A stretch of DNA of 64,000 nt from Haliotis asinina (taxonomy: Eukaryota; Mollusca; Gastropoda; Lepetellida; Haliotidae). Below the pieces are notes generated by a model. That model did not search any database. It saw only the letters and a program-made list of their open reading frames with translations, and had not been told where the DNA came from. This document shows positions 1 to 64,000 of this stretch, one piece after another. How positions within the stretch are numbered: the first letter of the stretch is position 1; every line of letters starts with the position of its first letter. Location: the NCBI RefSeq assembly GCF_037392515.1, contig NC_090295.1, forward strand, positions 25,088,501 to 25,152,500, read 5' to 3'. The translations under genes and the position numbers were made by a program.

Positions 1-185
1 TATTTGTAGAAATATATGTTTGAAATATGTACACTTAAAAAGGTCCTGATGAAAGGTTCAGGGTGTATAACATTCCATCACTGATACAATAAAGCCCGAC
101 AGCGAGAGAGAATATATTTGAAGATGTAGCCCTCGTTAAACAACGTGGGAAGCAGGGAGATGGTTTGGTTGGTTTGTTGTTTAAC

Positions 186-372
186 ATGGCACTCGACACT
201 AATCCAACTGTATGAGAGCGGTCTGTAAATAACCGAGTCTGGACAAGACAATCCAGTGATCAACATCATGAGCATCGATCTACGTGATTGGGTTACGATG
301 ACATGTGTCAGCGAGCCTGACTACCCAATCCCGCTGGTCACTTCTTACAACAAGCATAACTTGCTGAAGACC
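186..372 (+). repeat. SINE-like interspersed repeat, copy 1
   Basis: This copy shares the family core (ggtctgtaaataa, then gagtctggac, then acaatccagtgatcaac, then gatctacg, then gatgacatgtg) with copies near 3095, 34465, 42460, 59413 (reverse) and 63505. The 5' head (gagtgagtttagtttta) is decayed here. The family looks like an abundant gastropod SINE; that assignment is from memory of abalone genomic sequence, not from a search. Confidence 0.75.
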
Positions 373-705
373 AATGTAAGCCCGATTTTGTTACCCCGGT
401 AACATGGGGAGTAGGGAAGGTACTGGTTATTAAGGCTTTGCGGAATATTATCGTATTTCCTGATACTCGTCTTTATGGCGTCACGTGTCAAATGTGTAGC
501 TTTAGCCCAGGGAATAAAAGGTACTAGTAAAGTACCTAAAGAGAATTACTTCCGTACTTGTGGAACACGATGTTACAAAGTATAGTATTCCCAGAAATTA
601 TTGAGAATCATGTTGCGTCATGTAACTCATTACGTTTATTAACTTCTGGCGTTTTACTTACATAAACATGTTAAAACATCATCCTTTCACAGTCTCAGTC
701 TTGTT

Positions 706-1724
706 TTAGTACTTTGTTAGACCTCCTCGCTCAGCAATGCATGCCTGAATACGCTTAGGCACACTACCCATCAAAGTTTGTAGGTAATCGTGTGACAGGG
801 TATCCCAATATTGGACCACCTCGGCCTTCATGTCTTCAATATTTCTCAGTCCCTTTGGTTTATTCTGTCCTTCATGACTCCCCACACATTCTCAATTGGG
901 TTTAGGTCTGGGTTGTAACTGGGCCAGACTAAAACTTGAACATTTTCGCCCGACAACCACTGTTTTGTGTAGCGCGCAGTGTGTTTTGGGTCATTATCAT
1001 GCTGGAAAATCCAATCATCTTCATACAATGTTTGTGCTGTCGGAAGAAGGTGACCATTAAGAATGTCAACGTATCTTTCTTTTGTCAAGTTTCCCGTGAA
1101 AACACACAATGGCGTCACTCCGCGAGCCGATATGCCAACCCACATGTGAAACTTCGGGCTATGTTTTGGTCGCTGGTAGATAGGTTTGACAGTATCTTTG
1201 GTCCAAATGTTCACACAATTAGGGAAAAGCCAAACAGAACTTTCATCCGAAAAGAAAACATTATCCCAATCTTGATTTTCATGAGCCCGACACCAGTTTA
1301 AACGTTTTTCCGTTTGTGCATCTTTCATCAACGGCGAGGGAATTCCACGTTTTTTCACCCAATTAAGTCTCTGTAATTCCTGCCTAACTGTTTCACTGCA
1401 TACCTGAGGACTTACTCTGCTAATCATTTCATTTCTGATGTTCTCAACACTTTTCAATTTGCCCCTACTCACAATCTGCCCAAGTCTTCGGCGATCCACA
1501 ACACTGAATTTCCTAGGCCGACCTGCCCCTGCTTAGTGCTCTATCCCGGTTCCTGTTTGAATATTCTTCAAAGTTCTGTATACTGTAGACAGAGGAATAC
1601 CATGTCTACAAGCTAACACTTTAGCATCAGCCTCACCCCTTTCAAAAGCATCTAGAATGAGCTTTCTTTTCTCTATTGCTGTAAATTCTGCCATGTCAAC
1701 ACAGGAAGCCGTCTGCTCAGACAA
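706..1724 (-). pseudogene. Broken Tc1-like (Tc1/mariner superfamily) transposase
   Basis: The minus strand reads as a Tc1-type transposase from an N-terminal helix-turn-helix (likely start 1694, MAEFTAIEKRK) through a DDE catalytic core. The catalytic acids are visible as FSDES, FQHDNDPKHTA and NPIENVWG, in the order and approximate spacing of a D,D34E enzyme. It is inactive: there is an in-frame stop at 1533-1535 between the DNA-binding part and the catalytic part. A single-base frameshift near 846-855 moves the last 47 or so codons (ending ...GGLTKY, stop 706-708) into another frame. An inverted pair near 1726-1782 (agggagataactcttga and its reverse complement) may be part of the element's end. 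The superfamily call is firm and the exact family is not. Confidence 0.85.
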
Positions 1725-1725
1725 G

Positions 1726-1783
1726 GGAGATAACTCTTGACGTAATGAGCTGCCTTCTAAGCCTTCAAGAGTTGTCTCCCTTA
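1726..1783. repeat. Short inverted repeat beside the Tc1 remnant
   Basis: An arm reading aagggagataactcttga is followed about 23 bp later by its near-perfect reverse complement (ttcaagagttgtctccctt). It abuts the N-terminal side of the broken Tc1 transposase. It could be a transposon end or an independent fold-back; no partner was found at the other side. Confidence 0.5.
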
Positions 1784-2374
1784 TTTAGTATGCTTAGTGC
1801 ATAGTGAAAGCCCTTTTTCCAATCTTAGCATCATTAGAAAAAAAAAAAGATTGTAAACACAAACACTGTATATTCTTATTCCTACATCAGGTGTATGAGG
1901 AAACGGAAAGTTATATACGAACATTTGAAACAACAGTGATAAGATAGCAAGGGAAGCTGGTAGATAATTAGAGCTAAATTGGTAGGATGGATGGGCAAAT
2001 GGAAGCCAGGGTTTGTTCATCCAGGCATTATTGATGAAGTAACAATGGTGGCATTTAATAAGGGAAATGGCAATAAAGAAATGTAAGCCAAGAAATTAAT
2101 ATTCCAGGCCTAATTAGTGGTTTAACAATAATGATTGTCATTCTTTTCCCAGGCTTTTAAAAACACTCATTCATTTCAACGAAAACACTCTCAGTTTCTG
2201 GAGTTATTGTTGGATTATTGTCTGGACGAGTTAAAAGATTAATTACAAAGATGCCCTAGAATTTGAAAGCATGTGCATTTTGTTTCTATGCGACTAAAAC
2301 AAATGGTGATTCGGCTTCCCGATGTCATACGCAGGCAAGGCGACATGAGCAGACAGGGCAGAATTAAGGTAAAC

Positions 2375-2600
2375 ATCGCTTTCTCGCATTATCGCTTCCT
2401 CGCTCTGTCGCTTTATCATTGTATCGCTTTCTCAGCTGGTTGTATCGCTTTCTCGCCTTGTTATATAGCTTTCTCGTTTTATCGCTTTATCGTCTGGTGC
2501 TATCGCTCTCGTCTCTTGTAATCGATTTGTCATCTCGCGTTATCGCTTTCTCATCTAGTGCCATCGGTTTCTCGTCTTGTGATATCGCTCTCTCGCTTCC
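2375..2600. repeat. Degenerate tandem repeat, unit about 'tatcgctttctcg'
   Basis: The stretch repeats short variants of tatcgctttctcg (also tatcgctttatcg and tatagctttctcg) with drifting spacing of about 13-28 bp. Open frames through it are a by-product of the repeat. The surrounding 1784-3090 holds no gene I can support. Confidence 0.6.
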
Positions 2601-3094
2601 AAATATTAAGGTGAGAAAGCGATGGCCCTAATCAGCCACCATAGTGTGATTCAAACGATTCGGATCTTGCATCTTGCTGGCTTTCCCGAAGGTATTGTCT
2701 TAGTAAAGTCGCCGCGCTGTATTTCCCCTTCTTAATATCCACAGGGTCCCCATTTCAACGTATTATCAAAATGAACTTGTTGGAATGCGAGGCTAATCGT
2801 AGCCATCGCTAGATTTTGTAGTCGACACAAGAAAAACAGTTTTTAGAGTCATCTCCTTTCTATCGATTTGCATTCGCAAAACATCGGTAATGAATGCATG
2901 ATTTAGTGTTATTTGAGATAATGATAAATACTACCACGAAATACCAAATGATTTGCCGCGGGGTACGTTGCTACATTGCTATGTACCCCGCTTGCAGGAG
3001 GGGTACATTGAAAATAGTAGAAGAGCGCTAAGCCAATCAGAAAATGACATTGATGTGTGAGGTAAGATAAATGTCGCTGCACTCTTCAGTGTAC

Positions 3095-3262
3095 CAACTA
3101 TATGACGGCGGTCTGTAAATAACTGAGTCTGGACCAGACAATCCAGTGATCAACAACATGAGTATCGATCTACGCAACTGGGATACGATGACATGTGACA
3201 ACCTGGTCAGTGAGCCTGACCACCAGACTCCGTTAGTCGCTTCTTACGCAGGCATGAGTTAC
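3095..3262 (+). repeat. SINE-like interspersed repeat, copy 2
   Basis: This copy carries the same core as the one at 186: atgacggcggtctgtaaataa, gagtctggaccagacaatcc, gatcaacaacatgag, and the tail ccgttagtcgcttcttac. The head and far 3' part are truncated. Confidence 0.75.
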
Positions 3263-3357
3263 TAAAACTATAACCTGGAACTGTACGGGTACTGAAACGA
3301 TATACAAAACTACGCTACTAATACATCTACCATGATGCTTAACTAGCTATACACATG

Positions 3358-3886
3358 CACCAAAGTTAAGCGCCACTATTTTCATAGTGTCTTGATTTCA
3401 GCACTGAAGATCAGAAATACAATCTATAAATGTTTTTGACTGAATAAGCCTTCCATAGATTCTTGAACCTAAGACCGTCAAGATATGACAAGGAAAACGT
3501 TCTGCACGTGCAACGCCATTTCCCCACTATCTGAATCTTGAAAATCAAGTTTCAAACACTTGGTTTCACCGGTCTGTTTTGAGATTCTCCTTTCATTTTA
3601 GAGTTAAAAAATCAGTCATGGTGAGGAGAAAGTAGAAAATCAGTCATGCAGAGGACAAAGTTAACTACCGCTGAGAGATGGAAGGTGATAGGCATGAAAA
3701 ATGCGGGTATGTCATGCAGGGCCATTGCATGGCAAATAGGTCGTCATCACAGCATCATCACCCGATTAGTTGCCAAACATAATCAAACCAATGATGTCAA
3801 TGACAGGCATAGATCTCTTTATGATCCACTGAGTATCCAAAGTAGCAGATCACAAAAATAGTGGATGGCGCTTAACCTTTGTTCAT
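3358..3886 (+). mobile_element. Internally deleted Tc1-family element
   Basis: A short ORF at 3646-3861 encodes a helix-turn-helix of the type found at the N-terminus of Tc1/IS630 transposases (LTTAERWKVIGMKNAGMSCR, then AIAWQIGRHHSIITRL). The catalytic DDE part is absent. The flanks carry imperfect terminal inverted repeats: accaaagttaagcgccac near 3358-3375 and, on the opposite strand near 3866-3883, caaaggttaagcgccatcc. The whole unit is only about 0.5 kb, so it is a non-autonomous derivative. Boundaries are good to about 5 bp. Confidence 0.7.
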
Positions 3887-4427
3887 ATGTATATATATGG
3901 AACATTTTCTGACACCACTCCTACGGTGAAATACGTGAGAGCCAGATCATTTTACGTCAGCTAATAATATACAAGGCCAGACTCTACACGTTCAGCAAAA
4001 AAAATCATAGCTAATATTAAAACCTGATATTTGTTTAATGTGATGTTACTAAAAGGCGTGCTCTTGAAAAATGCCCTAAACTACTTAATTTGTAAGGAAG
4101 TGTTCCGTGTGACAGGCTGATAATTGTGAACATTGGTTTATTAGGATTGCCTTAAAGGGTTATACTTTACAATCACTGTTCTTAACACACTTGGTGAGGG
4201 AGTGTATGCACAGGGCGTCATCAAACATATTCCTCTCAAAGGGAAGTACGAGGGTTGGCTGAAAAGTTCTCAGCCTGAGTGGTTTTTCCGCACCAGGTAG
4301 AGACAGGTGTTTGCCACCAATGAGGACAATCATTTAGTGAATCATAGACACAAGAACTACAAACGTACTAATAGTTTTATCTCAACTACAGCTCTTTTGG
4401 TAAACCTACCCTCTGAAATCATCAGAA

Positions 4428-5482
4428 ATGGACAAAACAATACAGGGCAGTCATCAAGTACTTGCAAAAGAAAGGGATGTCCCCAACACAGATACATGCT
4501 GACATGGTCTCCACTCTAGGGGATGATGCTCCTTCATGTTCCACAGTAAAGAAGTGGGCTGCAGAATTTAAGCGTGGCAGACAAAGCCTTGATGATGACC
4601 CACGCTCAGGAAGGCCTCAAACAGCAACCACTCCAGAAAACATCACGCGAGTGCTCGATATGTTGATGGATGATCGACGACTGACTACTCGACATATTGC
4701 TAGGGTAGTGGGCATCTCTCATGAGAGGGTTGAGCATATTATCACCAACGAATTAGGAATGACTAAAGTTTCTGCAAGATGGGTGCCAAAGCTCTTGACA
4801 GAACAGAAACGTGTCAGGTTCCAGACGTCCCTTGACAATTTGCGTCGTTTTGAAGCAGATCCCGATGATTTTGTGGCACGATTTGTAACCATGGATGAGA
4901 CCTGAATACATCACTTTCAACCACAAACAAAACTGCAGTCAAAACAGTGGAAGCATCCTGATTCACCAGCTCCGAAGAAAGCCAAGTCTGTTCCTTCAGC
5001 TGGAAAGGTGATGGCATCAGTCTTTTGGGATTCCAGGGGTGTTCTGCTCATTGATTATCTTGAAAAAGGTCAAACTATCAACGGCAGATACTATGCTGAT
5101 CTACTGAACCAGTTGCGAGAAGCAATCAAAGCCAAACGACGAGGGATGATCGCTAAAGGTGTCCTCTTCCACCAAGACAATGCGCCTGTTCACAAATCGG
5201 TGGTGGCCATGTCAACAATCCGCGATTGTGGCTTTGAACTCATTGACCATCCTCCTTATTCACCTGATTTGGCTCCTTCTGACTTCCACCTGTTCCCCAA
5301 AATGAAAACGGAACTCGCTGGTCGCCATTTTCCAAGTAATGATGACGTCATTTCCGCTGTGGCTGATTTTTTTTAGGGTAGCTGAAGAAGATTTCTTCCT
5401 CACCTGGATTCGGGCCTTGCAGCATCGCTGGCAAAAGTGTGTGAACTTGGAAGGGGACTGTGTAGAAAAATATATTACAAAC
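4428..5482 (+). pseudogene. Mariner transposase, disrupted
   Basis: The likely start is ATG 4428, but a one-base slip near 4445 puts the first codons out of frame with the rest. The body reads as a mariner transposase: an N-terminal helix-turn-helix with the RSGRP linker, then the catalytic acids in VTMDET, FHQDNAPVHKS and SPDLAPSDFHLFP, a DD34D arrangement. An in-frame TGA at 4903-4905 replaces the Trp normally seen after MDET. A second slip lies in the T-run near 5368-5376, after which the final ...CVNLEGDCVEK is in another frame. The reading frame is then cut by the Polinton at 5482/5483; the last codons and stop resume at 20123-20158. It cannot make an active protein. Confidence 0.88.
5478..5482. 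other. Polinton target-site duplication, left copy (CAAAC)
   Basis: CAAAC immediately precedes the left Polinton terminus (AGTAGTATAGG). An identical CAAAC at 20118-20122 follows the right terminus. Joining the flanks across one copy gives uninterrupted mariner 3' coding sequence, which supports this as the insertion scar. Polintons usually duplicate 6 bp; here 5 bp match exactly and the sixth differs (A/T). Confidence 0.8.
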
Positions 5483-5797
5483 AGTAGTATAGGTAATGAG
5501 AGTTCTGGACCACTTTTCAAAAAACCCCTCTAAAAAGTCTCATTTACTAAATGAGGCTTTGGTGGGACCATTAGCTCTTGCTACTATTGCCCCTACTACA
5601 AAGCTACGCCATCACGTTTACCGTGACTTGGCAGGCGGTAACACTGTGCCGTACGGTATGATCAATAATTCTTCTCTTACAAACCCCCTACCCGGCCCAT
5701 CCCTCAAGTAGTATAAGTTAGGTTCGTCGGCTTTCATATCCACTTTATCTATGTTGTAAGTTTTGACTGACCATATAGGATCGGTGGCTCGCTTACG
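5483..5797 (+). repeat. Polinton left terminal inverted repeat
   Basis: About 315 bp match the reverse complement of 19803-20117 with four differences seen by eye, near 5538, 5659, 5700 and 5768. All four are T on the left where the right arm, reverse-complemented, has C; two of these are in CpG context. The outer end reads AGTAGTATAGGTAATGAG. The inner part (5618-5797) is also coding sequence for the last 59 residues of the integrase. Confidence 0.92.
5534..5560 (-). terminator. Hairpin followed by T-run, downstream of integrase
   Basis: A 13-bp stem with a single central base lies about 60 bp past the integrase stop. On the minus strand it begins aaagcctcattta, and TTTTT follows. The left copy has one mismatch and the right copy (20040-20066) is perfect. 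It has the look of a transcription end signal for the minus-strand block, or of a structure used at the termini. Function is inference. Confidence 0.5.
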
Positions 5798-6586
5798 ACT
5801 ATCGCCCTCGTGTTCCCCCGGCTGGTACAGATACCTCACTAGGACCCTATCCGGTATCTGTTTCTCCTTCCCACGCAATGGAGCGGCCGATTCTGCAACT
5901 ATTGATTTTAGTTTGATAGCGTCTGCCGGTTTCTTACTGGTGAGACGGGTGACTTCATGGTTGATTGCCGACACCACCTCGGGTAACCTCGTGACCCATT
6001 CAGTCGATCGTTTTCCAGGGGTGGCCATCTCCCTAGCATACTGATGGCCGAACAAGCGCTCAGCCAAAGTCCTATTAAATCTCTCAACTATGGCTTGGCT
6101 GCGATGGGCTCTGGCCGTGCCACGCCTGACCTTTGTATCGTGTTTGGCTAGCAGTTGTGACACGGCACCCATGAACTCCCGTCCGGGGTCAACTTGCAGC
6201 TCTGTTGGCCACGTCAGCGGGCTGCGTTTGTATATGCGTTCGAATCCTCTGGCTACCTGGGCCGAATCTTTCGTGGTCAAGGGTTCGGCTTCCTTGTAAC
6301 GACTGGCTACGTCCACTACGGTTAAGGCATACTTGTACCTCTTGTCGTGGGGTAGGAACAGTAGGTCTGCCTGGTGAACGCTATTAGGTATGTTAATACC
6401 GAACCTCCTTCTAGGCACGTAGCGTGGTGCAGGCAAATAGATCTGCCACAGGGCTTGTTTTTCAAGCCACGCTTTGGCTTCCTCCGGGGGTACTCGTGCC
6501 ATTTTAGATAGCTTATCTACTGCGCTAGCTCCTTTCCAATATCCACGCGGGCTGTAATAAATAGCCTCAAATTTTTTCATGTCCAT
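5618..6586 (-). CDS. Polinton DDE integrase (retroviral type)
   Basis: This 322-residue protein should insert the Polinton DNA by strand transfer in the nucleus. The rve catalytic core shows the acid triad at D74 (HQADLLFLP), D133 (QVDPGREFMG) and E168 (QAIVERFNRTL). The C-terminal part (about 268-310, DPIWSVKTYNI, then GFVREELLIIP) matches the small beta-barrel/chromodomain-like tail of Polinton and Ty3-type integrases. The start at 6586 overlaps the end of the polymerase gene by 20 bp; a second Met two codons later is also possible. The last 59 codons lie inside the left terminal repeat, so the right arm carries a second copy of this tail. I see no HHCC zinc motif at the N-terminus. The frame is intact. 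Confidence 0.93.
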   Translation of the reverse strand: MDMKKFEAIYYSPRGYWKGASAVDKLSKMARVPPEEAKAWLEKQALWQIYLPAPRYVPRRRFGINIPNSVHQADLLFLPHDKRYKYALTVVDVASRYKEAEPLTTKDSAQVARGFERIYKRSPLTWPTELQVDPGREFMGAVSQLLAKHDTKVRRGTARAHRSQAIVERFNRTLAERLFGHQYAREMATPGKRSTEWVTRLPEVVSAINHEVTRLTSKKPADAIKLKSIVAESAAPLRGKEKQIPDRVLVRYLYQPGEHEGDSRKRATDPIWSVKTYNIDKVDMKADEPNLYYLRDGPGRGFVREELLIIPYGTVLPPAKSR

Positions 6587-9500
6587 ACGCGTATGTGTTT
6601 ATCCCATCAATAGCTATCCAACGTTTCGTGTCCATAGGCGATAGGGACGTCTTGTTTATAGTCAGTCCGTATATCTTGTGCCCATCACTTCTAAGTGTGT
6701 TCATTTTATGTCTAAAGGTACGGGTCTTGAACAGGGCTTCCTTGAATCTGGCGTGTTTGATGTGTTGTTTCACCACATACTTCTTAACCCCCTTAGCCTT
6801 CCGGATCTCGCTATTGTCGGCTTTCAGTATGGAGTACATCTTAGGCCTCAAACCTATGTACTCGGCTATGGGCGTGCCAGCACACTCGTCCTTCATCTTA
6901 CCTAGGACCTTTTTATTTACCGTACTGTGCATGGCATGGGTCTTAGGGTAGTCGCTGGTGTCGTATAAATCGATGTGTTTTTTCATGTCCTCGTACACGT
7001 CCTCGGTTCGAATCTCCATCAGCAGGGAATCCGTGTCAGTGTACAGCACTTCGCACCTGTCGCCGTACTGTTTCTTGAGCTCGTTGTAGTAAAAGTCGTA
7101 CATCAGGTGTTTGGATAAATCGAGGATGCTCATCCCCACGTAAACAGGTCGGTTGAATTTTATGTGGCTTTTCTTCATGTGTAGGGCAGCCAGGTCGTCT
7201 GTGAATATCTTGCTACGGTTGAATGCCGGACTGGCTATCAATTTCCTGAGCTTGTCTTCCTCACTAGATCTAACCAGCTTCACGGTCACGCGTTTCCTCA
7301 GGTTCTCCATAGTCTTACCAAACACCGAGTTGTTCATGAGCTTGTAGAGATTTTTCTCGAAATCACTGGTGGCTTTTTTTCGTAGGTCTGTGTTCATTCT
7401 GATGTAGGGCTCCATCCATGGGCTCTGGTCAAACATGAGCACCCTGTGTATTTTGGCCAGCCTCATACCCAACGACAGGTACAGCTGTAGGTTGCGATAG
7501 TGAACGATGTACTTGGTCTTATTCATTAAGTTAGGCACGAGTTTTTCAACGTCTGTCACACGACCACCTGACAAGTTATGTTGGTACTCAGACATCCAGT
7601 CTGGGTTAACCCTCATACGTTCGGGTGCAAGGGGATAGCTGTTGTGCGATGCGTGTAATGCCTTGGGATACTCTAAGTCAACCTCGAGGATATAACCTTT
7701 GTTCGAATCTGGTGCAATGCTCATAACATCAACGTGGGGTACCCATTCGAATCCCCCTGTAGGTAGATACTGACTCATGGCCCAGCCGTACAGGTTGTTT
7801 GCGTCGAGGTAGAGAATGTGATTGGTTGGTTTGTTAGGATCGTAACCTTTCACGTATTGATTATTTGCTTTAGCGTATCGTTTGGATGCCATGGAAATCC
7901 CACCTCGCAAGCCTTTCTCAATGAATAGGTGCATGTCGTAATCTGTGAGCAATTCTAAATTAACTCCGGTCTTTTTAAGCAAGGCGTCCCACGACAGACC
8001 TGGGCTGGTGTAATACCATGCGGGGTCGAGTTTATACTGCTTGAAACATGTCCGCCGAAACGTCTCGAACACGTCGGCTAACAGCAGTACATCTGTCCTC
8101 AAGTACAGGTCGTGATAATCGCCCAGGTTCTTACAACCCAGTTTATTCCATACGTTAATCGCGTGCGAGTAATCGTCTCGTGAGACGGACGCCTCATTCA
8201 GCTTGCTATAAAAGCAGTCAATAGGAGGTAGTCTGGTCTCTGTGAACTTAGCCCAACTATCCATGTACTCATAGGGGTACACACCCTTCCTCATAAGCAG
8301 GGGTCTAGTCTCGGCGTCTGTGTATCGATCGGTGATAGGGAAGGTATTGTTGGCCTTGACCAGACTGTCGAGTGACGACAGGAGGAACTGAAACGAGTCA
8401 ATGAACCTAAGTCCGTTTAAGCTGAAGGAGATGTATCTCTCCATGTTGTTGGGGATGCACGTTATATTACCATCGATTTTCGCGATGGCCTGCATGATCA
8501 AGTGTGAGTCGTACCCTCTCAAGTTGTGAAAGACAACGGGGATGTTTATTGTCTTAGGGTTGATTTTAAGCTTGAGGTTGCACGCGTTGTGAGCGGCGCC
8601 TCTATACTTACCAGTTATGTGGCAGTGATCTCTCACCGAATCACCGTTAAGTGGTGAGTCGCACACGTGACAGTTAGTGCTACTAGCGTGAGCTAGCCTG
8701 TCGGCTCGGGTCATACGCATGGGAGCGATTCTATACAATGCATTCCTAATAATTTTTTCTTCCTCCTGCAAACACTTTAGAAACCTTTCAGCCGCGTCAG
8801 GCCCCCTATACACTACCGGAGCTTTCGTTTCCCCGTCACAACGGACGACAATGTATCCAAACGAACAGGCTTTATGCTCTTGTGTCTTGTGGGTGAAGCT
8901 ACCCCCACTAGGGGGTGTGGGGGAATCCCCACCCACAACTAAGGCTTCGAAGTCGGCGTATATAATATAAGGTACAGACATTTGGTTCTTGTGGTTACTG
9001 AATTTTAGGATATTTTCACCTTCCTTAGGCATTTCGACTCGTATGGCCGTCTGCCCCACACCTTGGCAATCATCCCGGTGGGATTCTAATAAATCAGCTC
9101 GACTGAAACCGTGTAGACATCGTACACAAAAGTGTTTTTCCCCATTGTGTTTCGACTGGTCGTGCAACAACCGGCTGAGATGTTTTATCCACGTGTAGTG
9201 ATACTTTTCACCTAGTTGGATCATGAATATATTGATAACTTGGCAATCCTTCACCGTGCTGACCCTGTGTACTATTATTGTATTACCTTCGTGCCCAAAG
9301 ACATTTATAGCCAGATTATTCTGTTTTTCTACTTTAGTGATCTGGGATATGGGGGTGGGTTCATCTATACCATCCCAATTAAGCCCATCATCTTGGGGAT
9401 AGCTAGAAAGCCTATCTGAATGAGTGGCAGCTGGAAATAAGGCTGACCTGATAGATATCCTCAGGCAATCGTTTCCTCTATTCTTAACGTTTACTATGGC

Positions 9501-10268
9501 ATGTTTGTTCCTATAGTAGGGAGGCAAGGCTAGGTATGACCCACCTCTGAACGGCACGTATTTAGCTATGTCTAGATAGACATTATCGATTTTATCTACA
9601 GCCCACCCGGACCCCATGTGCGTGTAGCGTTCTAGGTATTCTCGTATCTGCTGAAAACTATTATCGATTGATGCGTCAATGGTCTCTGTATGTGTGACGA
9701 CCTCTTGTTGGCCTCGGAAGTAAGGTTGAAAATACTCAGTGACCCCTGTGGTGCCCTCCTTATCGAGCGACATTTTCACCGTGATCTGAAACTTGATACT
9801 TCCTAGATTATTTAGTTCCTGGTTGACCTTATCAGCTATCAGAGGTTTGATATCTGTAATGTCTATGTTTCTATCAACGTGCATGCGCCAACTTCCTAAA
9901 TAGTTGCCTACAGCGTGCTTAGTGCGCACGAACTGTAGGTCAATAGCTCTATTCTGTCGTAATAATTCTAAAAGCTGTGGTTTCCTCATACGAGAATACC
10001 CGCCTAAACCCAAATCGTGTGCCTCGGTTTTCAGTTGTTTTACAGTGGGACGTGCTACGGGGGCATGTGATAACAATGCGGTTAACCCAGCTCTCCCCAG
10101 TTTTGAATAACCCGTGTGTCCAAGCTGTTTCGCTTGAGCTTTTAACTGTTTTACTGTAGGAGGGACTTCTAAACCTAGTAATCTCAACAATGCTGACTTC
10201 CGCATTCTAGAATACCCGATAACACCTCTCTGTTTTGCGACCCTCTTGAGCTCGCGCACAGTAGACAT
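6567..10268 (-). CDS. Protein-primed family B DNA polymerase (Polinton PolB)
   Basis: This 1233-residue replicase is expected to copy the element from its termini. Polymerase motifs are A at 821-828 (LDANNLYG), B at 976-984 (KLMNNSVFG) and C at 1076-1081 (YTDTDS). The 3'-5' exonuclease motifs are Exo I at 438-441 (ADFE), Exo II at 582-589 (NLRGYDSH) and Exo III at 722-726 (YLRTD). Before the core are three tandem repeats (about 3-33, 38-67, 75-104) of form TVKQLKxxAxxLGxxGYSxxRK, resembling SAP or Rho N-terminal DNA/RNA-binding helices. A C2HC finger is at C381, C384, H397, C401. An HNH/endonuclease VII-like Cys/His cluster is at C533, C536, H548, H550, H560, C563. The stretch 145-250 is shared with the separate 107-aa gene upstream. 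A Gly/Pro-rich insert (445-457) is coded by a GC-rich mini-hairpin. The start at 10268 lies 26 bp after a 19-bp motif shared with that neighbour. Confidence 0.96.
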   Translation of the reverse strand: MSTVRELKRVAKQRGVIGYSRMRKSALLRLLGLEVPPTVKQLKAQAKQLGHTGYSKLGRAGLTALLSHAPVARPTVKQLKTEAHDLGLGGYSRMRKPQLLELLRQNRAIDLQFVRTKHAVGNYLGSWRMHVDRNIDITDIKPLIADKVNQELNNLGSIKFQITVKMSLDKEGTTGVTEYFQPYFRGQQEVVTHTETIDASIDNSFQQIREYLERYTHMGSGWAVDKIDNVYLDIAKYVPFRGGSYLALPPYYRNKHAIVNVKNRGNDCLRISIRSALFPAATHSDRLSSYPQDDGLNWDGIDEPTPISQITKVEKQNNLAINVFGHEGNTIIVHRVSTVKDCQVINIFMIQLGEKYHYTWIKHLSRLLHDQSKHNGEKHFCVRCLHGFSRADLLESHRDDCQGVGQTAIRVEMPKEGENILKFSNHKNQMSVPYIIYADFEALVVGGDSPTPPSGGSFTHKTQEHKACSFGYIVVRCDGETKAPVVYRGPDAAERFLKCLQEEEKIIRNALYRIAPMRMTRADRLAHASSTNCHVCDSPLNGDSVRDHCHITGKYRGAAHNACNLKLKINPKTINIPVVFHNLRGYDSHLIMQAIAKIDGNITCIPNNMERYISFSLNGLRFIDSFQFLLSSLDSLVKANNTFPITDRYTDAETRPLLMRKGVYPYEYMDSWAKFTETRLPPIDCFYSKLNEASVSRDDYSHAINVWNKLGCKNLGDYHDLYLRTDVLLLADVFETFRRTCFKQYKLDPAWYYTSPGLSWDALLKKTGVNLELLTDYDMHLFIEKGLRGGISMASKRYAKANNQYVKGYDPNKPTNHILYLDANNLYGWAMSQYLPTGGFEWVPHVDVMSIAPDSNKGYILEVDLEYPKALHASHNSYPLAPERMRVNPDWMSEYQHNLSGGRVTDVEKLVPNLMNKTKYIVHYRNLQLYLSLGMRLAKIHRVLMFDQSPWMEPYIRMNTDLRKKATSDFEKNLYKLMNNSVFGKTMENLRKRVTVKLVRSSEEDKLRKLIASPAFNRSKIFTDDLAALHMKKSHIKFNRPVYVGMSILDLSKHLMYDFYYNELKKQYGDRCEVLYTDTDSLLMEIRTEDVYEDMKKHIDLYDTSDYPKTHAMHSTVNKKVLGKMKDECAGTPIAEYIGLRPKMYSILKADNSEIRKAKGVKKYVVKQHIKHARFKEALFKTRTFRHKMNTLRSDGHKIYGLTINKTSLSPMDTKRWIAIDGINTYAYGHEKI

Positions 10269-10294
10269 CGTGTTTACACCTAAGAGAACTAATG

Positions 10295-10313
10295 TCTAAT
10301 TGGTTCACAGTAA
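10295..10313 (-). promoter_or_regulatory. Shared upstream motif, polymerase copy
   Basis: On the minus strand this reads TTACTGTGAACCAATTAGA. The same 19 bases occur exactly at 10653-10671. The motif ends 26 bp before the polymerase start codon. It includes a CCAAT core. An early-gene promoter or initiator is the simplest reading; this is inference. Confidence 0.6.
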
Positions 10314-10628
10314 AGGGGAGGTAACTCTTAAAAAATATTTTCTGGTGGCCGGGTACAATTCTAGACATTCTGTCAAATCGTCCCACGTACCTGGTAAAAT
10401 ATATAGTGTGGCTGTTTCAATCCAGTACTCGCCTTGGGTATAGTATTCCTTGTATTCACTTATACTCGAAAAACGTTCTATATGGTATTGAGACGCGATA
10501 TCCCGCTCCCATTCGAAGGGGTGAGTATACTTAACACCCTCTTTAATCCATACCACGTCCACTATTATCTTAAATCTGAAGCTTCCCCATAAGGCCAGTT
10601 CATATTTGAATATGTTTTCCACAGACAT
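10305..10628 (-). CDS. Small protein related to the PolB N-terminal domain
   Basis: This 107-residue ORF aligns by eye with PolB residues about 148-240. Shared features are the ELxxxGSxxFxI start (ELALWGSFRFKI versus ELNNLGSIKFQI), a middle segment SISEYKEYYTQGEYWIE (versus SFQQIREYLERYTHMGSGWAVD), and the TLYILPGTW/YLDIAKYVP strand. It carries none of the catalytic motifs. It sits directly upstream of PolB and has the same 19-bp upstream motif at almost the same distance (24 bp). A plausible role is an accessory replication factor or a decoy/partner of the polymerase's N-terminal module. Function is unknown. Confidence 0.75.
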   Translation of the reverse strand: MSVENIFKYELALWGSFRFKIIVDVVWIKEGVKYTHPFEWERDIASQYHIERFSSISEYKEYYTQGEYWIETATLYILPGTWDDLTECLELYPATRKYFLRVTSPLL

Positions 10629-10652
10629 AGCTATACGTAGGTGTGTATAATC

Positions 10653-10671
10653 TCTAATTGGTTCACAGTAA
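10653..10671 (-). promoter_or_regulatory. Shared upstream motif, 107-aa gene copy
   Basis: This is an exact copy of the 19-bp motif at 10295-10313, placed 24 bp before the 107-aa start codon. Conservation of both sequence and distance argues for a regulatory site rather than chance. Confidence 0.6.
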
Positions 10672-10674
10672 CTC

Positions 10675-10935
10675 TTAAGTGGCTATCTTGAGCAGTCGCC
10701 TACGTTCTTTTATGTAGCCTTTTTTATTCTCGTATATGAGTTGATGTCTGACTACGTTCGCTCCGTGAGCTTTACATAAACAGTAGTGCCCTTTAACCCC
10801 GATACCACACACAGAACACGTGTAGTTAGGACTTCCCATATGGAAACAACAGAACCCCTGATTCCTGCATTTCCTACCACAGGCCTCGGTCTTCCCCATA
10901 AGTATATATTCGCATCGGTATGGAGCGGGTCTCAT
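10675..10935 (-). CDS. Small Cys/His-rich protein, probable zinc binder
   Basis: This 86-residue protein has about ten cysteines and several histidines in pairs that suit zinc: C8, CGRKC, CCFH, CSVCG and CLCKAH. The basic C-terminus (KGYIKERRRLLK) would suit nucleic acid binding. The start at 10935 follows a TATATAAG sequence by about 8 bp. I do not recognise a named family; a regulator of element transcription or packaging is possible but not shown. Confidence 0.65.
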   Translation of the reverse strand: MRPAPYRCEYILMGKTEACGRKCRNQGFCCFHMGSPNYTCSVCGIGVKGHYCLCKAHGANVVRHQLIYENKKGYIKERRRLLKIAT

Positions 10936-10954
10936 GTTTACTTATATAGGTATT

Positions 10955-11380
10955 TTAGTTTAATTGCTTCGCAACCAACGCAGTAGCTGCTATACCCAAC
11001 ACTATGAAGCCCAGTTCACGATTCATTTGTCCCTTGGATGGTGTGTAGTACTGAGCGAGTGTGGGTTTATTGAGCGGTTCCAATTGTTTACCAGTTAGTA
11101 TGTAGTATTCTTTCATTGCTTCATCGACATCGTAGAATGTTTTAATGGCATGGTTTTCACGCTTGAGCTGTTCATTAATAAAATCGATCCTCTGGAGGCG
11201 TTTTTTAACGTACTCGTCCTGTGCTCTTTGTAATTTCTCAGTAGCGAGATCGTGTCGCTTCCTTTCTTCCTGTATTTCAGACGCGTGATCATCTCGTAGT
11301 TTCGAGAAGAGGAAATTACTCCCGGAAAATGCCAGGGCATTCACTAACGCCCCACCGACCATCATAGCTATCGTGGCCAT
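10955..11380 (-). CDS. Conserved-type Polinton protein, coiled coil with hydrophobic ends
   Basis: The 141-residue product has an N-terminal hydrophobic stretch (about 1-25, MATIAMMVGGALVNALAFSG), a long charged helix likely to be coiled coil (about 33-80, EIQEERKRHDLATEKLQR...), and a C-terminal hydrophobic segment (about 124-140, ELGFIVLGIAATALVAK). This layout suggests a membrane-linked or virion-internal protein. It starts 8 bp upstream of the end of the 75-aa gene's leader and is packed head-to-tail with its neighbours on the minus strand. I recall similar small proteins beside Polinton genes in other invertebrates, but no function is known to me. Confidence 0.75.
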   Translation of the reverse strand: MATIAMMVGGALVNALAFSGSNFLFSKLRDDHASEIQEERKRHDLATEKLQRAQDEYVKKRLQRIDFINEQLKRENHAIKTFYDVDEAMKEYYILTGKQLEPLNKPTLAQYYTPSKGQMNRELGFIVLGIAATALVAKQLN

Positions 11381-11388
11381 CCCTATAT

Positions 11389-11616
11389 TTATTTCATTAT
11401 ATTATCAGGTATTATTCCTTGTTTTACTAGGATGTCTTTTGTGGCCATCGCCATACCAAGGTTCATTATGAGCATACCCATATCCTGCAGGTTGAAATCT
11501 AGCTTGATAGTTGGTTGTTTAAGCACCATTTTAGTCAACCGAGCGTACCCTACGGCTAGACTGGCGACCACTGTGGCGTGGTATGCGTCGTTGACGAACG
11601 TTTTCCCCTCAGACAT
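11389..11616 (-). CDS. Small hydrophobic Polinton protein (75 aa)
   Basis: The product has two hydrophobic segments (about 11-25 and 45-60) separated by a charged turn (KQPTIKLDFNLQDMG) and ends DILVKQGIIPDNIMK. The start at 11616 is preceded on the minus strand by an AT-rich tract with TTTTATATCA, typical of this element's gene starts. A membrane or capsid-associated role is inferred only from composition. Neighbours lie within 10-30 bp on both sides. Confidence 0.72.
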   Translation of the reverse strand: MSEGKTFVNDAYHATVVASLAVGYARLTKMVLKQPTIKLDFNLQDMGMLIMNLGMAMATKDILVKQGIIPDNIMK

Positions 11617-11643
11617 TATGTATATGATATAAAATATTTTAAA

Positions 11644-11958
11644 TTATAACATGATATGCGGGTCTACCATGGGGGTATCCCCCATACCCCCACTGTTGTG
11701 GGTGGGGGGCTCACTGTGGGAGGGTACCCCCGCGTATAACCATGTTATAACCACGGCAGCAGTTACACCTACAGCCAACAACAGTCGGGTTGGGTTGGTC
11801 ACTTTATGTTGGTTACACCACCGTTTTTTACCGGCAGCTACTCTCTTAGGGTTCTTCTGCCTGGTTACTGTAGGGGGTGTGGGGGGTACCACCACTGGGG
11901 TCTCCACCGTCACTGGTTCCTGTGAATCCACTGGGGTCTCCTCCTGTGCAGCATCCAT
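11644..11958 (-). CDS. Single-pass membrane protein, Pro/Thr-rich (104 aa)
   Basis: The N-terminal 50 residues are acidic and Pro/Val/Thr-rich, then a basic stretch (RQKNPKRVAAGKKRW) and one membrane helix (about 60-77, LLLAVGVTAAVVITWLYAG). The tail is Ser/Pro/Gly-rich and is coded by a GC-rich mini-hairpin near 11670-11712. The first third overlaps the 3' end of the preceding gene in another frame (11846-11958). The start follows an (ATA)n-like tract. The function is unknown; the topology would suit a small virion membrane or anchoring protein. Confidence 0.6.
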   Translation of the reverse strand: MDAAQEETPVDSQEPVTVETPVVVPPTPPTVTRQKNPKRVAAGKKRWCNQHKVTNPTRLLLAVGVTAAVVITWLYAGVPSHSEPPTHNSGGMGDTPMVDPHIML

Positions 11959-12418
11959 CTATACTATTATTATTATTCTTTCTCTCAAATTGGCAATGTT
12001 TTGCCGTGATAATCGCCGCCGTCACTGGAGCCAACAACATACCATATTTGTGGTACAGCCCGCAGCTGATAGAGCTCACGGCGTGTTCGATAAAAGGGTC
12101 TTTATCTAGGTCCTCCCACAGGTAAAGTCGGCGCTCTGGTGGAATGGGAAGGAAATGTGACACAATACCGGTGTATATCTGGGTCATAGCCGATCCTATT
12201 GTCTTTGTCATTTCTGCTCCGAGCCGGGACTCGTATCTAGCGTACAGCTTATCGATTTCTTCGGCTGACATTTTGTTAATTTTATCTGGAGTGTAGTCTC
12301 CAAAGTAATGTTTGGCTTTGCCACCAACAGCCAACGCCACCAGTTTCTCTCGCTTGGGGGAATCCCCAGTTGGGGAACCCTCCACAGACAATTGTTCGAG
12401 CAATTCCTCACACTCCAT
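11846..12418 (-). CDS. Polinton protein of unknown function (190 aa)
   Basis: I chose the start at 12418 (MECEELLEQLSVEG) because TTATATTATAAG, the AT-rich motif seen at other starts here, lies just before it. A longer form from 12526 would add 36 mostly hydrophobic residues, a possible membrane anchor. The body (about 40-150) is helical and ends in a conserved-looking KHCQFERK. The tail after that is low complexity: Asn run, then Gly/Asp/Pro/Ser coded by a TTATTA microsatellite and a GC-rich tract, overlapping the next gene. The tail therefore looks like a recent extension. I recall similar proteins next to Polinton capsid genes, with no assigned role. Confidence 0.7.
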   Translation of the reverse strand: MECEELLEQLSVEGSPTGDSPKREKLVALAVGGKAKHYFGDYTPDKINKMSAEEIDKLYARYESRLGAEMTKTIGSAMTQIYTGIVSHFLPIPPERRLYLWEDLDKDPFIEHAVSSISCGLYHKYGMLLAPVTAAIITAKHCQFERKNNNNSIDGCCTGGDPSGFTGTSDGGDPSGGTPHTPYSNQAEEP

Positions 12419-12532
12419 CTTATAATATAACAAGTAAGATTTAGTTTTAACTATATAATACCCGATGCAGATAAAACACAGAGAAATGAAGGTTAAGTTG
12501 CACACGATAAATACTTCAAATATCATAGCTAT

Positions 12533-12607
12533 ATGCTTAGCTTTGCTTAGCTTTGCTTAGCTTTGCTTAGCTTTGCTTAGCTTTAGCTTAGCTTTGCTTA
12601 GCTTTAG
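12533..12607. repeat. 10-bp tandem repeat (ttagctttgc)n in a Polinton spacer
   Basis: About seven units of cttagctttg lie between the ATPase gene and the next minus-strand gene, the last with small indels. It is the only long non-coding tract inside the element (12527-12649). A role as promoter spacing or origin is possible; slippage noise is equally possible. Confidence 0.75.
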
Positions 12608-12649
12608 TATACTATATATGCTACTGGTTGGTCGGTTTTTAGAACGAGC

Positions 12650-13273
12650 TTAGTGTTTAGTTTCAGCGAGCTGTTTCTTCACCCGTTCCCGTTCTAATTT
12701 ACTCATCACATCGTTCTCTCTCAAACACTCCTCAAACGAATCCCTATCCTTGCAGTGAAATAAGGCCACCCATCGCGTCTGCTCCCTGAGGTCTTTCAAC
12801 ACCGAGTTGAACTTCTGCGTTAGCACCCAGACGCTGTGATTTGCATGCCGGCCGGAGAAGGCCAGGTACGATAGCATGTCTCTCTTTTTTGTTATCTCGC
12901 GATTAGCGCTGCAGTCGTCCAGTATAAACAGCGTCGGTTCCCCTTTAAATTTCTCGTGAAGAGCTTTCAACCAGTCCTGCAGGCGTGTTCCAGGGTCGAT
13001 TTTGTGTACGTCCGGGTCCGTCATTACCCAAGGTCGCGCGTACGTTTTATTCATGCTCAGAGTAGGGCACATGATAACGATGTTATCGAACACATCCTTG
13101 TAGTAACCCTCCAACATATCCAACACGAAAACGGTCTTCCCACAGCCAGTCTGTCCGCATATGATAGCGCAGTGTGGGTCAGTGGGGAGGGGGAGACCCC
13201 CACACCCCCCAGAGGTTGGTAGTTTATTGGGGGGGTCTCCCCCATCAGTAGATGGCTTGCACGAATCTCCCAT
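12650..13273 (-). CDS. Packaging ATPase (FtsK/HerA, A32-like)
   Basis: This 207-residue P-loop ATPase should pump the element's DNA into capsids. The Walker A motif is at 40-47 (GQTGCGKT), Walker B at 116-120 (FILDD) and a downstream polar sensor at about 141-153 (GRHANHSVWVLTQ), as in poxvirus A32-type packaging enzymes. The first 30 residues are Gly/Pro-rich and coded by GC-rich mini-hairpins. The start at 13273 lies inside the end of the capsid gene (29-bp overlap), so the two are probably co-expressed. The size is normal for the family and the frame is intact. Confidence 0.9.
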   Translation of the reverse strand: MGDSCKPSTDGGDPPNKLPTSGGCGGLPLPTDPHCAIICGQTGCGKTVFVLDMLEGYYKDVFDNIVIMCPTLSMNKTYARPWVMTDPDVHKIDPGTRLQDWLKALHEKFKGEPTLFILDDCSANREITKKRDMLSYLAFSGRHANHSVWVLTQKFNSVLKDLREQTRWVALFHCKDRDSFEECLRENDVMSKLERERVKKQLAETKH

Positions 13274-14501
13274 TGTCTATATTAAGTTGCGCGTCCATAA
13301 TAACGTACAGATATAATTTCAACTTACCAGCGGTTTGAGCCTTCTTATTAATCTGGATGGTTATCCCTTCGCTGCCGTTATCTATACGGCGCCCGCTACC
13401 GTGCAGTTTATCATCATCCGTGGATCGCATGTCCAACCATAAGGCGTACTTGGTGGTCAGGTATTCACCGATCTGCACGGAGCCGAGGTCCAGGTCCTTT
13501 GTTATATAATCCCCCACTGGTAGCTTTTTTATCTCATCCCACTGCTGGTGTGGTCTCATACCATGGCTGAACAGCTGGTTGGGCACGCCCTCGATGGTCA
13601 CTTCCACCTTTTCAATCTCGGGGTTGAAAAACTTCTCGCTGTCCCTCCGGAATGGATCGTAATCCTCCACGGGGACGACCAGGATACCTTTCATCGATCG
13701 CGCCGGTACGTTCAGGTTGATATTCCACACAGTGTCGCTCTTATCTCGCACGACTGATCTATGCCTCAGTACGCGATCGTACAGGATAGCCATCTTCCCA
13801 GAGTACTGGCTTCGAACCTGCCTGGCCAGCTCCGGGCTAGTGACCATGTCGAACTCCAGAGAGATGTTGTCTATGGCATAACTGGCCTCATCACCGTTCG
13901 GCGTACGCACTACTTTGCTATAGTCGTTAAACGTGAGCTCGTATTCGAGCCTATCACCCAGCGCGGCCTGGTAAAACGGCGCGTGTCCCGTGAGCAGCTC
14001 GAAGTCGAGCGGCACGCAGAATCGATTCCCGTATGCTAGAGCGATGGCCTTTTCACCGTCCGATAGCTTGTCTTGTTGGTCTGTCGTGAAGACGTATCCT
14101 ATGCGCGCCCGGGTTGATTTACTGATACCCTGGTACACATCATTGACTCGTTCTCTCTCGCTTTTCCAGAGATCCTTGTAGCAGTGAAACACGTCGCTGT
14201 CGTCGATGCTCAGTACCTCGTTACCGCTGATCTTGACGGTCGTTTTCTTGATGATAGCTCGACCCACGTTCCGCACTAGCTCGCGTTTGTCGTTGTCGGA
14301 GGTCAACGTGATATTGAACGCCAGTCGAACAGTGCCTGGTACAATGAGGTCATTCTCACCAAGGTTTGGAAATCTAACCAACAGAGTTTGATTCTGGTCT
14401 ATCTTGCTGGGATTGTTGGTGATGGTCACCGACTGTCGCACGGCTCTGGCACCTAATGGCTCTCTCAATCTTCTGAAAGGATCTAATTTTCTACCGTACA
14501 T
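13245..14501 (-). CDS. Probable major capsid protein (double jelly-roll type)
   Basis: The 418-residue product is rich in beta-strand-like segments with few helices and has no membrane segment or signal peptide. Features suggesting a double jelly-roll hexon-like shell protein are the N-terminal strand block (about 21-70, SVTITNNPSK... LVRFPNL), a mid-protein PLDFELLTGHAPFYQAAL segment, and a second strand-rich half ending in LKLYLYVIMDAQLNI. Synteny agrees, as it sits directly before the packaging ATPase. It is shorter than the roughly 600 residues common for Polinton capsid proteins. The assignment rests on pattern and position, not on a structure comparison. The start lies 32 bp from the divergent 388-aa gene. 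Confidence 0.7.
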   Translation of the reverse strand: MYGRKLDPFRRLREPLGARAVRQSVTITNNPSKIDQNQTLLVRFPNLGENDLIVPGTVRLAFNITLTSDNDKRELVRNVGRAIIKKTTVKISGNEVLSIDDSDVFHCYKDLWKSERERVNDVYQGISKSTRARIGYVFTTDQQDKLSDGEKAIALAYGNRFCVPLDFELLTGHAPFYQAALGDRLEYELTFNDYSKVVRTPNGDEASYAIDNISLEFDMVTSPELARQVRSQYSGKMAILYDRVLRHRSVVRDKSDTVWNINLNVPARSMKGILVVPVEDYDPFRRDSEKFFNPEIEKVEVTIEGVPNQLFSHGMRPHQQWDEIKKLPVGDYITKDLDLGSVQIGEYLTTKYALWLDMRSTDDDKLHGSGRRIDNGSEGITIQINKKAQTAGKLKLYLYVIMDAQLNIDNGRFVQAIY

Positions 14502-14533
14502 TGTTATATAAATAAAATATATTTTTAATACTA
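14502..14533. promoter_or_regulatory. 32-bp AT-rich bidirectional start region
   Basis: The whole spacer between two divergent start codons is A/T with one G and one C or so, including tatataaataaaatatat. Both genes would therefore have very short leaders. It resembles the spacer at 16848-16876, suggesting a common late-type promoter. Confidence 0.6.
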
Positions 14534-15700
14534 ATGGATGAAGATATAGATATGACGGAGATGCCGGGCGCTAGTGCCCAGGCATATGATGAGCAGGAGA
14601 CCTCATTTACTAGTTCACCATTGAACCAAGAACTCTTGGAAACAACGGTAGATGATTATTTCGAAAGTTTAAGAAGAGATAAAAACTACGTTGAACCACA
14701 GGGTCGATACCATAAGGATTTTTTTATTGATACAAAGGGTGTTCTACGCCTTAAGTCTGACCCAGGGGTTGACCTCTTTAACAAGAGCAATAAAAAACCA
14801 CTGGCCTTGTCAACTCTAGCCAGCCGCTATGGTGTCGAATTTATTCGTAAAAATCTAAACATGAATGATTACGGTGGTGCAATACCTAAGGCCGTTAAAG
14901 AAGATCTGCAAGCTACCAGATCCCACCTCACCACTAGAGATGAAATGACACCAGAGCGTGCTACAGAAGCCTCGGACAGCATAGAAAAACTGTTGAGCAC
15001 CTACTGGGACAAACCGTTACCGGGGTTTGACTTTCCGGTAAGGGAACTGTACGGCTTAGACGAAGCCGTGAAACGCGTGCGTGGAGAACTCGTGAACAAC
15101 ATGGGGAAACTAAACGAAATCGACGAGCACATCGCTAGGGAAAAAACCAAACTCAACGAAACTGAAAACGATGATATGAAACGCCGTATCAATGAACGAA
15201 TACGCGATTTAGAAGACGAGAGACGTACACGATTGGAAGCCGCTTCCTCGAATCGTGAACAGCTTCGATCCCAGATCAGTCGCATTCGGGAAACAATCGA
15301 TAGAATACTGAACGAAGATACAACTTTAGCCAACAGGATTCGGATATTATTCCGGGAGCAAGGGATCACCATCGCCAGCATTCTGACTGCATTGGGTTTC
15401 ATCATATCAACCTTGGTGGTGTCACTGGTGGGGGGTGCCCCTGTTGGGTCTACAGGAGGCGGCGGAACTCCAAGTGGCGGTGGTGGTGTTAAAGACTGGA
15501 TTAAAAAACTCGGGGAAGGCCTAGCTAAACTGGCTGGTAAAGCCGCCGAAGCCCTTCCCGGCATCCTGGGTAGCATCGTCTCGTGGTTGTTGAGCGCTCT
15601 GTCTAAAACTGCCATGTGGCTCAGTCAAAACCTGTGGGCAGCCATCGTCGCCGTGGCGGGTCTGGTGTACGTAGCGGCTAAGAAATCTTTAACCAAATAA
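14534..15700 (+). CDS. Polinton virion-type protein with coiled coil and amphipathic tail
   Basis: The 388-residue product begins with an acidic, disordered stretch, then a folded part (about 35-180). A strong coiled coil follows (about 190-265, with KRRINERIRDLEDERRTRLE), then a membrane segment (about 275-300, ITIASILTALGFIISTLVV). A Gly/Ser/Thr linker comes next (303-323), coded by GC-rich repeats. The last 65 residues are amphipathic and hydrophobic helices (WIKKLGEGLAKLAGKAAEAL, then a Trp-rich segment). The tail resembles membrane-active helices; adenovirus protein VI is a functional analogy only. The 3' end overlaps the convergent 389-aa gene by 23 bp. Intact. Confidence 0.75.
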   Translation: MDEDIDMTEMPGASAQAYDEQETSFTSSPLNQELLETTVDDYFESLRRDKNYVEPQGRYHKDFFIDTKGVLRLKSDPGVDLFNKSNKKPLALSTLASRYGVEFIRKNLNMNDYGGAIPKAVKEDLQATRSHLTTRDEMTPERATEASDSIEKLLSTYWDKPLPGFDFPVRELYGLDEAVKRVRGELVNNMGKLNEIDEHIAREKTKLNETENDDMKRRINERIRDLEDERRTRLEAASSNREQLRSQISRIRETIDRILNEDTTLANRIRILFREQGITIASILTALGFIISTLVVSLVGGAPVGSTGGGGTPSGGGGVKDWIKKLGEGLAKLAGKAAEALPGILGSIVSWLLSALSKTAMWLSQNLWAAIVAVAGLVYVAAKKSLTK

Positions 15701-16847
15701 GTCCCAAAGTTACCCCACCAACCACTAAGGCTGTTTTATTATCAATATGCTGCTGATAGGTGGTGGAAACCCCCACACCCCCCGGGGGTACCTCCACATG
15801 AACTTTAGGCTCCGGTGGTGGCGCAACTATACCCGTTTCACGTGGTTGGGTGTGTGGGATATAGGGGGTGTTAATATCAGGGTTGATACCCAACTTTTGA
15901 TCCTTCGTGGCTATGACTATTTCGTTGTTATAACCCACCACTTTTTTTATTCTCAGTTGCATATCACTCGGAGCCATGTACAACCCCACGCCGAACACGT
16001 AATTGACTTTCGATCTGGCGTATTCTAACACGTTTTGGTAGCGTTCGATGGCCCTCGGGAGATCAACTGGTGAATTGATAGCATCATCAACGTTGGAAAC
16101 GAATTGTGTCTGAGCGTCGTAAGCAGTTCCCTTACCGAGGATGTTAGAACGCGTCATCGACTGCGCACCCAACAGCGCCCACACGTACGTTCGAATCGAG
16201 TCGTTCAAGCATATTGTACCAGCACGAGTGAATCCTTTCGATGTTTTTGAGATCATTTTAGTCCAGGCTGTGGCTGCATCAGGACTGGTTTGCTTTATAC
16301 AGCTGACATGGATCTGTTCATTCGTTGTGGGGCCTGTAAATGTATGACGGTGTGGGTTGTATGAACCATCTTTAGAACCGGCATAATATTTTCCGGACCT
16401 GTAGAAGTACACGAGAACTATACCGAGACCATGGTTCACACCAGGAAGGCGAAAGTCTTTATTCGTTGGAATCTCAAACTCCCCACAAATACGTTCATAA
16501 GCGCGTCTATCATAGGGGTTATTCGTCATACTCCACGCTTTATCTTGGGGAAGAGGAGCACTTATTTCCTTCAATATTCGTCTCGTTTGATAATAAATAT
16601 GAAACAAAACAACCGCCTTACTCAGTTCGTCTATACCATAGTCTGGTGTCACACCCGACCCTGTCGTCGCACACCACACAGCAAAGTTGAGTTGGTTCTG
16701 CCAAAACTGCATTGGGTTTTGATTCCAGTTTACCACCGCCTGCGCGTTATTAACGGACACGACATACTTTTCAAAGATATCAATAAAGGTTGTTTTAAAC
16801 CCCGTACCATCTGCATTCACCACGATTTTCAAGTGTGCTAAATCCAT
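15678..16847 (-). CDS. Polinton protein of unknown function, C-terminal anchor (389 aa)
   Basis: It is the only minus-strand gene in the otherwise plus-strand right half. The first 300 residues look globular (MDLAHLKIVVNADGTGFKTT at the start; many aromatic residues). Then follows a Pro-rich linker (about 328-358) with a GC-rich mini-hairpin coding VPPGGVGVSTT, and a final hydrophobic helix (about 370-387, TALVVGGVTLGLIWL). It shares a 29-bp divergent spacer with the minor capsid candidate. A structural virion protein tethered by its tail is a reasonable guess. I do not recognise a domain. Confidence 0.72.
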   Translation of the reverse strand: MDLAHLKIVVNADGTGFKTTFIDIFEKYVVSVNNAQAVVNWNQNPMQFWQNQLNFAVWCATTGSGVTPDYGIDELSKAVVLFHIYYQTRRILKEISAPLPQDKAWSMTNNPYDRRAYERICGEFEIPTNKDFRLPGVNHGLGIVLVYFYRSGKYYAGSKDGSYNPHRHTFTGPTTNEQIHVSCIKQTSPDAATAWTKMISKTSKGFTRAGTICLNDSIRTYVWALLGAQSMTRSNILGKGTAYDAQTQFVSNVDDAINSPVDLPRAIERYQNVLEYARSKVNYVFGVGLYMAPSDMQLRIKKVVGYNNEIVIATKDQKLGINPDINTPYIPHTQPRETGIVAPPPEPKVHVEVPPGGVGVSTTYQQHIDNKTALVVGGVTLGLIWLKIS

Positions 16848-16876
16848 ATTATAATATATAAATTATATAATATAAT
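16848..16876. promoter_or_regulatory. 29-bp AT-only bidirectional start region
   Basis: The spacer between the divergent starts at 16847 and 16877 is purely A/T (attataatatataaattata and so on) and nearly palindromic. It is a second example of the arrangement at 14502-14533. Confidence 0.6.
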
Positions 16877-17530
16877 ATGTACATAACACTTCCAGGAATA
16901 ACGAGCGGTGAGGCCGTTCAGCTGACGCACGCGATCGATAACACGTCAGGTCAACTCGAAGTCGCACTCTGCGATATCACCTACCTACCGCAATGGACTA
17001 ACATTAATATCAGCAACAATAAGCTGTTCGTCAGTGGAACTCGCAGTCAGATAACTGACGGTTACTACAGCGTGTGCTCTCTAAACGACGAGGTCTTCAA
17101 ACCCCTGGGAGCCGAACTCAAGATGAACGACTCAAACGGCACAGTGGTGTTAATCAACAACGGAAGAACCTCCTTGAGGCTCGGCCGACCATTAGCGAGG
17201 ATACTCGGTATGTCTCCTGACGAGATAAAACCAACAACAACCGTCACAGGCACGAAGTTACCCGAACTAGTACCGTACCGAGAGCTATACATTCATCTCG
17301 GTCAGGTGAGCACAACGTATAACATTCAAGGAGGTCACCCTTCCACTATATTGAGAGCAGTGCCGGTGAAAACTGAGAAATTCAACGACGGTAGAACCGA
17401 GTCATTTTCACCACGGCAGTATAAGAGATTAACCCAGGGCAACATACCTGAGCTGACAATATCGGTGTTAGATATAAATCATAATCCTGTAAATATAGGA
17501 TACCTCAGCTTAACGCTTCACGTAACATGA
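16877..17530 (+). CDS. Probable minor capsid (penton-like) protein
   Basis: The 217-residue product is strand-rich throughout, from MYITLPGITSG to a final ELTISVLDINHNPVNIGYLS, a pattern that suits a single jelly-roll with a buried last strand. The size suits Polinton penton-like minor capsid proteins. It is first in a tight plus-strand run of four genes, and its stop overlaps the next start (ATGA at 17527-17530). The role is inferred from pattern and location and needs a structural comparison. Confidence 0.6.
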   Translation: MYITLPGITSGEAVQLTHAIDNTSGQLEVALCDITYLPQWTNINISNNKLFVSGTRSQITDGYYSVCSLNDEVFKPLGAELKMNDSNGTVVLINNGRTSLRLGRPLARILGMSPDEIKPTTTVTGTKLPELVPYRELYIHLGQVSTTYNIQGGHPSTILRAVPVKTEKFNDGRTESFSPRQYKRLTQGNIPELTISVLDINHNPVNIGYLSLTLHVT

Positions 17531-18441
17531 CCAGCGCACAAGGGCCCGGAGTGAAAAAATGCGTCAATATCGGGATCTCCGACCTTGGAGACACGCGCGG
17601 TTTCGACGCTCCCGGAGTAGATGGTAAATCGTACGCCTTGCAACTGAAAAACAACATTTACAAACGCGTTGAAGTCTCCTCCGGTGGAACCCTAAGTGAT
17701 ATGATAGATACCACAGGAGCAACAGTCAACACTAAGTACGCCCTCGTCAACACCGGTGATGACAACTGGAGAATATACCCATCGTTCGGGGGTAAACTGT
17801 TCGACTTGGACGATGTTGAGCGCACTACCGTCGTCAAAAACCGGCCATATAGGCTCGTCTTCACCGAAGATGACAAGTGGGTGTTGTTACCCGATTACGA
17901 AACCTGGTTTCTTAATATTGACCTCTTCTCCCCCTACGTGTTCACTGATAACAAAGACCACTACCTAAACAAAGTCGTGAACAATGGAACCCTGCTCGTG
18001 GCTTACGTTCCAACTCAGAGACGTAGCGTAGTCATCAGCCAAATCAACAATTCACCACTCCACATGCTATCGAGTAAACCGAACATACAAAACGTGAAAT
18101 TGCAGTTGGTGTCTGAATTCGAAGGCGTGGACAAATTATTAGATGGTATACCATCAAACGTAACACTGGCCATCAAAGTCTACCTAGGGGAACCATCGGG
18201 GGATGACGTCGAGATCGTGAAAGGGGTCAAACTAGGGTGGGAAAGACGACACAAGGATCAAGTTTGCCACGTTTACGTGCGGGTTGGTGTCGGCTCCAAC
18301 ACCAGTCTGCAGGGTGTCAACGTGACCGTGGAAAACAAAATATCACTAACTAAGATCTTCCTACCTAACAACATACACTTTATTGGTATGAAGTTCCTCC
18401 CTATACTAGTACCAAAAAACCAGTTGGAAATTATACCATAA
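17527..18441 (+). CDS. Polinton protein A of a paralogous pair (304 aa)
   Basis: It shares three blocks with the next gene: a head LGDTRGFDAPG...YALQLKNNIYKRV (about 19-50), a middle FLNIDLFSPY...KVVNNGTLLVAYVP (about 122-160), and a C-terminal GWERRHKDQVCHVYVRVGVG (about 236-255). Between the head and middle it has an extra block of about 70 residues with strand-like repeats that the paralog lacks. There is no signal peptide or membrane segment. Both sit after the minor capsid candidate, which would suit spike, fibre or receptor-contact proteins; that is a guess from order alone. Confidence 0.7.
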   Translation: MTSAQGPGVKKCVNIGISDLGDTRGFDAPGVDGKSYALQLKNNIYKRVEVSSGGTLSDMIDTTGATVNTKYALVNTGDDNWRIYPSFGGKLFDLDDVERTTVVKNRPYRLVFTEDDKWVLLPDYETWFLNIDLFSPYVFTDNKDHYLNKVVNNGTLLVAYVPTQRRSVVISQINNSPLHMLSSKPNIQNVKLQLVSEFEGVDKLLDGIPSNVTLAIKVYLGEPSGDDVEIVKGVKLGWERRHKDQVCHVYVRVGVGSNTSLQGVNVTVENKISLTKIFLPNNIHFIGMKFLPILVPKNQLEIIP

Positions 18442-18451
18442 TATTATAACA

Positions 18452-19153
18452 ATGACCAATTATCATCCCAACACTACTCTTAACGACCTAGGAGATACTG
18501 AGGGGTTCGATGAGCCTGGTGAGGAAGATGAATTTTATATCCTACACTTCAAAGACAACGTGTACAGACGAGTGTCGTTATCAAACTTAAAAGAGCCTAG
18601 ATGGTTGATCAACTTAACATTAGCCTCACCTTATATCACACTAAAAGAAGATGATCTTATCACTAAGATTAGAAACAACGGTGACTGGATCGGGGAGTTC
18701 ATTCCGGATGGTGGTGTAGCAGTCATAGTAGGGTTTGGTAATATAAAAACTAGGTTAAGGTCTGTTGGGTCAATCAATAAATTAACATTTAACACTAATA
18801 TACCTTTCCCGGACAGTATTGAGCTATCATACTACCCTTTAACAATCATCATAGAAGTCTTCTTTACGAGTGATGGCACCATGAGAGTAACCCAAATTTT
18901 ACCCGGGTTGATAATAAGATGGGATTACAAACACGCAGGTCAATATTGCCGTATTATTATACAACGAGGATACCAACCGGAACCTATAAAACACTTAACA
19001 AGCCTCAGTGGGGTTTCTATTGAAATAATAGGAGAGACTATTAAACTCTCACCTATTACCCTGACTATTGGTATAAACCTTCTAAACCTTAAATACATTA
19101 AGAGAAAGTTAACTGAAACCCAATTAAAATATCTTTCAAAATATATATTATAG
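18452..19153 (+). CDS. Polinton protein B of a paralogous pair (233 aa)
   Basis: This is a shorter relative of the preceding gene. It has LGDTEGFDEPG...FKDNVYRRVSL at the N-terminus, LINLTLASPYITLKEDDLIT in the middle and IRWDYKHAGQYCRIIIQRGY near the C-terminus, and lacks the extra block of A. The start is 10 bp after the stop of A and follows AATATTATAACA, the AT-rich start motif. Tandem duplication followed by loss or gain of one block is the likely history. Confidence 0.7.
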   Translation: MTNYHPNTTLNDLGDTEGFDEPGEEDEFYILHFKDNVYRRVSLSNLKEPRWLINLTLASPYITLKEDDLITKIRNNGDWIGEFIPDGGVAVIVGFGNIKTRLRSVGSINKLTFNTNIPFPDSIELSYYPLTIIIEVFFTSDGTMRVTQILPGLIIRWDYKHAGQYCRIIIQRGYQPEPIKHLTSLSGVSIEIIGETIKLSPITLTIGINLLNLKYIKRKLTETQLKYLSKYIL

Positions 19154-19154
19154 G

Positions 19155-19772
19155 ATGGGTCTGTACCCAGTCGTAGAGGAAGTAGCGAAGACTCTGGAAA
19201 CCGTAGATGGGTTCCGCTTGAGGCAGTTATGTGATGTGAAACGTCAACTAGAACAAGACCGTGACACGCGGAAAGCACTATGTAAAAAGTACCATAGAGC
19301 TTTCAATATCGTGGATGGGGCTGACACTACCCTTATGGCAACCAGCATGGGACTAGGGGCGGCAGGCGTTGGGTTGTTAACCACCATCGTGGCTGCACCT
19401 ATAGTGTTAGGTATTGAAATAACGGCTGGGGTGACAGGGTTGGTAGGGTTGGCGCTTAAGTTAGTATCACGCAGACTTAATCGTAAGGCATTGAAACACG
19501 ATGAGATAAAGGTTCTGGCCGAAGCAAAGCTGAACACAGTGAGTGAGCGAATTTCCACGGCACTCTCTGACAGTAAGATCTCAGAAGAGGAGTTTCGTTC
19601 AATCCTATCTGAACTCACAAAATATAACGGAATGAAACAAGATATTCGATCCAAGTCTCGTAAGTCTGCTATCAGCGAGGATGAGAAAAAAAAGTACATA
19701 GAACAGGGGATACAAAAAGCCCAACAAGCCTTTATTACGAACACCAAAGAGATCATAGGCGGTTCACGTTAA
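19155..19772 (+). CDS. Polinton helical membrane-type protein (205 aa)
   Basis: The product begins with a charged helix (about 1-45), then a hydrophobic double segment rich in Gly/Ala (about 58-105, TSMGLGAAGVGLLTTIVAAP), and ends in a long helical, Lys/Glu-rich region (about 115-200). The layout would suit insertion into or disruption of a membrane. It starts 1 bp after the previous stop, preceded by AAAATATATATTATAGG. I recall close relatives in Polinton-type loci of other invertebrates, with no known function. Confidence 0.75.
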   Translation: MGLYPVVEEVAKTLETVDGFRLRQLCDVKRQLEQDRDTRKALCKKYHRAFNIVDGADTTLMATSMGLGAAGVGLLTTIVAAPIVLGIEITAGVTGLVGLALKLVSRRLNRKALKHDEIKVLAEAKLNTVSERISTALSDSKISEEEFRSILSELTKYNGMKQDIRSKSRKSAISEDEKKKYIEQGIQKAQQAFITNTKEIIGGSR

Positions 19773-19802
19773 ACTGTTTCATCGATATAAACATAACATA
19801 GC

Positions 19803-20117
19803 CGTAAGCGAGCCACCGATCCTATATGGTCGGTCAAAACTTACAACATAGATAAAGTGGATATGAAAGCCGACGAACCTAACTTATACTACTTGAGGGG
19901 TGGGCCGGGTAGGGGGTTTGTAAGAGAAGAATTATTGATCGTACCGTACGGCACAGTGTTACCGCCTGCCAAGTCACGGTAAACGTGATGGCGTAGCTTT
20001 GTAGTAGGGGCAATAGTAGCAAGAGCTAATGGTCCCACCAAAGCCTCATTTAGTAAATGAGGCTTTTTAGAGGGGTTTTTTGAAAAGTGGTCCAGAACTC
20101 TCATTACCTATACTACT
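19803..20117 (-). repeat. Polinton right terminal inverted repeat
   Basis: This is the reverse complement of the left arm (about 98.7 percent identity by eye, four differences). It includes a second, promoterless copy of the integrase tail reading on the plus strand to a TAA at about 19980-19982, and the perfect 13-bp-stem hairpin at 20040-20066. It is followed by the right CAAAC target duplicate (20118-20122). Confidence 0.92.
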
Positions 20118-20180
20118 CAAACGTGGACTTTGTAACTTTTTTTCACAGTGAGGCTTAGAACTTTTCAGTCAACCCTCGTA
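20118..20180 (+). pseudogene. Mariner 3' end: last codons and terminal repeat
   Basis: After the CAAAC duplicate, the mariner transposase frame continues from 20123 to a stop at 20156-20158. The element's right inverted repeat follows, ending with TA at 20179-20180. This identifies the sequence as the other half of the interrupted mariner. Confidence 0.8.
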
Positions 20181-22154
20181 TATCTTTGTCACAGTGGTGT
20201 GTTTCGACTGGCATCGTATTGAAACTGAAAAATAACAGTATAACATATCAATGAATACCATTCGGAACCAGGCAGACAGTCACACCCGTTAGGAGAAGTG
20301 GATGATCATTATTTGATTTGCCTGTATAGTAATGGTGTAATCTTGTTGGAACTTCTGCGCTAGACGAGTTAGTGTTGTGAGATTCCTTATAGAATACTGG
20401 ATACCCAATAATCGATGTTAGAAAAATGTTTCCAAAGTGTGTGACTCGTCCCAGAATTACAACTCGCCCCGGATCCGCCAATATCACGATGAGTAAATAT
20501 GGCGTTAGACGTTTACTTTTCATGTAAACACAACCTGCTCTCTACCGTTGCTAGCTATGAAACACTGACGTGTCAACTCTATGGTGTTGTTAGCGACCCT
20601 CAAATGTAGGTTATCCCATTCGTCGAGGAGGGCATGCACCAGTAAAACAGTTGTCTGATGTCACGTTGACCCAGATTATTTAGTATGTGTTGTATGATGT
20701 AAGTCGTAGTCACGTGTTTTCCAGACTGTATGAGATGACTAGATGTTAACCATGCAGTGGCCGTTACACAAGGTCATCACGGTGATTCTTACCATGAAGC
20801 TGTTTGTAACTGAATCTGTGTAGAACTAAAAATAATAATGGAATTATGTGGCGCCTTGTATCCACCAAAAGGTGCTCACTAGCGATTTGACAAAATTAGA
20901 AAAAGTCAAGGAACATATGTACAGACAAAATCCAGAGTCTAGTTATGTGAAAAAAGGTCGGCTTTGAGGAGGCACATGAAATCCTCCTGGGAAACAGTGG
21001 TCCCTCATCCAGAAAAAGGAGAGAACATAGGACTGCAAGCTGAAAAGGTGCGATCAGACATCACAGAGGTGATAGACATTGACTGATTTTGTGACCATTA
21101 GACGACTGGCATGACGACAAGTTTTGACTAGACACAGGCAAGCAGGCCAGTGGTTATTTAGCATACTGCTTATAACATCCATGTCAGTATTTTCAACAAA
21201 CCATAATACACGTGGAGTATTGCTGTAGAACAAAGTTACACACTGAACACATTTTCAGGTCAACATAAACAATGAACAAACTTCTTAATTACTGGGAAAT
21301 GCCTTTACTATCATACCTGTGGTACAAACTCAGATGATGACAATTTCCTGATAGCTGCAACATGTTAACAAAATATTTATAAATTATCAGTCATAAATAT
21401 CATACACAAACATTGTTTTAGTTTCTTCAGAAAAAGCTGTCTATGAAAAAAGACTCTCTCAACCTAAAATTTAGAAACAGTGCCAGTGACACATTTCACC
21501 TAAGAAAAGGACCGAACATAGTGTTTCTGTGTCAACTATATGATGAGTGACTTGATTTCCTATGTTGACATGACACAAAGCACTGGACAAACATTATGAC
21601 ACATACATATACTGAAATATGTTTCAGGAAATACATTAACTTGAGGCATAAGTTTATCAATAATATAACTGCCTGGAATACACTGAAATAATAAAGTTGA
21701 GTTTTTCCAGCAACATAATGTCCTGTAATGAATCACATTTATATTCACCACATACTGGAAATATAAATGAATACATTGCTAACAGTAAAATTGCTCTTAA
21801 TGATAAAAACAAGCAAGATCATTTTTTTCTTGTTTTGCAAAGAATGATATTGAATATTGATGTTTAATACAAAAAAATGCAGAATCACAAATAAAGATCT
21901 ACTTCTTGGACTTTTATAAATGCATGTCCTACAATGCCACTTTTCAGGATTGTTTGCAAGTGTCGACAACCTGTGGTTGGTGATATAACCAGAAGATAAC
22001 CCTGTGCAAATGTCAATTATGAATGAAGAGACAGTTCCTATACATTTCATTGAGTTAGGAAACAGCTTTCATTGGAGTCCATGACAAGGTCAGTGTTCCT
22101 CAGGGTTGACATGGCAACAGAATCGTTGTTCACAAACGTGTTGCCTTTCTTGGC
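20181..22154. other. UBE4B 3' flank, no gene seen
   Basis: This stretch follows the UBE4B stop on the minus strand and presumably contains its 3' UTR. I could not pick a convincing poly(A) signal; a weak ATTAAA (minus strand) lies near 21864. Nothing else is supported. Confidence 0.5.
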
Positions 22155-25100
22155 TCACTTTGAGGAGCCCCTCTTTGACCTTTTCCAGTCTTCTATTTTC
22201 TTCTTCAGTTCAAGGTCTGCAAGTAAAAACATGGAATTGGAATACTGGGCTGGCAGAGGTGCTGAGGAACTACAGAAAAGGAGGTTTATTGCCCATGGAT
22301 AAGTTGGATATATTGCTGTAACAATAACTGATACCTTAGTACCACGCATACATATTCTATACAGTAGAGGGTCCATCCAAAATCATCTGTGCTCATTTTA
22401 GGTACCAGGGGTGCTGAAGATAATGTCATGGAAAAGAATGTAATTAGTGTAGGACTCACCCTAAAATTTATATACAAAGTAAGTAATCCCCATGCATGTT
22501 TTATACAAAATCAATGGCCCTCCTCCCCTACCTTGTATTAAAAGTAATCTTTTCACATTTTTATGCACACAAATCCTTGCTAGTTGCCATAAAACTTGTG
22601 CAAGATTGATGGACCTTCTTTCCCCCACAAACAAAATGGGTGACACCCCCTCCCCCTACTCTTGAAATCATTACCACGACCAATAGCCACATATTACAAA
22701 GGGTCCCTTTCTTAGATAAAACTAGATGTGTCCAACATTTCATTAGTGTTTATGACCATAAACTGGAGACCCTGTGGCTGGACCAACCCACCTGGTGTGA
22801 GCTGCTCCTCGGTGAGGGGCTGTCTGTTGAAGGGGTCAGTCTGTGAGTTGAGGAGGTGGCGGATGATGATGGGTCGGTCCATGATGTGACCGCTGGGCAG
22901 TAATACTGGGTCCTCCATTAGCGTGTCCATCAGGGGGTCTACAACAACCAGCACATTAACTCCCAAAACTAGAACATACTTACACAACTCAATGTAAAAT
23001 GCTCCTACTAACTAATTCACTGTTATTTTTTGACTTGGCCACAAACCAACCTGTCATATTACATGCAATTTAAGAAGAGTAAAAAATACTTGGTCATAAC
23101 ATACTCTATCATGAAAGGGCCAATGCAGGGATAAGATAAAGATACTGTATATGAGATCCTTCAAGATATTCCTGATACCTTTAAATTCATCTGGTATATC
23201 ACCATAGTCTAACTCTGCTTTTGTTTTCTGTGCTACAATATCATCCACACTGTTCTGGAGTTGCCGGAACTTGGCAATCTCCGCATCTGTCTTTATACAA
23301 GCTTTGCTCATCCGTAACACAGCATCTTCAAATAGTTCCTTCCTGTAGGATCTCTGAAATAGAATCAAGGATAATAATAAGAGCATTTGTAATGCGCTGA
23401 ATTCCACACCACAGAGGAACACGCTCAAAGTGTTGCAATCTGTGCAATCTGACTATTATTACCCTAGTTAACTGAAGCTGCCTCTTAGTGCTGGAAGGTT
23501 GATAGCCACATGACTTATCCCACCAGGTGCCCATTTTCTCCTGGGTGAACAGAGACAATTTGAACAAACTCACTTGCCTAAAGTGAGACCACATGTATCA
23601 CATGTGCTTCAATCTGGGATAGGACAGAAGTTCTAGAAACTCTCTGGAGTCAAACAAGGTCACTCCGTGCTCAACGTTGCATCACTTCAACGGATTTGTA
23701 ACCTGAGTTCTACACAGAAGACCACATGCTAGTACATATATGAGATGTCTGGATGTCAGTCAGTAAGAGAATGAAGGATGATCAGTAACAGAATCACTAA
23801 GGTAATGTTAACATTTAGTCCAAGGTCCATCTCCAAAGTCTTCAAGCACACACCTCATCGTTGGCTATAGCCTTAGCAAAGTCTTCACAGTCCAGGTGCA
23901 GGTAGATGTCGGTGAGTCTGTTGAGAAGTTTCTTGGGTTCCCAGCCATACTTCTCCTGGTTCTTCACTTTCAGATTCTTACACTTGGCGCCACATAGCTG
24001 CTGGAGGTTAAAGTTCAACATTGCTGCTAGTCGGTCTGCTAGTTCCTGGAACAGATAATAACAAGTTAGTATTGGTCCCTTCTGTTTAGTGATTGTCTCC
24101 TCATTCAATGGAGTCAAGACAGGACAAGAATATATAGTCATCAAAATCCCCTGCCCTACAGTTCCTACACCATTATATTGCAGGGACAGATACAGCTCTA
24201 TGAGAAAGGAGTGTGTGCACCCCACCTCTGGATCCGCCTATGTATTCATGCCCTGAAAGCACATACCACACTTGGTTTCCCTTCTATAACAGTTACTGAG
24301 ATAATCACAGTACAACAAAAGTGAAAAAAAAGAACCAGCATCATACTTGCCAATACTCTGTGACAAATTGTAACTCATTTTCCATTTTCAAACTCCACCA
24401 ATGTATTCATGTCCTAAAACCACATATCAAATTTAATGAGAAATTCTGTCCCAATTGGGGATAATGTGTACAAAGTCAAGAGATGCATGACAAAGGACAT
24501 AACTCTGTAACAAATTGTACGATATTTTCTGTTTTCAAACAAGGCATTCATATCCTCATAATGGTTTCTGAGAAAATCTGTCATCATAATTTCTGATGAA
24601 CAGATGGACAAATAAAATGGAAATCCTTCATCAACCTTGCTCGCGTATAGTGGTCATCTCGCGTATAGTGGTCTTTTCAGGATCATATCACATGGTTAGC
24701 CTATATAATCAGAGATGTGTATAGTACATCCCCGGGATGTGATTTGTAAATACCCAAGACGTAACTGCGATTATTTCTAAGACAGGCTCTTGCTATCACT
24801 GATTGTAAAATATCATGTTATTGAAAACTATCAATAAATTGTGGCAATATCTGGTTTCAAACGTGCAACCCTTTGCTCTTTAGTTTGGCAGTTTCTATCC
24901 ACTAGGCTATGAAGGATCGCCGTGAAGCATGAGACCATTTGTCAGCATGAACCATGTGTTCCTACATGGAATGCATGAGCTTTGTGTGAAAATCGGCCAT
25001 GTGATGTCAACACCCTCGCTATACCATGTACCCCATGGAGATCTATTATAAGGCACCGGAACCCAGTGATATTGATTGTTATATATTATTTTAAAGATAT

Positions 25101-28100
25101 TTTACACAAAAATGGTTGATAAGTTGGAGACACTACTCCTAATTGGGTTTACTATAGATTGTGAACCCTGAGAGTTGGGACATCCCTCCTCACGTAGTTC
25201 ACAATCTCTTGTAAACCCGAGTAGTCGTGGTTCCTCCAACACATATCCCCTAGAGTTCGTGGTGACCAACTTACAGGTATTAAGAAAGGGCGCTGTATTT
25301 TTTCTGTGAGATAGTAGAACATGTCAACTGTCTCTGTGGCAAGTGTTAGATACGACCGACACTGGCGTTCATCCATCGCAAGCTGTCTTTGCCGAGATTG
25401 CTGTTGATCCTGAAACATATAATAAAATGTTTCAAACAAAGAAAGAGATGTGTGAGTACATTAACTAGATAACATAGGGACAGGTTGCAGATGGAGGACA
25501 TGGATGGGATGAAAACCTTGACCAAACAGGACAGAAATGATTAAGACGTGGACAGCAAGTGGTATGAAGGCAAGGGTGCAGATGTTTAAGGGTAAGGGTA
25601 AAGATGTTTGAGGGTAAGGGTAGAAATGTTTGAGGGCAAAGGCAGAAATATTTGATGGCAAAGGTGGAGATATTTCAGAGAGGGTAGAGATCTTTGAGGG
25701 TAATGTTTGAGGTGTTTTTAGGGTGATAACAGAGAAAGGCTTAAGGTCCAGAACTGAAAAGTGACTGCAGATGCTGACTGAGTTGGTTGAGGGTGTATAA
25801 GCACAGAAATGCTTCGAACCTTTGGCTGAGCATCCCACTGAGACTTGTTGTCCATGAGCTCCTGAACTTCATGGATTCTCTTGAGACAGTCCAAACTCTC
25901 GTCCAGCAAGAATGTGGTGTCATTCATCAACATATTAACAAACTTTACAAAGTGCTTGCTATTACTGAAACACAGAAATCAATAGCAGATAGTATCATAC
26001 ATAGCTTACATACTTCCACTTTAAGTTAACATCACTGCTTGAAATGACTTAAACTGTTTTTATTTTTACTTACATGACGAATACTCAATACAAGTATATA
26101 ATAATGATTTTCAAAAATGTGCAGAAGCAACTATTAGTAATATAACATATAGAATCTACTGTGGGGATGCCATACTAATGGGGGCATCAAGGTAGCCAAG
26201 TGGTTAAAACATTCACTCATCACACCAAAGTCTCTGGTTTGATTTCCCACATGGGTACAATGTTTGAAGCAGATTTCTGGTGTTCCCCACAGCGATACTG
26301 ATGGAATATTGCTAAAAGTGGCATGAAACTAAATTCCTACACACATGCTGATAGATGTAGCAAAAGGATGGATCACAAAGGTTTAAAGAATGGCATTTCC
26401 CTAAGATTCATAACACAATTCCAACTGGCATGGTCAAAATAAGCTCAAAGACCATATCTAGTACTGCCTCCAACTGGAATCAGGGGCCCGTTTCACAAAA
26501 CTCTCGTAGCCTAAGGTCTCGTAACTTTTCTCGTAGCCTTTGCACCTCCTATGTTACAGTATGCCAGGTACAAATGCTACGAGAAAAGTTACGAGACCTT
26601 AGCCTTACGAGAGCTTTGTGAAATGAGGCCCAGGAGGGAGTGACATCGGGGTAGTCCCAGTGTCTTACTTTGCCTCTTCCACGAGTCGTGACTGATGGGC
26701 GGGCATGCCCCACATGGTTTTGAAGATGATGCTCAGATGGTACCGGATGGTGAACTTGTCATAGAATTCACTACTGGCACCGGTTGTTTCAATTTCTGCA
26801 ACAAAAATTTCCATGATGGATCACAGAACTTCAGATTTCACATCCTGTTGGGTATAGATGTTTCAGGATCATGTGTCTTGTTTATGTCATGAGCACTTGT
26901 CCCTATTTCAAGATATTTTATCATTCATGGTTCTCCTCTGAATCCAAATGGACTGTAGCTCTGACACTGAAGCGCAAATCTATACATCACAGAGCTTCAT
27001 ACTTTCCCCTGATATTCCCCTGGAAACACTGCACCACACCAGGTTTCCTTTACTGACCTGTATAGAACTGCATGAGCGCTGGAGACAGAAACTCCAGGGC
27101 TAGAGGGTGCAGCAGTAAGGCCTCATTGAGCTTCCCTGCCTTGGGCTGCACTGTAGGCTGCAGGACAAACATCACCTCCACCAGCTTAGCCACCAGGTAT
27201 GGGTTGCTGATGTACGACCCGTTACATACCAGCACTATTAGCAGCTGTAGGATCTTGGTTGTTGCTGGGTCATCCAGGATCTGGGGGTTGTACCTAGCAC
27301 ACACACAGACATGTTAGTCACCTCTAAAAGTCATGTACTATGACGATGCACACTATAACTTGATGATATTGACTAAGATCACTTGCAGCTCCATACAAGT
27401 TATCTATGCACTCAGTTTCTCTCTCTCCTAATGCTTAATGTTATGTGCAGCAAACAGCTGTTCTAATACCAATACAAGTTTCCTACACACACAGTATTTC
27501 ACATGATCAAAATGTAATTTCCCGAATATACTTGATATTTTATACTTATCCTGACTCATGCTCATTATGCTTACCTCTTCCCTCTATGTGAAGATAGCGG
27601 ACATACAATACACTTACCCTTTTCCCGCCATTACGGTCATATGACCAGCCATGCTTGCCACTCTCTTCAAATCTCATACACCAGACACGAGAATTACAGT
27701 GAATTCAGCGTGCCTGAGAGGGGCGGTTGGGAGGGCTGATCATATGAGTCAGGATAAGTATGAAATATCAATTTTATTCAGAAAGTTACATATTTTTCAT
27801 TATCCTGACTCATGTTTATTCTGCTTACCGAATCCTAGGGAAACAGCTGTGGGTCAGGCCTCACTGGATTATGTTGACTGCCATATAAGTACACCCAGTA
27901 CTTACCCCCCTTCGGGAACTATAATGGCGATAGTTCAGTCCTGTTCTTCCAATATTTATCTATGCAATGGTGGTGGGATCACATCCACCTGAATTTGTCT
28001 TCTCTTGAGGCATTCGTTGACTGGAACGTGATGATATTTAGATCTGCTAATGTCCTGCTAGAGTCTAATGTATATGTATGTCAAGATCTCCAGTCAAGTC

Positions 28101-31100
28101 CAGTGACTCTTCTTCATGTACAAGTATCTTCATTATGAGTACAGAGTCGCTCGTGCCAGCCTGTTCAAGACATGCTTATGGACTCTCAAACATTACATTC
28201 CACAGAAAGTTTTGGTCTCAACAAGTCATGTGATATAAAGAATGCGTGAAACTCAGCGCCTGTGTGGAGCCGTTAGTTGTTGTGCAATGCCGGTGACGTT
28301 CTCTGTGACGATGTCTCGCAGGTAGTGATTGGCAAACACCATGATCGATTTCCAAAAGCAGCCCTCCATTATAGTTGCTAACGAGCAGCTTCCATGTAGA
28401 GTGAGTGTTGACGCTCAGGCTCTCACTTCATGTGGATTGGAGGTTCGAGTCCTGCTGCTTTGTAGGCCCCTCAGTATAACGGCTCTCATCCATACTGAGA
28501 TAGTGTTGCAGGATACTTCCGTAGGTGTATCAGAAGATATTGGGATGAATAGGCAATTGAAATGTAGTCTCCTTGTCATTGTACGTTGAAATTATGTTTT
28601 CAACACTCTGACTGGGTATAATGATAAATCTGTAGGACTGTAGATAAAGCTAGGATGTCGAACTGCCTCTCCGGTTGTGCAGACAGTCAAGTTTGGTGAT
28701 ACAACGTGATGTACAATCTCATGATGACTGGAGTCAAATCATGTGTGATCAAAGTCCAGAGCATGCATTTCTGAAATCCATGCCGCAGTTGCGTTTTTTG
28801 TGTCAATAATTCAAGAGATGTTAGGTTCAGCGGCTGGTAGACATCACTCACGAGGCATTGTAGTACAACATCTAAGTCCTATGCTGGAGCCTTAAATCTG
28901 TGTTGTTGGTCTTTCAGCTTTAATGAGTGTAGTAAGGCAAGTAGTTGTTCCGGTACTTTAGTCAGCTTGATCCCAATTTTCATGGTGATAACAAAGCTGA
29001 ATGCTGCCAAGCATGTTGAGAGTGTAGAACCTTTGAGTCCACTTCAGTCTAAGCAAACTTCGTCTCAGTGTATTTCGTTACACTCCACCACTGAGTCTTA
29101 CAAAACCTACTAGAAGGTCGCGTTTGGTAACCTTTGAGTGACCAATGACAGTCCAATCAAATGCGAGACGGTTAAACAGATTTAACCAATCACACAATGG
29201 CTACTATTTAGGGTTCGGAGGGACTTTCACTCTCCACAAACATATCTGCATATAACACAGTTATTTGATCTCCAGTATATACGCTTTGGGGTTTCTGTGG
29301 ATATGGTCAGAATTAGCTAATATTTTTGCAAGGTAACATTCTTCAGTATTGCCAAAAACACCATTTTCAGTGATTGTTTACTCACCGTTGTCATGGTTGT
29401 ATGTACGCCGTGTGCATCACCTGGTAGCAAGCGTATGCTAAATAGCATTCGGAATCATTCGTGGAAAAACCTTTTCGAGATAAAAATTTCAAAAGGTATG
29501 TGTGAATGTGCACTTTCGCGATTTGGTAAGCTGTGGTCAATCTCAATGGTTACCTGACATGACCTCTCATAAGGTTTTGTTAGACTCAGTAGTGGAGTGT
29601 ACCAAAAAGTATTGAGGATAAGTTTACTTATCTAGCCTCATGTAAGAATGTCAAGTTTAGATTGGTCCATGTGACTCTGATAAAATACCGTGTACATCCA
29701 TCACGATCTGTTAGCGGGAGTCGAAACACCTCCCGATTCCATTGGAGATGGCTGTAGAGGGTGTGACAGAGTGTCCTTTATGTGGAGGTTCAAGTCACTG
29801 AGTTGAAAGGTGTTGAAAGGTGTGATGTAGCACTGCATAAGATTGTATTGATCCTTGCTTGTTTATGTAGAATGCTACTGTGAAGTTGTCTGTATGAAGT
29901 ATCAGTAGTGTTTTCCTCTATGCTGTCGACCAATGCTGCACTGCATTGATTACAGCTTTCATCTCCTCCTTTACTGCTCCTGGCAGGGTGTCCTATTCCA
30001 TGGTAGCGCCTGCTTCCTCCTGTGGAGCAAAGAAATGAGCCCTTGCTGTCACGAGCACTTTACTTGTTGTCTCTCGCTCTCTGAACCCCGGAGAACTTTG
30101 ACTTGTTGGAGTAACACTGAGAATTCTGTTTTCGGACAGTTGTCAAGTGTCAATCGACTTTATTGTCATTACTTACCAGGAGTTCAAAGTAACAGATTTA
30201 GCAACATCCTGAATTATGCCGTTGAATACTGTGGATGCGGGCCAGGGAGCTCTACACAAGGGGTTAGTAAAGCTGTCACCCCAAGATGACGATGATAGTA
30301 GACCTTGTTGGCTTAGTTAATTCAATTCCCCCGGCGTCCAGGCTAGATGTCCCAAAATGAATTGTCGATCCTCCTTCTGTGTGATAAGTGCAGAGAGGAT
30401 TATCCTTTCTTTTTCATTCTCTGGGTTGATTAACTTGGAGATGAGAGCCTCTTTGATAGCCCTGGACCAGGCGAGTCCAAGGAAGGTACGCCGAGTGGTT
30501 GTATCCAACTGAGCCAGATGTTTATCCTCCACTTTGTAGGATCTATTGTGAGTCTCATTGATGAGCTTGTATGCCTCATCTAGTCTGTCGTACAGGCCCT
30601 GAAGTATAAATATCCAAGAAAGTCCACGCAAGTCTAGAAAATGTGGCAAGTCTAGATTTCCATAGCTTCAGGGTCTGTACCAATCTGCTGAATTCATAGC
30701 CAGTATATGGCTAGTAATTATCAGTTGATCTCTTGCTGTCACTGGTGTTCAGTATAAATTCATGGGGCAGCTCCCCCACAGCTCCCCCATGGCACCACAC
30801 TTGGCCAAGACCTCCTGCCCTGTTCTCTCACCACGAGGTAACACGTGTCGGGTTTTATACAAGATTCCTGATCTTCCTTCCTGGAATACTATCTTCCCGA
30901 GCGAGTCCCTTGACTCACAATATCTTAGATAGACTAACAACTATTCTCTGAAATGAACATATTTTACTGGGAAAAGGTCACAGTAAACAAAAATAAGAAT
31001 AACATAATAAAATGGAGACTGAGACTTTCTTCACTTTCAGAAGCTAAGGGAACCTAGACTTGCCACATTTTCTAGACTTGCATGGGCTTTCTTGGATATA

Positions 31101-34100
31101 TTTGCTTCAGGGTCTGTACATCAGACATTTTTTTTAATCTCAGTTGTTTTGTGACTTCAATTCCACAGAACAGGTACAAATCGATGACAATCTTTTCAAA
31201 GGGTTTTACAAGATTGTCCATATGAGCGACCTCATGTGAACATTTTTCTACAGACTGTGTGTGTTGAACATTTCCTGTTAACTGTTACTTGTAAAACATT
31301 TCAATCAAAGACATGGCTCTGTCTTACTACTTCCAATAAACAGTTTTTCTCCTGTTCCATGTGATTTCAATCAAACTGCCATGTATATAATGCAGACAGA
31401 ATATTTTGATTTGACAGAATTTGATATCTCTGTTGGAGTTTTGGATACATCCAGTTTTCCAGCCATAGCATTAGTCTCAAGAGACTAACCCTGAGCTATG
31501 TGGTTGCGACACTTGATGCTTCCCCTGCGCTGCCCACACCACACTGAGAGGGAGTAGGGGTCTGGGCTGGGTAGGGTGATGTTGGGGGCAATAAAAAGTC
31601 CTGTCACATACACCTTCAGTGGCGTGTCTGTAATTGGTGATAAGGATCTTTGCATGTGTTTAGAAATTCCCAGAAATTATCTCTCTGCAGATTTGTTTAG
31701 TCTCTGAAAATGAAGAAAGTCTCAGGGCTCCATTTCATTACATTATTTTTTTTCACTATGGACCTTTTTTCAGTAAAATATGTTCATTTCAGAGACTAGC
31801 TGTTAGTCTTTGCCTCATCTACTTCAGGCACTTTCATAAAGGGCTCCACATGATGAAGTGGGAATTGATGAGAGCTAAAGGCTGGGATGTGTTTTTGCTG
31901 ATACTTATACACCATCTGAAAGGCTCTAGACAAAGTTTCTGGTATGGTAGATTGGCATAAATGTCAAAGTGTTGATGTCCTCGTAACTCATCATGGAGGT
32001 ATGAGCCTCGTTAGAGTCTTTTGATGGTGAGACTAGGTCCAAACTGTTTGTGATCCACGATGTAATCTCTGAATATGAGAAGAGGGCTTCCTCTGGTGAT
32101 GGAGATCGACAACGTCCATCTTCATCCTTCCGTGCGTTCATCCGTGAGTTGGGAACTAAGTCCATACAGTGAACGTCATTATGGTCCTCCTGTCAATGTG
32201 TATGCCTAGAACAACTACCATTCTGTGACTGCCTTCACTCTTTCCTGTAAGAGTCTGTATCTGATGAAGACGACAAATGATGACAGCGTCTCCAACGAAA
32301 GAGGGGTGCATATAGTGAACGCTTGCAGCTTGGATCTATGAGTGCAAACACTCGGTGAGTTAATGGAAGGAACATCATCCATACTGTGACATGAGGATAC
32401 AGCCGATGGTGATGATTTGCATGAATGGGAGCGTGCATATAAAGCCTTTTCTTCATTCGATGGACCTATTGCAGCCAATGAACAGTCACGAAAGGCAACA
32501 GTAGTTGTAACTGCTGACAGGCATTTCCATTCCTCTGATGTGTTGAGTTTAGATATTGTAGATGTCCGCATAGGTTATAGACTATCTGAAGGAAGCAGTG
32601 TTGTAGACAACGTAGTTGATGAAGGTCTAGAAGACGCTGCTCAATGATCTGTACCTCAGGAAGTAGTAGTGGAGGTTCATCGTAGAAGTGACATTCATCT
32701 GGAGGGACAATCTCATCGCTGAAGGACTTCGATGAAGTTGTTGAGTGTTGTTTCAGCACAGGTCCAGTAGTTGAAGACTTACTCTTTGATGAAGACGACT
32801 TCAACCTAAGTTGAGATGATCATGATTCTGATGATGTTCTCTTCTGAGATCCAGACAAAGACTCACTGGTATCTCGACCATGCCCCCTGGCTGATCACAA
32901 AAATGATGAATGTCAGCTGTTAACAACTTGTGGTAACAAGATGCAGAATCAACCGATTCAGACATGACTAGCAATAGCCTGCATTGTCCTTTGCATGCCT
33001 TTGAACAGAATATAAATATAACACAAATTCTGAATCACATAACTTCTTGCAAAAAACAAACAGGTTTGCATGAAGGACATACTACATGCAGATCAACCAC
33101 CAATAGGCGTAATTTACACTGGGAACACAATTTCATCAACTTAGACGACTATGTTGATGAAAAAAATGTGTCCAAAATCCACCAAAATATATAAATTTTA
33201 CATAAAGATTACAGTAATTACAATCCAAAAACCAAATATGACATAATCTAGATTATAGGACCAAAAATTAAGCAAAGACTTATTGCACCCAAAGTGCCTC
33301 CAACTGTCTTTATCGGGCGATGAAGGAGAGTGTGTGAAGGATGGTCATGTGACTGTTTGGGTGGGCAAGGGAGGCTTCTGGTGGGTGAGTGTGTTGTCCA
33401 TCAGCTTCAATTACATGGGAACTTCAAGAGATTTCAAGTGTTCCACTATCTTCACAAAGAGGGAGGAGATAAGCAAAATAAGCATGAGTCAGGATATGGA
33501 AATTTTTTTTCTTTTGCACTGCATACTATTTCAGGAATATTTGTCTTCAGTTCATTTGTATGAAAGAAAAGTATAAATATCTCAAACGCTTCAGTTGTCT
33601 AAAAAGTACAAACTATGTTCTACTTGTTTTTAACAAATGTGAAAGTATCAATTGTATTCAGGTTCACAGTGACACAAACAGCATGTTTGCACCATGTATG
33701 TTTTACCACTGAATGAAACCCCATATACTGAATCAACAACAAACATGGGGAACAAAAATGGAAGTATCGGGGAAATATAGGATTTCCTGTAAAAAAAAAA
33801 AGAATCCCTCCCTCCAAGCAACTATTAAATGATTAACAGCCTCAGTTCCATGTTATAAACCTGCATGCATATGAGACTTGCTCTAGTTTCTTGTGTGTAT
33901 ATTAACATAATGAGGTGAAACATTCCCATAAGCTGTATAATGAGAGTATCAGGAGCACCTACTGGAGCACAAAGAGCAGGAAGTCAGCTATGTCCTCCAC
34001 GTAGAACTCAGGTAAGGCTGAGAATTGCATAGGAACGTCTGTAGGCAGTGGAAGGTGAGTCCTGCAACAACATACCAGCCACTGGATATAACTACAAGTA

Positions 34101-37100
34101 ATCACATTATATGGCAACAACATGTCCAACTCATGAATTACTGCTACAAGCACATCATAATAGGCAAACATCAATAACATCAACAAACTGAATATACCTC
34201 TTCGTGCAAGAATGAGAAGACAAATTTGATTAAATACTGTTTCAGTCTACCATGCATTATGTTAATGGAATGACAAAATGAAGCATGACCCATCAATAAA
34301 GGTCATGCTGATGAAGCAAATCCTGACAGCTAAGGGACATAACTCTACATTGCAAGAGACAGAATCTTAGAGTACTTGTCCACCCCAAAACATGCCACTT
34401 CATTTGTGACACTGCTTAAATATGAGCTACACCCATGAAACTGACGATGACTCAGATAAGAGCGAGTGAGTGAGTTTAGCTTCATGCCGCACTCAGCAAT
34501 ATTCCAGCTGTATAGCGGCGGTCTGTAAATAATTGAGTCTGGACTAGACAATCCAGTGATAAACAGCATGAGCATCAATCTGCGCAATTGGGAACCGATG
34601 ACATGTGTTAACCAAGTCAGCAAGCCTGACCACCCAATCCCGTTAATCTTATGACAAGCATAGTCGTCTTTCATGGCAAACATGCATTGCTGAAGGCCTG
34701 TTCTAAATCAAGACCTTCACAGGTCTCATCAGACAAGATGCTACAAATGCAAAACCCAACTTACCCCTGGTGTTTTGGATCTGCTGCCTTAATGACAAAC
34801 TCAGCAACCAGGGTGTAGAACTGGAGACACTTCCGCAACATATTGGCATCCAAAACGCCAGCATCTGCACACAACTTGCTCTTCTGCAGCCTCTGAAAAT
34901 ATCAACAACAGATATTTAGAAGAAGCATAGTTCCCACCAAACTGACATTGCAACCCTCACCCAGCTGGTCCCACCAAGCTGACATTTCAGCCCTCATCCA
35001 CCTGGTCCCACCTAGCTGACATTGCAACCCTCACACACCTGGTCCCACCTAGCTGACATTGCAACCCTCACCCACCTGGTCCCACCAAAATGACATTACA
35101 ACCCTTACCCACCTGATCCCACCTAGCTCACAGAGCAGCCCTTACCCACCCGGTCCCACCTAGCTCACAGAGCGGCCCCCTTCCATCCAGCTGACACAGC
35201 CACCTTCCTCATCCAGTCCTATACACATGAGACATCACCCACCTGGTCCCACCTAGCTGACATTGCAACCCTTACCCACCTGGTCCCACCTAGCTCACAG
35301 AGCGGCCCCCTCCCATCCAGCTGACACAGCCACCTTCCTCATCCAGTCCTATACACATGAGACATCACCCACCCGGTCCCACCTAGCTCACAGAGCGGCC
35401 CCCTCCCATCCCGCTGACACAGCCACCTTCCTCATCCAGTCCTATACACATGAGACATCACCCACCTGGTCCCACCTAGCTCACAGAGCGGCCCCCTCCC
35501 ATCCAGCTCACACAGCCACCTTCCTCATCCAGTCCTATACACATGAGACATCACCCACCTGGTCCCACCTAGCTCACAGAGCGGCCCCCTCCCATCCAGC
35601 TCACACAGCCACCTTCCTCATCCAGTCCTATACACATGAGACATCACCCACCTGGTCCCACCTAGCTCACAGAGCGGCCCCCTCCCATCCAGCTCACACA
35701 GCCACCTTCCTCATCCAGTCCTATACACATGAAACATCACCCACCTGGTCCCACCTAGCTCACAGAGCGGCCCCCTCCCATCCCGCTGACACAGCCACCT
35801 TCCTCATCCAGTCCTATACACATGAGACATCACCCACCTGGTCCCACCTAGCTCACAGAGCGGCCCCCTCCCATCCAGCTGACACAGCCACCTTCCTCAT
35901 CCAGTCCTATACACATGAGACATCACCCACCTGGTCCCACCTAGCTGACATTGCAACCCTTACCCACCTGGTCCCACCTAGCTCACAGAGCGGCCCCCTC
36001 CCATCCAGCTGACACAGCCACCTTCCTCATCCAGTCCTATACACATGAAACATCACCCACCCGGTCCCACCTAGCTCACAGAGCGGCCCCCTCCCATCCC
36101 GCTGACACAGCCACCTTCCTCATCCAGTCCTATACACATGAGACATCACCCACCTGGTCCCACCTAGCTCACAGAGCGGCCTCCTCCCATCCAGCTGACA
36201 CAGCCACCTTCCTCATCCAGTCCTATACACATGAGACATCACCCACCTGGTCCCACCTAGCTGACATTGCAACCCTTACCCACCTGGTCCCACCTAGCTC
36301 ACAGAGCGGCCCCCTCCCATCCAGCTCACACAGCCACCTTCCTCATCCAGTCCTATACACATGAGACATCACCCACCTGGTCCCACCTAGCTCACAGAGC
36401 GGCCCCCTCCCATCCAGCTGACACAGCCACCTTCCTCATCCAGTCCTATACACATGAGACATCACCCACCTGGTCCCACCTAGCTGACATTGCAACCCTT
36501 ACCCACCTGGTCCCACCTAGCTCACAGAGCGGCCCCCTCCCATCCAGCTCACACAGCCACCTTCCTCATCCAGTCCTATATACATGAGACATCACCCACC
36601 TGGTCCCACCTAGCTGACATTGCAACCCTTACCCACCTGGTCCCACCTAGCTCACAGAGCGGCCCCCTCCCATCCTGCTCACACAGCCACCTTCCTCATC
36701 CAGTCCTATACACATGAAACATCACCCACCTGGACCTGAGACTTCCACTTCTTGAGCATCTCCCTGTTCCTGCCTGCTGTGGGCAGGATCTTCCACTGTG
36801 TCTCTGTCCCCTCCATCTCCTCCACCATGCGGTTGAGATCTCGAATTGCACGAAGCCGGCGCTGATATTTGCGCATGATGGGAGTAATGGATAAGTGATG
36901 GCAGTGAAGGGTGAGGAAGAAACACTCGGTGGGGAACTTGGGGTCTTGCCACGGTGGGTTGGGTTTACTGTCTGCAGAATGACCGAAAAGGTAGTAAATA
37001 AGTATAAAAAATACAATTAACACAAAAGGCATTACGACCCACATTAAGTCATTAAACTAAATCCTAAGATATGAATAATTACTTGTAGGTCAACAGAGTA

Positions 37101-40100
37101 TCCAGACATGCTGCATCAGCACACAGAGTGATCTCCCCTCACAGGAGATAGGCTTATCAGTAGGTTTTGTTAACTTACATAGATCATCCATCCATTTGTC
37201 TGCTTCAGCTGCTGTGCTGTGGAGGCGAGATTCTGACTTGGTGGAAACCCTAGCCTTGGGGTGGAATGGATAGTAGGGGTCAACCTGGACAACAGAAGCA
37301 GAGAGTCGAACATGTGGATTACAGCATAAAGTGAAAGTTTGGGACACTATCGTCAGTGATATTTTAGCTTGATGGTCTGTAAACAGGAGCTGATCCAGAT
37401 AAACTGGTGATTGATGATGAGGCTACATCCAAGAGCATGTTGGCATGATGACCTATGGTCACCCAACTGGCATATCACAGGCAGCTTTGGTCGTATGTTC
37501 ACCATGGAGCTGAGAATGATTGAGAGCTCACTGAACCATTGCCTTGTCTAATGCTTATGCATACAGATGAATGATGTTAAAATGAATCAGTGAAGTCATA
37601 CAACATACTGGGAGGCACAGCTATGTACAGTATGCTTCACTGGACTCACCTTGTCTAACATTATCTTCACTGACAACTGCTGCAACACTGACATGAGGTT
37701 GAGGATGAAGCCATCACCTGACACAAATCGTTCATCAACCTGCCAAACACAAGAACACCTGATACACTAGGTGGGTCATCAACACATTTCAGGCTGTTCA
37801 AGCAGCAAGGATTACAATCAGTGTAACTGTATTGCCATTAACAAGATGCCATGGTTCCCCACCACAATGTTCTGATCCTAGTTCCAGTTTTTGAACTCAA
37901 TCAAGGCATTATACCCTGAAAACACATACCAAACTTGGTTTCCCAATCTATAACGTTTTTTTGAGAAAATGTGTCCACATCATCTCAGACAGATGACTTA
38001 TATTCCCTCCCACTTCGGAGGATAACACATTAACCTTCAAGTACAGAAATAAAAATAGACAAAAACTGAAGGAGATAAACCTGTAATCATTACTAAAACA
38101 CTCTTAGAGTACACAAGAAGGAAACTCACATGAATCTGTGAGCGTTTGGCATTTCTCATGAGTGCAGATGCAAGGAAAGACATTGCTGAATCCCTGGTTT
38201 CAACATTTACAAGGAGTGCGTGGACAACTTTGAAAACTTCAGACTGAAAAGAAAAAGACATCAATCAGCTCCATATTCTCATAATTATGTAATTGTTATG
38301 TGTAACTGACATTTTATACTTATCCTGACCTGATGCTTATTATGCTTATTTCCTTCTTCTATGTGAATGATAGTGGAACACTTGAATCCCTAGTTCCCCC
38401 ATAAACCTGATCTAAAAGTTTACTCATCTATGAGCTGCCTCCCTTTTTCCATTAAAACAGTCATGTGACTTTCCATGCTTGTCACTCTTTCCTGTATAAG
38501 CCTTTGCACGAGGGTTTGCTGGGCAACCCAAATTGTCTAATGTGGGGAGGTTGGGAGGTCTTGGAGGTCCACCTTTGATGCTTTTTCAAACGTCTGACAT
38601 CACTGGGTTCTGGCATGTACCTTTTCCTTCAGCCAAACATGGATCCAACATGGCCATCTGCTTTACAACTTATGAACATGCCTAGGAAGAAGTTCTGCAA
38701 TGTTGGTCGATCACTTAACGGCTGGGTGGCTGTCGTAATTGCAGTGGTAGATCATGTCACCGATGAAATAGTCTATGTCAAGGTAATCGCTGATCTCAAG
38801 AGTACTTCAGGCAGCAAAATCAGAGAATCTAGATGAATGTCTGCTTTGCCTGGAGGCACAATGTCTTCTCTAAATGATCTGAGCTCTGGGTTCCACAAAT
38901 TTTGTCTTCACAACTCCTGCTTTCACAAACGCTCCTCCTTCTCTGAACGTCTGTCACTTCCATCCCATGAAGCTTCCTCATGCACTGATCTCTGTTGCTT
39001 CATCATAGGCATCACCTGTATAGTAAACTGCTTCATGAAGTCACACGAGTTGAAGTTCTGCATTGTAGGCTGGAACTGACATCATGTAGTTGAAGCGTTC
39101 AAGAATGCTGTGCTGTCTCCGTCTTAAAGAAAGCTGTGCTGAAGCTGCACTGATATTGCATTGCTGGAGCCTAATCTGCATTGCTGGCTCCTAGTCTGCA
39201 TTGCTGGATCCTGTCTGCAGCTAGTGACTGGTGTGCATTGCTGGAGCCTGGTCTGTTGCTAGAGTCTGGTCTGCATTGCTGGAGACTGCGTTGCTGCAGA
39301 CTGGTCTTTGAACAGCTGTCGTAGTTGCAGGGGTTAATCTTCTCATCGTTGAAGTAGTCTGCGCTGACGTTCTTGTAGGTTTTACTGATACTTTGGGCAG
39401 CAGTATTGGATGGTCTGCATATACGTCTAATTTGTCTGGAGACACAATGCCTTCGTTAAACAACCTCTGATGCATTGACCACCTGGAATGAGTTGATTTT
39501 GTGGAGGCTCTAGATGCAAACAAATCCTTCTCTGCTACAGACGATGATGATTTCTTCCTTTTTCCCTTCTGATGAGGCTGACTCAAAAATAGAAGACCTT
39601 TTCTTCAAGGCAGCTACATCCTGACCAGCAAATGACGACTGCCCATGTAAGGAACTCAGCAAAGCACCTGAATTATGGGTTCCAACAGTAGCTAACAACA
39701 TACAATTACCAGCATCATCCCCAGTGACTTGAGATGATTTCCCCACAAATCAATACAGAATCTGCAATGGAAACTGGCAGAACATGGATAACTGCATGAT
39801 GGGCAATGGGGTGTGGATCTGCTGATGAGAGCTGATACCTGTAGTCACAGCAAAATTTCATCAAACATAAACAAACTACATTATGTTCAATTTATGTTAC
39901 AATAAAAAGAAAAGATATTCTCATAATTTTGACATATGATGTAAGGTAACTATAGCCAAAAAACATACATGATTCGGAAAAGGATCTAAATATCAAAGGA
40001 TACAGTACTGTATATGGGACTCAAATGCTTGTCAAAACATCTGCTTGGGTGATGAAGGAGAGTGACAAGCATGGCAAGACTGTTTTGGTGGGAAAAGGGA

Positions 40101-41503
40101 GGCAACTTGTGGGTGAGAGAACTTTTACGTCTGCCTTACAGGACATACAAGGGATTCAAGTGTTCCACTGTCACTTGCATAGAGGAGGAGGAGATAAGAA
40201 TAATAATCATGAGTGAGGATAAGCTAAATAATCAGTTATTCACATTTTCAGCAAGAGAGTTCAAGGGAAACATATATCACATAGCTGAATCTGCCAACAT
40301 ACCCTGACATATTCTAGCCTATGTTGCAGAGACTGGTTGATGAGACGGGTGTTGTCGCTTGTCAACTGATGCCCAGAGAAGAACTGCTCCACAACTTTAA
40401 CCTGAAACAGAAATAATCCTTCCTTTCAGCATTATGCAATCAGAATCAAACAGAATAACAGGAAACATGAAATGTAGTTTTCACTTGCTCTGTTCTGAGA
40501 ATGGAGTAACTAGTCTTCTACAAGAGGTGTGTGTATCATTATTATACATGAAATGTAAATGGACCAAATTCCATTTACAAATTAAATTTTCTTGTTTCTA
40601 AATCATTTGTAACAATACTCTCATTTAGTTGTAAATTTATGTGACCTGGTTATGTTTTTAGAAAGACAACATACATTATCCTCAGCAAAGACAGAGAGGC
40701 CGAGAACTGGTCCAAGGAAAGACAGCTTCTCAAGTTCCATCCCGCTAGCTTGACTCACTACACCCGGCAGCCAGTTCTTCTGTTCTATCATCTGAACAGT
40801 GAATAAGTGAGATTATTTTTACGCTGCTTTTAGTAATACTCCAGCAATATCACGGTTAAGGACACCAGACGTGAGCTTCACACACTGTATCCGTATGGGG
40901 AATCTAACCTGGGTGTTTGGCGCAACAAGCGAATGCTTTTAACCACTGCGCTATTCCACTACCCCTATCTATTGTGAAGCAGCTATCATTGTACAACATG
41001 GGTCAACTCACAGAACAGTTCTAAAAAAATCTTGACATGCTCTGCACCTTTTACTGTCTTCTGATATAGCTTAAACCTTCTTTACAAAGTCTTTATCCTG
41101 TCATATCTGAATATGTATAATATATTTCAAAGCATCACTGGCATTTATCAGTCAGAGGTTTTGGACTGAAAAATGAAAGCCATCATGTCAGTAATTAGCA
41201 GTAGTACACAACCATGGACAACAACAATCAGTGTACACCTGTCTACTTACTAAGTTACATATAGGTCGAGCATTGCCACTTCTAATATCACACAACTCAG
41301 CTATCACAGAGAGGGGGTCGCGGTAGTCGTCCGTGTCCAAGGACATTGTCTGTATCAACCTCATTAGACTCTGGAGGATCGGTGTAAATACCTGCAAGTC
41401 AACATTTAATCATTACTTAACTGTAACAGGCTTCCCACATTGTTCCTATGTGGAGTTGCCTGGGTTGTCAGGGTGCAGATGCTTTAGCAAATTTGCCACC
41501 GCC

Positions 41504-41549
<46 letters not shown>

Positions 41550-44500
41550 GCTGGCCAAACCCAAGGCTATCTCATCTCTAACTACTATAGACCAAGCAGT
41601 CTACTTAATTGAAATCAACACAAAAAAGCTTTTGCTGACTTGTTTACCTTTTATTTATGTGACAGCACTTCTCATGCTGTGACAATCCTAGCACTTATTT
41701 GCTTTCTATAAAGCGCTGCACTGAGCAATGTTCTAGCCATATAAGGGGGTCTGTAAATATTCAAGTTGGCACCTGACAATCCAGTGATTGATGACAATCC
41801 TAGTGTAAGTATCAACCAGGGACAGACATCACTGGTCTATCAGTGTGAGACAAGTGAAAACCTAGTGAGAGCAGTTATTCATCCCCAAATGTTATCCCTG
41901 TATTGTTTAACATGTTAAGTATTACAATGCTATTACCATAATGTCAGTGATCAATGGTGAGTGAGTTTAGTTTTCTTTTGTAGCAGTATTCCAGCAATAT
42001 CACCACGAGTGACACCAGAAATGGGCTTCACATGTACCCATGTGGGGAATCAAACCCAGGTCTTTGGTGCAACAAGCAAAACATGTTAACCAGTATGTTA
42101 TCTCATCACCCCAGTGATCTATGGAGATAGGTCAGCAGCTGCTGCTACTGCTGCTGAGCTCACCCTGCGGAAACTGTCCTTGTCGTGGTAGATTGTCTGT
42201 ACCAGCTCCGGGAGAAATCCCCTTGGTAAGTTGTGAGCCAGGAGAAACGGCAGCAGGTAGGAGACTCCATTCAGTGACCTGAAACATGAGTCACCATCAT
42301 CATCAGTATCATCAACTTCCTTAACGTCATGACCTGAACAGAAAGTGGACACTTTTTGAACAGAAGGTCACAGTATCAGTATAATTCGCAGGTCATTTAA
42401 CATGCATTACATTTGACTATAGATATCAGAAAGGTTAGGTTAGGACAGGTTCTTGTCTAATGTGGCACCCAACAATATTCCAGCTATATGGTGACAGTCT
42501 GGAAACACTTGAGTCTGGATCAGACAATCCAGTGGTTAACAGCACAATCATTGATCTACGCAAATGGGATACCATAGCATGTGTCAACCAAGTCGATATT
42601 GCCTTTCGGTTTGTTGTCAGCAATCCTGTCCACCCGATCCCATGAGACGCGTCTATGACAAGCATGTGTTGCCACAGACCACCTCTAACCCGAATCTCCT
42701 GGGGTCACGTCAAAAAAGAGAAAGCATAGATCCTAAACATTTTCTCAGTGGTTCTCACCTTTGTTGTACAAAAGCACCTTGTAATACAAGTGATGTGTGA
42801 CAAATACACTGACTTCTGGCTGAGGACAACATGTCACTCATTGGAGGAATACTGCATCGCTGAAACACAAAGGTAGAACTGGCCATTCAGTAATCATGAG
42901 AATCACATACTGAACATATATACAACATCATAACTGCAATAAAATCTGTCTGGAAAGACAACCATTTAACTAAGATATTTGAGTAAATGGATGTACCCAC
43001 ATGGTGAATCAAACCTGAAACATTTAAGGTGTAGGAAGCAGTATTACTGTTAAAACATTTACGGTACTTTAACCTGCTAGGAAACATACATAGTGTATCC
43101 TCTAAATCCATCGCGACAGATGGTAGGTATTCAGGCTTACCTTGGGGGCAGTCCTCTCCTCCACAGATACTCTATCGTAACAATCTAATAGGTAGTTCAA
43201 CATGTCTACTTCTTTACATTTGGCAGGAGGAAATTTTTCTGAGAATTCTCTTTTGAAGTGCTCTTGAGACATCATTGGACTTATACTGTAAGATGGAAAT
43301 AAAACACATTCTGTATGAGGATGTTAGGCCACAATGTTACTTCAGGTGAAACTGGCAGACTACCTGTGTTACAGAGTGAGGCTGAATGTTACCTGAGTTA
43401 CAACAGAGTGAGACTGAATGCTACCTGTGTTACAACAGAGTCGGACTGAATGTTACCTGTGTTACAGAACAGAGTGAGACTGAATGTTACCTGTGTTACA
43501 ACAGTGTGAGACTGAATGCTACCTGTGTTACAACAGAGTCGGACTGAATGTTACCTGTGTTACAGTACAGAGTGAGACTGAATGTTACCTGTGTTACAAA
43601 ACAGAGTGAGACTGAATGTTACCTGTGTTACAATACAGAATGAGACTGAATGTTTTATCATACAAAGTGAGACTGAATGTTACCTGTGTTACCATACAGA
43701 CTGAAAAAGTGTTACCATGCAGACAGTTACCTGTGATACCTTATAGAGTGAAACAGACTGTTACCCATGTTACCATGCAGAGAGCACTGAGTCAGCATCA
43801 TCAGCACGACATAGACAGCCACTGAACATTTCTATAAGGTCAGTCATTTTAGGTCTGGAACCATATTTCTAATTTGAATAAGTACAAACACATTACCCAT
43901 TAAGAACAACTTTATATCAGAAATTTGTATGTATTTCCATTGTTATGACTTCAATTCCACATGGATCATTTAAGCTGGAAACTTGAGCCCTTAGAATCAT
44001 ATGACTACGGTCCAGCACACAGGTCATACAAACATCACATAACACCCTGGTTCAGAACACGGACTATAAAATCATATCACATCTGACCCAGGTCAAGCAC
44101 AAGGGCCATTCAACAACATATGGAATTGGCAGACAGACAGTGTCTGATATTTTGAAGAGGAGTGACTGGTTTAAGGCAGCTCGAAGTAAAAACCTGCCGA
44201 TTTCAGGACCTATTCTTAAAGAAAACGTTGTTCAGTTTGCTCAACAGTTAGACATTAATGAATTTAAGGCTTCAGATGGCTGGTTAATATCCTGGAAAAC
44301 ACGATACAGCATAAGTGAGGCTCGTACAAAGTGGTCCTTCAGCGTTGATTCTCCTGTTGACCACAATGTGGGGTGTGTTTCTGGCATATTTCTGATCCTG
44401 ATAGCAAATGCCATCGCTTTCCAATGATGAGCTCCATGTTCTTTGGGTTAAAATCGCATACAAAGACCGTGACTTTTTGTTTGGTCTTGGACGTTTTTTC

Positions 44501-47500
44501 ATGGGGTATCAGGAGGGTGTTCCTGTCCTGGCTGTCGGCCTTATGTCTGTTCTGTTGTATAAGTCTCTTGAAATATCCTCATTTTACGTAAAAATTTAGA
44601 CAAACATGTAGAGGTTTCCAATTCTTAGAAGAGAATCGTCCTTGGGGTACATATATGCATTTTCTGCTGCCGGCTAATGTCACGTGACAGTTGTATTAAT
44701 GTTTTAAGAAAATATTGTACAATAAACAAAAAGTCTTTTTTTGTTTGTTGTACAGCCCCTCACCACGTGGAGTCACCCCTCTGCTGTGCATGCATAGGCA
44801 ACCAGATAAGCATCCAAGCCCGTATCATCATTCCTCCTGCTGAATATATCAGTGAACAGAATTGCAGGAAAGTGGGTGGCCCTATCCCAAGGATGATTTT
44901 CTTCAAAGAATTGGAAACCTCTACAGGTTTGTCTAATTCTTTTTCATACAGATCATTCTTGGGGTACATATATGCATAAACTCAGACTCCCAAAGACAGA
45001 GGCTAGGGAGGAGGGAATTCTGGAACAGTACGTAATTAATGCGACAGTAATTACTAAAATTAACTTGCGCAAAAAATTCTTACTTGTGTACTCCCCCAAT
45101 GAGCTTCTGCGAGACGCATTATGGGAGAGAACTGACAGGGAACAGCCGCATCGATACCAACCTCAGAGCTAAGCATGATATAAGAGCACTCTAAACGTGC
45201 AAACATAACCCCGCCCTCATTGTAATTTCTATAGAGAGCACTGTAAGGGGGAAATCCCAACCAAAGACTAACAACAAAGCGTATGAGATCTCAGTCGTGG
45301 GATACGTCAACAGTGGAGACATGCACTTATATGCAGTAATTAGCAGCGTCAACTGACAATCAACCAAGACTCACTCGGCCAGGGTGGCAGGACACTGTCC
45401 ACTGGAGAGAAAACGGCCAAAGCGCGCTTGCTCACGTGAGTGCATAGCGTGCTTGATAAACGTGCTAGGCCTGCTCAAAATAACAGCAGAACAAATCTCT
45501 TCACTTGGGAAGCGGTGACTGCCCTGACCAAGTGAGCCTTAAACCCCTCAGGGAGCGGCTTGCCAGAAACCTGAGAATTACCAGAAACCAGCTCTATGAC
45601 GGCCAAAGCGGTGCCAGAAGCACAAGCAGCCAAGCTGGCTGGCTGGACAGCTGGGAGAAGACCCCAGGAATCAGGGGAAGTGGCGGAAACGCCTACAGAA
45701 CCTGACCTGTCCAATCGAGCAGGAAGGCATCAGATGCCAACACCCTCTGGTCCAGTATTCGAGAGCAGAACACGGGTATCTGAATCGTCCCACTGGACAC
45801 AAACAGATCCACCTGGAACGATCCGTACAACTGGGAGATAACTCCGAATATCTGCCTATCGAGCATCCACTTGTGCGGGGCCAGGATCCGGAGAGAGAGC
45901 ATCTGTTCGCACGTTCTCCAGCCACGGGAGATAAACCGGAATCAACTGACAGTTGTATTGGTCACACTAGAGGAGAAAATCCCATGTCTTCCGAAGGAGC
46001 CCTTCTGACACCGTGCTGCCTTGCTTCGGGATGTAAGTCAGGGCCGTACGGTTGTCAAGCTGAAGACGAACCACCTGGCCCAACATGATCCAGAAAGAGC
46101 TCAAAAACCAACCGCACAGTTCTCAGTTCTAAGACATTGATGTGACTGGCTTCGGCTTCGGACCAGTGTCCGGACACCAACAGACTGCCCAGAACGTCCC
46201 CCCCACAGCTCGTGAGTGACGCATCAGTTTGAACAGTAAGAGCTGGTGTCAGGAGCTCCAAAGGGATCCCCCCGGAGAGATTCCCAACATCGGTCCAACA
46301 CTTAAGGTGAGGAGACAACCACCCGCGAACTGTGAGACACGTCTCCAGATCCTCTGAGTCCGAGTGAGCCCACAAACTCGCCAAAGCTTGCTGTATGGGG
46401 TGCATCCTCAACCGCGCCCGCCACACCACAGGGACGGTCGCCACCATGTGACCCAAGAGACGAAGCCAAGTTCATGCAGGGGCATCCGGCTGTGAGAGGA
46501 AGGAAAACACCATCTCCCGTACTCTGCTGGCCTGGTCGGGCGATAAAGACACTAGACCGTGATGTGTTGCGAACCTCGCCCTGAGAAAAACCAAATCCTG
46601 GGTGGGTATCAGGTCCGACTTCTTGCGGTTGATGATCCACTCCAGCCGAACTAGAATCCATCACTGCATGAGTAGAATTTAGACTCGCTGGTTCAGCAAC
46701 CAGACTTCCAGGTAAGGGTGACAATGCCTTCCTTGCGAGTTGGCTAGAGCAGCCAGCACTATCATGAGTTTGGTGAACACCCCTGGGGCCGTGGAGATGC
46801 CGAAGGGGAGTACCATGAACTGGTAACACACCCCGTCGTAAGAGAACCAGAGGAACTGCTTGAACAGCGGGTGTATCAGCACATGAAGATACGCATCCTT
46901 TAGGTCGATTGACATAAGCCAATCGCCAGGCTGAACAGTGGACATCCCCGAGCGGTGAGAATGGAACGGAATCCGCTTTGCTTCTTTGGAACGAGGAAAT
47001 GCGTGGAGCAAAATCCCGCCTGTTCCTCGCCCGGGGGTACACACTCTATTGCGGACTTGTCAAGCAAAGCTGCAGAATACCCGCCTTGGTCACACAGGAT
47101 GGCAAGGACAAGGATTTCGCGTTGTCTTCACCCATTCCAGTAGGAAGAGTGAGAGGTGACCACGCACTGTGACATGAGGCAAGAGGGCGTAAGTAGTCCC
47201 ATGCAGCAATGGAGGTGACTGAGTGCCCCGCAGGAGCAGCCGGCATGACCCCCCAACGTGCCCACGAACAGGCTGCTGAGAGCTGGACGAAGAGGTCCGC
47301 TCTTTCCCCTTGCCCTCGGCGGCGCAACTCTTCCTACTCCTGCCCAGCCGGCAGACTCGAGACGTAGGCTGTGTCCCACAAGAAGAGTTCGCTACAGGGG
47401 CGCTGGGGCGAGAAACCCGCAGCTGCTGCAGCAAGGCTTTCGAGTCTTTAAAAGACATTGCAGCTGCTGCAGCCTCCTGAATGACCTGCTGTGCCTCCAG

Positions 47501-50500
47501 AAACCTCACTCCCAGCCAAAACAGAAGGGCCAGCAAGGTCTGCTGTGTTGCTGCCGAATAACGAGACGTTGACGGCCACAGCTTGCATATCCCCATAACC
47601 GTGCACATCACCGTAGATGCCGCCGATCTCAACAAGTCACGCATCAGGTGGGCCTGCATTTCTGACAGCTGATGTAAGAGAACTACATTCGGGGAGACAT
47701 CCCCAGAGTTCTCTCCCACCTCCAGGGCTGACCTCTGTAATGAGGAGAGGTAAGCTGCATGGACCACTACTCTAACCTGCAGCATGGCATTCCGATAGAC
47801 CGCCTCACAGGTCTGGTACGCCTGTCGCAGGGGGCGCCCGACTGGGCAAAAGGTGGAACTAAACGCCCTTGATTGGCAGCCGGAGCTGCACCTGAGGAAG
47901 CCAAGCCTCCCCCGAGGGAACATACACTCATCCCCAACTGGTACTAGGAACAGAGAATGGTAGTACCGAACAAGCTCTGGTAAATCAAAGTGGAGGCATG
48001 TACCAGCAAGGAGGGGATCCATCACATCCCGCACCAGGAAGGGAGAATGCGGAGCTGTGTCTGCGAGGGTTGCCTAGGAGCAAACGTGTTCACTCGGCAG
48101 GCGAACTCAGACGAGTCTGGACGAATAGTCGGAACCACGGCCTGGGAAAAAGCCTGTGACCCCAGGAATCCTCAACGGACCCTGTGCCAAGACCGAGAGA
48201 GGGACTGGGAGCGAACCCTTCCTCTCCGGGGTAGCGGAGGAGTCCGGACCCGAGGCCAAAGGCAACGGATCAACAGACATCTTCAGGCCAGCATAGCAAG
48301 CAGAGCCCGGCGATCCACTCCCCGGACTCTCCGTCCCCCGCCCAGAGTGAGTGAGGAACTAATGTCAGAGACTGACAACATGGACAAGAGAGTCCATGTG
48401 CTGCTGAAATAACTGGGTGATAAGTGACATATCAAAACCAGATGTAGACGAAGAGGACTGCGGCGTAGGGACAGACTTAGGTTTGCCACAAGATTTAGAC
48501 TTAGGGTCTTTAGTCTTATCATGCTTAGCTCTCCCCTCCCGCCTCCCGTAACTCTTTATAGAAGAGGAAATCTGCTGCCCTCCATTTACGGGCCCGGGGG
48601 GAGAAACCCAAACATAATTCGCACACCTCTGGCTCACGGCCCGCCTTCTCCAGACAGCAAAGGCATTTGTCATGCTTATCTTGTGGAGAGATGATTGTCC
48701 CACAAGTACAACATGCAGTAGAAGCCTGAATTGTTTTTGTGACGTACAGTTTTGAAAGGCCTAGGATGCCTAGACGGGTTTGTGTTTGGCGACAGCTAAC
48801 AAACCCTCTTGGTTAGGGATGTTGGTGAAAAGTGATGTGACGTCTAGTGTGACTAGGAGGATGTCCAGGTCAGCTGGAATAGACAGTGATTCCAATCTTT
48901 GTATAAAGTGGGTGGTGTTCCGAACGTAGCTACGATATTGCGTGACAAACTCACGTGACAAAGCTACTGATTTTTTCAGTGGGAGTGTTGTTGCCGCTTA
49001 TGATGGGGTGGCCTGGGACTTTGCCCGGTGTGAGGCATTTGTGGATTTTAGGGAGAGTAAAATCTGCTTGCTTTACAGTCATCAGGTACAAATCGAATGC
49101 TACAGTTAGCTCCAATACCACAGTTAGAATGGTGACGATATCAGACTTCCCTACTTTGACAAACCTCTGCACAGCAAGCTGCAATACCCCAAACGAACGG
49201 TCCATCATGCATTCACACAACCCTATCTACCTCAGTGAACAAGTATGGTTTTATTCCAATTTTAGCAATATTCCAGCAACATCACAGCGGGGACACCAAA
49301 TGTGGGCTTCAGACATTGTTCTCATATGGGGAATCGAAACCAGATCTTTGGCATGACGAGTCAACATTTAAAGCACCAGGGTATACCACCACCCCCTATT
49401 CTACCTGAGTATGCACTGCTGCAGGTGTTGTTGTTGCTGGTGCTGGTGCTGGTATTGGTGGTATATTTACCTTCTTGGGCTGCTGCTGTAGGACTTGAGA
49501 GGGGACAGAGCTGGGGATGATGTGCGTAATGACAGCACCGGGTTCTCCCCGCTGTCTCTGATCATCACCAGCACTTCCATGATGACCTGGCTAACAATGT
49601 CACTATAGTCAATGTTTCCACCACTACATGCGTCGTCCATCACCTCCCCTAACTGAGGCACATGAAGAGTTTCACATGATTTCTCTCTCCAAGAAGTCAC
49701 AAACACTCGACTAAGAGATGATAACACTTGTTCCTCGCTTGCTTCAGATCCAAAGCTGACATCCTGGAAATAGACAGAGAACTGATCAACATATTTCAAA
49801 TATTTCATATTTTCACCTTTGCTGTGTGTTACCTAAAACAATGGTAATGAACAAAGATAATATTTGAAGTCTAACATGTGACATCTTGGAAACTGACAAA
49901 GAGCTAAGTGAAAACATTTGAAGTTTTCCACCTGCCCAAGCCAAATGTGTGTGATGTTGGTAATATAACAATAACATTAATGATAGTGAAAAGAGACAAA
50001 ATAACATATAACAGTCTAACATGAGATGAGGGATGTAGAAATGGGGGATATAGGAGCTTGTTTCTATATCCCCAGCAACTTCACTGTAGGTGGGGATAAT
50101 AAAAGTACAGTGGAAGCCCTCAGAACCGGCATCCTTCCAATCCAGCATGCTCTCAATATCGGCACTAGAATTTGTTCCCAGCAGAAGCTATTTAATTTAT
50201 GAACAGATACACGCCTCTAATCCGGCATCAGGCTACACCATACTCCGGTATAATAAAGACTGTCCACTTGTAATTAATGCTCACAAAACCGGCATCTGCT
50301 ACCTTGGCTCACCTGTTGATTGGCCACGTGTATTAACAGCGCAGTGGATTACAGTTAAATACGGTTGTTAAATATAAGTAGGTGAGGTAAACTGGTGAGC
50401 AGCATGTATCACTTGTATTTTAGATTAATTGGCTTCACCCAATTTGTCAGTTGCTCTTGAGAAAGTTGTCGAGAAGGCTTGAAGATTAGAGGAACGTGTA

Positions 50501-53500
50501 TTAACAACAAAGTGGACTACGATTAAGTACGGTGAAATATGGGTAAGAATTATGCCTCAGTTAAAGAGGTAAATTGGTGAGTGAAACATATCACTTGTAC
50601 TATAAATTAATTAATTGCTTGTGTTGTATTTCTTAATGTTACCATATTCGCTAATCTGGCATGCCCACTATACCAGCATTTTTAGCTGGTCAAAACGCAT
50701 GCCAGTTTAGAAAGCTTCAACTGTACTGGACGAGGATGCAGAAGGTTTTGTTTGGTAACACTTGCATGTGGTAAAAGTCAAATCAAGCTCCTCAAGCCCA
50801 ACCATTCCTGCTCTATCATGATCACAGTTAATATCAAAAGGGTCTATTCACTGTCAACAACTTAAATTCTTAAAACTGAAGCAGGTTTTCACCCTTTTCC
50901 TCTTGATTTCTGGTCTGGTTTCTGGTTCTTCTACCTCCATCGTCTCAATGCCAGAATCCACATCCATCTGAGACTGGGAGCTACAAACACAGAGACAAAC
51001 TCAGCATCTTGCTAACACAGAGACAATATCATAATATTATTCCCAGTTTGCAGCCAAAGTCACTTTGCCTGAAATAAATGCCAGATAAATATGCGACAAC
51101 AAGTTAATACTAACTGTGAAAGCCTTTGTTCAAATTGGAAAGTTTGAGTAACATATGATGCAGACCTGGAACAGGCTTGCAGTGTGTGTTGTCAGAACCT
51201 GTCTAGGGTCTCTAAATGTTTCATTATCACGGAGTGAGTAAATTAGGTTTTAAACTGTTTTCACCAATACTTATACAAACCTGTAGAGGTTATGAATTCT
51301 TTGAAGAAAGTCCTCCTTAGGGTACACATAACATGACACTTGTAACCATATTTTGCAATAAAAATAGTCGTGCCCCATTTATCCGAACGCTTGTGTTTTC
51401 ATTGAAATAGTCTGGATAAGCGAATTTTCGGATATCTGAACCACGGGCCATATGAACAAAGAAATGTACAAAGAAACAAACGTAGTAGGCATCAGACATA
51501 ATCTTTATTGATTACACATAAACAAATATCAGTGCATACATAAAATGTCTCACATCTGTTCATGCAGTTATGCTCACTTGAAGAAATCAGTCATAGTTTT
51601 TGCACTGGCTGTGTAGAAAAGCAAGAGGACTTTCGCCTGTCAGTTCGTCATTGTCAACATTCACAAGATCATCGGCAGTAACAGTTACAGTTGCAACTTG
51701 TGCATAGGATCGTAGTGTACAGCGAAGTTCCAACAAAGCCATGTCTTCTTGTGGGTCCTCATTTGATTGGATAATATCCACATGACGAAAGCAGTTAGCA
51801 ATTGTCTTTTCGCTCACAGCTGTTGGGGCTTGCTTGATCATCCATATTAATTAATTATAGTGACCCACAAATTGACACACCTCAAAATTAACTCAGTGTC
51901 ACCTTGCTACTCAGAGGTAGCTAATCTTCTCACGCTTCAAAGACTGCCGACTTCTTTCATGTTATGGCATGTGAGGCCCTCGGTAATCGCATGTGTAAAC
52001 ATACAGGTGCTCAACCATCCAGATATATGTGACAGAAAATGCACATAAATAAGTGTTTTGTATGTGAAAATGTATGGTTACAGAAACCAGATTTCCGGAT
52101 AGGTGAGCAATTTTACAACCTTGTGAATTTGTTTGAAGCAATATTCGTTCGGAAGGCAAGTTTTCTGGATATCTGAGGTACGGATAAATGGGGCATGACT
52201 GTATTTACAAAACACAAATTTTGGTTTGTTTAGTTTTGAGAGACCACTCTTACAGGGCCCTGCCAGGGCCACCAACAGCCAAGAGCAGGTGACTCTAGCT
52301 GTCAACCTCGTACCTCACTTTTCAGCGGATCAAATCAGACGGAATGAGGGGATGCAGGTGGCTGTACCCCAAGAAAGACTTTCTTCAAAGAATTCATAAC
52401 CTCTACAGGTTTGAATAGTTCTTTTTCAGAAGACGTCTTCCTTGGGGTAGATAAAGGCTTTGGACAAACTCTCAAAGACTTGAATCTGGGAGTGGTATTC
52501 TGTCTGACCTAAGGTACATTAGAAGTGAGAATTTACAACCTTACGGAAATAGCAAATGACACTTACCAAGTTACCTGACAGCTGATGTCAGTCAAGGCAG
52601 GGGGCATGACTAAGGCGAGGACCCATACTGTCAAGCTTATATGTTGATTGGCTGATTGGTAACACACCCATCTTTAAGTCCCACCCCTCAACCAAATGGA
52701 GAAATAAGGGACATGCCAAAACACAAACTTGTCCATAGCACACAACCACTAAGCGGGGGAAAATGGAAACTTAAACCCAGGCACCAATCACCATAGCTGG
52801 ACTAAAAGCTACCACCAATAAAAGGGGGAAGGATAGAACACAACACCAAGTGCAAACAGAGTTAGTCATCTAAGTTCACTTGGCTTGAGAAGCGCTACTC
52901 TGTCCACTGTAGAGAACCAACCACACACCAAGCACACTAATGACATGAAAAGTGAGCTACGAGTTTGACGGCTAGGGTTATCTGTTCTTGGTTGTAGGGG
53001 GCCCTGGCAGGCTCACCCATCACCTCTCGATCAAAGATGATCATTGGATCGTCTGGTTCAGACTTGATTATTTACAGACTGCCACCACATAGGTGGAACA
53101 TTGTGGAGTGTGGCATAAAACTAAACTCACTCACTCACTAACTCACTCTATCAAGGAGTATCTGGATCAAACACAGGCAACAGGTTTTACAATACAACTA
53201 TACCATAATATATCTACTGTGCATCATCTAATAATTATATGAGAAGTAGAATCATGTACCCTCTATATCACACTTCTTAAATGCCCATTTTGAAATTAGA
53301 CTTAGCTTCAATGAAAACGATAGCTGATGTAAAAAGTAGTAACATTCATGCTGAGGCTATTAAGGATGTAGCTGGCATGGAGTCTCACTATCACTATACA
53401 AAGGAACAGATAGGAGGGGCTGTTTCAAAAGCAAAGTCAGGACAGGTGTAGCAGATGACTGTTGGGCTCTGGCTTGGGGATAGAGATATCAGCTAATATA

Positions 53501-56500
53501 CAATGTTCCCTTAGGGGAGTTAAACTGTGGAAGTACATAGCATATGATAACAATTTACAAATAATATCCTGTCAGTGTTTGTGTGGTCAGGCTACCTACA
53601 TATATAACTATATGTATATAACCTGAGACATTTAATACAATGTTTCTCTGTGGGTATCAGGTAAATACTCTTTACATATCTCAACGTAAACTTTATGATA
53701 GGTAAGATGTTCATCAATATATGAGACATATTCAACCAGGGATACCCTAACAGTCTTGTACATTATCCCTGATTCAACACACATGTAAAAGCACAAAATA
53801 TCTTTGAGATGACCCCCTTGTGACCCTTTCCATCATCATATCTGGCTGAGCGACCTAATTGCCATCTATAGCTGTTTATTGTTTTGAGCAGCTATTTGTA
53901 TTTTCTTCTAAGTTTTGCCCCATTTTACGGGTACACATGCTTTTCTGGATATCTTCCTAGGCATCCCACTGAATGCCCACTTAGGCCGAAGTGAGTTATT
54001 TCCACATATCCTATTTCAAGTTGTGTAAATTTCAGGTATACAGAGTAAAAGCCAAAGACAGTTTTTATCCCCCTGGCATGTAATGTGGGGGTACATAGTT
54101 GACGCCTCGTCCCTCCGTCTGTCGTCCATCCGTCCGTAATCATTTTGTTTCCAGAGGATAACTCAGAAACCATTCAATATTTTTAGACCAAACTTGATAG
54201 ATATAGTAATCTCAGCCTATGGTTGTGCCTTTGCTATTTACAGATTTTTGGCATTTATACTTTTTTTGTTTTTTCTCATGGAGCACTTTGGTATTAGTCT
54301 TATGGAGGGTGGGCTTCATTTCCAGAACAGAACTCAAGAACCGTTCAATATTTTTCTGCAAAAAAATATCAGTCAGAAGTTGAAGTGGTGCCCTTTTGCT
54401 ATGTACAGGTTTTTGTGGTTTATTATTTTCTCTGTTTCTATGGAAATGTTTCAAAATGGAGGGATGGGTTTCGTTTCCGGAGCAGAACTTAAAAACCATT
54501 CAATATTTTTCTGCAGAACTTGGTGGATATATCAATCGGAACCTAAAGTGGTGCCTTTTGTTACTTAAGGTTTTTGTGATTTCTTAGTTTCTCGGTTTCC
54601 ACGGAAGCGCTTCGTACTTAGTCTCAAAAGTGAGAGGTGTGTTTCATTTCCGGAGCAGAACTCAGGTTTTGGTGATTTATTATATCGGTTTCCATGGAAA
54701 CGTTTCAGACTTCTCTCAAAAGTGAGAGGTGTGTTCCGTTTCTGGAGCAGAACTCAAAAACTTCTTAATATCTCTAAGCAAAACTTGGTAGATATGTGGC
54801 AGACCCCAAAGTGGTGCCTCTTTACTTACAGGTTTTTATGATGTATTATTTTCTCAGTTCCATGAACATGTTGCTGACTTCGTTTCCGGAGCACAACTCG
54901 AAAAACATTTCATATCTTTGAAAAGATCTTGGCAGATATACGAGACAGATCTTGAAATGGTGACTTTTTCTGATTACAGATGTATGGCATTTATATCTTT
55001 CATGAATTCTATGGAAACAATTCAGACTTGGTCTAAAAACACAATAAGTAACTGTCGGATGATTTGTCCTTTCAAATATGTCCTTTCAAACTGTGATGTT
55101 GATTGGTTAATTACACATGTAATAATTTAGCTATATTCAAACAAAGTATAACTTATTGTTATGCAGCCAGAACTGTCTTGCATGTCTGGAGTGCCTGGTT
55201 TATCAATGGATGAGACATATTCAGGTGACATGAAAAAGCAAAACATATCTTTCAGATGGATCTAGTGTCAGTAGGTAGTGCATGTATTTCATGTCAGGTG
55301 AAATGATAGTCCATTGATATACCTCGCTGAGCAACCGAATTGCCTCTATCGTTTGATCTATTATATTGAATTATTTCAACACATCCTATTTGCAGTTGTG
55401 TAAATTTTAGGGTAAAAGACTTAAACTTTTTTTTTCTATTTCCGACAGTACTTTAGACCCTTGATTCTACATACAAGTAAAAACATCAGATGTCATTTAA
55501 CTGTCAGAGTTCAGGTGAGTAGACTGTTTTAGCATGAAATCTATGATTAATATAGTGATGTCTACTAACGACAATGCTCTTTGAATAATTATCCCAATAT
55601 CAACCAATCATGTTTCGCCTTGTTTCACTGCTCGACACTGTTTGAGCTGGATTAAAAGTTATGTTCTCATTGTACGGAAAGTTGGAAACGATTGAAATGG
55701 ATTTTAAAATGTCAACTCCAAACAGTGATAAAGGTTATCAAAAACTGAAAATATGATGTCAGATTTGACTTTTGATTAAATGAATCACTGCAGTCCTAGA
55801 GTCTGCCAGAACTTCTCAAACTGAAATCTAAGCACATCCATGTTGAGTCTTAGTCCCTTCCTTACAAGAACAAATGAAAACGCAAAGGTCATTATGTCTC
55901 TCTTAACCATGAAGCAAAGGTACTGATTATCAGTGAGGCTAAAGCTTTCATGAATGGTTGATGATGAACCTGTGGCAGAACAGTTCTGGCTTATGAAGTG
56001 TTTGCAATGACTCAATAGGTCAGTGAGCTAAAAAGACAGTTATTGCCCACAAATATGCAGTCAATCTGAATAACAATTGATATTGGATGAAAATACTTTA
56101 CTCTGAGAGTTTCATGAGGATGCACAAAAGTATGCTCATCATGCTTGAATGAATAATGTAACAAGTTAAGCCTGCCCACTCAATCCCATTAGACACTTCT
56201 TACAACAAACATGGGCTGATGTAGACCCATTCCAATATGATTCTCTGACTCTGAGGAAGTGTTGTATCAAACAAGACTGATTAAACAAGACTAAAATATC
56301 CACATACTTTTTAACAGTGAACACAGAGGCCTTGATAGAACCTGCAACCTATTGACTGGGAACCCCTAAACCTTGACTGAGAGTTAGTGTATGGAATTGG
56401 TTAAAACCTCATAATTGATAATAGTTTCAATACAATACCAACAAGTAATGACTGAACCATTGAAAATATTTGGTTAGCATCATTTTTCAAATATTCCTGT

Positions 56501-57795
56501 TGATAGTGTTATGTAAATCAATACACAAAAAAATAATAAAAAAAACATGTAGTTGTAAACTTGCAAATTTCACATCTCTACAAGAGGACTAGGGTGTTAA
56601 GAGCATAAATTTCCTGGAGTCTTTAAGATAAATTTGATCATGACTTGGAACAAGCTTGTAGTGCTGATGAAATGCAAATTAAGTGATAGCCAAATGCAGC
56701 CTTGAGAAAAATATATTTGATGCCAACAAGTGTTCCAAAATTGTTTGCATTCGATTATGAGAAAATATCACTTCCTTGGTTGTTCAGTCACTGCAACCAA
56801 ACTTCAGTTGTTTCAATCAATCGGACCACCACTACTGAGAATGGAGTATCCCTGTGAAAGCATATCAAAATATCAAATCTCCTACTTTTTTTCGGAACAA
56901 TATTCGGTATCCATGTCCATGGTCTGGGAAGCTGCTGGGCAGTCAACACCCAAACTGCCCGAGGAAGAGGCTGTACTTTGAGACGACTGCTGGCTCTCAG
57001 AGCCCTGTTGCATGGGTGACACTTGACTAGCTTCATTCTTATCTACAGGACTTGACTGGTTGCCACCAAGGCGGGCAAGGCGTCTCCTCCGAATCTGGAA
57101 TAGCAAACACTTTAACATTTGCAGGTGAATTTGTAAATGATTTCAAGCTTTTACTACAATGCATATCCTACACTGACAAATATATTTAAAAGAACACCAC
57201 CTGGTTACAGAGGATAGTTTCCATACAAAATACCACAATGTTAATTATCAAAGAACACTGAATAAGAGTGAGTGAGTGATAGGCTACCCCACCACCCCAT
57301 GAATAAGAAAATGACTGAATTGTTTAAAGTAATAATCACAAAGCACCTTTGCTTTACAATTGATAAGCCGATGGCCTTGTCTAACCGTGCAACTGTCAAA
57401 ATTCTGGGGTAATCAGAGCAAAATGCCAAACTATGAATTGCTAAAGATGTACTTAAAACACATGATACTTTGCATTCTGATGACCAATTTCACTTTGAAC
57501 AATATAGATGTTATGTTAGAAAGAAAAAAATAGCAATCTGACAGATGGTGAAACTTCAAACTCAGGGAAGTAAATTGAATAATGGCCAAAAATACTTAAT
57601 TTTCACTTGCAACACACAAGATAAGCTTGGATACAATCGAAATGGCTAATGTGGTCTCGTCACGGATAAGGTACTTTCTGATTCGAAAAACTCAGCTGAT
57701 TTGTAACCAACAAACAATGACACGCAGAAAGTCATAACAGCAGAAGCAAGAATGTTGTCGTTTCAAATCACCTCGTCGGGGGTTAATTCACTCAT
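22155..57795 (-). CDS. UBE4B: UBE4B, ubiquitin conjugation factor E4 (24 coding exons)
   Basis: This Ufd2-family E3/E4 ligase extends ubiquitin chains using a U-box. Exons in transcript order: 57795-57772, 57094-56886, 50980-50893, 49763-49471, 43285-43141, 42859-42759, 42278-42164, 41391-41251, 40791-40675, 40401-40303, 38243-38130, 37739-37650, 37284-37179, 36971-36730, 34892-34765, 34061-33963, 27293-27058, 26795-26669, 25964-25820, 25409-25275, 24045-23854, 23353-23179, 22938-22792, 22216-22155. All junctions are AG/GT and every phase matches, giving 3330 nt (1109 residues plus stop). Hallmarks: MSELTPDE then [11 protein letters not shown] at the N-terminus, [12 protein letters not shown], the Ufd2 core ([57 protein letters not shown]) and the C-terminal U-box from about 1040 ([12 protein letters not shown], then DPFNRQPLT). 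It is shorter than the human protein, mainly in the Ser-rich region. A missed small alternative exon cannot be excluded. Confidence 0.93.
26185..26290 (+). repeat. tRNA-like SINE fragment
   Basis: The sequence gtagccaagtggttaaaaca followed about 35 bp later by ggtttgatttcccac resembles RNA polymerase III A and B boxes of a tRNA-derived SINE. It is inside a UBE4B intron. The call is from the box spacing only. Confidence 0.45.
26483..26633. mobile_element. Fold-back MITE, about 150 bp
   Basis: Two arms of about 55 bp are near-perfect inverted copies (tctcgtaacttttctcgtag in the left arm; its complement in the right), with outer ends gggcccgtttcacaaa and tttgtgaaatgaggccc. The centre is about 35 bp. 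It lies 36 bp past a UBE4B 5' splice site in the intron, so it would form a strong hairpin in the pre-mRNA. Confidence 0.85.
29076..29602. mobile_element. MITE with about 55-bp terminal inverted repeats
   Basis: The left end (cactccaccactgagtctta, then caaaacct) matches the reverse complement of the right end (aggttttgttagactcagta, then gtggagtg) with scattered mismatches over about 55 bp. There is no ORF inside. It is about 0.53 kb and is nested in element A. Confidence 0.65.
30598..31125. repeat. Inverted repeat pair within element A
   Basis: The segment near 30605-30655 (agtctagaaaatgtggcaag) reappears as its reverse complement near 31055-31115. The pair is about 400 bp apart. It may mark an internal rearrangement or another small element. 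Confidence 0.55.
34464..34715 (+). repeat. SINE-like interspersed repeat, copy 3 (near full length)
   Basis: This copy includes the head gagtgagtgagtttagcttc, the core and the tail ttgctgaaggcctgttc. It is in a UBE4B intron and about 50 bp from an exon. Confidence 0.8.
34940..36729. repeat. 93-bp minisatellite with 37-bp subunits, UBE4B intron
   Basis: The array fills the intron between the exons at 36971-36730 and 34892-34765. The main unit is 93 bp (acccacctggtcccacctag, then ctcacagagcggcc, then catccagctgacacagccac, then cctatacacatgagacatc). Some units carry an extra 37-bp block (acccacctggtcccacctag, then ctgacattgcaaccctt), and the low-coordinate end is made of the 37-bp block alone. 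Because 93 is a multiple of 3, long meaningless open frames result. The array begins exactly at the 5' splice site of the upstream exon. Confidence 0.95.
38317..40218 (-). mobile_element. Decayed element B, relative of element A
   Basis: The ends are inverted relatives of those of element A: ttatcctgacctgatgctta near 38317 and, inverted, gagtgaggataagc near 40218. The gag-like fragment (39586-39221, minus) contains [20 protein letters not shown], clearly related to [20 protein letters not shown] in A. At about 1.9 kb it is an internally deleted copy. It lies in another UBE4B intron. Confidence 0.5.
39150..39290. repeat. Short tandem repeat 'gcattgctggagcctggtct'
   Basis: Five to six imperfect copies of a unit of about 21 bp (gcattgctggagcctggtct and variants) lie inside element B and disrupt its gag-like frame. 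Confidence 0.65.
40808..40975 (+). repeat. Second SINE family, copy near 40.8 kb
   Basis: It shares tactccagcaatatcac, gacaccagac, atggggaatc and tttggcgcaacaagcgaatg with copies at about 41953-42112 and 49243-49395. The layout (head similar to the first SINE family, then a distinct body) suggests a related but separate family. Confidence 0.6.
41500..41548. repeat. (GAT)n microsatellite
   Basis: About 15 uninterrupted GAT units lie in a UBE4B intron. Confidence 0.9.
41700..41790 (+). repeat. Degenerate SINE-like fragment
   Basis: The fragment reads ctgagcaatgttctagccat, then ggtctgtaaata, then acaatccagtgattga, matching the first SINE family with many changes. Confidence 0.55.
41953..42112 (+). 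repeat. Second SINE family, copy near 42.0 kb
   Basis: The copy carries ggtgagtgagtttagttttc, attccagcaatatcacca, tgtggggaatcaaacccagg and ttggtgcaacaagcaaaaca. It is in a UBE4B intron about 50 bp from an exon. Confidence 0.65.
42460..42672 (+). repeat. SINE-like interspersed repeat, copy 4
   Basis: The copy carries aatattccagctatatggtg, gagtctggatcagacaatcc, tgatctacgcaaatgggata and ctatgacaagcatgtgttgc. An insert of about 25 bp (gatattgcctttcggtttg) sits in the middle. Confidence 0.75.
43355..43790. repeat. Minisatellite, unit about 40-42 bp
   Basis: Ten or so units of gagtgagactgaatgttacc, then tgtgttacaacaga, with variants (gagtcggactg, acagaacagag) lie in a UBE4B intron. The high-coordinate end decays gradually. 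Confidence 0.85.
44100..44360 (+). pseudogene. Tigger/pogo-type transposase fragment (CENP-B-like DNA-binding domain)
   Basis: The frame from 44140 contains [14 protein letters not shown] helix text upstream and [19 protein letters not shown], the second helix-turn-helix of CENP-B/Tc5-type transposases. The catalytic part is missing after about 44350. It lies in a UBE4B intron. Confidence 0.6.
45470..48720 (-). mobile_element. Decayed DIRS-like retrotransposon
   Basis: On the minus strand a gag-like region (48700-47090) starts with a Cys-rich [17 protein letters not shown] motif read in one frame and continues as a 314-residue frame. It is followed by reverse transcriptase (47044-46679) with [18 protein letters not shown] (motif A) and [17 protein letters not shown] (motif B). 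RNase H follows (46300-46060, [22 protein letters not shown]), then a VDLFVSSG...DAFLLDW tail (45900-45690). Frames shift several times, so it is dead. The RT/RNase H style is that of DIRS elements. The tyrosine recombinase was not found. It occupies a UBE4B intron. Confidence 0.72.
48770..49220 (-). pseudogene. Penelope-like reverse transcriptase fragment
   Basis: Two overlapping minus-strand pieces read [20 protein letters not shown], then [12 protein letters not shown], then [17 protein letters not shown] and [20 protein letters not shown]. The LPKIHK, PTEKIS and [11 protein letters not shown] signatures are those of Penelope-like elements (the last is RT motif A). Only the N-terminal half of the RT remains, with a frame change near 48955. 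It abuts the DIRS remnant. Confidence 0.75.
49243..49395 (+). repeat. Second SINE family, copy near 49.3 kb
   Basis: The copy carries ttagcaatattccagcaaca, ggacaccaaatgtgggcttc and atggggaatcgaaaccagat. It ends about 75 bp from a UBE4B exon. Confidence 0.6.
50106..50725. mobile_element. Tigger-type non-autonomous element
   Basis: The ends are inverted: tacagtggaagccctcagaa at the left and, on the other strand, tacagttgaagctttctaaa at the right. The phrase 'ggcat' recurs just inside both ends. There is no transposase ORF. TA at both ends matches Tc1/mariner-superfamily targeting. Confidence 0.6.
51277..52450. repeat. Inverted pair around the Tigger remnant
   Basis: The sequence gtagaggttatgaattcttt at about 51282 recurs inverted at about 52390, followed by ttctttttcagaag and cttggggta. 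Related sequence also occurs near 44606-44665 and 44890-44975, on both strands. It is therefore an interspersed repeat of its own, class unknown. Confidence 0.55.
51364..52202 (-). mobile_element. Tigger/pogo-like element, internally deleted
   Basis: The terminal inverted repeats read tagtcgtgccccatttatcc at the left and, inverted, tacagtcatgccccatttat at the right. Inside on the minus strand, 51841-51587 reads [20 protein letters not shown], then [15 protein letters not shown], which resembles the C-terminus of Tigger transposases. The rest of the enzyme is missing. Confidence 0.7.
53040..53160 (-). repeat. SINE-like fragment, reverse
   Basis: On the minus strand it reads gagtgagtgagtttagtttt, then a degraded version of the core with agtctgtaaataatc. 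It is the 5' half of the first SINE family. Confidence 0.65.
54090..55090. repeat. Degenerate tandem array, 'ggagcagaactc' units
   Basis: Six related blocks begin near 54149, 54327, 54473, 54647, 54739 and 54883. Each has tttccggagcagaactcaaa, then ttcaatatttt, then gcaaaacttggtagatat, then tttttgtgatttattatttt. Spacing varies from about 90 to 180 bp. Partial relatives occur near 24250-24640 and 37905-38035. It is intronic to UBE4B and non-coding. Confidence 0.65.
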
Positions 57796-58130
57796 CTTTT
57801 CTGAGTGATTCCTAACGAGGTGTTAGAATGTTGCCTCCTGTGAACGAAACTTAAAAGAAAGTGTGGAGTACGAGTGTGAAAAAATATACAAAGATGACGC
57901 TAGAAAACAATTCACGCCTTGGATTTTCTAATTTTCTGTGACGTCAATTCCGGATTACACAGTAGCCTCCCATGACTGAATTGTCAGTTCCGGTTTTGGA
58001 GTTGTCTCCCTGTTATAAACCTATTTCCGTAAGAACTAGTTTCATTGTGTAATCTCTAAAGTCTCGCCGTGTGGTGGTCATAACTGTAACTTCATTATGC
58101 ATATTTGGGTAAGATTGATTCTGAGCAACC
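57796..58130 (-). promoter_or_regulatory. UBE4B 5' UTR and proximal promoter region
   Basis: The stretch upstream of the start codon at 57795 should hold the transcription start. I see no clear TATA box; the sequence is mixed composition. The extent is arbitrary and the call rests on position. Confidence 0.35.
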
Positions 58131-58917
58131 TAACATGGATGATCACATGCCCGTATGTGGGGGTGTTTTTTTTGGGGTGGGTGGGTTTTTTTTCGTTTTT
58201 TTCCGTTTTTGTTTTTGTTTTGGAGGGGGTAGGGGAGTGTATGATGGTGTTACATGGTTAGCAGGGTCGAACTTTTCCTATTTCCTATTTATCTTATTGT
58301 GTGGGCAAAATTCGGGATATTAGAGATCACACTCACATACACATTACATTTAACAACTACATTTATTCAGTGTAATTATCCTTCATATAATACATCAGAA
58401 ACTCTTCACCATCTTGCGCACGGGATAATGGCTTGCTATACAATGCAGTATCACCAAGTAGATGACAGCACGTGTTCATAATAATAATTATTGTAATGGA
58501 TTTCTGTGGCGACTGTTATCCAACTCGAAGCTGTCACAGGTCAAGGAGGGATATGCTTCTGCGAGGGGATTTTGAGCAGCCTATAGAAGGAGTTGAATGT
58601 TGCTGGCGAATGGGGTTCTGGAGGGTTGGGGCAGTGGCAGAAAAGACGGGACTGACTTGTTTTGTCCTGGTATTTGGGATGGCAAGTTGTATTTTGTTCT
58701 TCTTTAACCATCGACTCTGTGGTGGTCTGTAGAGATTGATCGTGTCCCTATAGTACAGAGGCAGTCTACATCATTCACTGCCCTGTGTGTCTTCAGTTTC
58801 AGTCATGAGCAGTTAATTTCAGAGCATACTTTCAGAGGTATGTATATTTTATAAAAATGCCCCAGAATGCACAGAAAACCATTTTTTTCAGGCGACTCCT
58901 TTGAATCTTTGAATTAA

Positions 58918-59056
58918 CGTATGTATGTATGTATGTATGTATGTATGTATGTATGTATGTATGTATGTATGTATGTATGTATGTATGTATGTATGTATGT
59001 ATGTATGTATGTATGTATGTATGTATGTATGTATGTATGTATGTATGTATGTATGT
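58918..59056. repeat. (GTAT)n microsatellite
   Basis: About 34 uninterrupted tetranucleotide units. Open frames across it on both strands are artefacts. Confidence 0.97.
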
Positions 59057-59412
59057 TCTATCTGTAAAACCTGAAGTGGAACTATACGCTTTGTCTGTTA
59101 GACACGGACATTCTGACACTATAAAGACAAGTAATTTTAAAGCTTCATTCAGGTAAAGCTTCCACTCGTGCCTGGGACTATTTCAACTCCTGTAATCATA
59201 CTGGGAGAACTGAGGATCCACTGCTCCAGTCCAGAATACATTGTACATTAGTGAAATACTGCTCGCACATGTGGATTTCAAACAACACGCGGTCATGCCA
59301 TTGTGAAATGTGGGTTATAATGTGCTGAAAGTTAGCGATATACCTTAGCAGTAACCTGTCATGTTTAGATATTACTTTTTACGAATCTGAAGATCCGGAT
59401 TAGACTTCAGCA

Positions 59413-59605
59413 ACTCACGCTTGTGGCAAGAGACGACAAACGGGATCGAGTAGAAAGGCTTGTTGACTTGGTCCACACGTCATTGTATCCCAGTTGCGTA
59501 AATCGATGATCATGATGTCTGGACAAGACTCGATTTTACAAACCGCTGCCACATATAGCCGGAATATTGCTGTAGACGCCGTTAAGCAATAAACCAACCA
59601 ACCAT
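59413..59605 (-). repeat. SINE-like interspersed repeat, copy 5, reverse
   Basis: On the minus strand it runs from a degraded head (ttgcttaacggcgtctacag) through ggcagcggtttgtaaaatcg, gagtcttgtccagacatcat and acgcaactgggatacaatga to ttgtcgtctcttgccac. Confidence 0.7.
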
Positions 59606-59765
59606 ACGAATATTTAAACTGGTCTAGATACTGGTATCCAAGAAAACAGTTAGAGACATATTTCCGTAGAATTTCTGTCCTGAAAATATAAACGTTGTTT
59701 AACAAACTATCACTAAAATATTGACGTAGGGTGTTGGTAAAGCACGTGCAGAAGTGCCGACAATG

Positions 59766-60026
59766 TTATTGATTCATTAAACTGTGCTGTGTCGCCTCCC
59801 CCATTTCTCGCACACCTGGCTGTCCCTTTAATTTTTTAATGATCAGCGCTTCACTGAGCATTTTATGTTTATTAGTTTTCGAGTTAGACTGTAATTCATC
59901 GGCCCACTTTTGAGCGTAACTCTGGCTTGTGAATGAAGCAATGCTACGAACGTTGCTGATAGGGTCCCAAGTTAACTTTGGATAATTTTGTGTAGTGAGA
60001 TCTAGACTGTCTAAACTCAGCGACAT
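59766..60026 (-). CDS. Unrecognised 86-aa ORF, possible small gene or exon
   Basis: The frame begins MSLSLDSLDLTTQNYPKLTW and ends EMGEATQHSLMNQ. Its composition is balanced and it does not overlap a visible repeat. It lies about 2 kb upstream of UBE4B on the same strand. I do not recognise a domain. It may be a chance frame, a first or last exon of another gene, or a small protein. Confidence 0.25.
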   Translation of the reverse strand: MSLSLDSLDLTTQNYPKLTWDPISNVRSIASFTSQSYAQKWADELQSNSKTNKHKMLSEALIIKKLKGQPGVREMGEATQHSLMNQ

Positions 60027-60239
60027 TCATTAAAAGGTTACGTTATATGACATACAAAAAATAGGGACTCAGTCCCCTCCCCGACACCTCATTTGTTCCT
60101 GCGGGCCTGATGGAAACTATGTTTATAGGGCTGTGAAGTGCTATGTCCGAGCCCCGAAAGGTTTCCCGATAGGAACACATGTTTATCTGTGTGTCGCCGC
60201 CCCGGGCGGAATCTCATATCACAGGCTGTGATCAGATGA

Positions 60240-60425
60240 TGTGATATTTGGTGTCTTACTGAAGTTATAACCAACCTAACCGTAAGCCTAAGGATCATAA
60301 AGGGTGCCCAGCCCTAACCCCAAACCCTTACCCTAGGGATCGTAAAGGGTGCCTAACCTTAATAAACCCCAAACCCTTACCCTAAGGATAGTAAATAGTG
60401 CTGGGCCCGGTTAACTACATTCTAG
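60240..60425. repeat. Short tandem repeat with 'cccttacccta' core
   Basis: Two to three units of about 55 bp share ctaaccccaaacccttaccc, then taaggatcgtaaagggtgcc. The core resembles telomeric repeats only superficially. Confidence 0.6.
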
Positions 60426-61133
60426 CGTAACCAACCCATCTCAATAAAATGGTATGTTAGCAGATAAGCGAACAAAACGAAACGAATACCTCCACTTCTA
60501 CGATTGATGACGTACAGAGACGTTTAGGTAACCTTAGTGATAAAGCGTTCGCCCGTCACGCCGAAAAGTCGGGTTCTGCTCCCATCATGGGACAATGTTT
60601 GAATTCCATTTGTGATGCGATCTCTGTTCTGATCTTGCTGAAAAGCGCGTAAAATCATTCTCGTTCACTCACGTATGTCAGAAGTGGTAAAATGGATATG
60701 TTTTGATTTCTGATGCTGATTTAACTGCCTAGCGGGTGATAAAAAACGTCGTCATAAGACGATGCTTTAGATAAGGTTGATGTGTCAACGTCCCCTAACG
60801 TGCCTGATTACGTTAAACAGCCGCCTCGGGCGACGTCGTCGACTACGGGTGGGACCATTACCTGGCCAAGCTCTTGTGTTGTCCATAGAGTTTACCCAAA
60901 CTGGCAACTCCGTACATTAGCTCTGCAGACAGGATCAGTGACCAGCACACACTGACACGGATTCACTTGTACGGAAACTGATCAGGTTGGTCAAAGATTT
61001 TTGCCTTGCTATAAATTATAATTATTGTTACCATTATTATCCTAAAGGTGTGACCTTATAAACCAACATTATGGTAACATGTCTCTTCTTCTCTCCTACG
61101 AATGTATGGCTATGGGAGGGGGTGGGGTGGGGG

Positions 61134-61134
61134 T

Positions 61135-61219
<85 letters not shown>

Positions 61220-61229
61220 TGTGTGTCTA
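61134..61229. repeat. (GA)n(GT)n compound microsatellite
   Basis: About 20 GA units are followed by about 25 GT units with one interruption. Frames through it are artefacts. Confidence 0.97.
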
Positions 61230-61299
61230 CAGGCATACGGGCATCTGTATCTGGCTATATGGATAAATACGTTTAAGTAACTACTTATATCATTTTATT

Positions 61300-63460
61300 T
61301 ATTTCAGCTAGATGATCAACATACACTGTCGACTGTGGATAGCGAGCCATTTAAATCTATAATGTAGGCAAGCTTGTTTTCCGTCTTTTGGGGACCTGCA
61401 CAAACTAGGCTCAAGTAATATTAGTTGTGACGCAAGTGGTCTTTTGACATTCAGTCGTAAGAGGAAACTTGTTCCGACAGATGCTCTCATTTCAACTAAG
61501 CCATGTCAAAATACGTGGCAGGAGTTTGAATAACCGAAGAAAGAGAAAGGTAGATCCACCGGGCCATCTGCTAATCTTTTCCCCAGTGTTACCGTTCATT
61601 CACGCCGTGATGATTTTTTTGCAACTGATTGTAAACACTCAGTGCTACCGGCCTACACAGCCACGTTGTCAGGTAGCTGACCGTGTGTTGACAGTTCAGC
61701 TGTTGCGGTATGAAGCATGTGGTCAGTTGATTATCATGGTACAATGATGTCTTTGGTTCAGTATTTTTGGAGGGAAGGATGTTTTATTCACAATTATTAA
61801 TTTGCAGTCTGTTGTTACCTCTGTCGCACAATTATGGCCAAGAACCTGAGCAGAAGTACATAGATCTACATTGCCGACCTACACCGTTCACAGTGTACAC
61901 ATCAAACAGATTCATTGATTAATGTGTTGCCTGTGATGTTGTTTACGTGTAACAGGCTTCTTAGAGAAACTTTGATAGGTAACTAATTTTTGTTTAAAAA
62001 GAAATGTAAACAGAACGAAGACCATATATGCTGGTGTTTCCTATTTTTGCAGTACTTATGCAAACAGGTCTTAACGTATGAGTGCTTATTGTTTTTAATT
62101 GAAGAGATTCCTCTTCTAACATCTGCATCTATCAACTGCTTGATCCATTAGGCATATTACCACTCTTGAGCTCGGTGAAAAACAAGGTTGTCCGCCACAG
62201 ACTTAATGAGGCATTTCTTATTCTTGTGGCATGAAGAGGAAGTTACGTTATGAAGCATAAGGAAGAGGAATCCTGTCGGAAAATGTGGGAAAAAGTTATA
62301 ATTTGTTCAAGTTGGTATAAACTCATCAATATTTGTTACATTGCAAAAATTTGATCATTTGCAGACTTTGGCCTCTTCCTAGGTACCTTTCAGTGATGTA
62401 AACTACTGCTAAGTATCGTGCGATCTTGGCAGAAAACATGTTTACTGTGAAAATAGGAAACCTGTGAAATAGATGAACCTTTACTATAAATCAGGGGCTA
62501 CATGTACAAGATGCAAGTCTGAAAGATGCAAGAATCTGATGTATAATAATATTATTACATGTATCCCCATGCTTGCATTTGGAAATTGTTTAGTATATGT
62601 GATCTGTGGCAATGCCTTATTGCCCCCAGACGATGAAAAGTGCAGTATATCAGTTGAACTGATTTCTAAGAGTACACACGTTTGGTGAACATGTCCCATC
62701 TGAAATACTGCAAACAAGACTCATTCCCATTAAGATAAAATACTTTGACTGGCCTGTTGTACATAGATCAACATATTTCCTAACTGTGACTTACTTTCAG
62801 CCTCATAAACAGGGACTGTTCTGATGCTTGAGACTGAGAATGGGTGCCCACTATGTTCCACTTCATTCATTCTGACTAAAATTAGATCCAAGTTGTCAGT
62901 AATGCTAAGCAAATATTGAAGGCCATATCTGGGTCATAGTAGATTCACCCTAGACTCAACCATTCAGTGTTGTTCACCCAGGTGTGAAAGTGATAGTGGG
63001 AATGTCTGTTCTAATCATGTCCTCTTAAAATGGTTAGCATAAGGTATGCCAGTCTAGTAACTCTCACCTCAGCAAGAAAGGCATTAGAAACATGACTTTC
63101 CATAGCCTGTGGAAATTACAACCATACAATCTCAACCTTTTTCAGACAATTGAGTATTTTTATTTGTTCTTGCTTTCAAATTATGAATCAATATTTCTCA
63201 AAGCTTAGTCGGAAAATTAAGTGCAAATTTGACCTTATGCCATAAACTTTAAACAAAGCATCTTTCTAAAAGGTTAATGTTGACTATTTGTCATTTCATT
63301 GTTCATGACATGTGACTGTCACATGACCTCTCATGTCTTCTGATCTTTTTGTTTGCACTGATGAGATCTTAAATCTGATTTCAGTTGGATTGTTGCTTAT
63401 GTAGTAGTAGTATTAATAGGATTGTATTTGTAAATGTTCTAAACATTGTATGAATGCATT
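61300..63460. other. Intergenic, no gene seen
   Basis: I see only short random frames and AT-rich unique sequence in this stretch. No splice-consistent exon or repeat family could be assigned. Confidence 0.5.
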
Positions 63461-63504
63461 TATCCATTCATCCATACAGATATGCATGCATCCATCCATC
63501 CATC

Positions 63505-63755
63505 CAGTGAGTTTAGTTTTACACCACACTCAGCAATATTCCAGCTATATGGCAGCGGTCTGTAAATAAGTCTGGACCAGACAATCCAGTGATCAACAAC
63601 ATGAGCATCGATCTGCGCAACTGGGAACCGATGACATGTAACGAAGTCAGCGAGCATGACCACCTGATCCCCTTAGTTGCCTCTTACGACAAGCATAGTC
63701 GCCTTTTATGGCAAGCATGGGTTGCTGAAGGCCTATTCTACCCTGGGACCTTCAT
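63505..63755 (+). repeat. SINE-like interspersed repeat, copy 6 (full length)
   Basis: This is the most complete copy: cagtgagtttagttttacac, actcagcaatattccagcta, the core, then cgacaagcatagtcgccttt, ggcaagcatgggttgctgaa and ggcctattctaccctgggac. A (CATC)n tract precedes it. Confidence 0.85.
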
Positions 63756-63800
63756 GCCACGGCATCTGTCCATCATACATACATACAAAAACAATGATAC

Positions 63801-63902
63801 CTACCTACCTACCTACCTACCTACCTACCTACCTACCTACCTACCTACCTACCTACCTACCTACCTACCTACCCACCTACCCACCTACCCACCCACCCAC
63901 CT
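63801..63902. repeat. (CCTA)n microsatellite
   Basis: About 18 units of cctacctacc change to cccacc near the end. It follows the SINE tail and may have grown from it. Confidence 0.95.
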
Positions 63903-64000
63903 TTGCATATTGCCAATGTGCAGTTCAATTGCTCAAAGGCACTTTTCACTCGTTCAGTAGATGTACAATCACACTGGCACATTGTATTTTCGATCCCTGG

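Follow-up and report, generated by a model that had tools for sequence, protein, structure and literature searches.

Inside the genes of a Polinton in the 64-kb window (the whole stretch of DNA that was analysed) lie five copies of a single 23-nt unit, GTGGGGGNNNCCCCCACACCCCC, in both orientations, in four reading phases and with sharp edges; within this window the unit is confined to the Polinton. The reading that we favor, at a probability of roughly 60%, is that a minute palindromic DNA repeat has multiplied inside one animal Polinton lineage. The unit combines a G5-N3-C5 hairpin with a further C5 tract, the two being linked by ACA. An earlier note, made from the sequence of the window, had described seven near-palindromic, GC-rich tracts in frame within the Polinton genes, and all of these are present at the positions given; the unit accounts for five of them. 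That observation is confirmed, and the interpretation attached to it, a very small mobile palindrome, is partly supported by the results below.

The carrier of the repeat is a Polinton/Maverick, with integrase, protein-primed DNA polymerase B (PolB), A32-type ATPase and long terminal inverted repeats all present, and the sequence CAAAC flanks both of its ends (5478-5482 and 20118-20122). Its identifying features are:

5483..5802, left terminal inverted repeat, 320 nt, 98% complementary to 19798-20117
5618..6586, minus strand, integrase (rve), by Pfam
6567..10268, minus strand, protein-primed DNA polymerase B carrying Rho_N and Endonuclease_7 domains, by Pfam; holds copy A
12650..13273, minus strand, packaging ATPase (Pox_A32 family), by Pfam; holds site E
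19798..20117, right terminal inverted repeat, pairing with 5483-5802

Many of the listed PolB relatives contain PF03175, and the top matches are 62-64% identical. The packaging ATPase stops about 16 residues earlier than its relative P0001. No relative was confirmed with MCP, PolB and ATPase in the viral contigs, or with ATPase in the genome contigs.

The copies of the unit and the related tracts are located as follows:

8911..8933, minus strand, copy A, in the PolB gene; consensus match with 2 mismatches; encodes VGGDSPTPPSGGS
11669..11691, plus strand, copy B, near the 3' end of ORF 11644-11958 (minus strand); 2 mismatches; encodes SGGMGDTPM; fold z -1.9
11873..11895, minus strand, copy C, in the overlap of ORF 11644-11958 (minus strand, PPTPP) and ORF 11846-12418 (minus strand, TPHTP); 1 mismatch; fold z 0.46
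12356..12375, partial copy D, near the 5' end of ORF 11846-12418 (minus strand); encodes SPTGDSP; fold z -0.70
13187..13209, plus strand, copy E, in the N-terminal extension of the packaging ATPase; 1 mismatch; fold z -1.9
13229..13243, second hairpin of site E, GGGGGGGTCTCCCCC
15430..15441, plus strand, GGGGGGTGCCCC in ORF 14534-15700; not a unit copy, having no consensus match
15760..15782, plus strand, copy G, in the variable tail linker of ORF 15678-16847 (minus strand); 1 mismatch; encodes PPGGVGVSTT; fold z 0.58

Copy A, which lies in the middle of PolB, forms a double hairpin with the adjoining CCCCCACTAGGGGG (8902-8915), that is, two adjacent hairpins (-13 kcal/mol, z -3.0), and the G/C tracts beyond copy B extend to about 11712. 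The proposal that the seven tracts represent one repeat holds for the five copies of GTGGGGGNNNCCCCCACACCCCC and fails for 15425-15445, where there is no match to the consensus; the tract at 12354-12385 (partial copy D) is a bare hairpin, GGGGGAATCCCC overlapping CCCCAGTTGGGG, that lacks the CCCCCACACCCCC tail. The tract at 13183-13243 is real but consists of two hairpins, and copy E and the hairpin at 13229-13243 sit in a stretch encoding DGGDPPNKLPTSGGCGGLP.

Searching for the 23-nt consensus with up to 3 mismatches gave 5 matches in 64 kb, all 5 of them in the Polinton, against 0.00 expected and none in 100 shuffles, although this test is partly circular because the consensus was built from these same tracts. 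The sequence GGGGGNNNCCCCC, allowing one mismatch, has 12 matches in the 64 kb versus 0.88 expected, and the 11 that fall within the Polinton correspond to nine places, since three of them overlap at 13229-13243. The 13-mer core CCCCCACACCCCC occurs exactly four times, on both strands; in control permutations of the coding sequence (200 by synonymous codon and 200 by codon order) no 13-mer exceeded two copies. Adjacent G/C runs of at least 5 form 11 pairs, compared to permutation maxima of 7 (synonymous-codon) and 4 (codon-order), while lone runs of that length number 33 against means of 25 and 20 and maxima of 37 and 31. Codon usage within the sites is skewed (GGG in 13 of 28 Gly codons and CCC in 15 of 23 Pro codons, versus 74/266 and 46/194 outside), but circularly so, because the sites were chosen by G/C runs. 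All-GC stems of at least 4 are not enriched (14 versus 12.7), and those of at least 5 are in mild excess (5 versus 1.4-1.7, with maxima of 5 and 6 in 300); these stem counts, like the codon tallies, were computed with ORF 11960-12420 out of frame, whereas the 13-mer and G/C-run permutations used the correct frame. Hairpin clusters number 6 in the Polinton versus 1.9 (500 shuffles, maximum 7) and 5 versus 3.1 in the remaining window. With the broad hairpin counts near chance, the signal is therefore a specific repeated unit rather than an abundance of hairpins.

The edges of the unit are sharp, in that the mean majority count among the five aligned rows is 4.39 in the core, compared to 2.56 and 2.36 in the 25-nt flanks and 2.49 in random columns. 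The flanks of the five copies show no similarity to one another, with no common tag and no conserved flank beside the units, and inspection by eye detected no target-site duplication beside them. G/C runs are known to be prone to local expansion, and one could imagine that the Polinton simply has a host-genome repeat or a local mutational bias in common with its surroundings. However, the 49.8 kb of the window outside the Polinton contains no copy, when about 17.5 would be expected at the Polinton's density, and we regard this explanation as improbable.

The copies of CCCCCACACCCCC encode SPTPP, PPTPP/TPHTP, GGCGG and GGVGV, that is, five peptides from two strands. Since one 13-mer encodes different peptides on both strands, it is the DNA that is conserved and not the peptide. 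This result bears directly on the idea that selection acts at the protein level, on flexible Gly/Pro/Ser linkers that happen to use GGG and CCC codons. The copies do sit in ORFs; the stretch 15425-15490 in ORF 14534-15700 is Gly-rich with mixed codons (GGA/GGC/GGT), much like an ordinary linker; and the tail linker of ORF 15678-16847 differs among the listed relatives, in which it is often rich in Pro and Ala. The protein-level explanation was nonetheless rejected on the strand and phase result and on the synonymous permutation, which leaves the proteins unchanged, and we rate it the least probable of the explanations considered here. The earlier note had taken the same linkers in distant orthologs as the sign of such selection, but the unit's peptides are absent from 359 of the 360 homologs scanned (the best 120 each of 671, 290 and 634 matches for three ORFs), the one exception being the ATPase relative P0001.

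The statement that the tracts are always in linkers or tails was compared with homologs for three ORFs (PolB, ATPase and the 15678 ORF), and in these the sites fall in parts that vary between relatives. The PolB linker was seen in 108 of 120 relatives, the other 12 being without the motif used to find it, and it is 27 residues long in 90 of the 107 that were measured. The tract-bearing linker of the present PolB has this same length, the commonest among relatives, and so the tract replaced sequence rather than adding to it.

The ATPase site provides a comparison between close relatives. P0001 and the ATPase of this Polinton agree at 177 of the 179 positions that follow the insert and in the 9 residues before it, yet the insert is 19 residues here versus 27 in P0001, with scant resemblance beyond Gly and Pro. 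The P0001 peptide CGGHPHTPN is the consensus read in one phase, and may be compared with SGGHPHTPN from the DNA of locus L004. No comparable insert occurs in the 119 other relatives among the best 120, in which the Gly+Pro content of the N-terminal part is at most 0.19, versus 0.38 and 0.40 in the two that carry it. At the protein level, and with P0001 being one protein on a 1.6-kb metagenome contig, the array thus appears to have turned over at one site between ATPases that are 99% identical after the insert.

Alternatively, the repeats could act in the Polinton as a functional signal in DNA or RNA, such as a site for packaging, recombination, termination or a host factor. For four of the five copies a gene end is no more than about 105 nt away, copy A folds clearly and copies B and E moderately, and CCACACCC resembles the CACCC box, a binding site of KLF/Sp1 factors. 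The gene-end pattern is weakened by the position of copy A in mid-PolB and by the ATPase comparison, where the array differs between near-identical relatives. The mixed orientation of the copies, the three of six sites (C, D and G) that fold no better than shuffled sequence, and the 359 homologs of the three genes that lack the peptides all argue in the same direction, and we judge a signal of this kind to be very unlikely.

If the repeat has indeed multiplied within the Polinton, the unit would be copied as DNA, in either orientation and without its surroundings. Surviving copies would be those in frame within flexible linkers, tails or overlaps, with the others lost, and harmful ones were presumably removed by selection; arrays at a site would be rewritten far faster than the surrounding gene. 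Copying would most likely proceed by template switching or hairpin-primed slippage and need no enzyme of its own, and its probable substrate would be the single strands exposed during strand-displacement replication of the Polinton. Polintons replicate by strand displacement, and the proposed template-switch step draws on this background. With regard to a very small mobile palindrome, then, the single DNA unit, its two orientations and four phases, the unlike flanks and the turnover in the ATPase all speak in favor, while the Polinton showed no transposition enzyme, no duplicated target and no clean empty site.

The unit also recurs in bacteria and Sulfolobales viruses, in DNA of low GC content. 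In a membrane protein gene of these viruses, 6 of 10 orthologs are filled with differing arrays and 4 are empty, and in 5 of the 6 filled ones the insert, placed in a loop of the protein, keeps the reading frame; L166, a filled copy that contains N bases, has stops within the insert. Three of the viral sequences (L157, L159 and L160) are contigs of L009, L004 and L003 recruited by the motif itself and are not independent, while L158, L165 and L166 are. Spacer controls in the viral contigs gave 13 stretches for ACA, 19 for AGA and 5 for TCT, so that ACA is not the commonest joint there, and 11 of the 19 AGA matches belong to one further palindrome family; GC content is 0.388-0.455 in 7 of the 13 viral ACA loci. 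The genome contigs contain at least 128 matches in at least 119 stretches. Among the matches listed, 117 of 128 lie where local GC exceeds 0.50 and where chance may account for some of them; the other 11 lie at 0.50 or below, for which no more than 0.18 per 10^11 bases would be expected under an independent-base model. A tRNA gene directly precedes the unit in only one (L113) of five loci rechecked. Another locus, L167, contains an annotated attachment site.

A further alternative is that the unit is a miniature element mobilized by a transposase, in the way that RAYT or other tyrosine (HUH) transposases mobilize REP units. Genes of such transposases are reported to be flanked by terminal repeats of the consensus GGGGWSAS (PMC3733652), which both GGGGACAC and GGGGAGAC fit. 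The unit has sharp edges, as a mobilized element might, and the middle triplet among the 128 listed prokaryotic matches is ACA in 56 and AGA in 10, but ATT, which does not fit, also accounts for 10. Against this, a transposase motif of the HUH/tyrosine type was found in 1 of 129 listed exact-unit loci, a doubtful case from a crude motif search of loci that are mostly 8 kb, and Pfam detected no such transposase in the 10 Polinton ORFs examined out of 16 considered. Mobilization by a transposase seems unlikely, though less so than the other alternatives. More tentatively, GTGGGGGNNNCCCCCACACCCCC may be a recurrent, enzyme-free, self-spreading form, a spare-C-tract hairpin that tends to be copied and rearranged by any replication machinery exposing long single strands. 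Such a form would have originated in, or made its way into, animal Polintons, Sulfolobales viruses, Chloroflexota, Helicobacter and others, and would repeatedly write new linkers into mobile-DNA proteins.

Palindromes that dwell in genes are already known from Rickettsia and some organelles, and the unit described here is very small; we found no report in the open-licence literature of a palindrome inside Polinton protein genes. The two ATPases, with different arrays at one place, amount to a natural experiment, and the filled and empty sites of the Sulfolobales viruses make the rate and rules of insertion measurable. The recurrence of one 23-nt form across domains raises the question of whether DNA structure itself drives the copying.

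Among known systems, the G5-N3-C5 palindromes of Sulfolobales viruses (fuselloviruses and SMV1/ATV-like viruses) share the 23-nt unit and joints such as CCCCCACTAGGGGG, a length too short to separate descent from convergence. Only the viruses have recurrent 34-nt blocks with TTAG...CTAA ends (the search asked for those ends), which are absent from the Polinton, and their host domain is unrelated. REP units are palindromes of 20-40 bp that are at times intragenic (PMC3733652), but the five aligned Polinton copies and their flanks share no GTAG or CGTC tag of the kind that marks the base of the REP/RAYT hairpin. Unlike a MITE, which is defined by terminal inverted repeats with a target-site duplication, the five copies have no conserved flank, duplications having been sought by eye only. 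The repetitive hairpin-forming elements of sponge mitochondria, like the GC clusters known from the mitochondria of yeast, have entered certain lineages while sparing related ones, and at times lie within genes (PMC2800124); these are likewise short hairpins, but as described there they are mostly intergenic, organellar and of other sequences. The palindromic elements of Rickettsia, about 105-150 bp long, lie in frame within protein genes and are tolerated by the proteins (PMC2229807; PMC10969869). The likeness to these drawn in the earlier note is apt insofar as palindromic DNA lies in frame within conserved protein genes (PolB, ATPase and the 15678 ORF, with homologs that lack the tract), but not as regards size or frame: the Rickettsia elements, at 100-150 bp, have their own open frame and a conserved peptide, whereas here a 23-nt unit of G/C tracts is read in four phases, with no conserved frame, in a eukaryotic virus-like transposon. 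In the plastid of Leontynka pallida, 11 of 34 genes are reported to carry the palindrome AAGCCAGC|NNN|GCTGACTT in their exons, for the most part where conservation is poor (PMC8928634). As described in that source, the palindrome differs from the Polinton unit in sequence, in reaching up to 36 copies per gene, in its biased orientation and phase, and in residing in an organelle genome, but it is alike in kind, if not by descent: very short, with a 3-nt spacer, in both orientations, and within coding sequence in variable regions, as in the three ORFs compared here.

The GC-rich, near-palindromic tracts that the earlier note had described in six or more ORFs of the Polinton are present, but not all of them belong together. 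Their alignment yielded a 23-nt consensus, GTGGGGGNNNCCCCCACACCCCC, which at up to 3 mismatches has five matches in 64 kb, all five in the Polinton (expected 0.00), a count that is partly circular because the consensus was built from the same tracts. Each copy departs from it at 1 or 2 positions, and none of the five is perfect. A better test is provided by the 13-mer CCCCCACACCCCC, with four exact copies against a maximum of 2 for any 13-mer in permutations (200 protein-preserving and 200 codon-order). The tract at 15430 was rejected as a copy of the unit, and site D is only a bare hairpin.

Copies of the 23-nt unit, and partial copy D, by position in the window
Copy A, 8911-8933, in PolB, consensus match
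Copy B, 11669-11691, in ORF 11644, consensus match
Copy C, 11873-11895, where ORFs 11644 and 11846 overlap, consensus match
Site D, 12356-12375, bare hairpin
Copy E, 13187-13209, in the ATPase, consensus match
Copy G, 15760-15782, in ORF 15678, consensus match

The evidence is strong when framed as a specific repeated unit and weak as a general excess of scattered hairpins. All-GC stems of at least 4 number 14 versus 12.7 expected, and those of at least 5 number 5 versus 1.4-1.7 (one ORF was taken out of frame in both counts); hairpin clusters number 6 versus 1.9, with as many as 7 among 500 shuffles. Folding gives two adjacent hairpins at site A (z -3.0) and is moderate for B and E (z -1.9). 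Sites C, D and G fold no better than shuffled sequence, so that some copies of the unit look decayed.

What is conserved is the DNA and not the peptide. The four exact cores occur on both strands relative to coding: the PolB core reads SPTPP, the ATPase core GGCGG and that of ORF 15678 GGVGV, and the core shared by two ORFs that overlap reads PPTPP in one and TPHTP in the other. Column agreement among the five copies is 4.39 of 5 in the core, versus 2.56 and 2.36 in the flanks and 2.49 in random columns, and the unit's edges are the points where similarity among the five stops.

Orthologs with and without the insert were compared, as the earlier note had suggested, at the protein level for three genes. 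The window ATPase reads MGDSCKPST-DGGDPPNKLPTSGGCGGLP-LPTDPH, and a metagenome relative, P0001 (on a 1581-nt JGI contig), reads MGDSCKPST-YGGHPCGGHPHTPNSGGVPGGYRGYPH-LPTDPH; beyond the insert, 177 of 179 positions are the same. Judged from these proteins, the insert is different in a gene that is otherwise almost the same, so that one array varies between near-identical relatives. Nothing like the insert was found at that place in the 119 other relatives among the best 120 of 671. In PolB, the linker reads DFEALVVGGDSPTPPSGGSFTHKTQEHKACSF in the window and, for example, DFEALTTKIEGPELDPTKSNTQRTQHHEACSY in a relative; its 27 residues are matched in 90 of the 107 relatives measured (from the best 120 of 290), arguing that the tract replaced the linker rather than lengthened it. 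The tract of ORF 15678 sits in a tail linker that diverges widely across relatives (best 120 of 634). Among the 360 homologs scanned (best 120 for each gene), the six possible peptide readings of the unit occur in P0001 only, and distant orthologs with the same linkers, which would have counted against the earlier reading, were not encountered.

The carrier Polinton occupies 5483-20117, with terminal inverted repeats of 320 nt (98% complementary) and CAAAC on both sides (5478-5482 and 20118-20122). Pfam domains identify an integrase (rve), a PolB with Rho_N and Endonuclease_7 domains, and an A32-type packaging ATPase. Named relatives among the matches listed include Elysia crispata, Lineus longissimus and Mactra antiquata, as well as bins named Candidatus Thiodiazotropha. 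The left flank codes mariner-type transposase pieces (HTH_48 of Mos1 and Transposase_1); by eye, the two flanks resemble one element split by the Polinton insertion. Tandem GCTTAGCTTT repeats lie at 12532-12610, in the spacer that separates the ATPase from the next ORF. The ATPase (12650-13273) stops about 16 residues before the end of P0001, and this Polinton copy may therefore be decaying.

The earlier reading, in which the tracts are copies of a tiny palindrome that spreads itself, is supported in part: one short DNA unit lies in several Polinton genes, in both orientations and with no shared flanks. Its copying we infer. Polintons replicate by protein-primed strand displacement, which leaves long stretches of DNA single-stranded. 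Hairpins of G5/C5 that carry one additional C5 tract could mis-pair with one another, and a stalled end would consequently copy a unit from elsewhere in the Polinton, or slip; copies out of frame or in conserved protein parts would be purged. The main alternative, mobilisation of the unit by a REP-type transposase, is improbable: GGGGWSAS-bearing ends are recorded for such transposases (PMC3733652), but a coarse motif search showed a gene of this type with the unit in 1 of 129 loci, and that one is doubtful.

The same unit also occurs in viruses and prokaryotes. The sequence GGGGGNNNCCCCCACACCCCC was found in 13 IMG/VR stretches, 7 of them in loci of GC 0.388-0.455 and several of them Sulfolobales viruses; locus L008 codes a fusellovirus-type end-filament protein. 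Sulfolobales-type contigs carry recurring 34-nt blocks such as TTAGCATTGGGGGTTTTAGGGGGTACCCCCCTAA, from a search that had asked for TTAG...CTAA ends, and 14 of the 15 phage-collection records matching a 34-nt archaeal version of the unit are Sulfolobus viruses. The gene adjoining the arrays of locus L009 (phrog_21437, a conserved membrane protein) shares 27-34% identity with relatives in SMV1 and two-tailed viruses. Among its ten orthologs (L157-L166, alignment A2), six are filled, with differing arrays, and four are empty, reading KDYWGKWKEL or KDYWAKWKEL; three of the filled contigs (L157, L159, L160) were brought in by the motif and are not independent. The frame is kept in five of the six filled copies, including the strongly worn L160, and L166, which contains N bases, has stop codons within the insert. 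A second site lies at the beginning of the following ORF, where 3 of 10 are filled with GC mini-palindrome arrays.

In genome_contigs, at least 128 matches to the 20 fixed bases of the unit were found; among those listed, Helicobacter salomonis, Phormidium tenue, Cand. Heteroruminococcus and some Chloroflexota bins are each represented by several contigs. Eleven of the 128 are in DNA with GC at or below 0.50, for which an independent-base model predicts under 0.5 matches over the entire collection. These matches call for caution: in IMG/VR, AGA is found more often at the joint than ACA (19 vs 13), mostly because 11 of the 19 AGA control matches (L136-L139, L141, L142, L144-L146, L148, L151) belong to another palindrome family, made up of CTGGGGCTCTGCCCCAGACCCCGCTGGGGGACACCCCCAGACCCCC and its variants. 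At 23 nt, the units may be alike through shared descent or through convergence. The sequence GTGGGGGAGACCCCCACACCCCC occurs in H. salomonis (L018, L069, L077) and H. cynogastricus (L056) at local GC 0.34-0.45, and in H. salomonis similar ctggggctttt-like sequence comes after each of the three copies, making this a dispersed repeat. In L113 the unit (2498-2520) lies 2 bases behind a tRNA-Arg gene, and in L167 (SSV Lassen) a unit at 1501-1532 adjoins the annotated integration site. Loci L008, L013 and L082 have a tRNA-like sequence before the unit by eye, where ARAGORN finds no tRNA.

Judged by the features tested, the unit does not fit an RPE, REP or MITE. In the open-licence papers searched, no such palindrome was found for Polintons, and literal unit sequences occur in 5 papers whose titles concern other subjects. 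In kind, the Polinton unit is classed with palindromes inside genes, alongside the Rickettsia elements (PMC2229807, PMC10969869), the mini-palindromes in exons of the Leontynka plastid (PMC8928634) and mitochondrial hairpin elements (PMC2800124).
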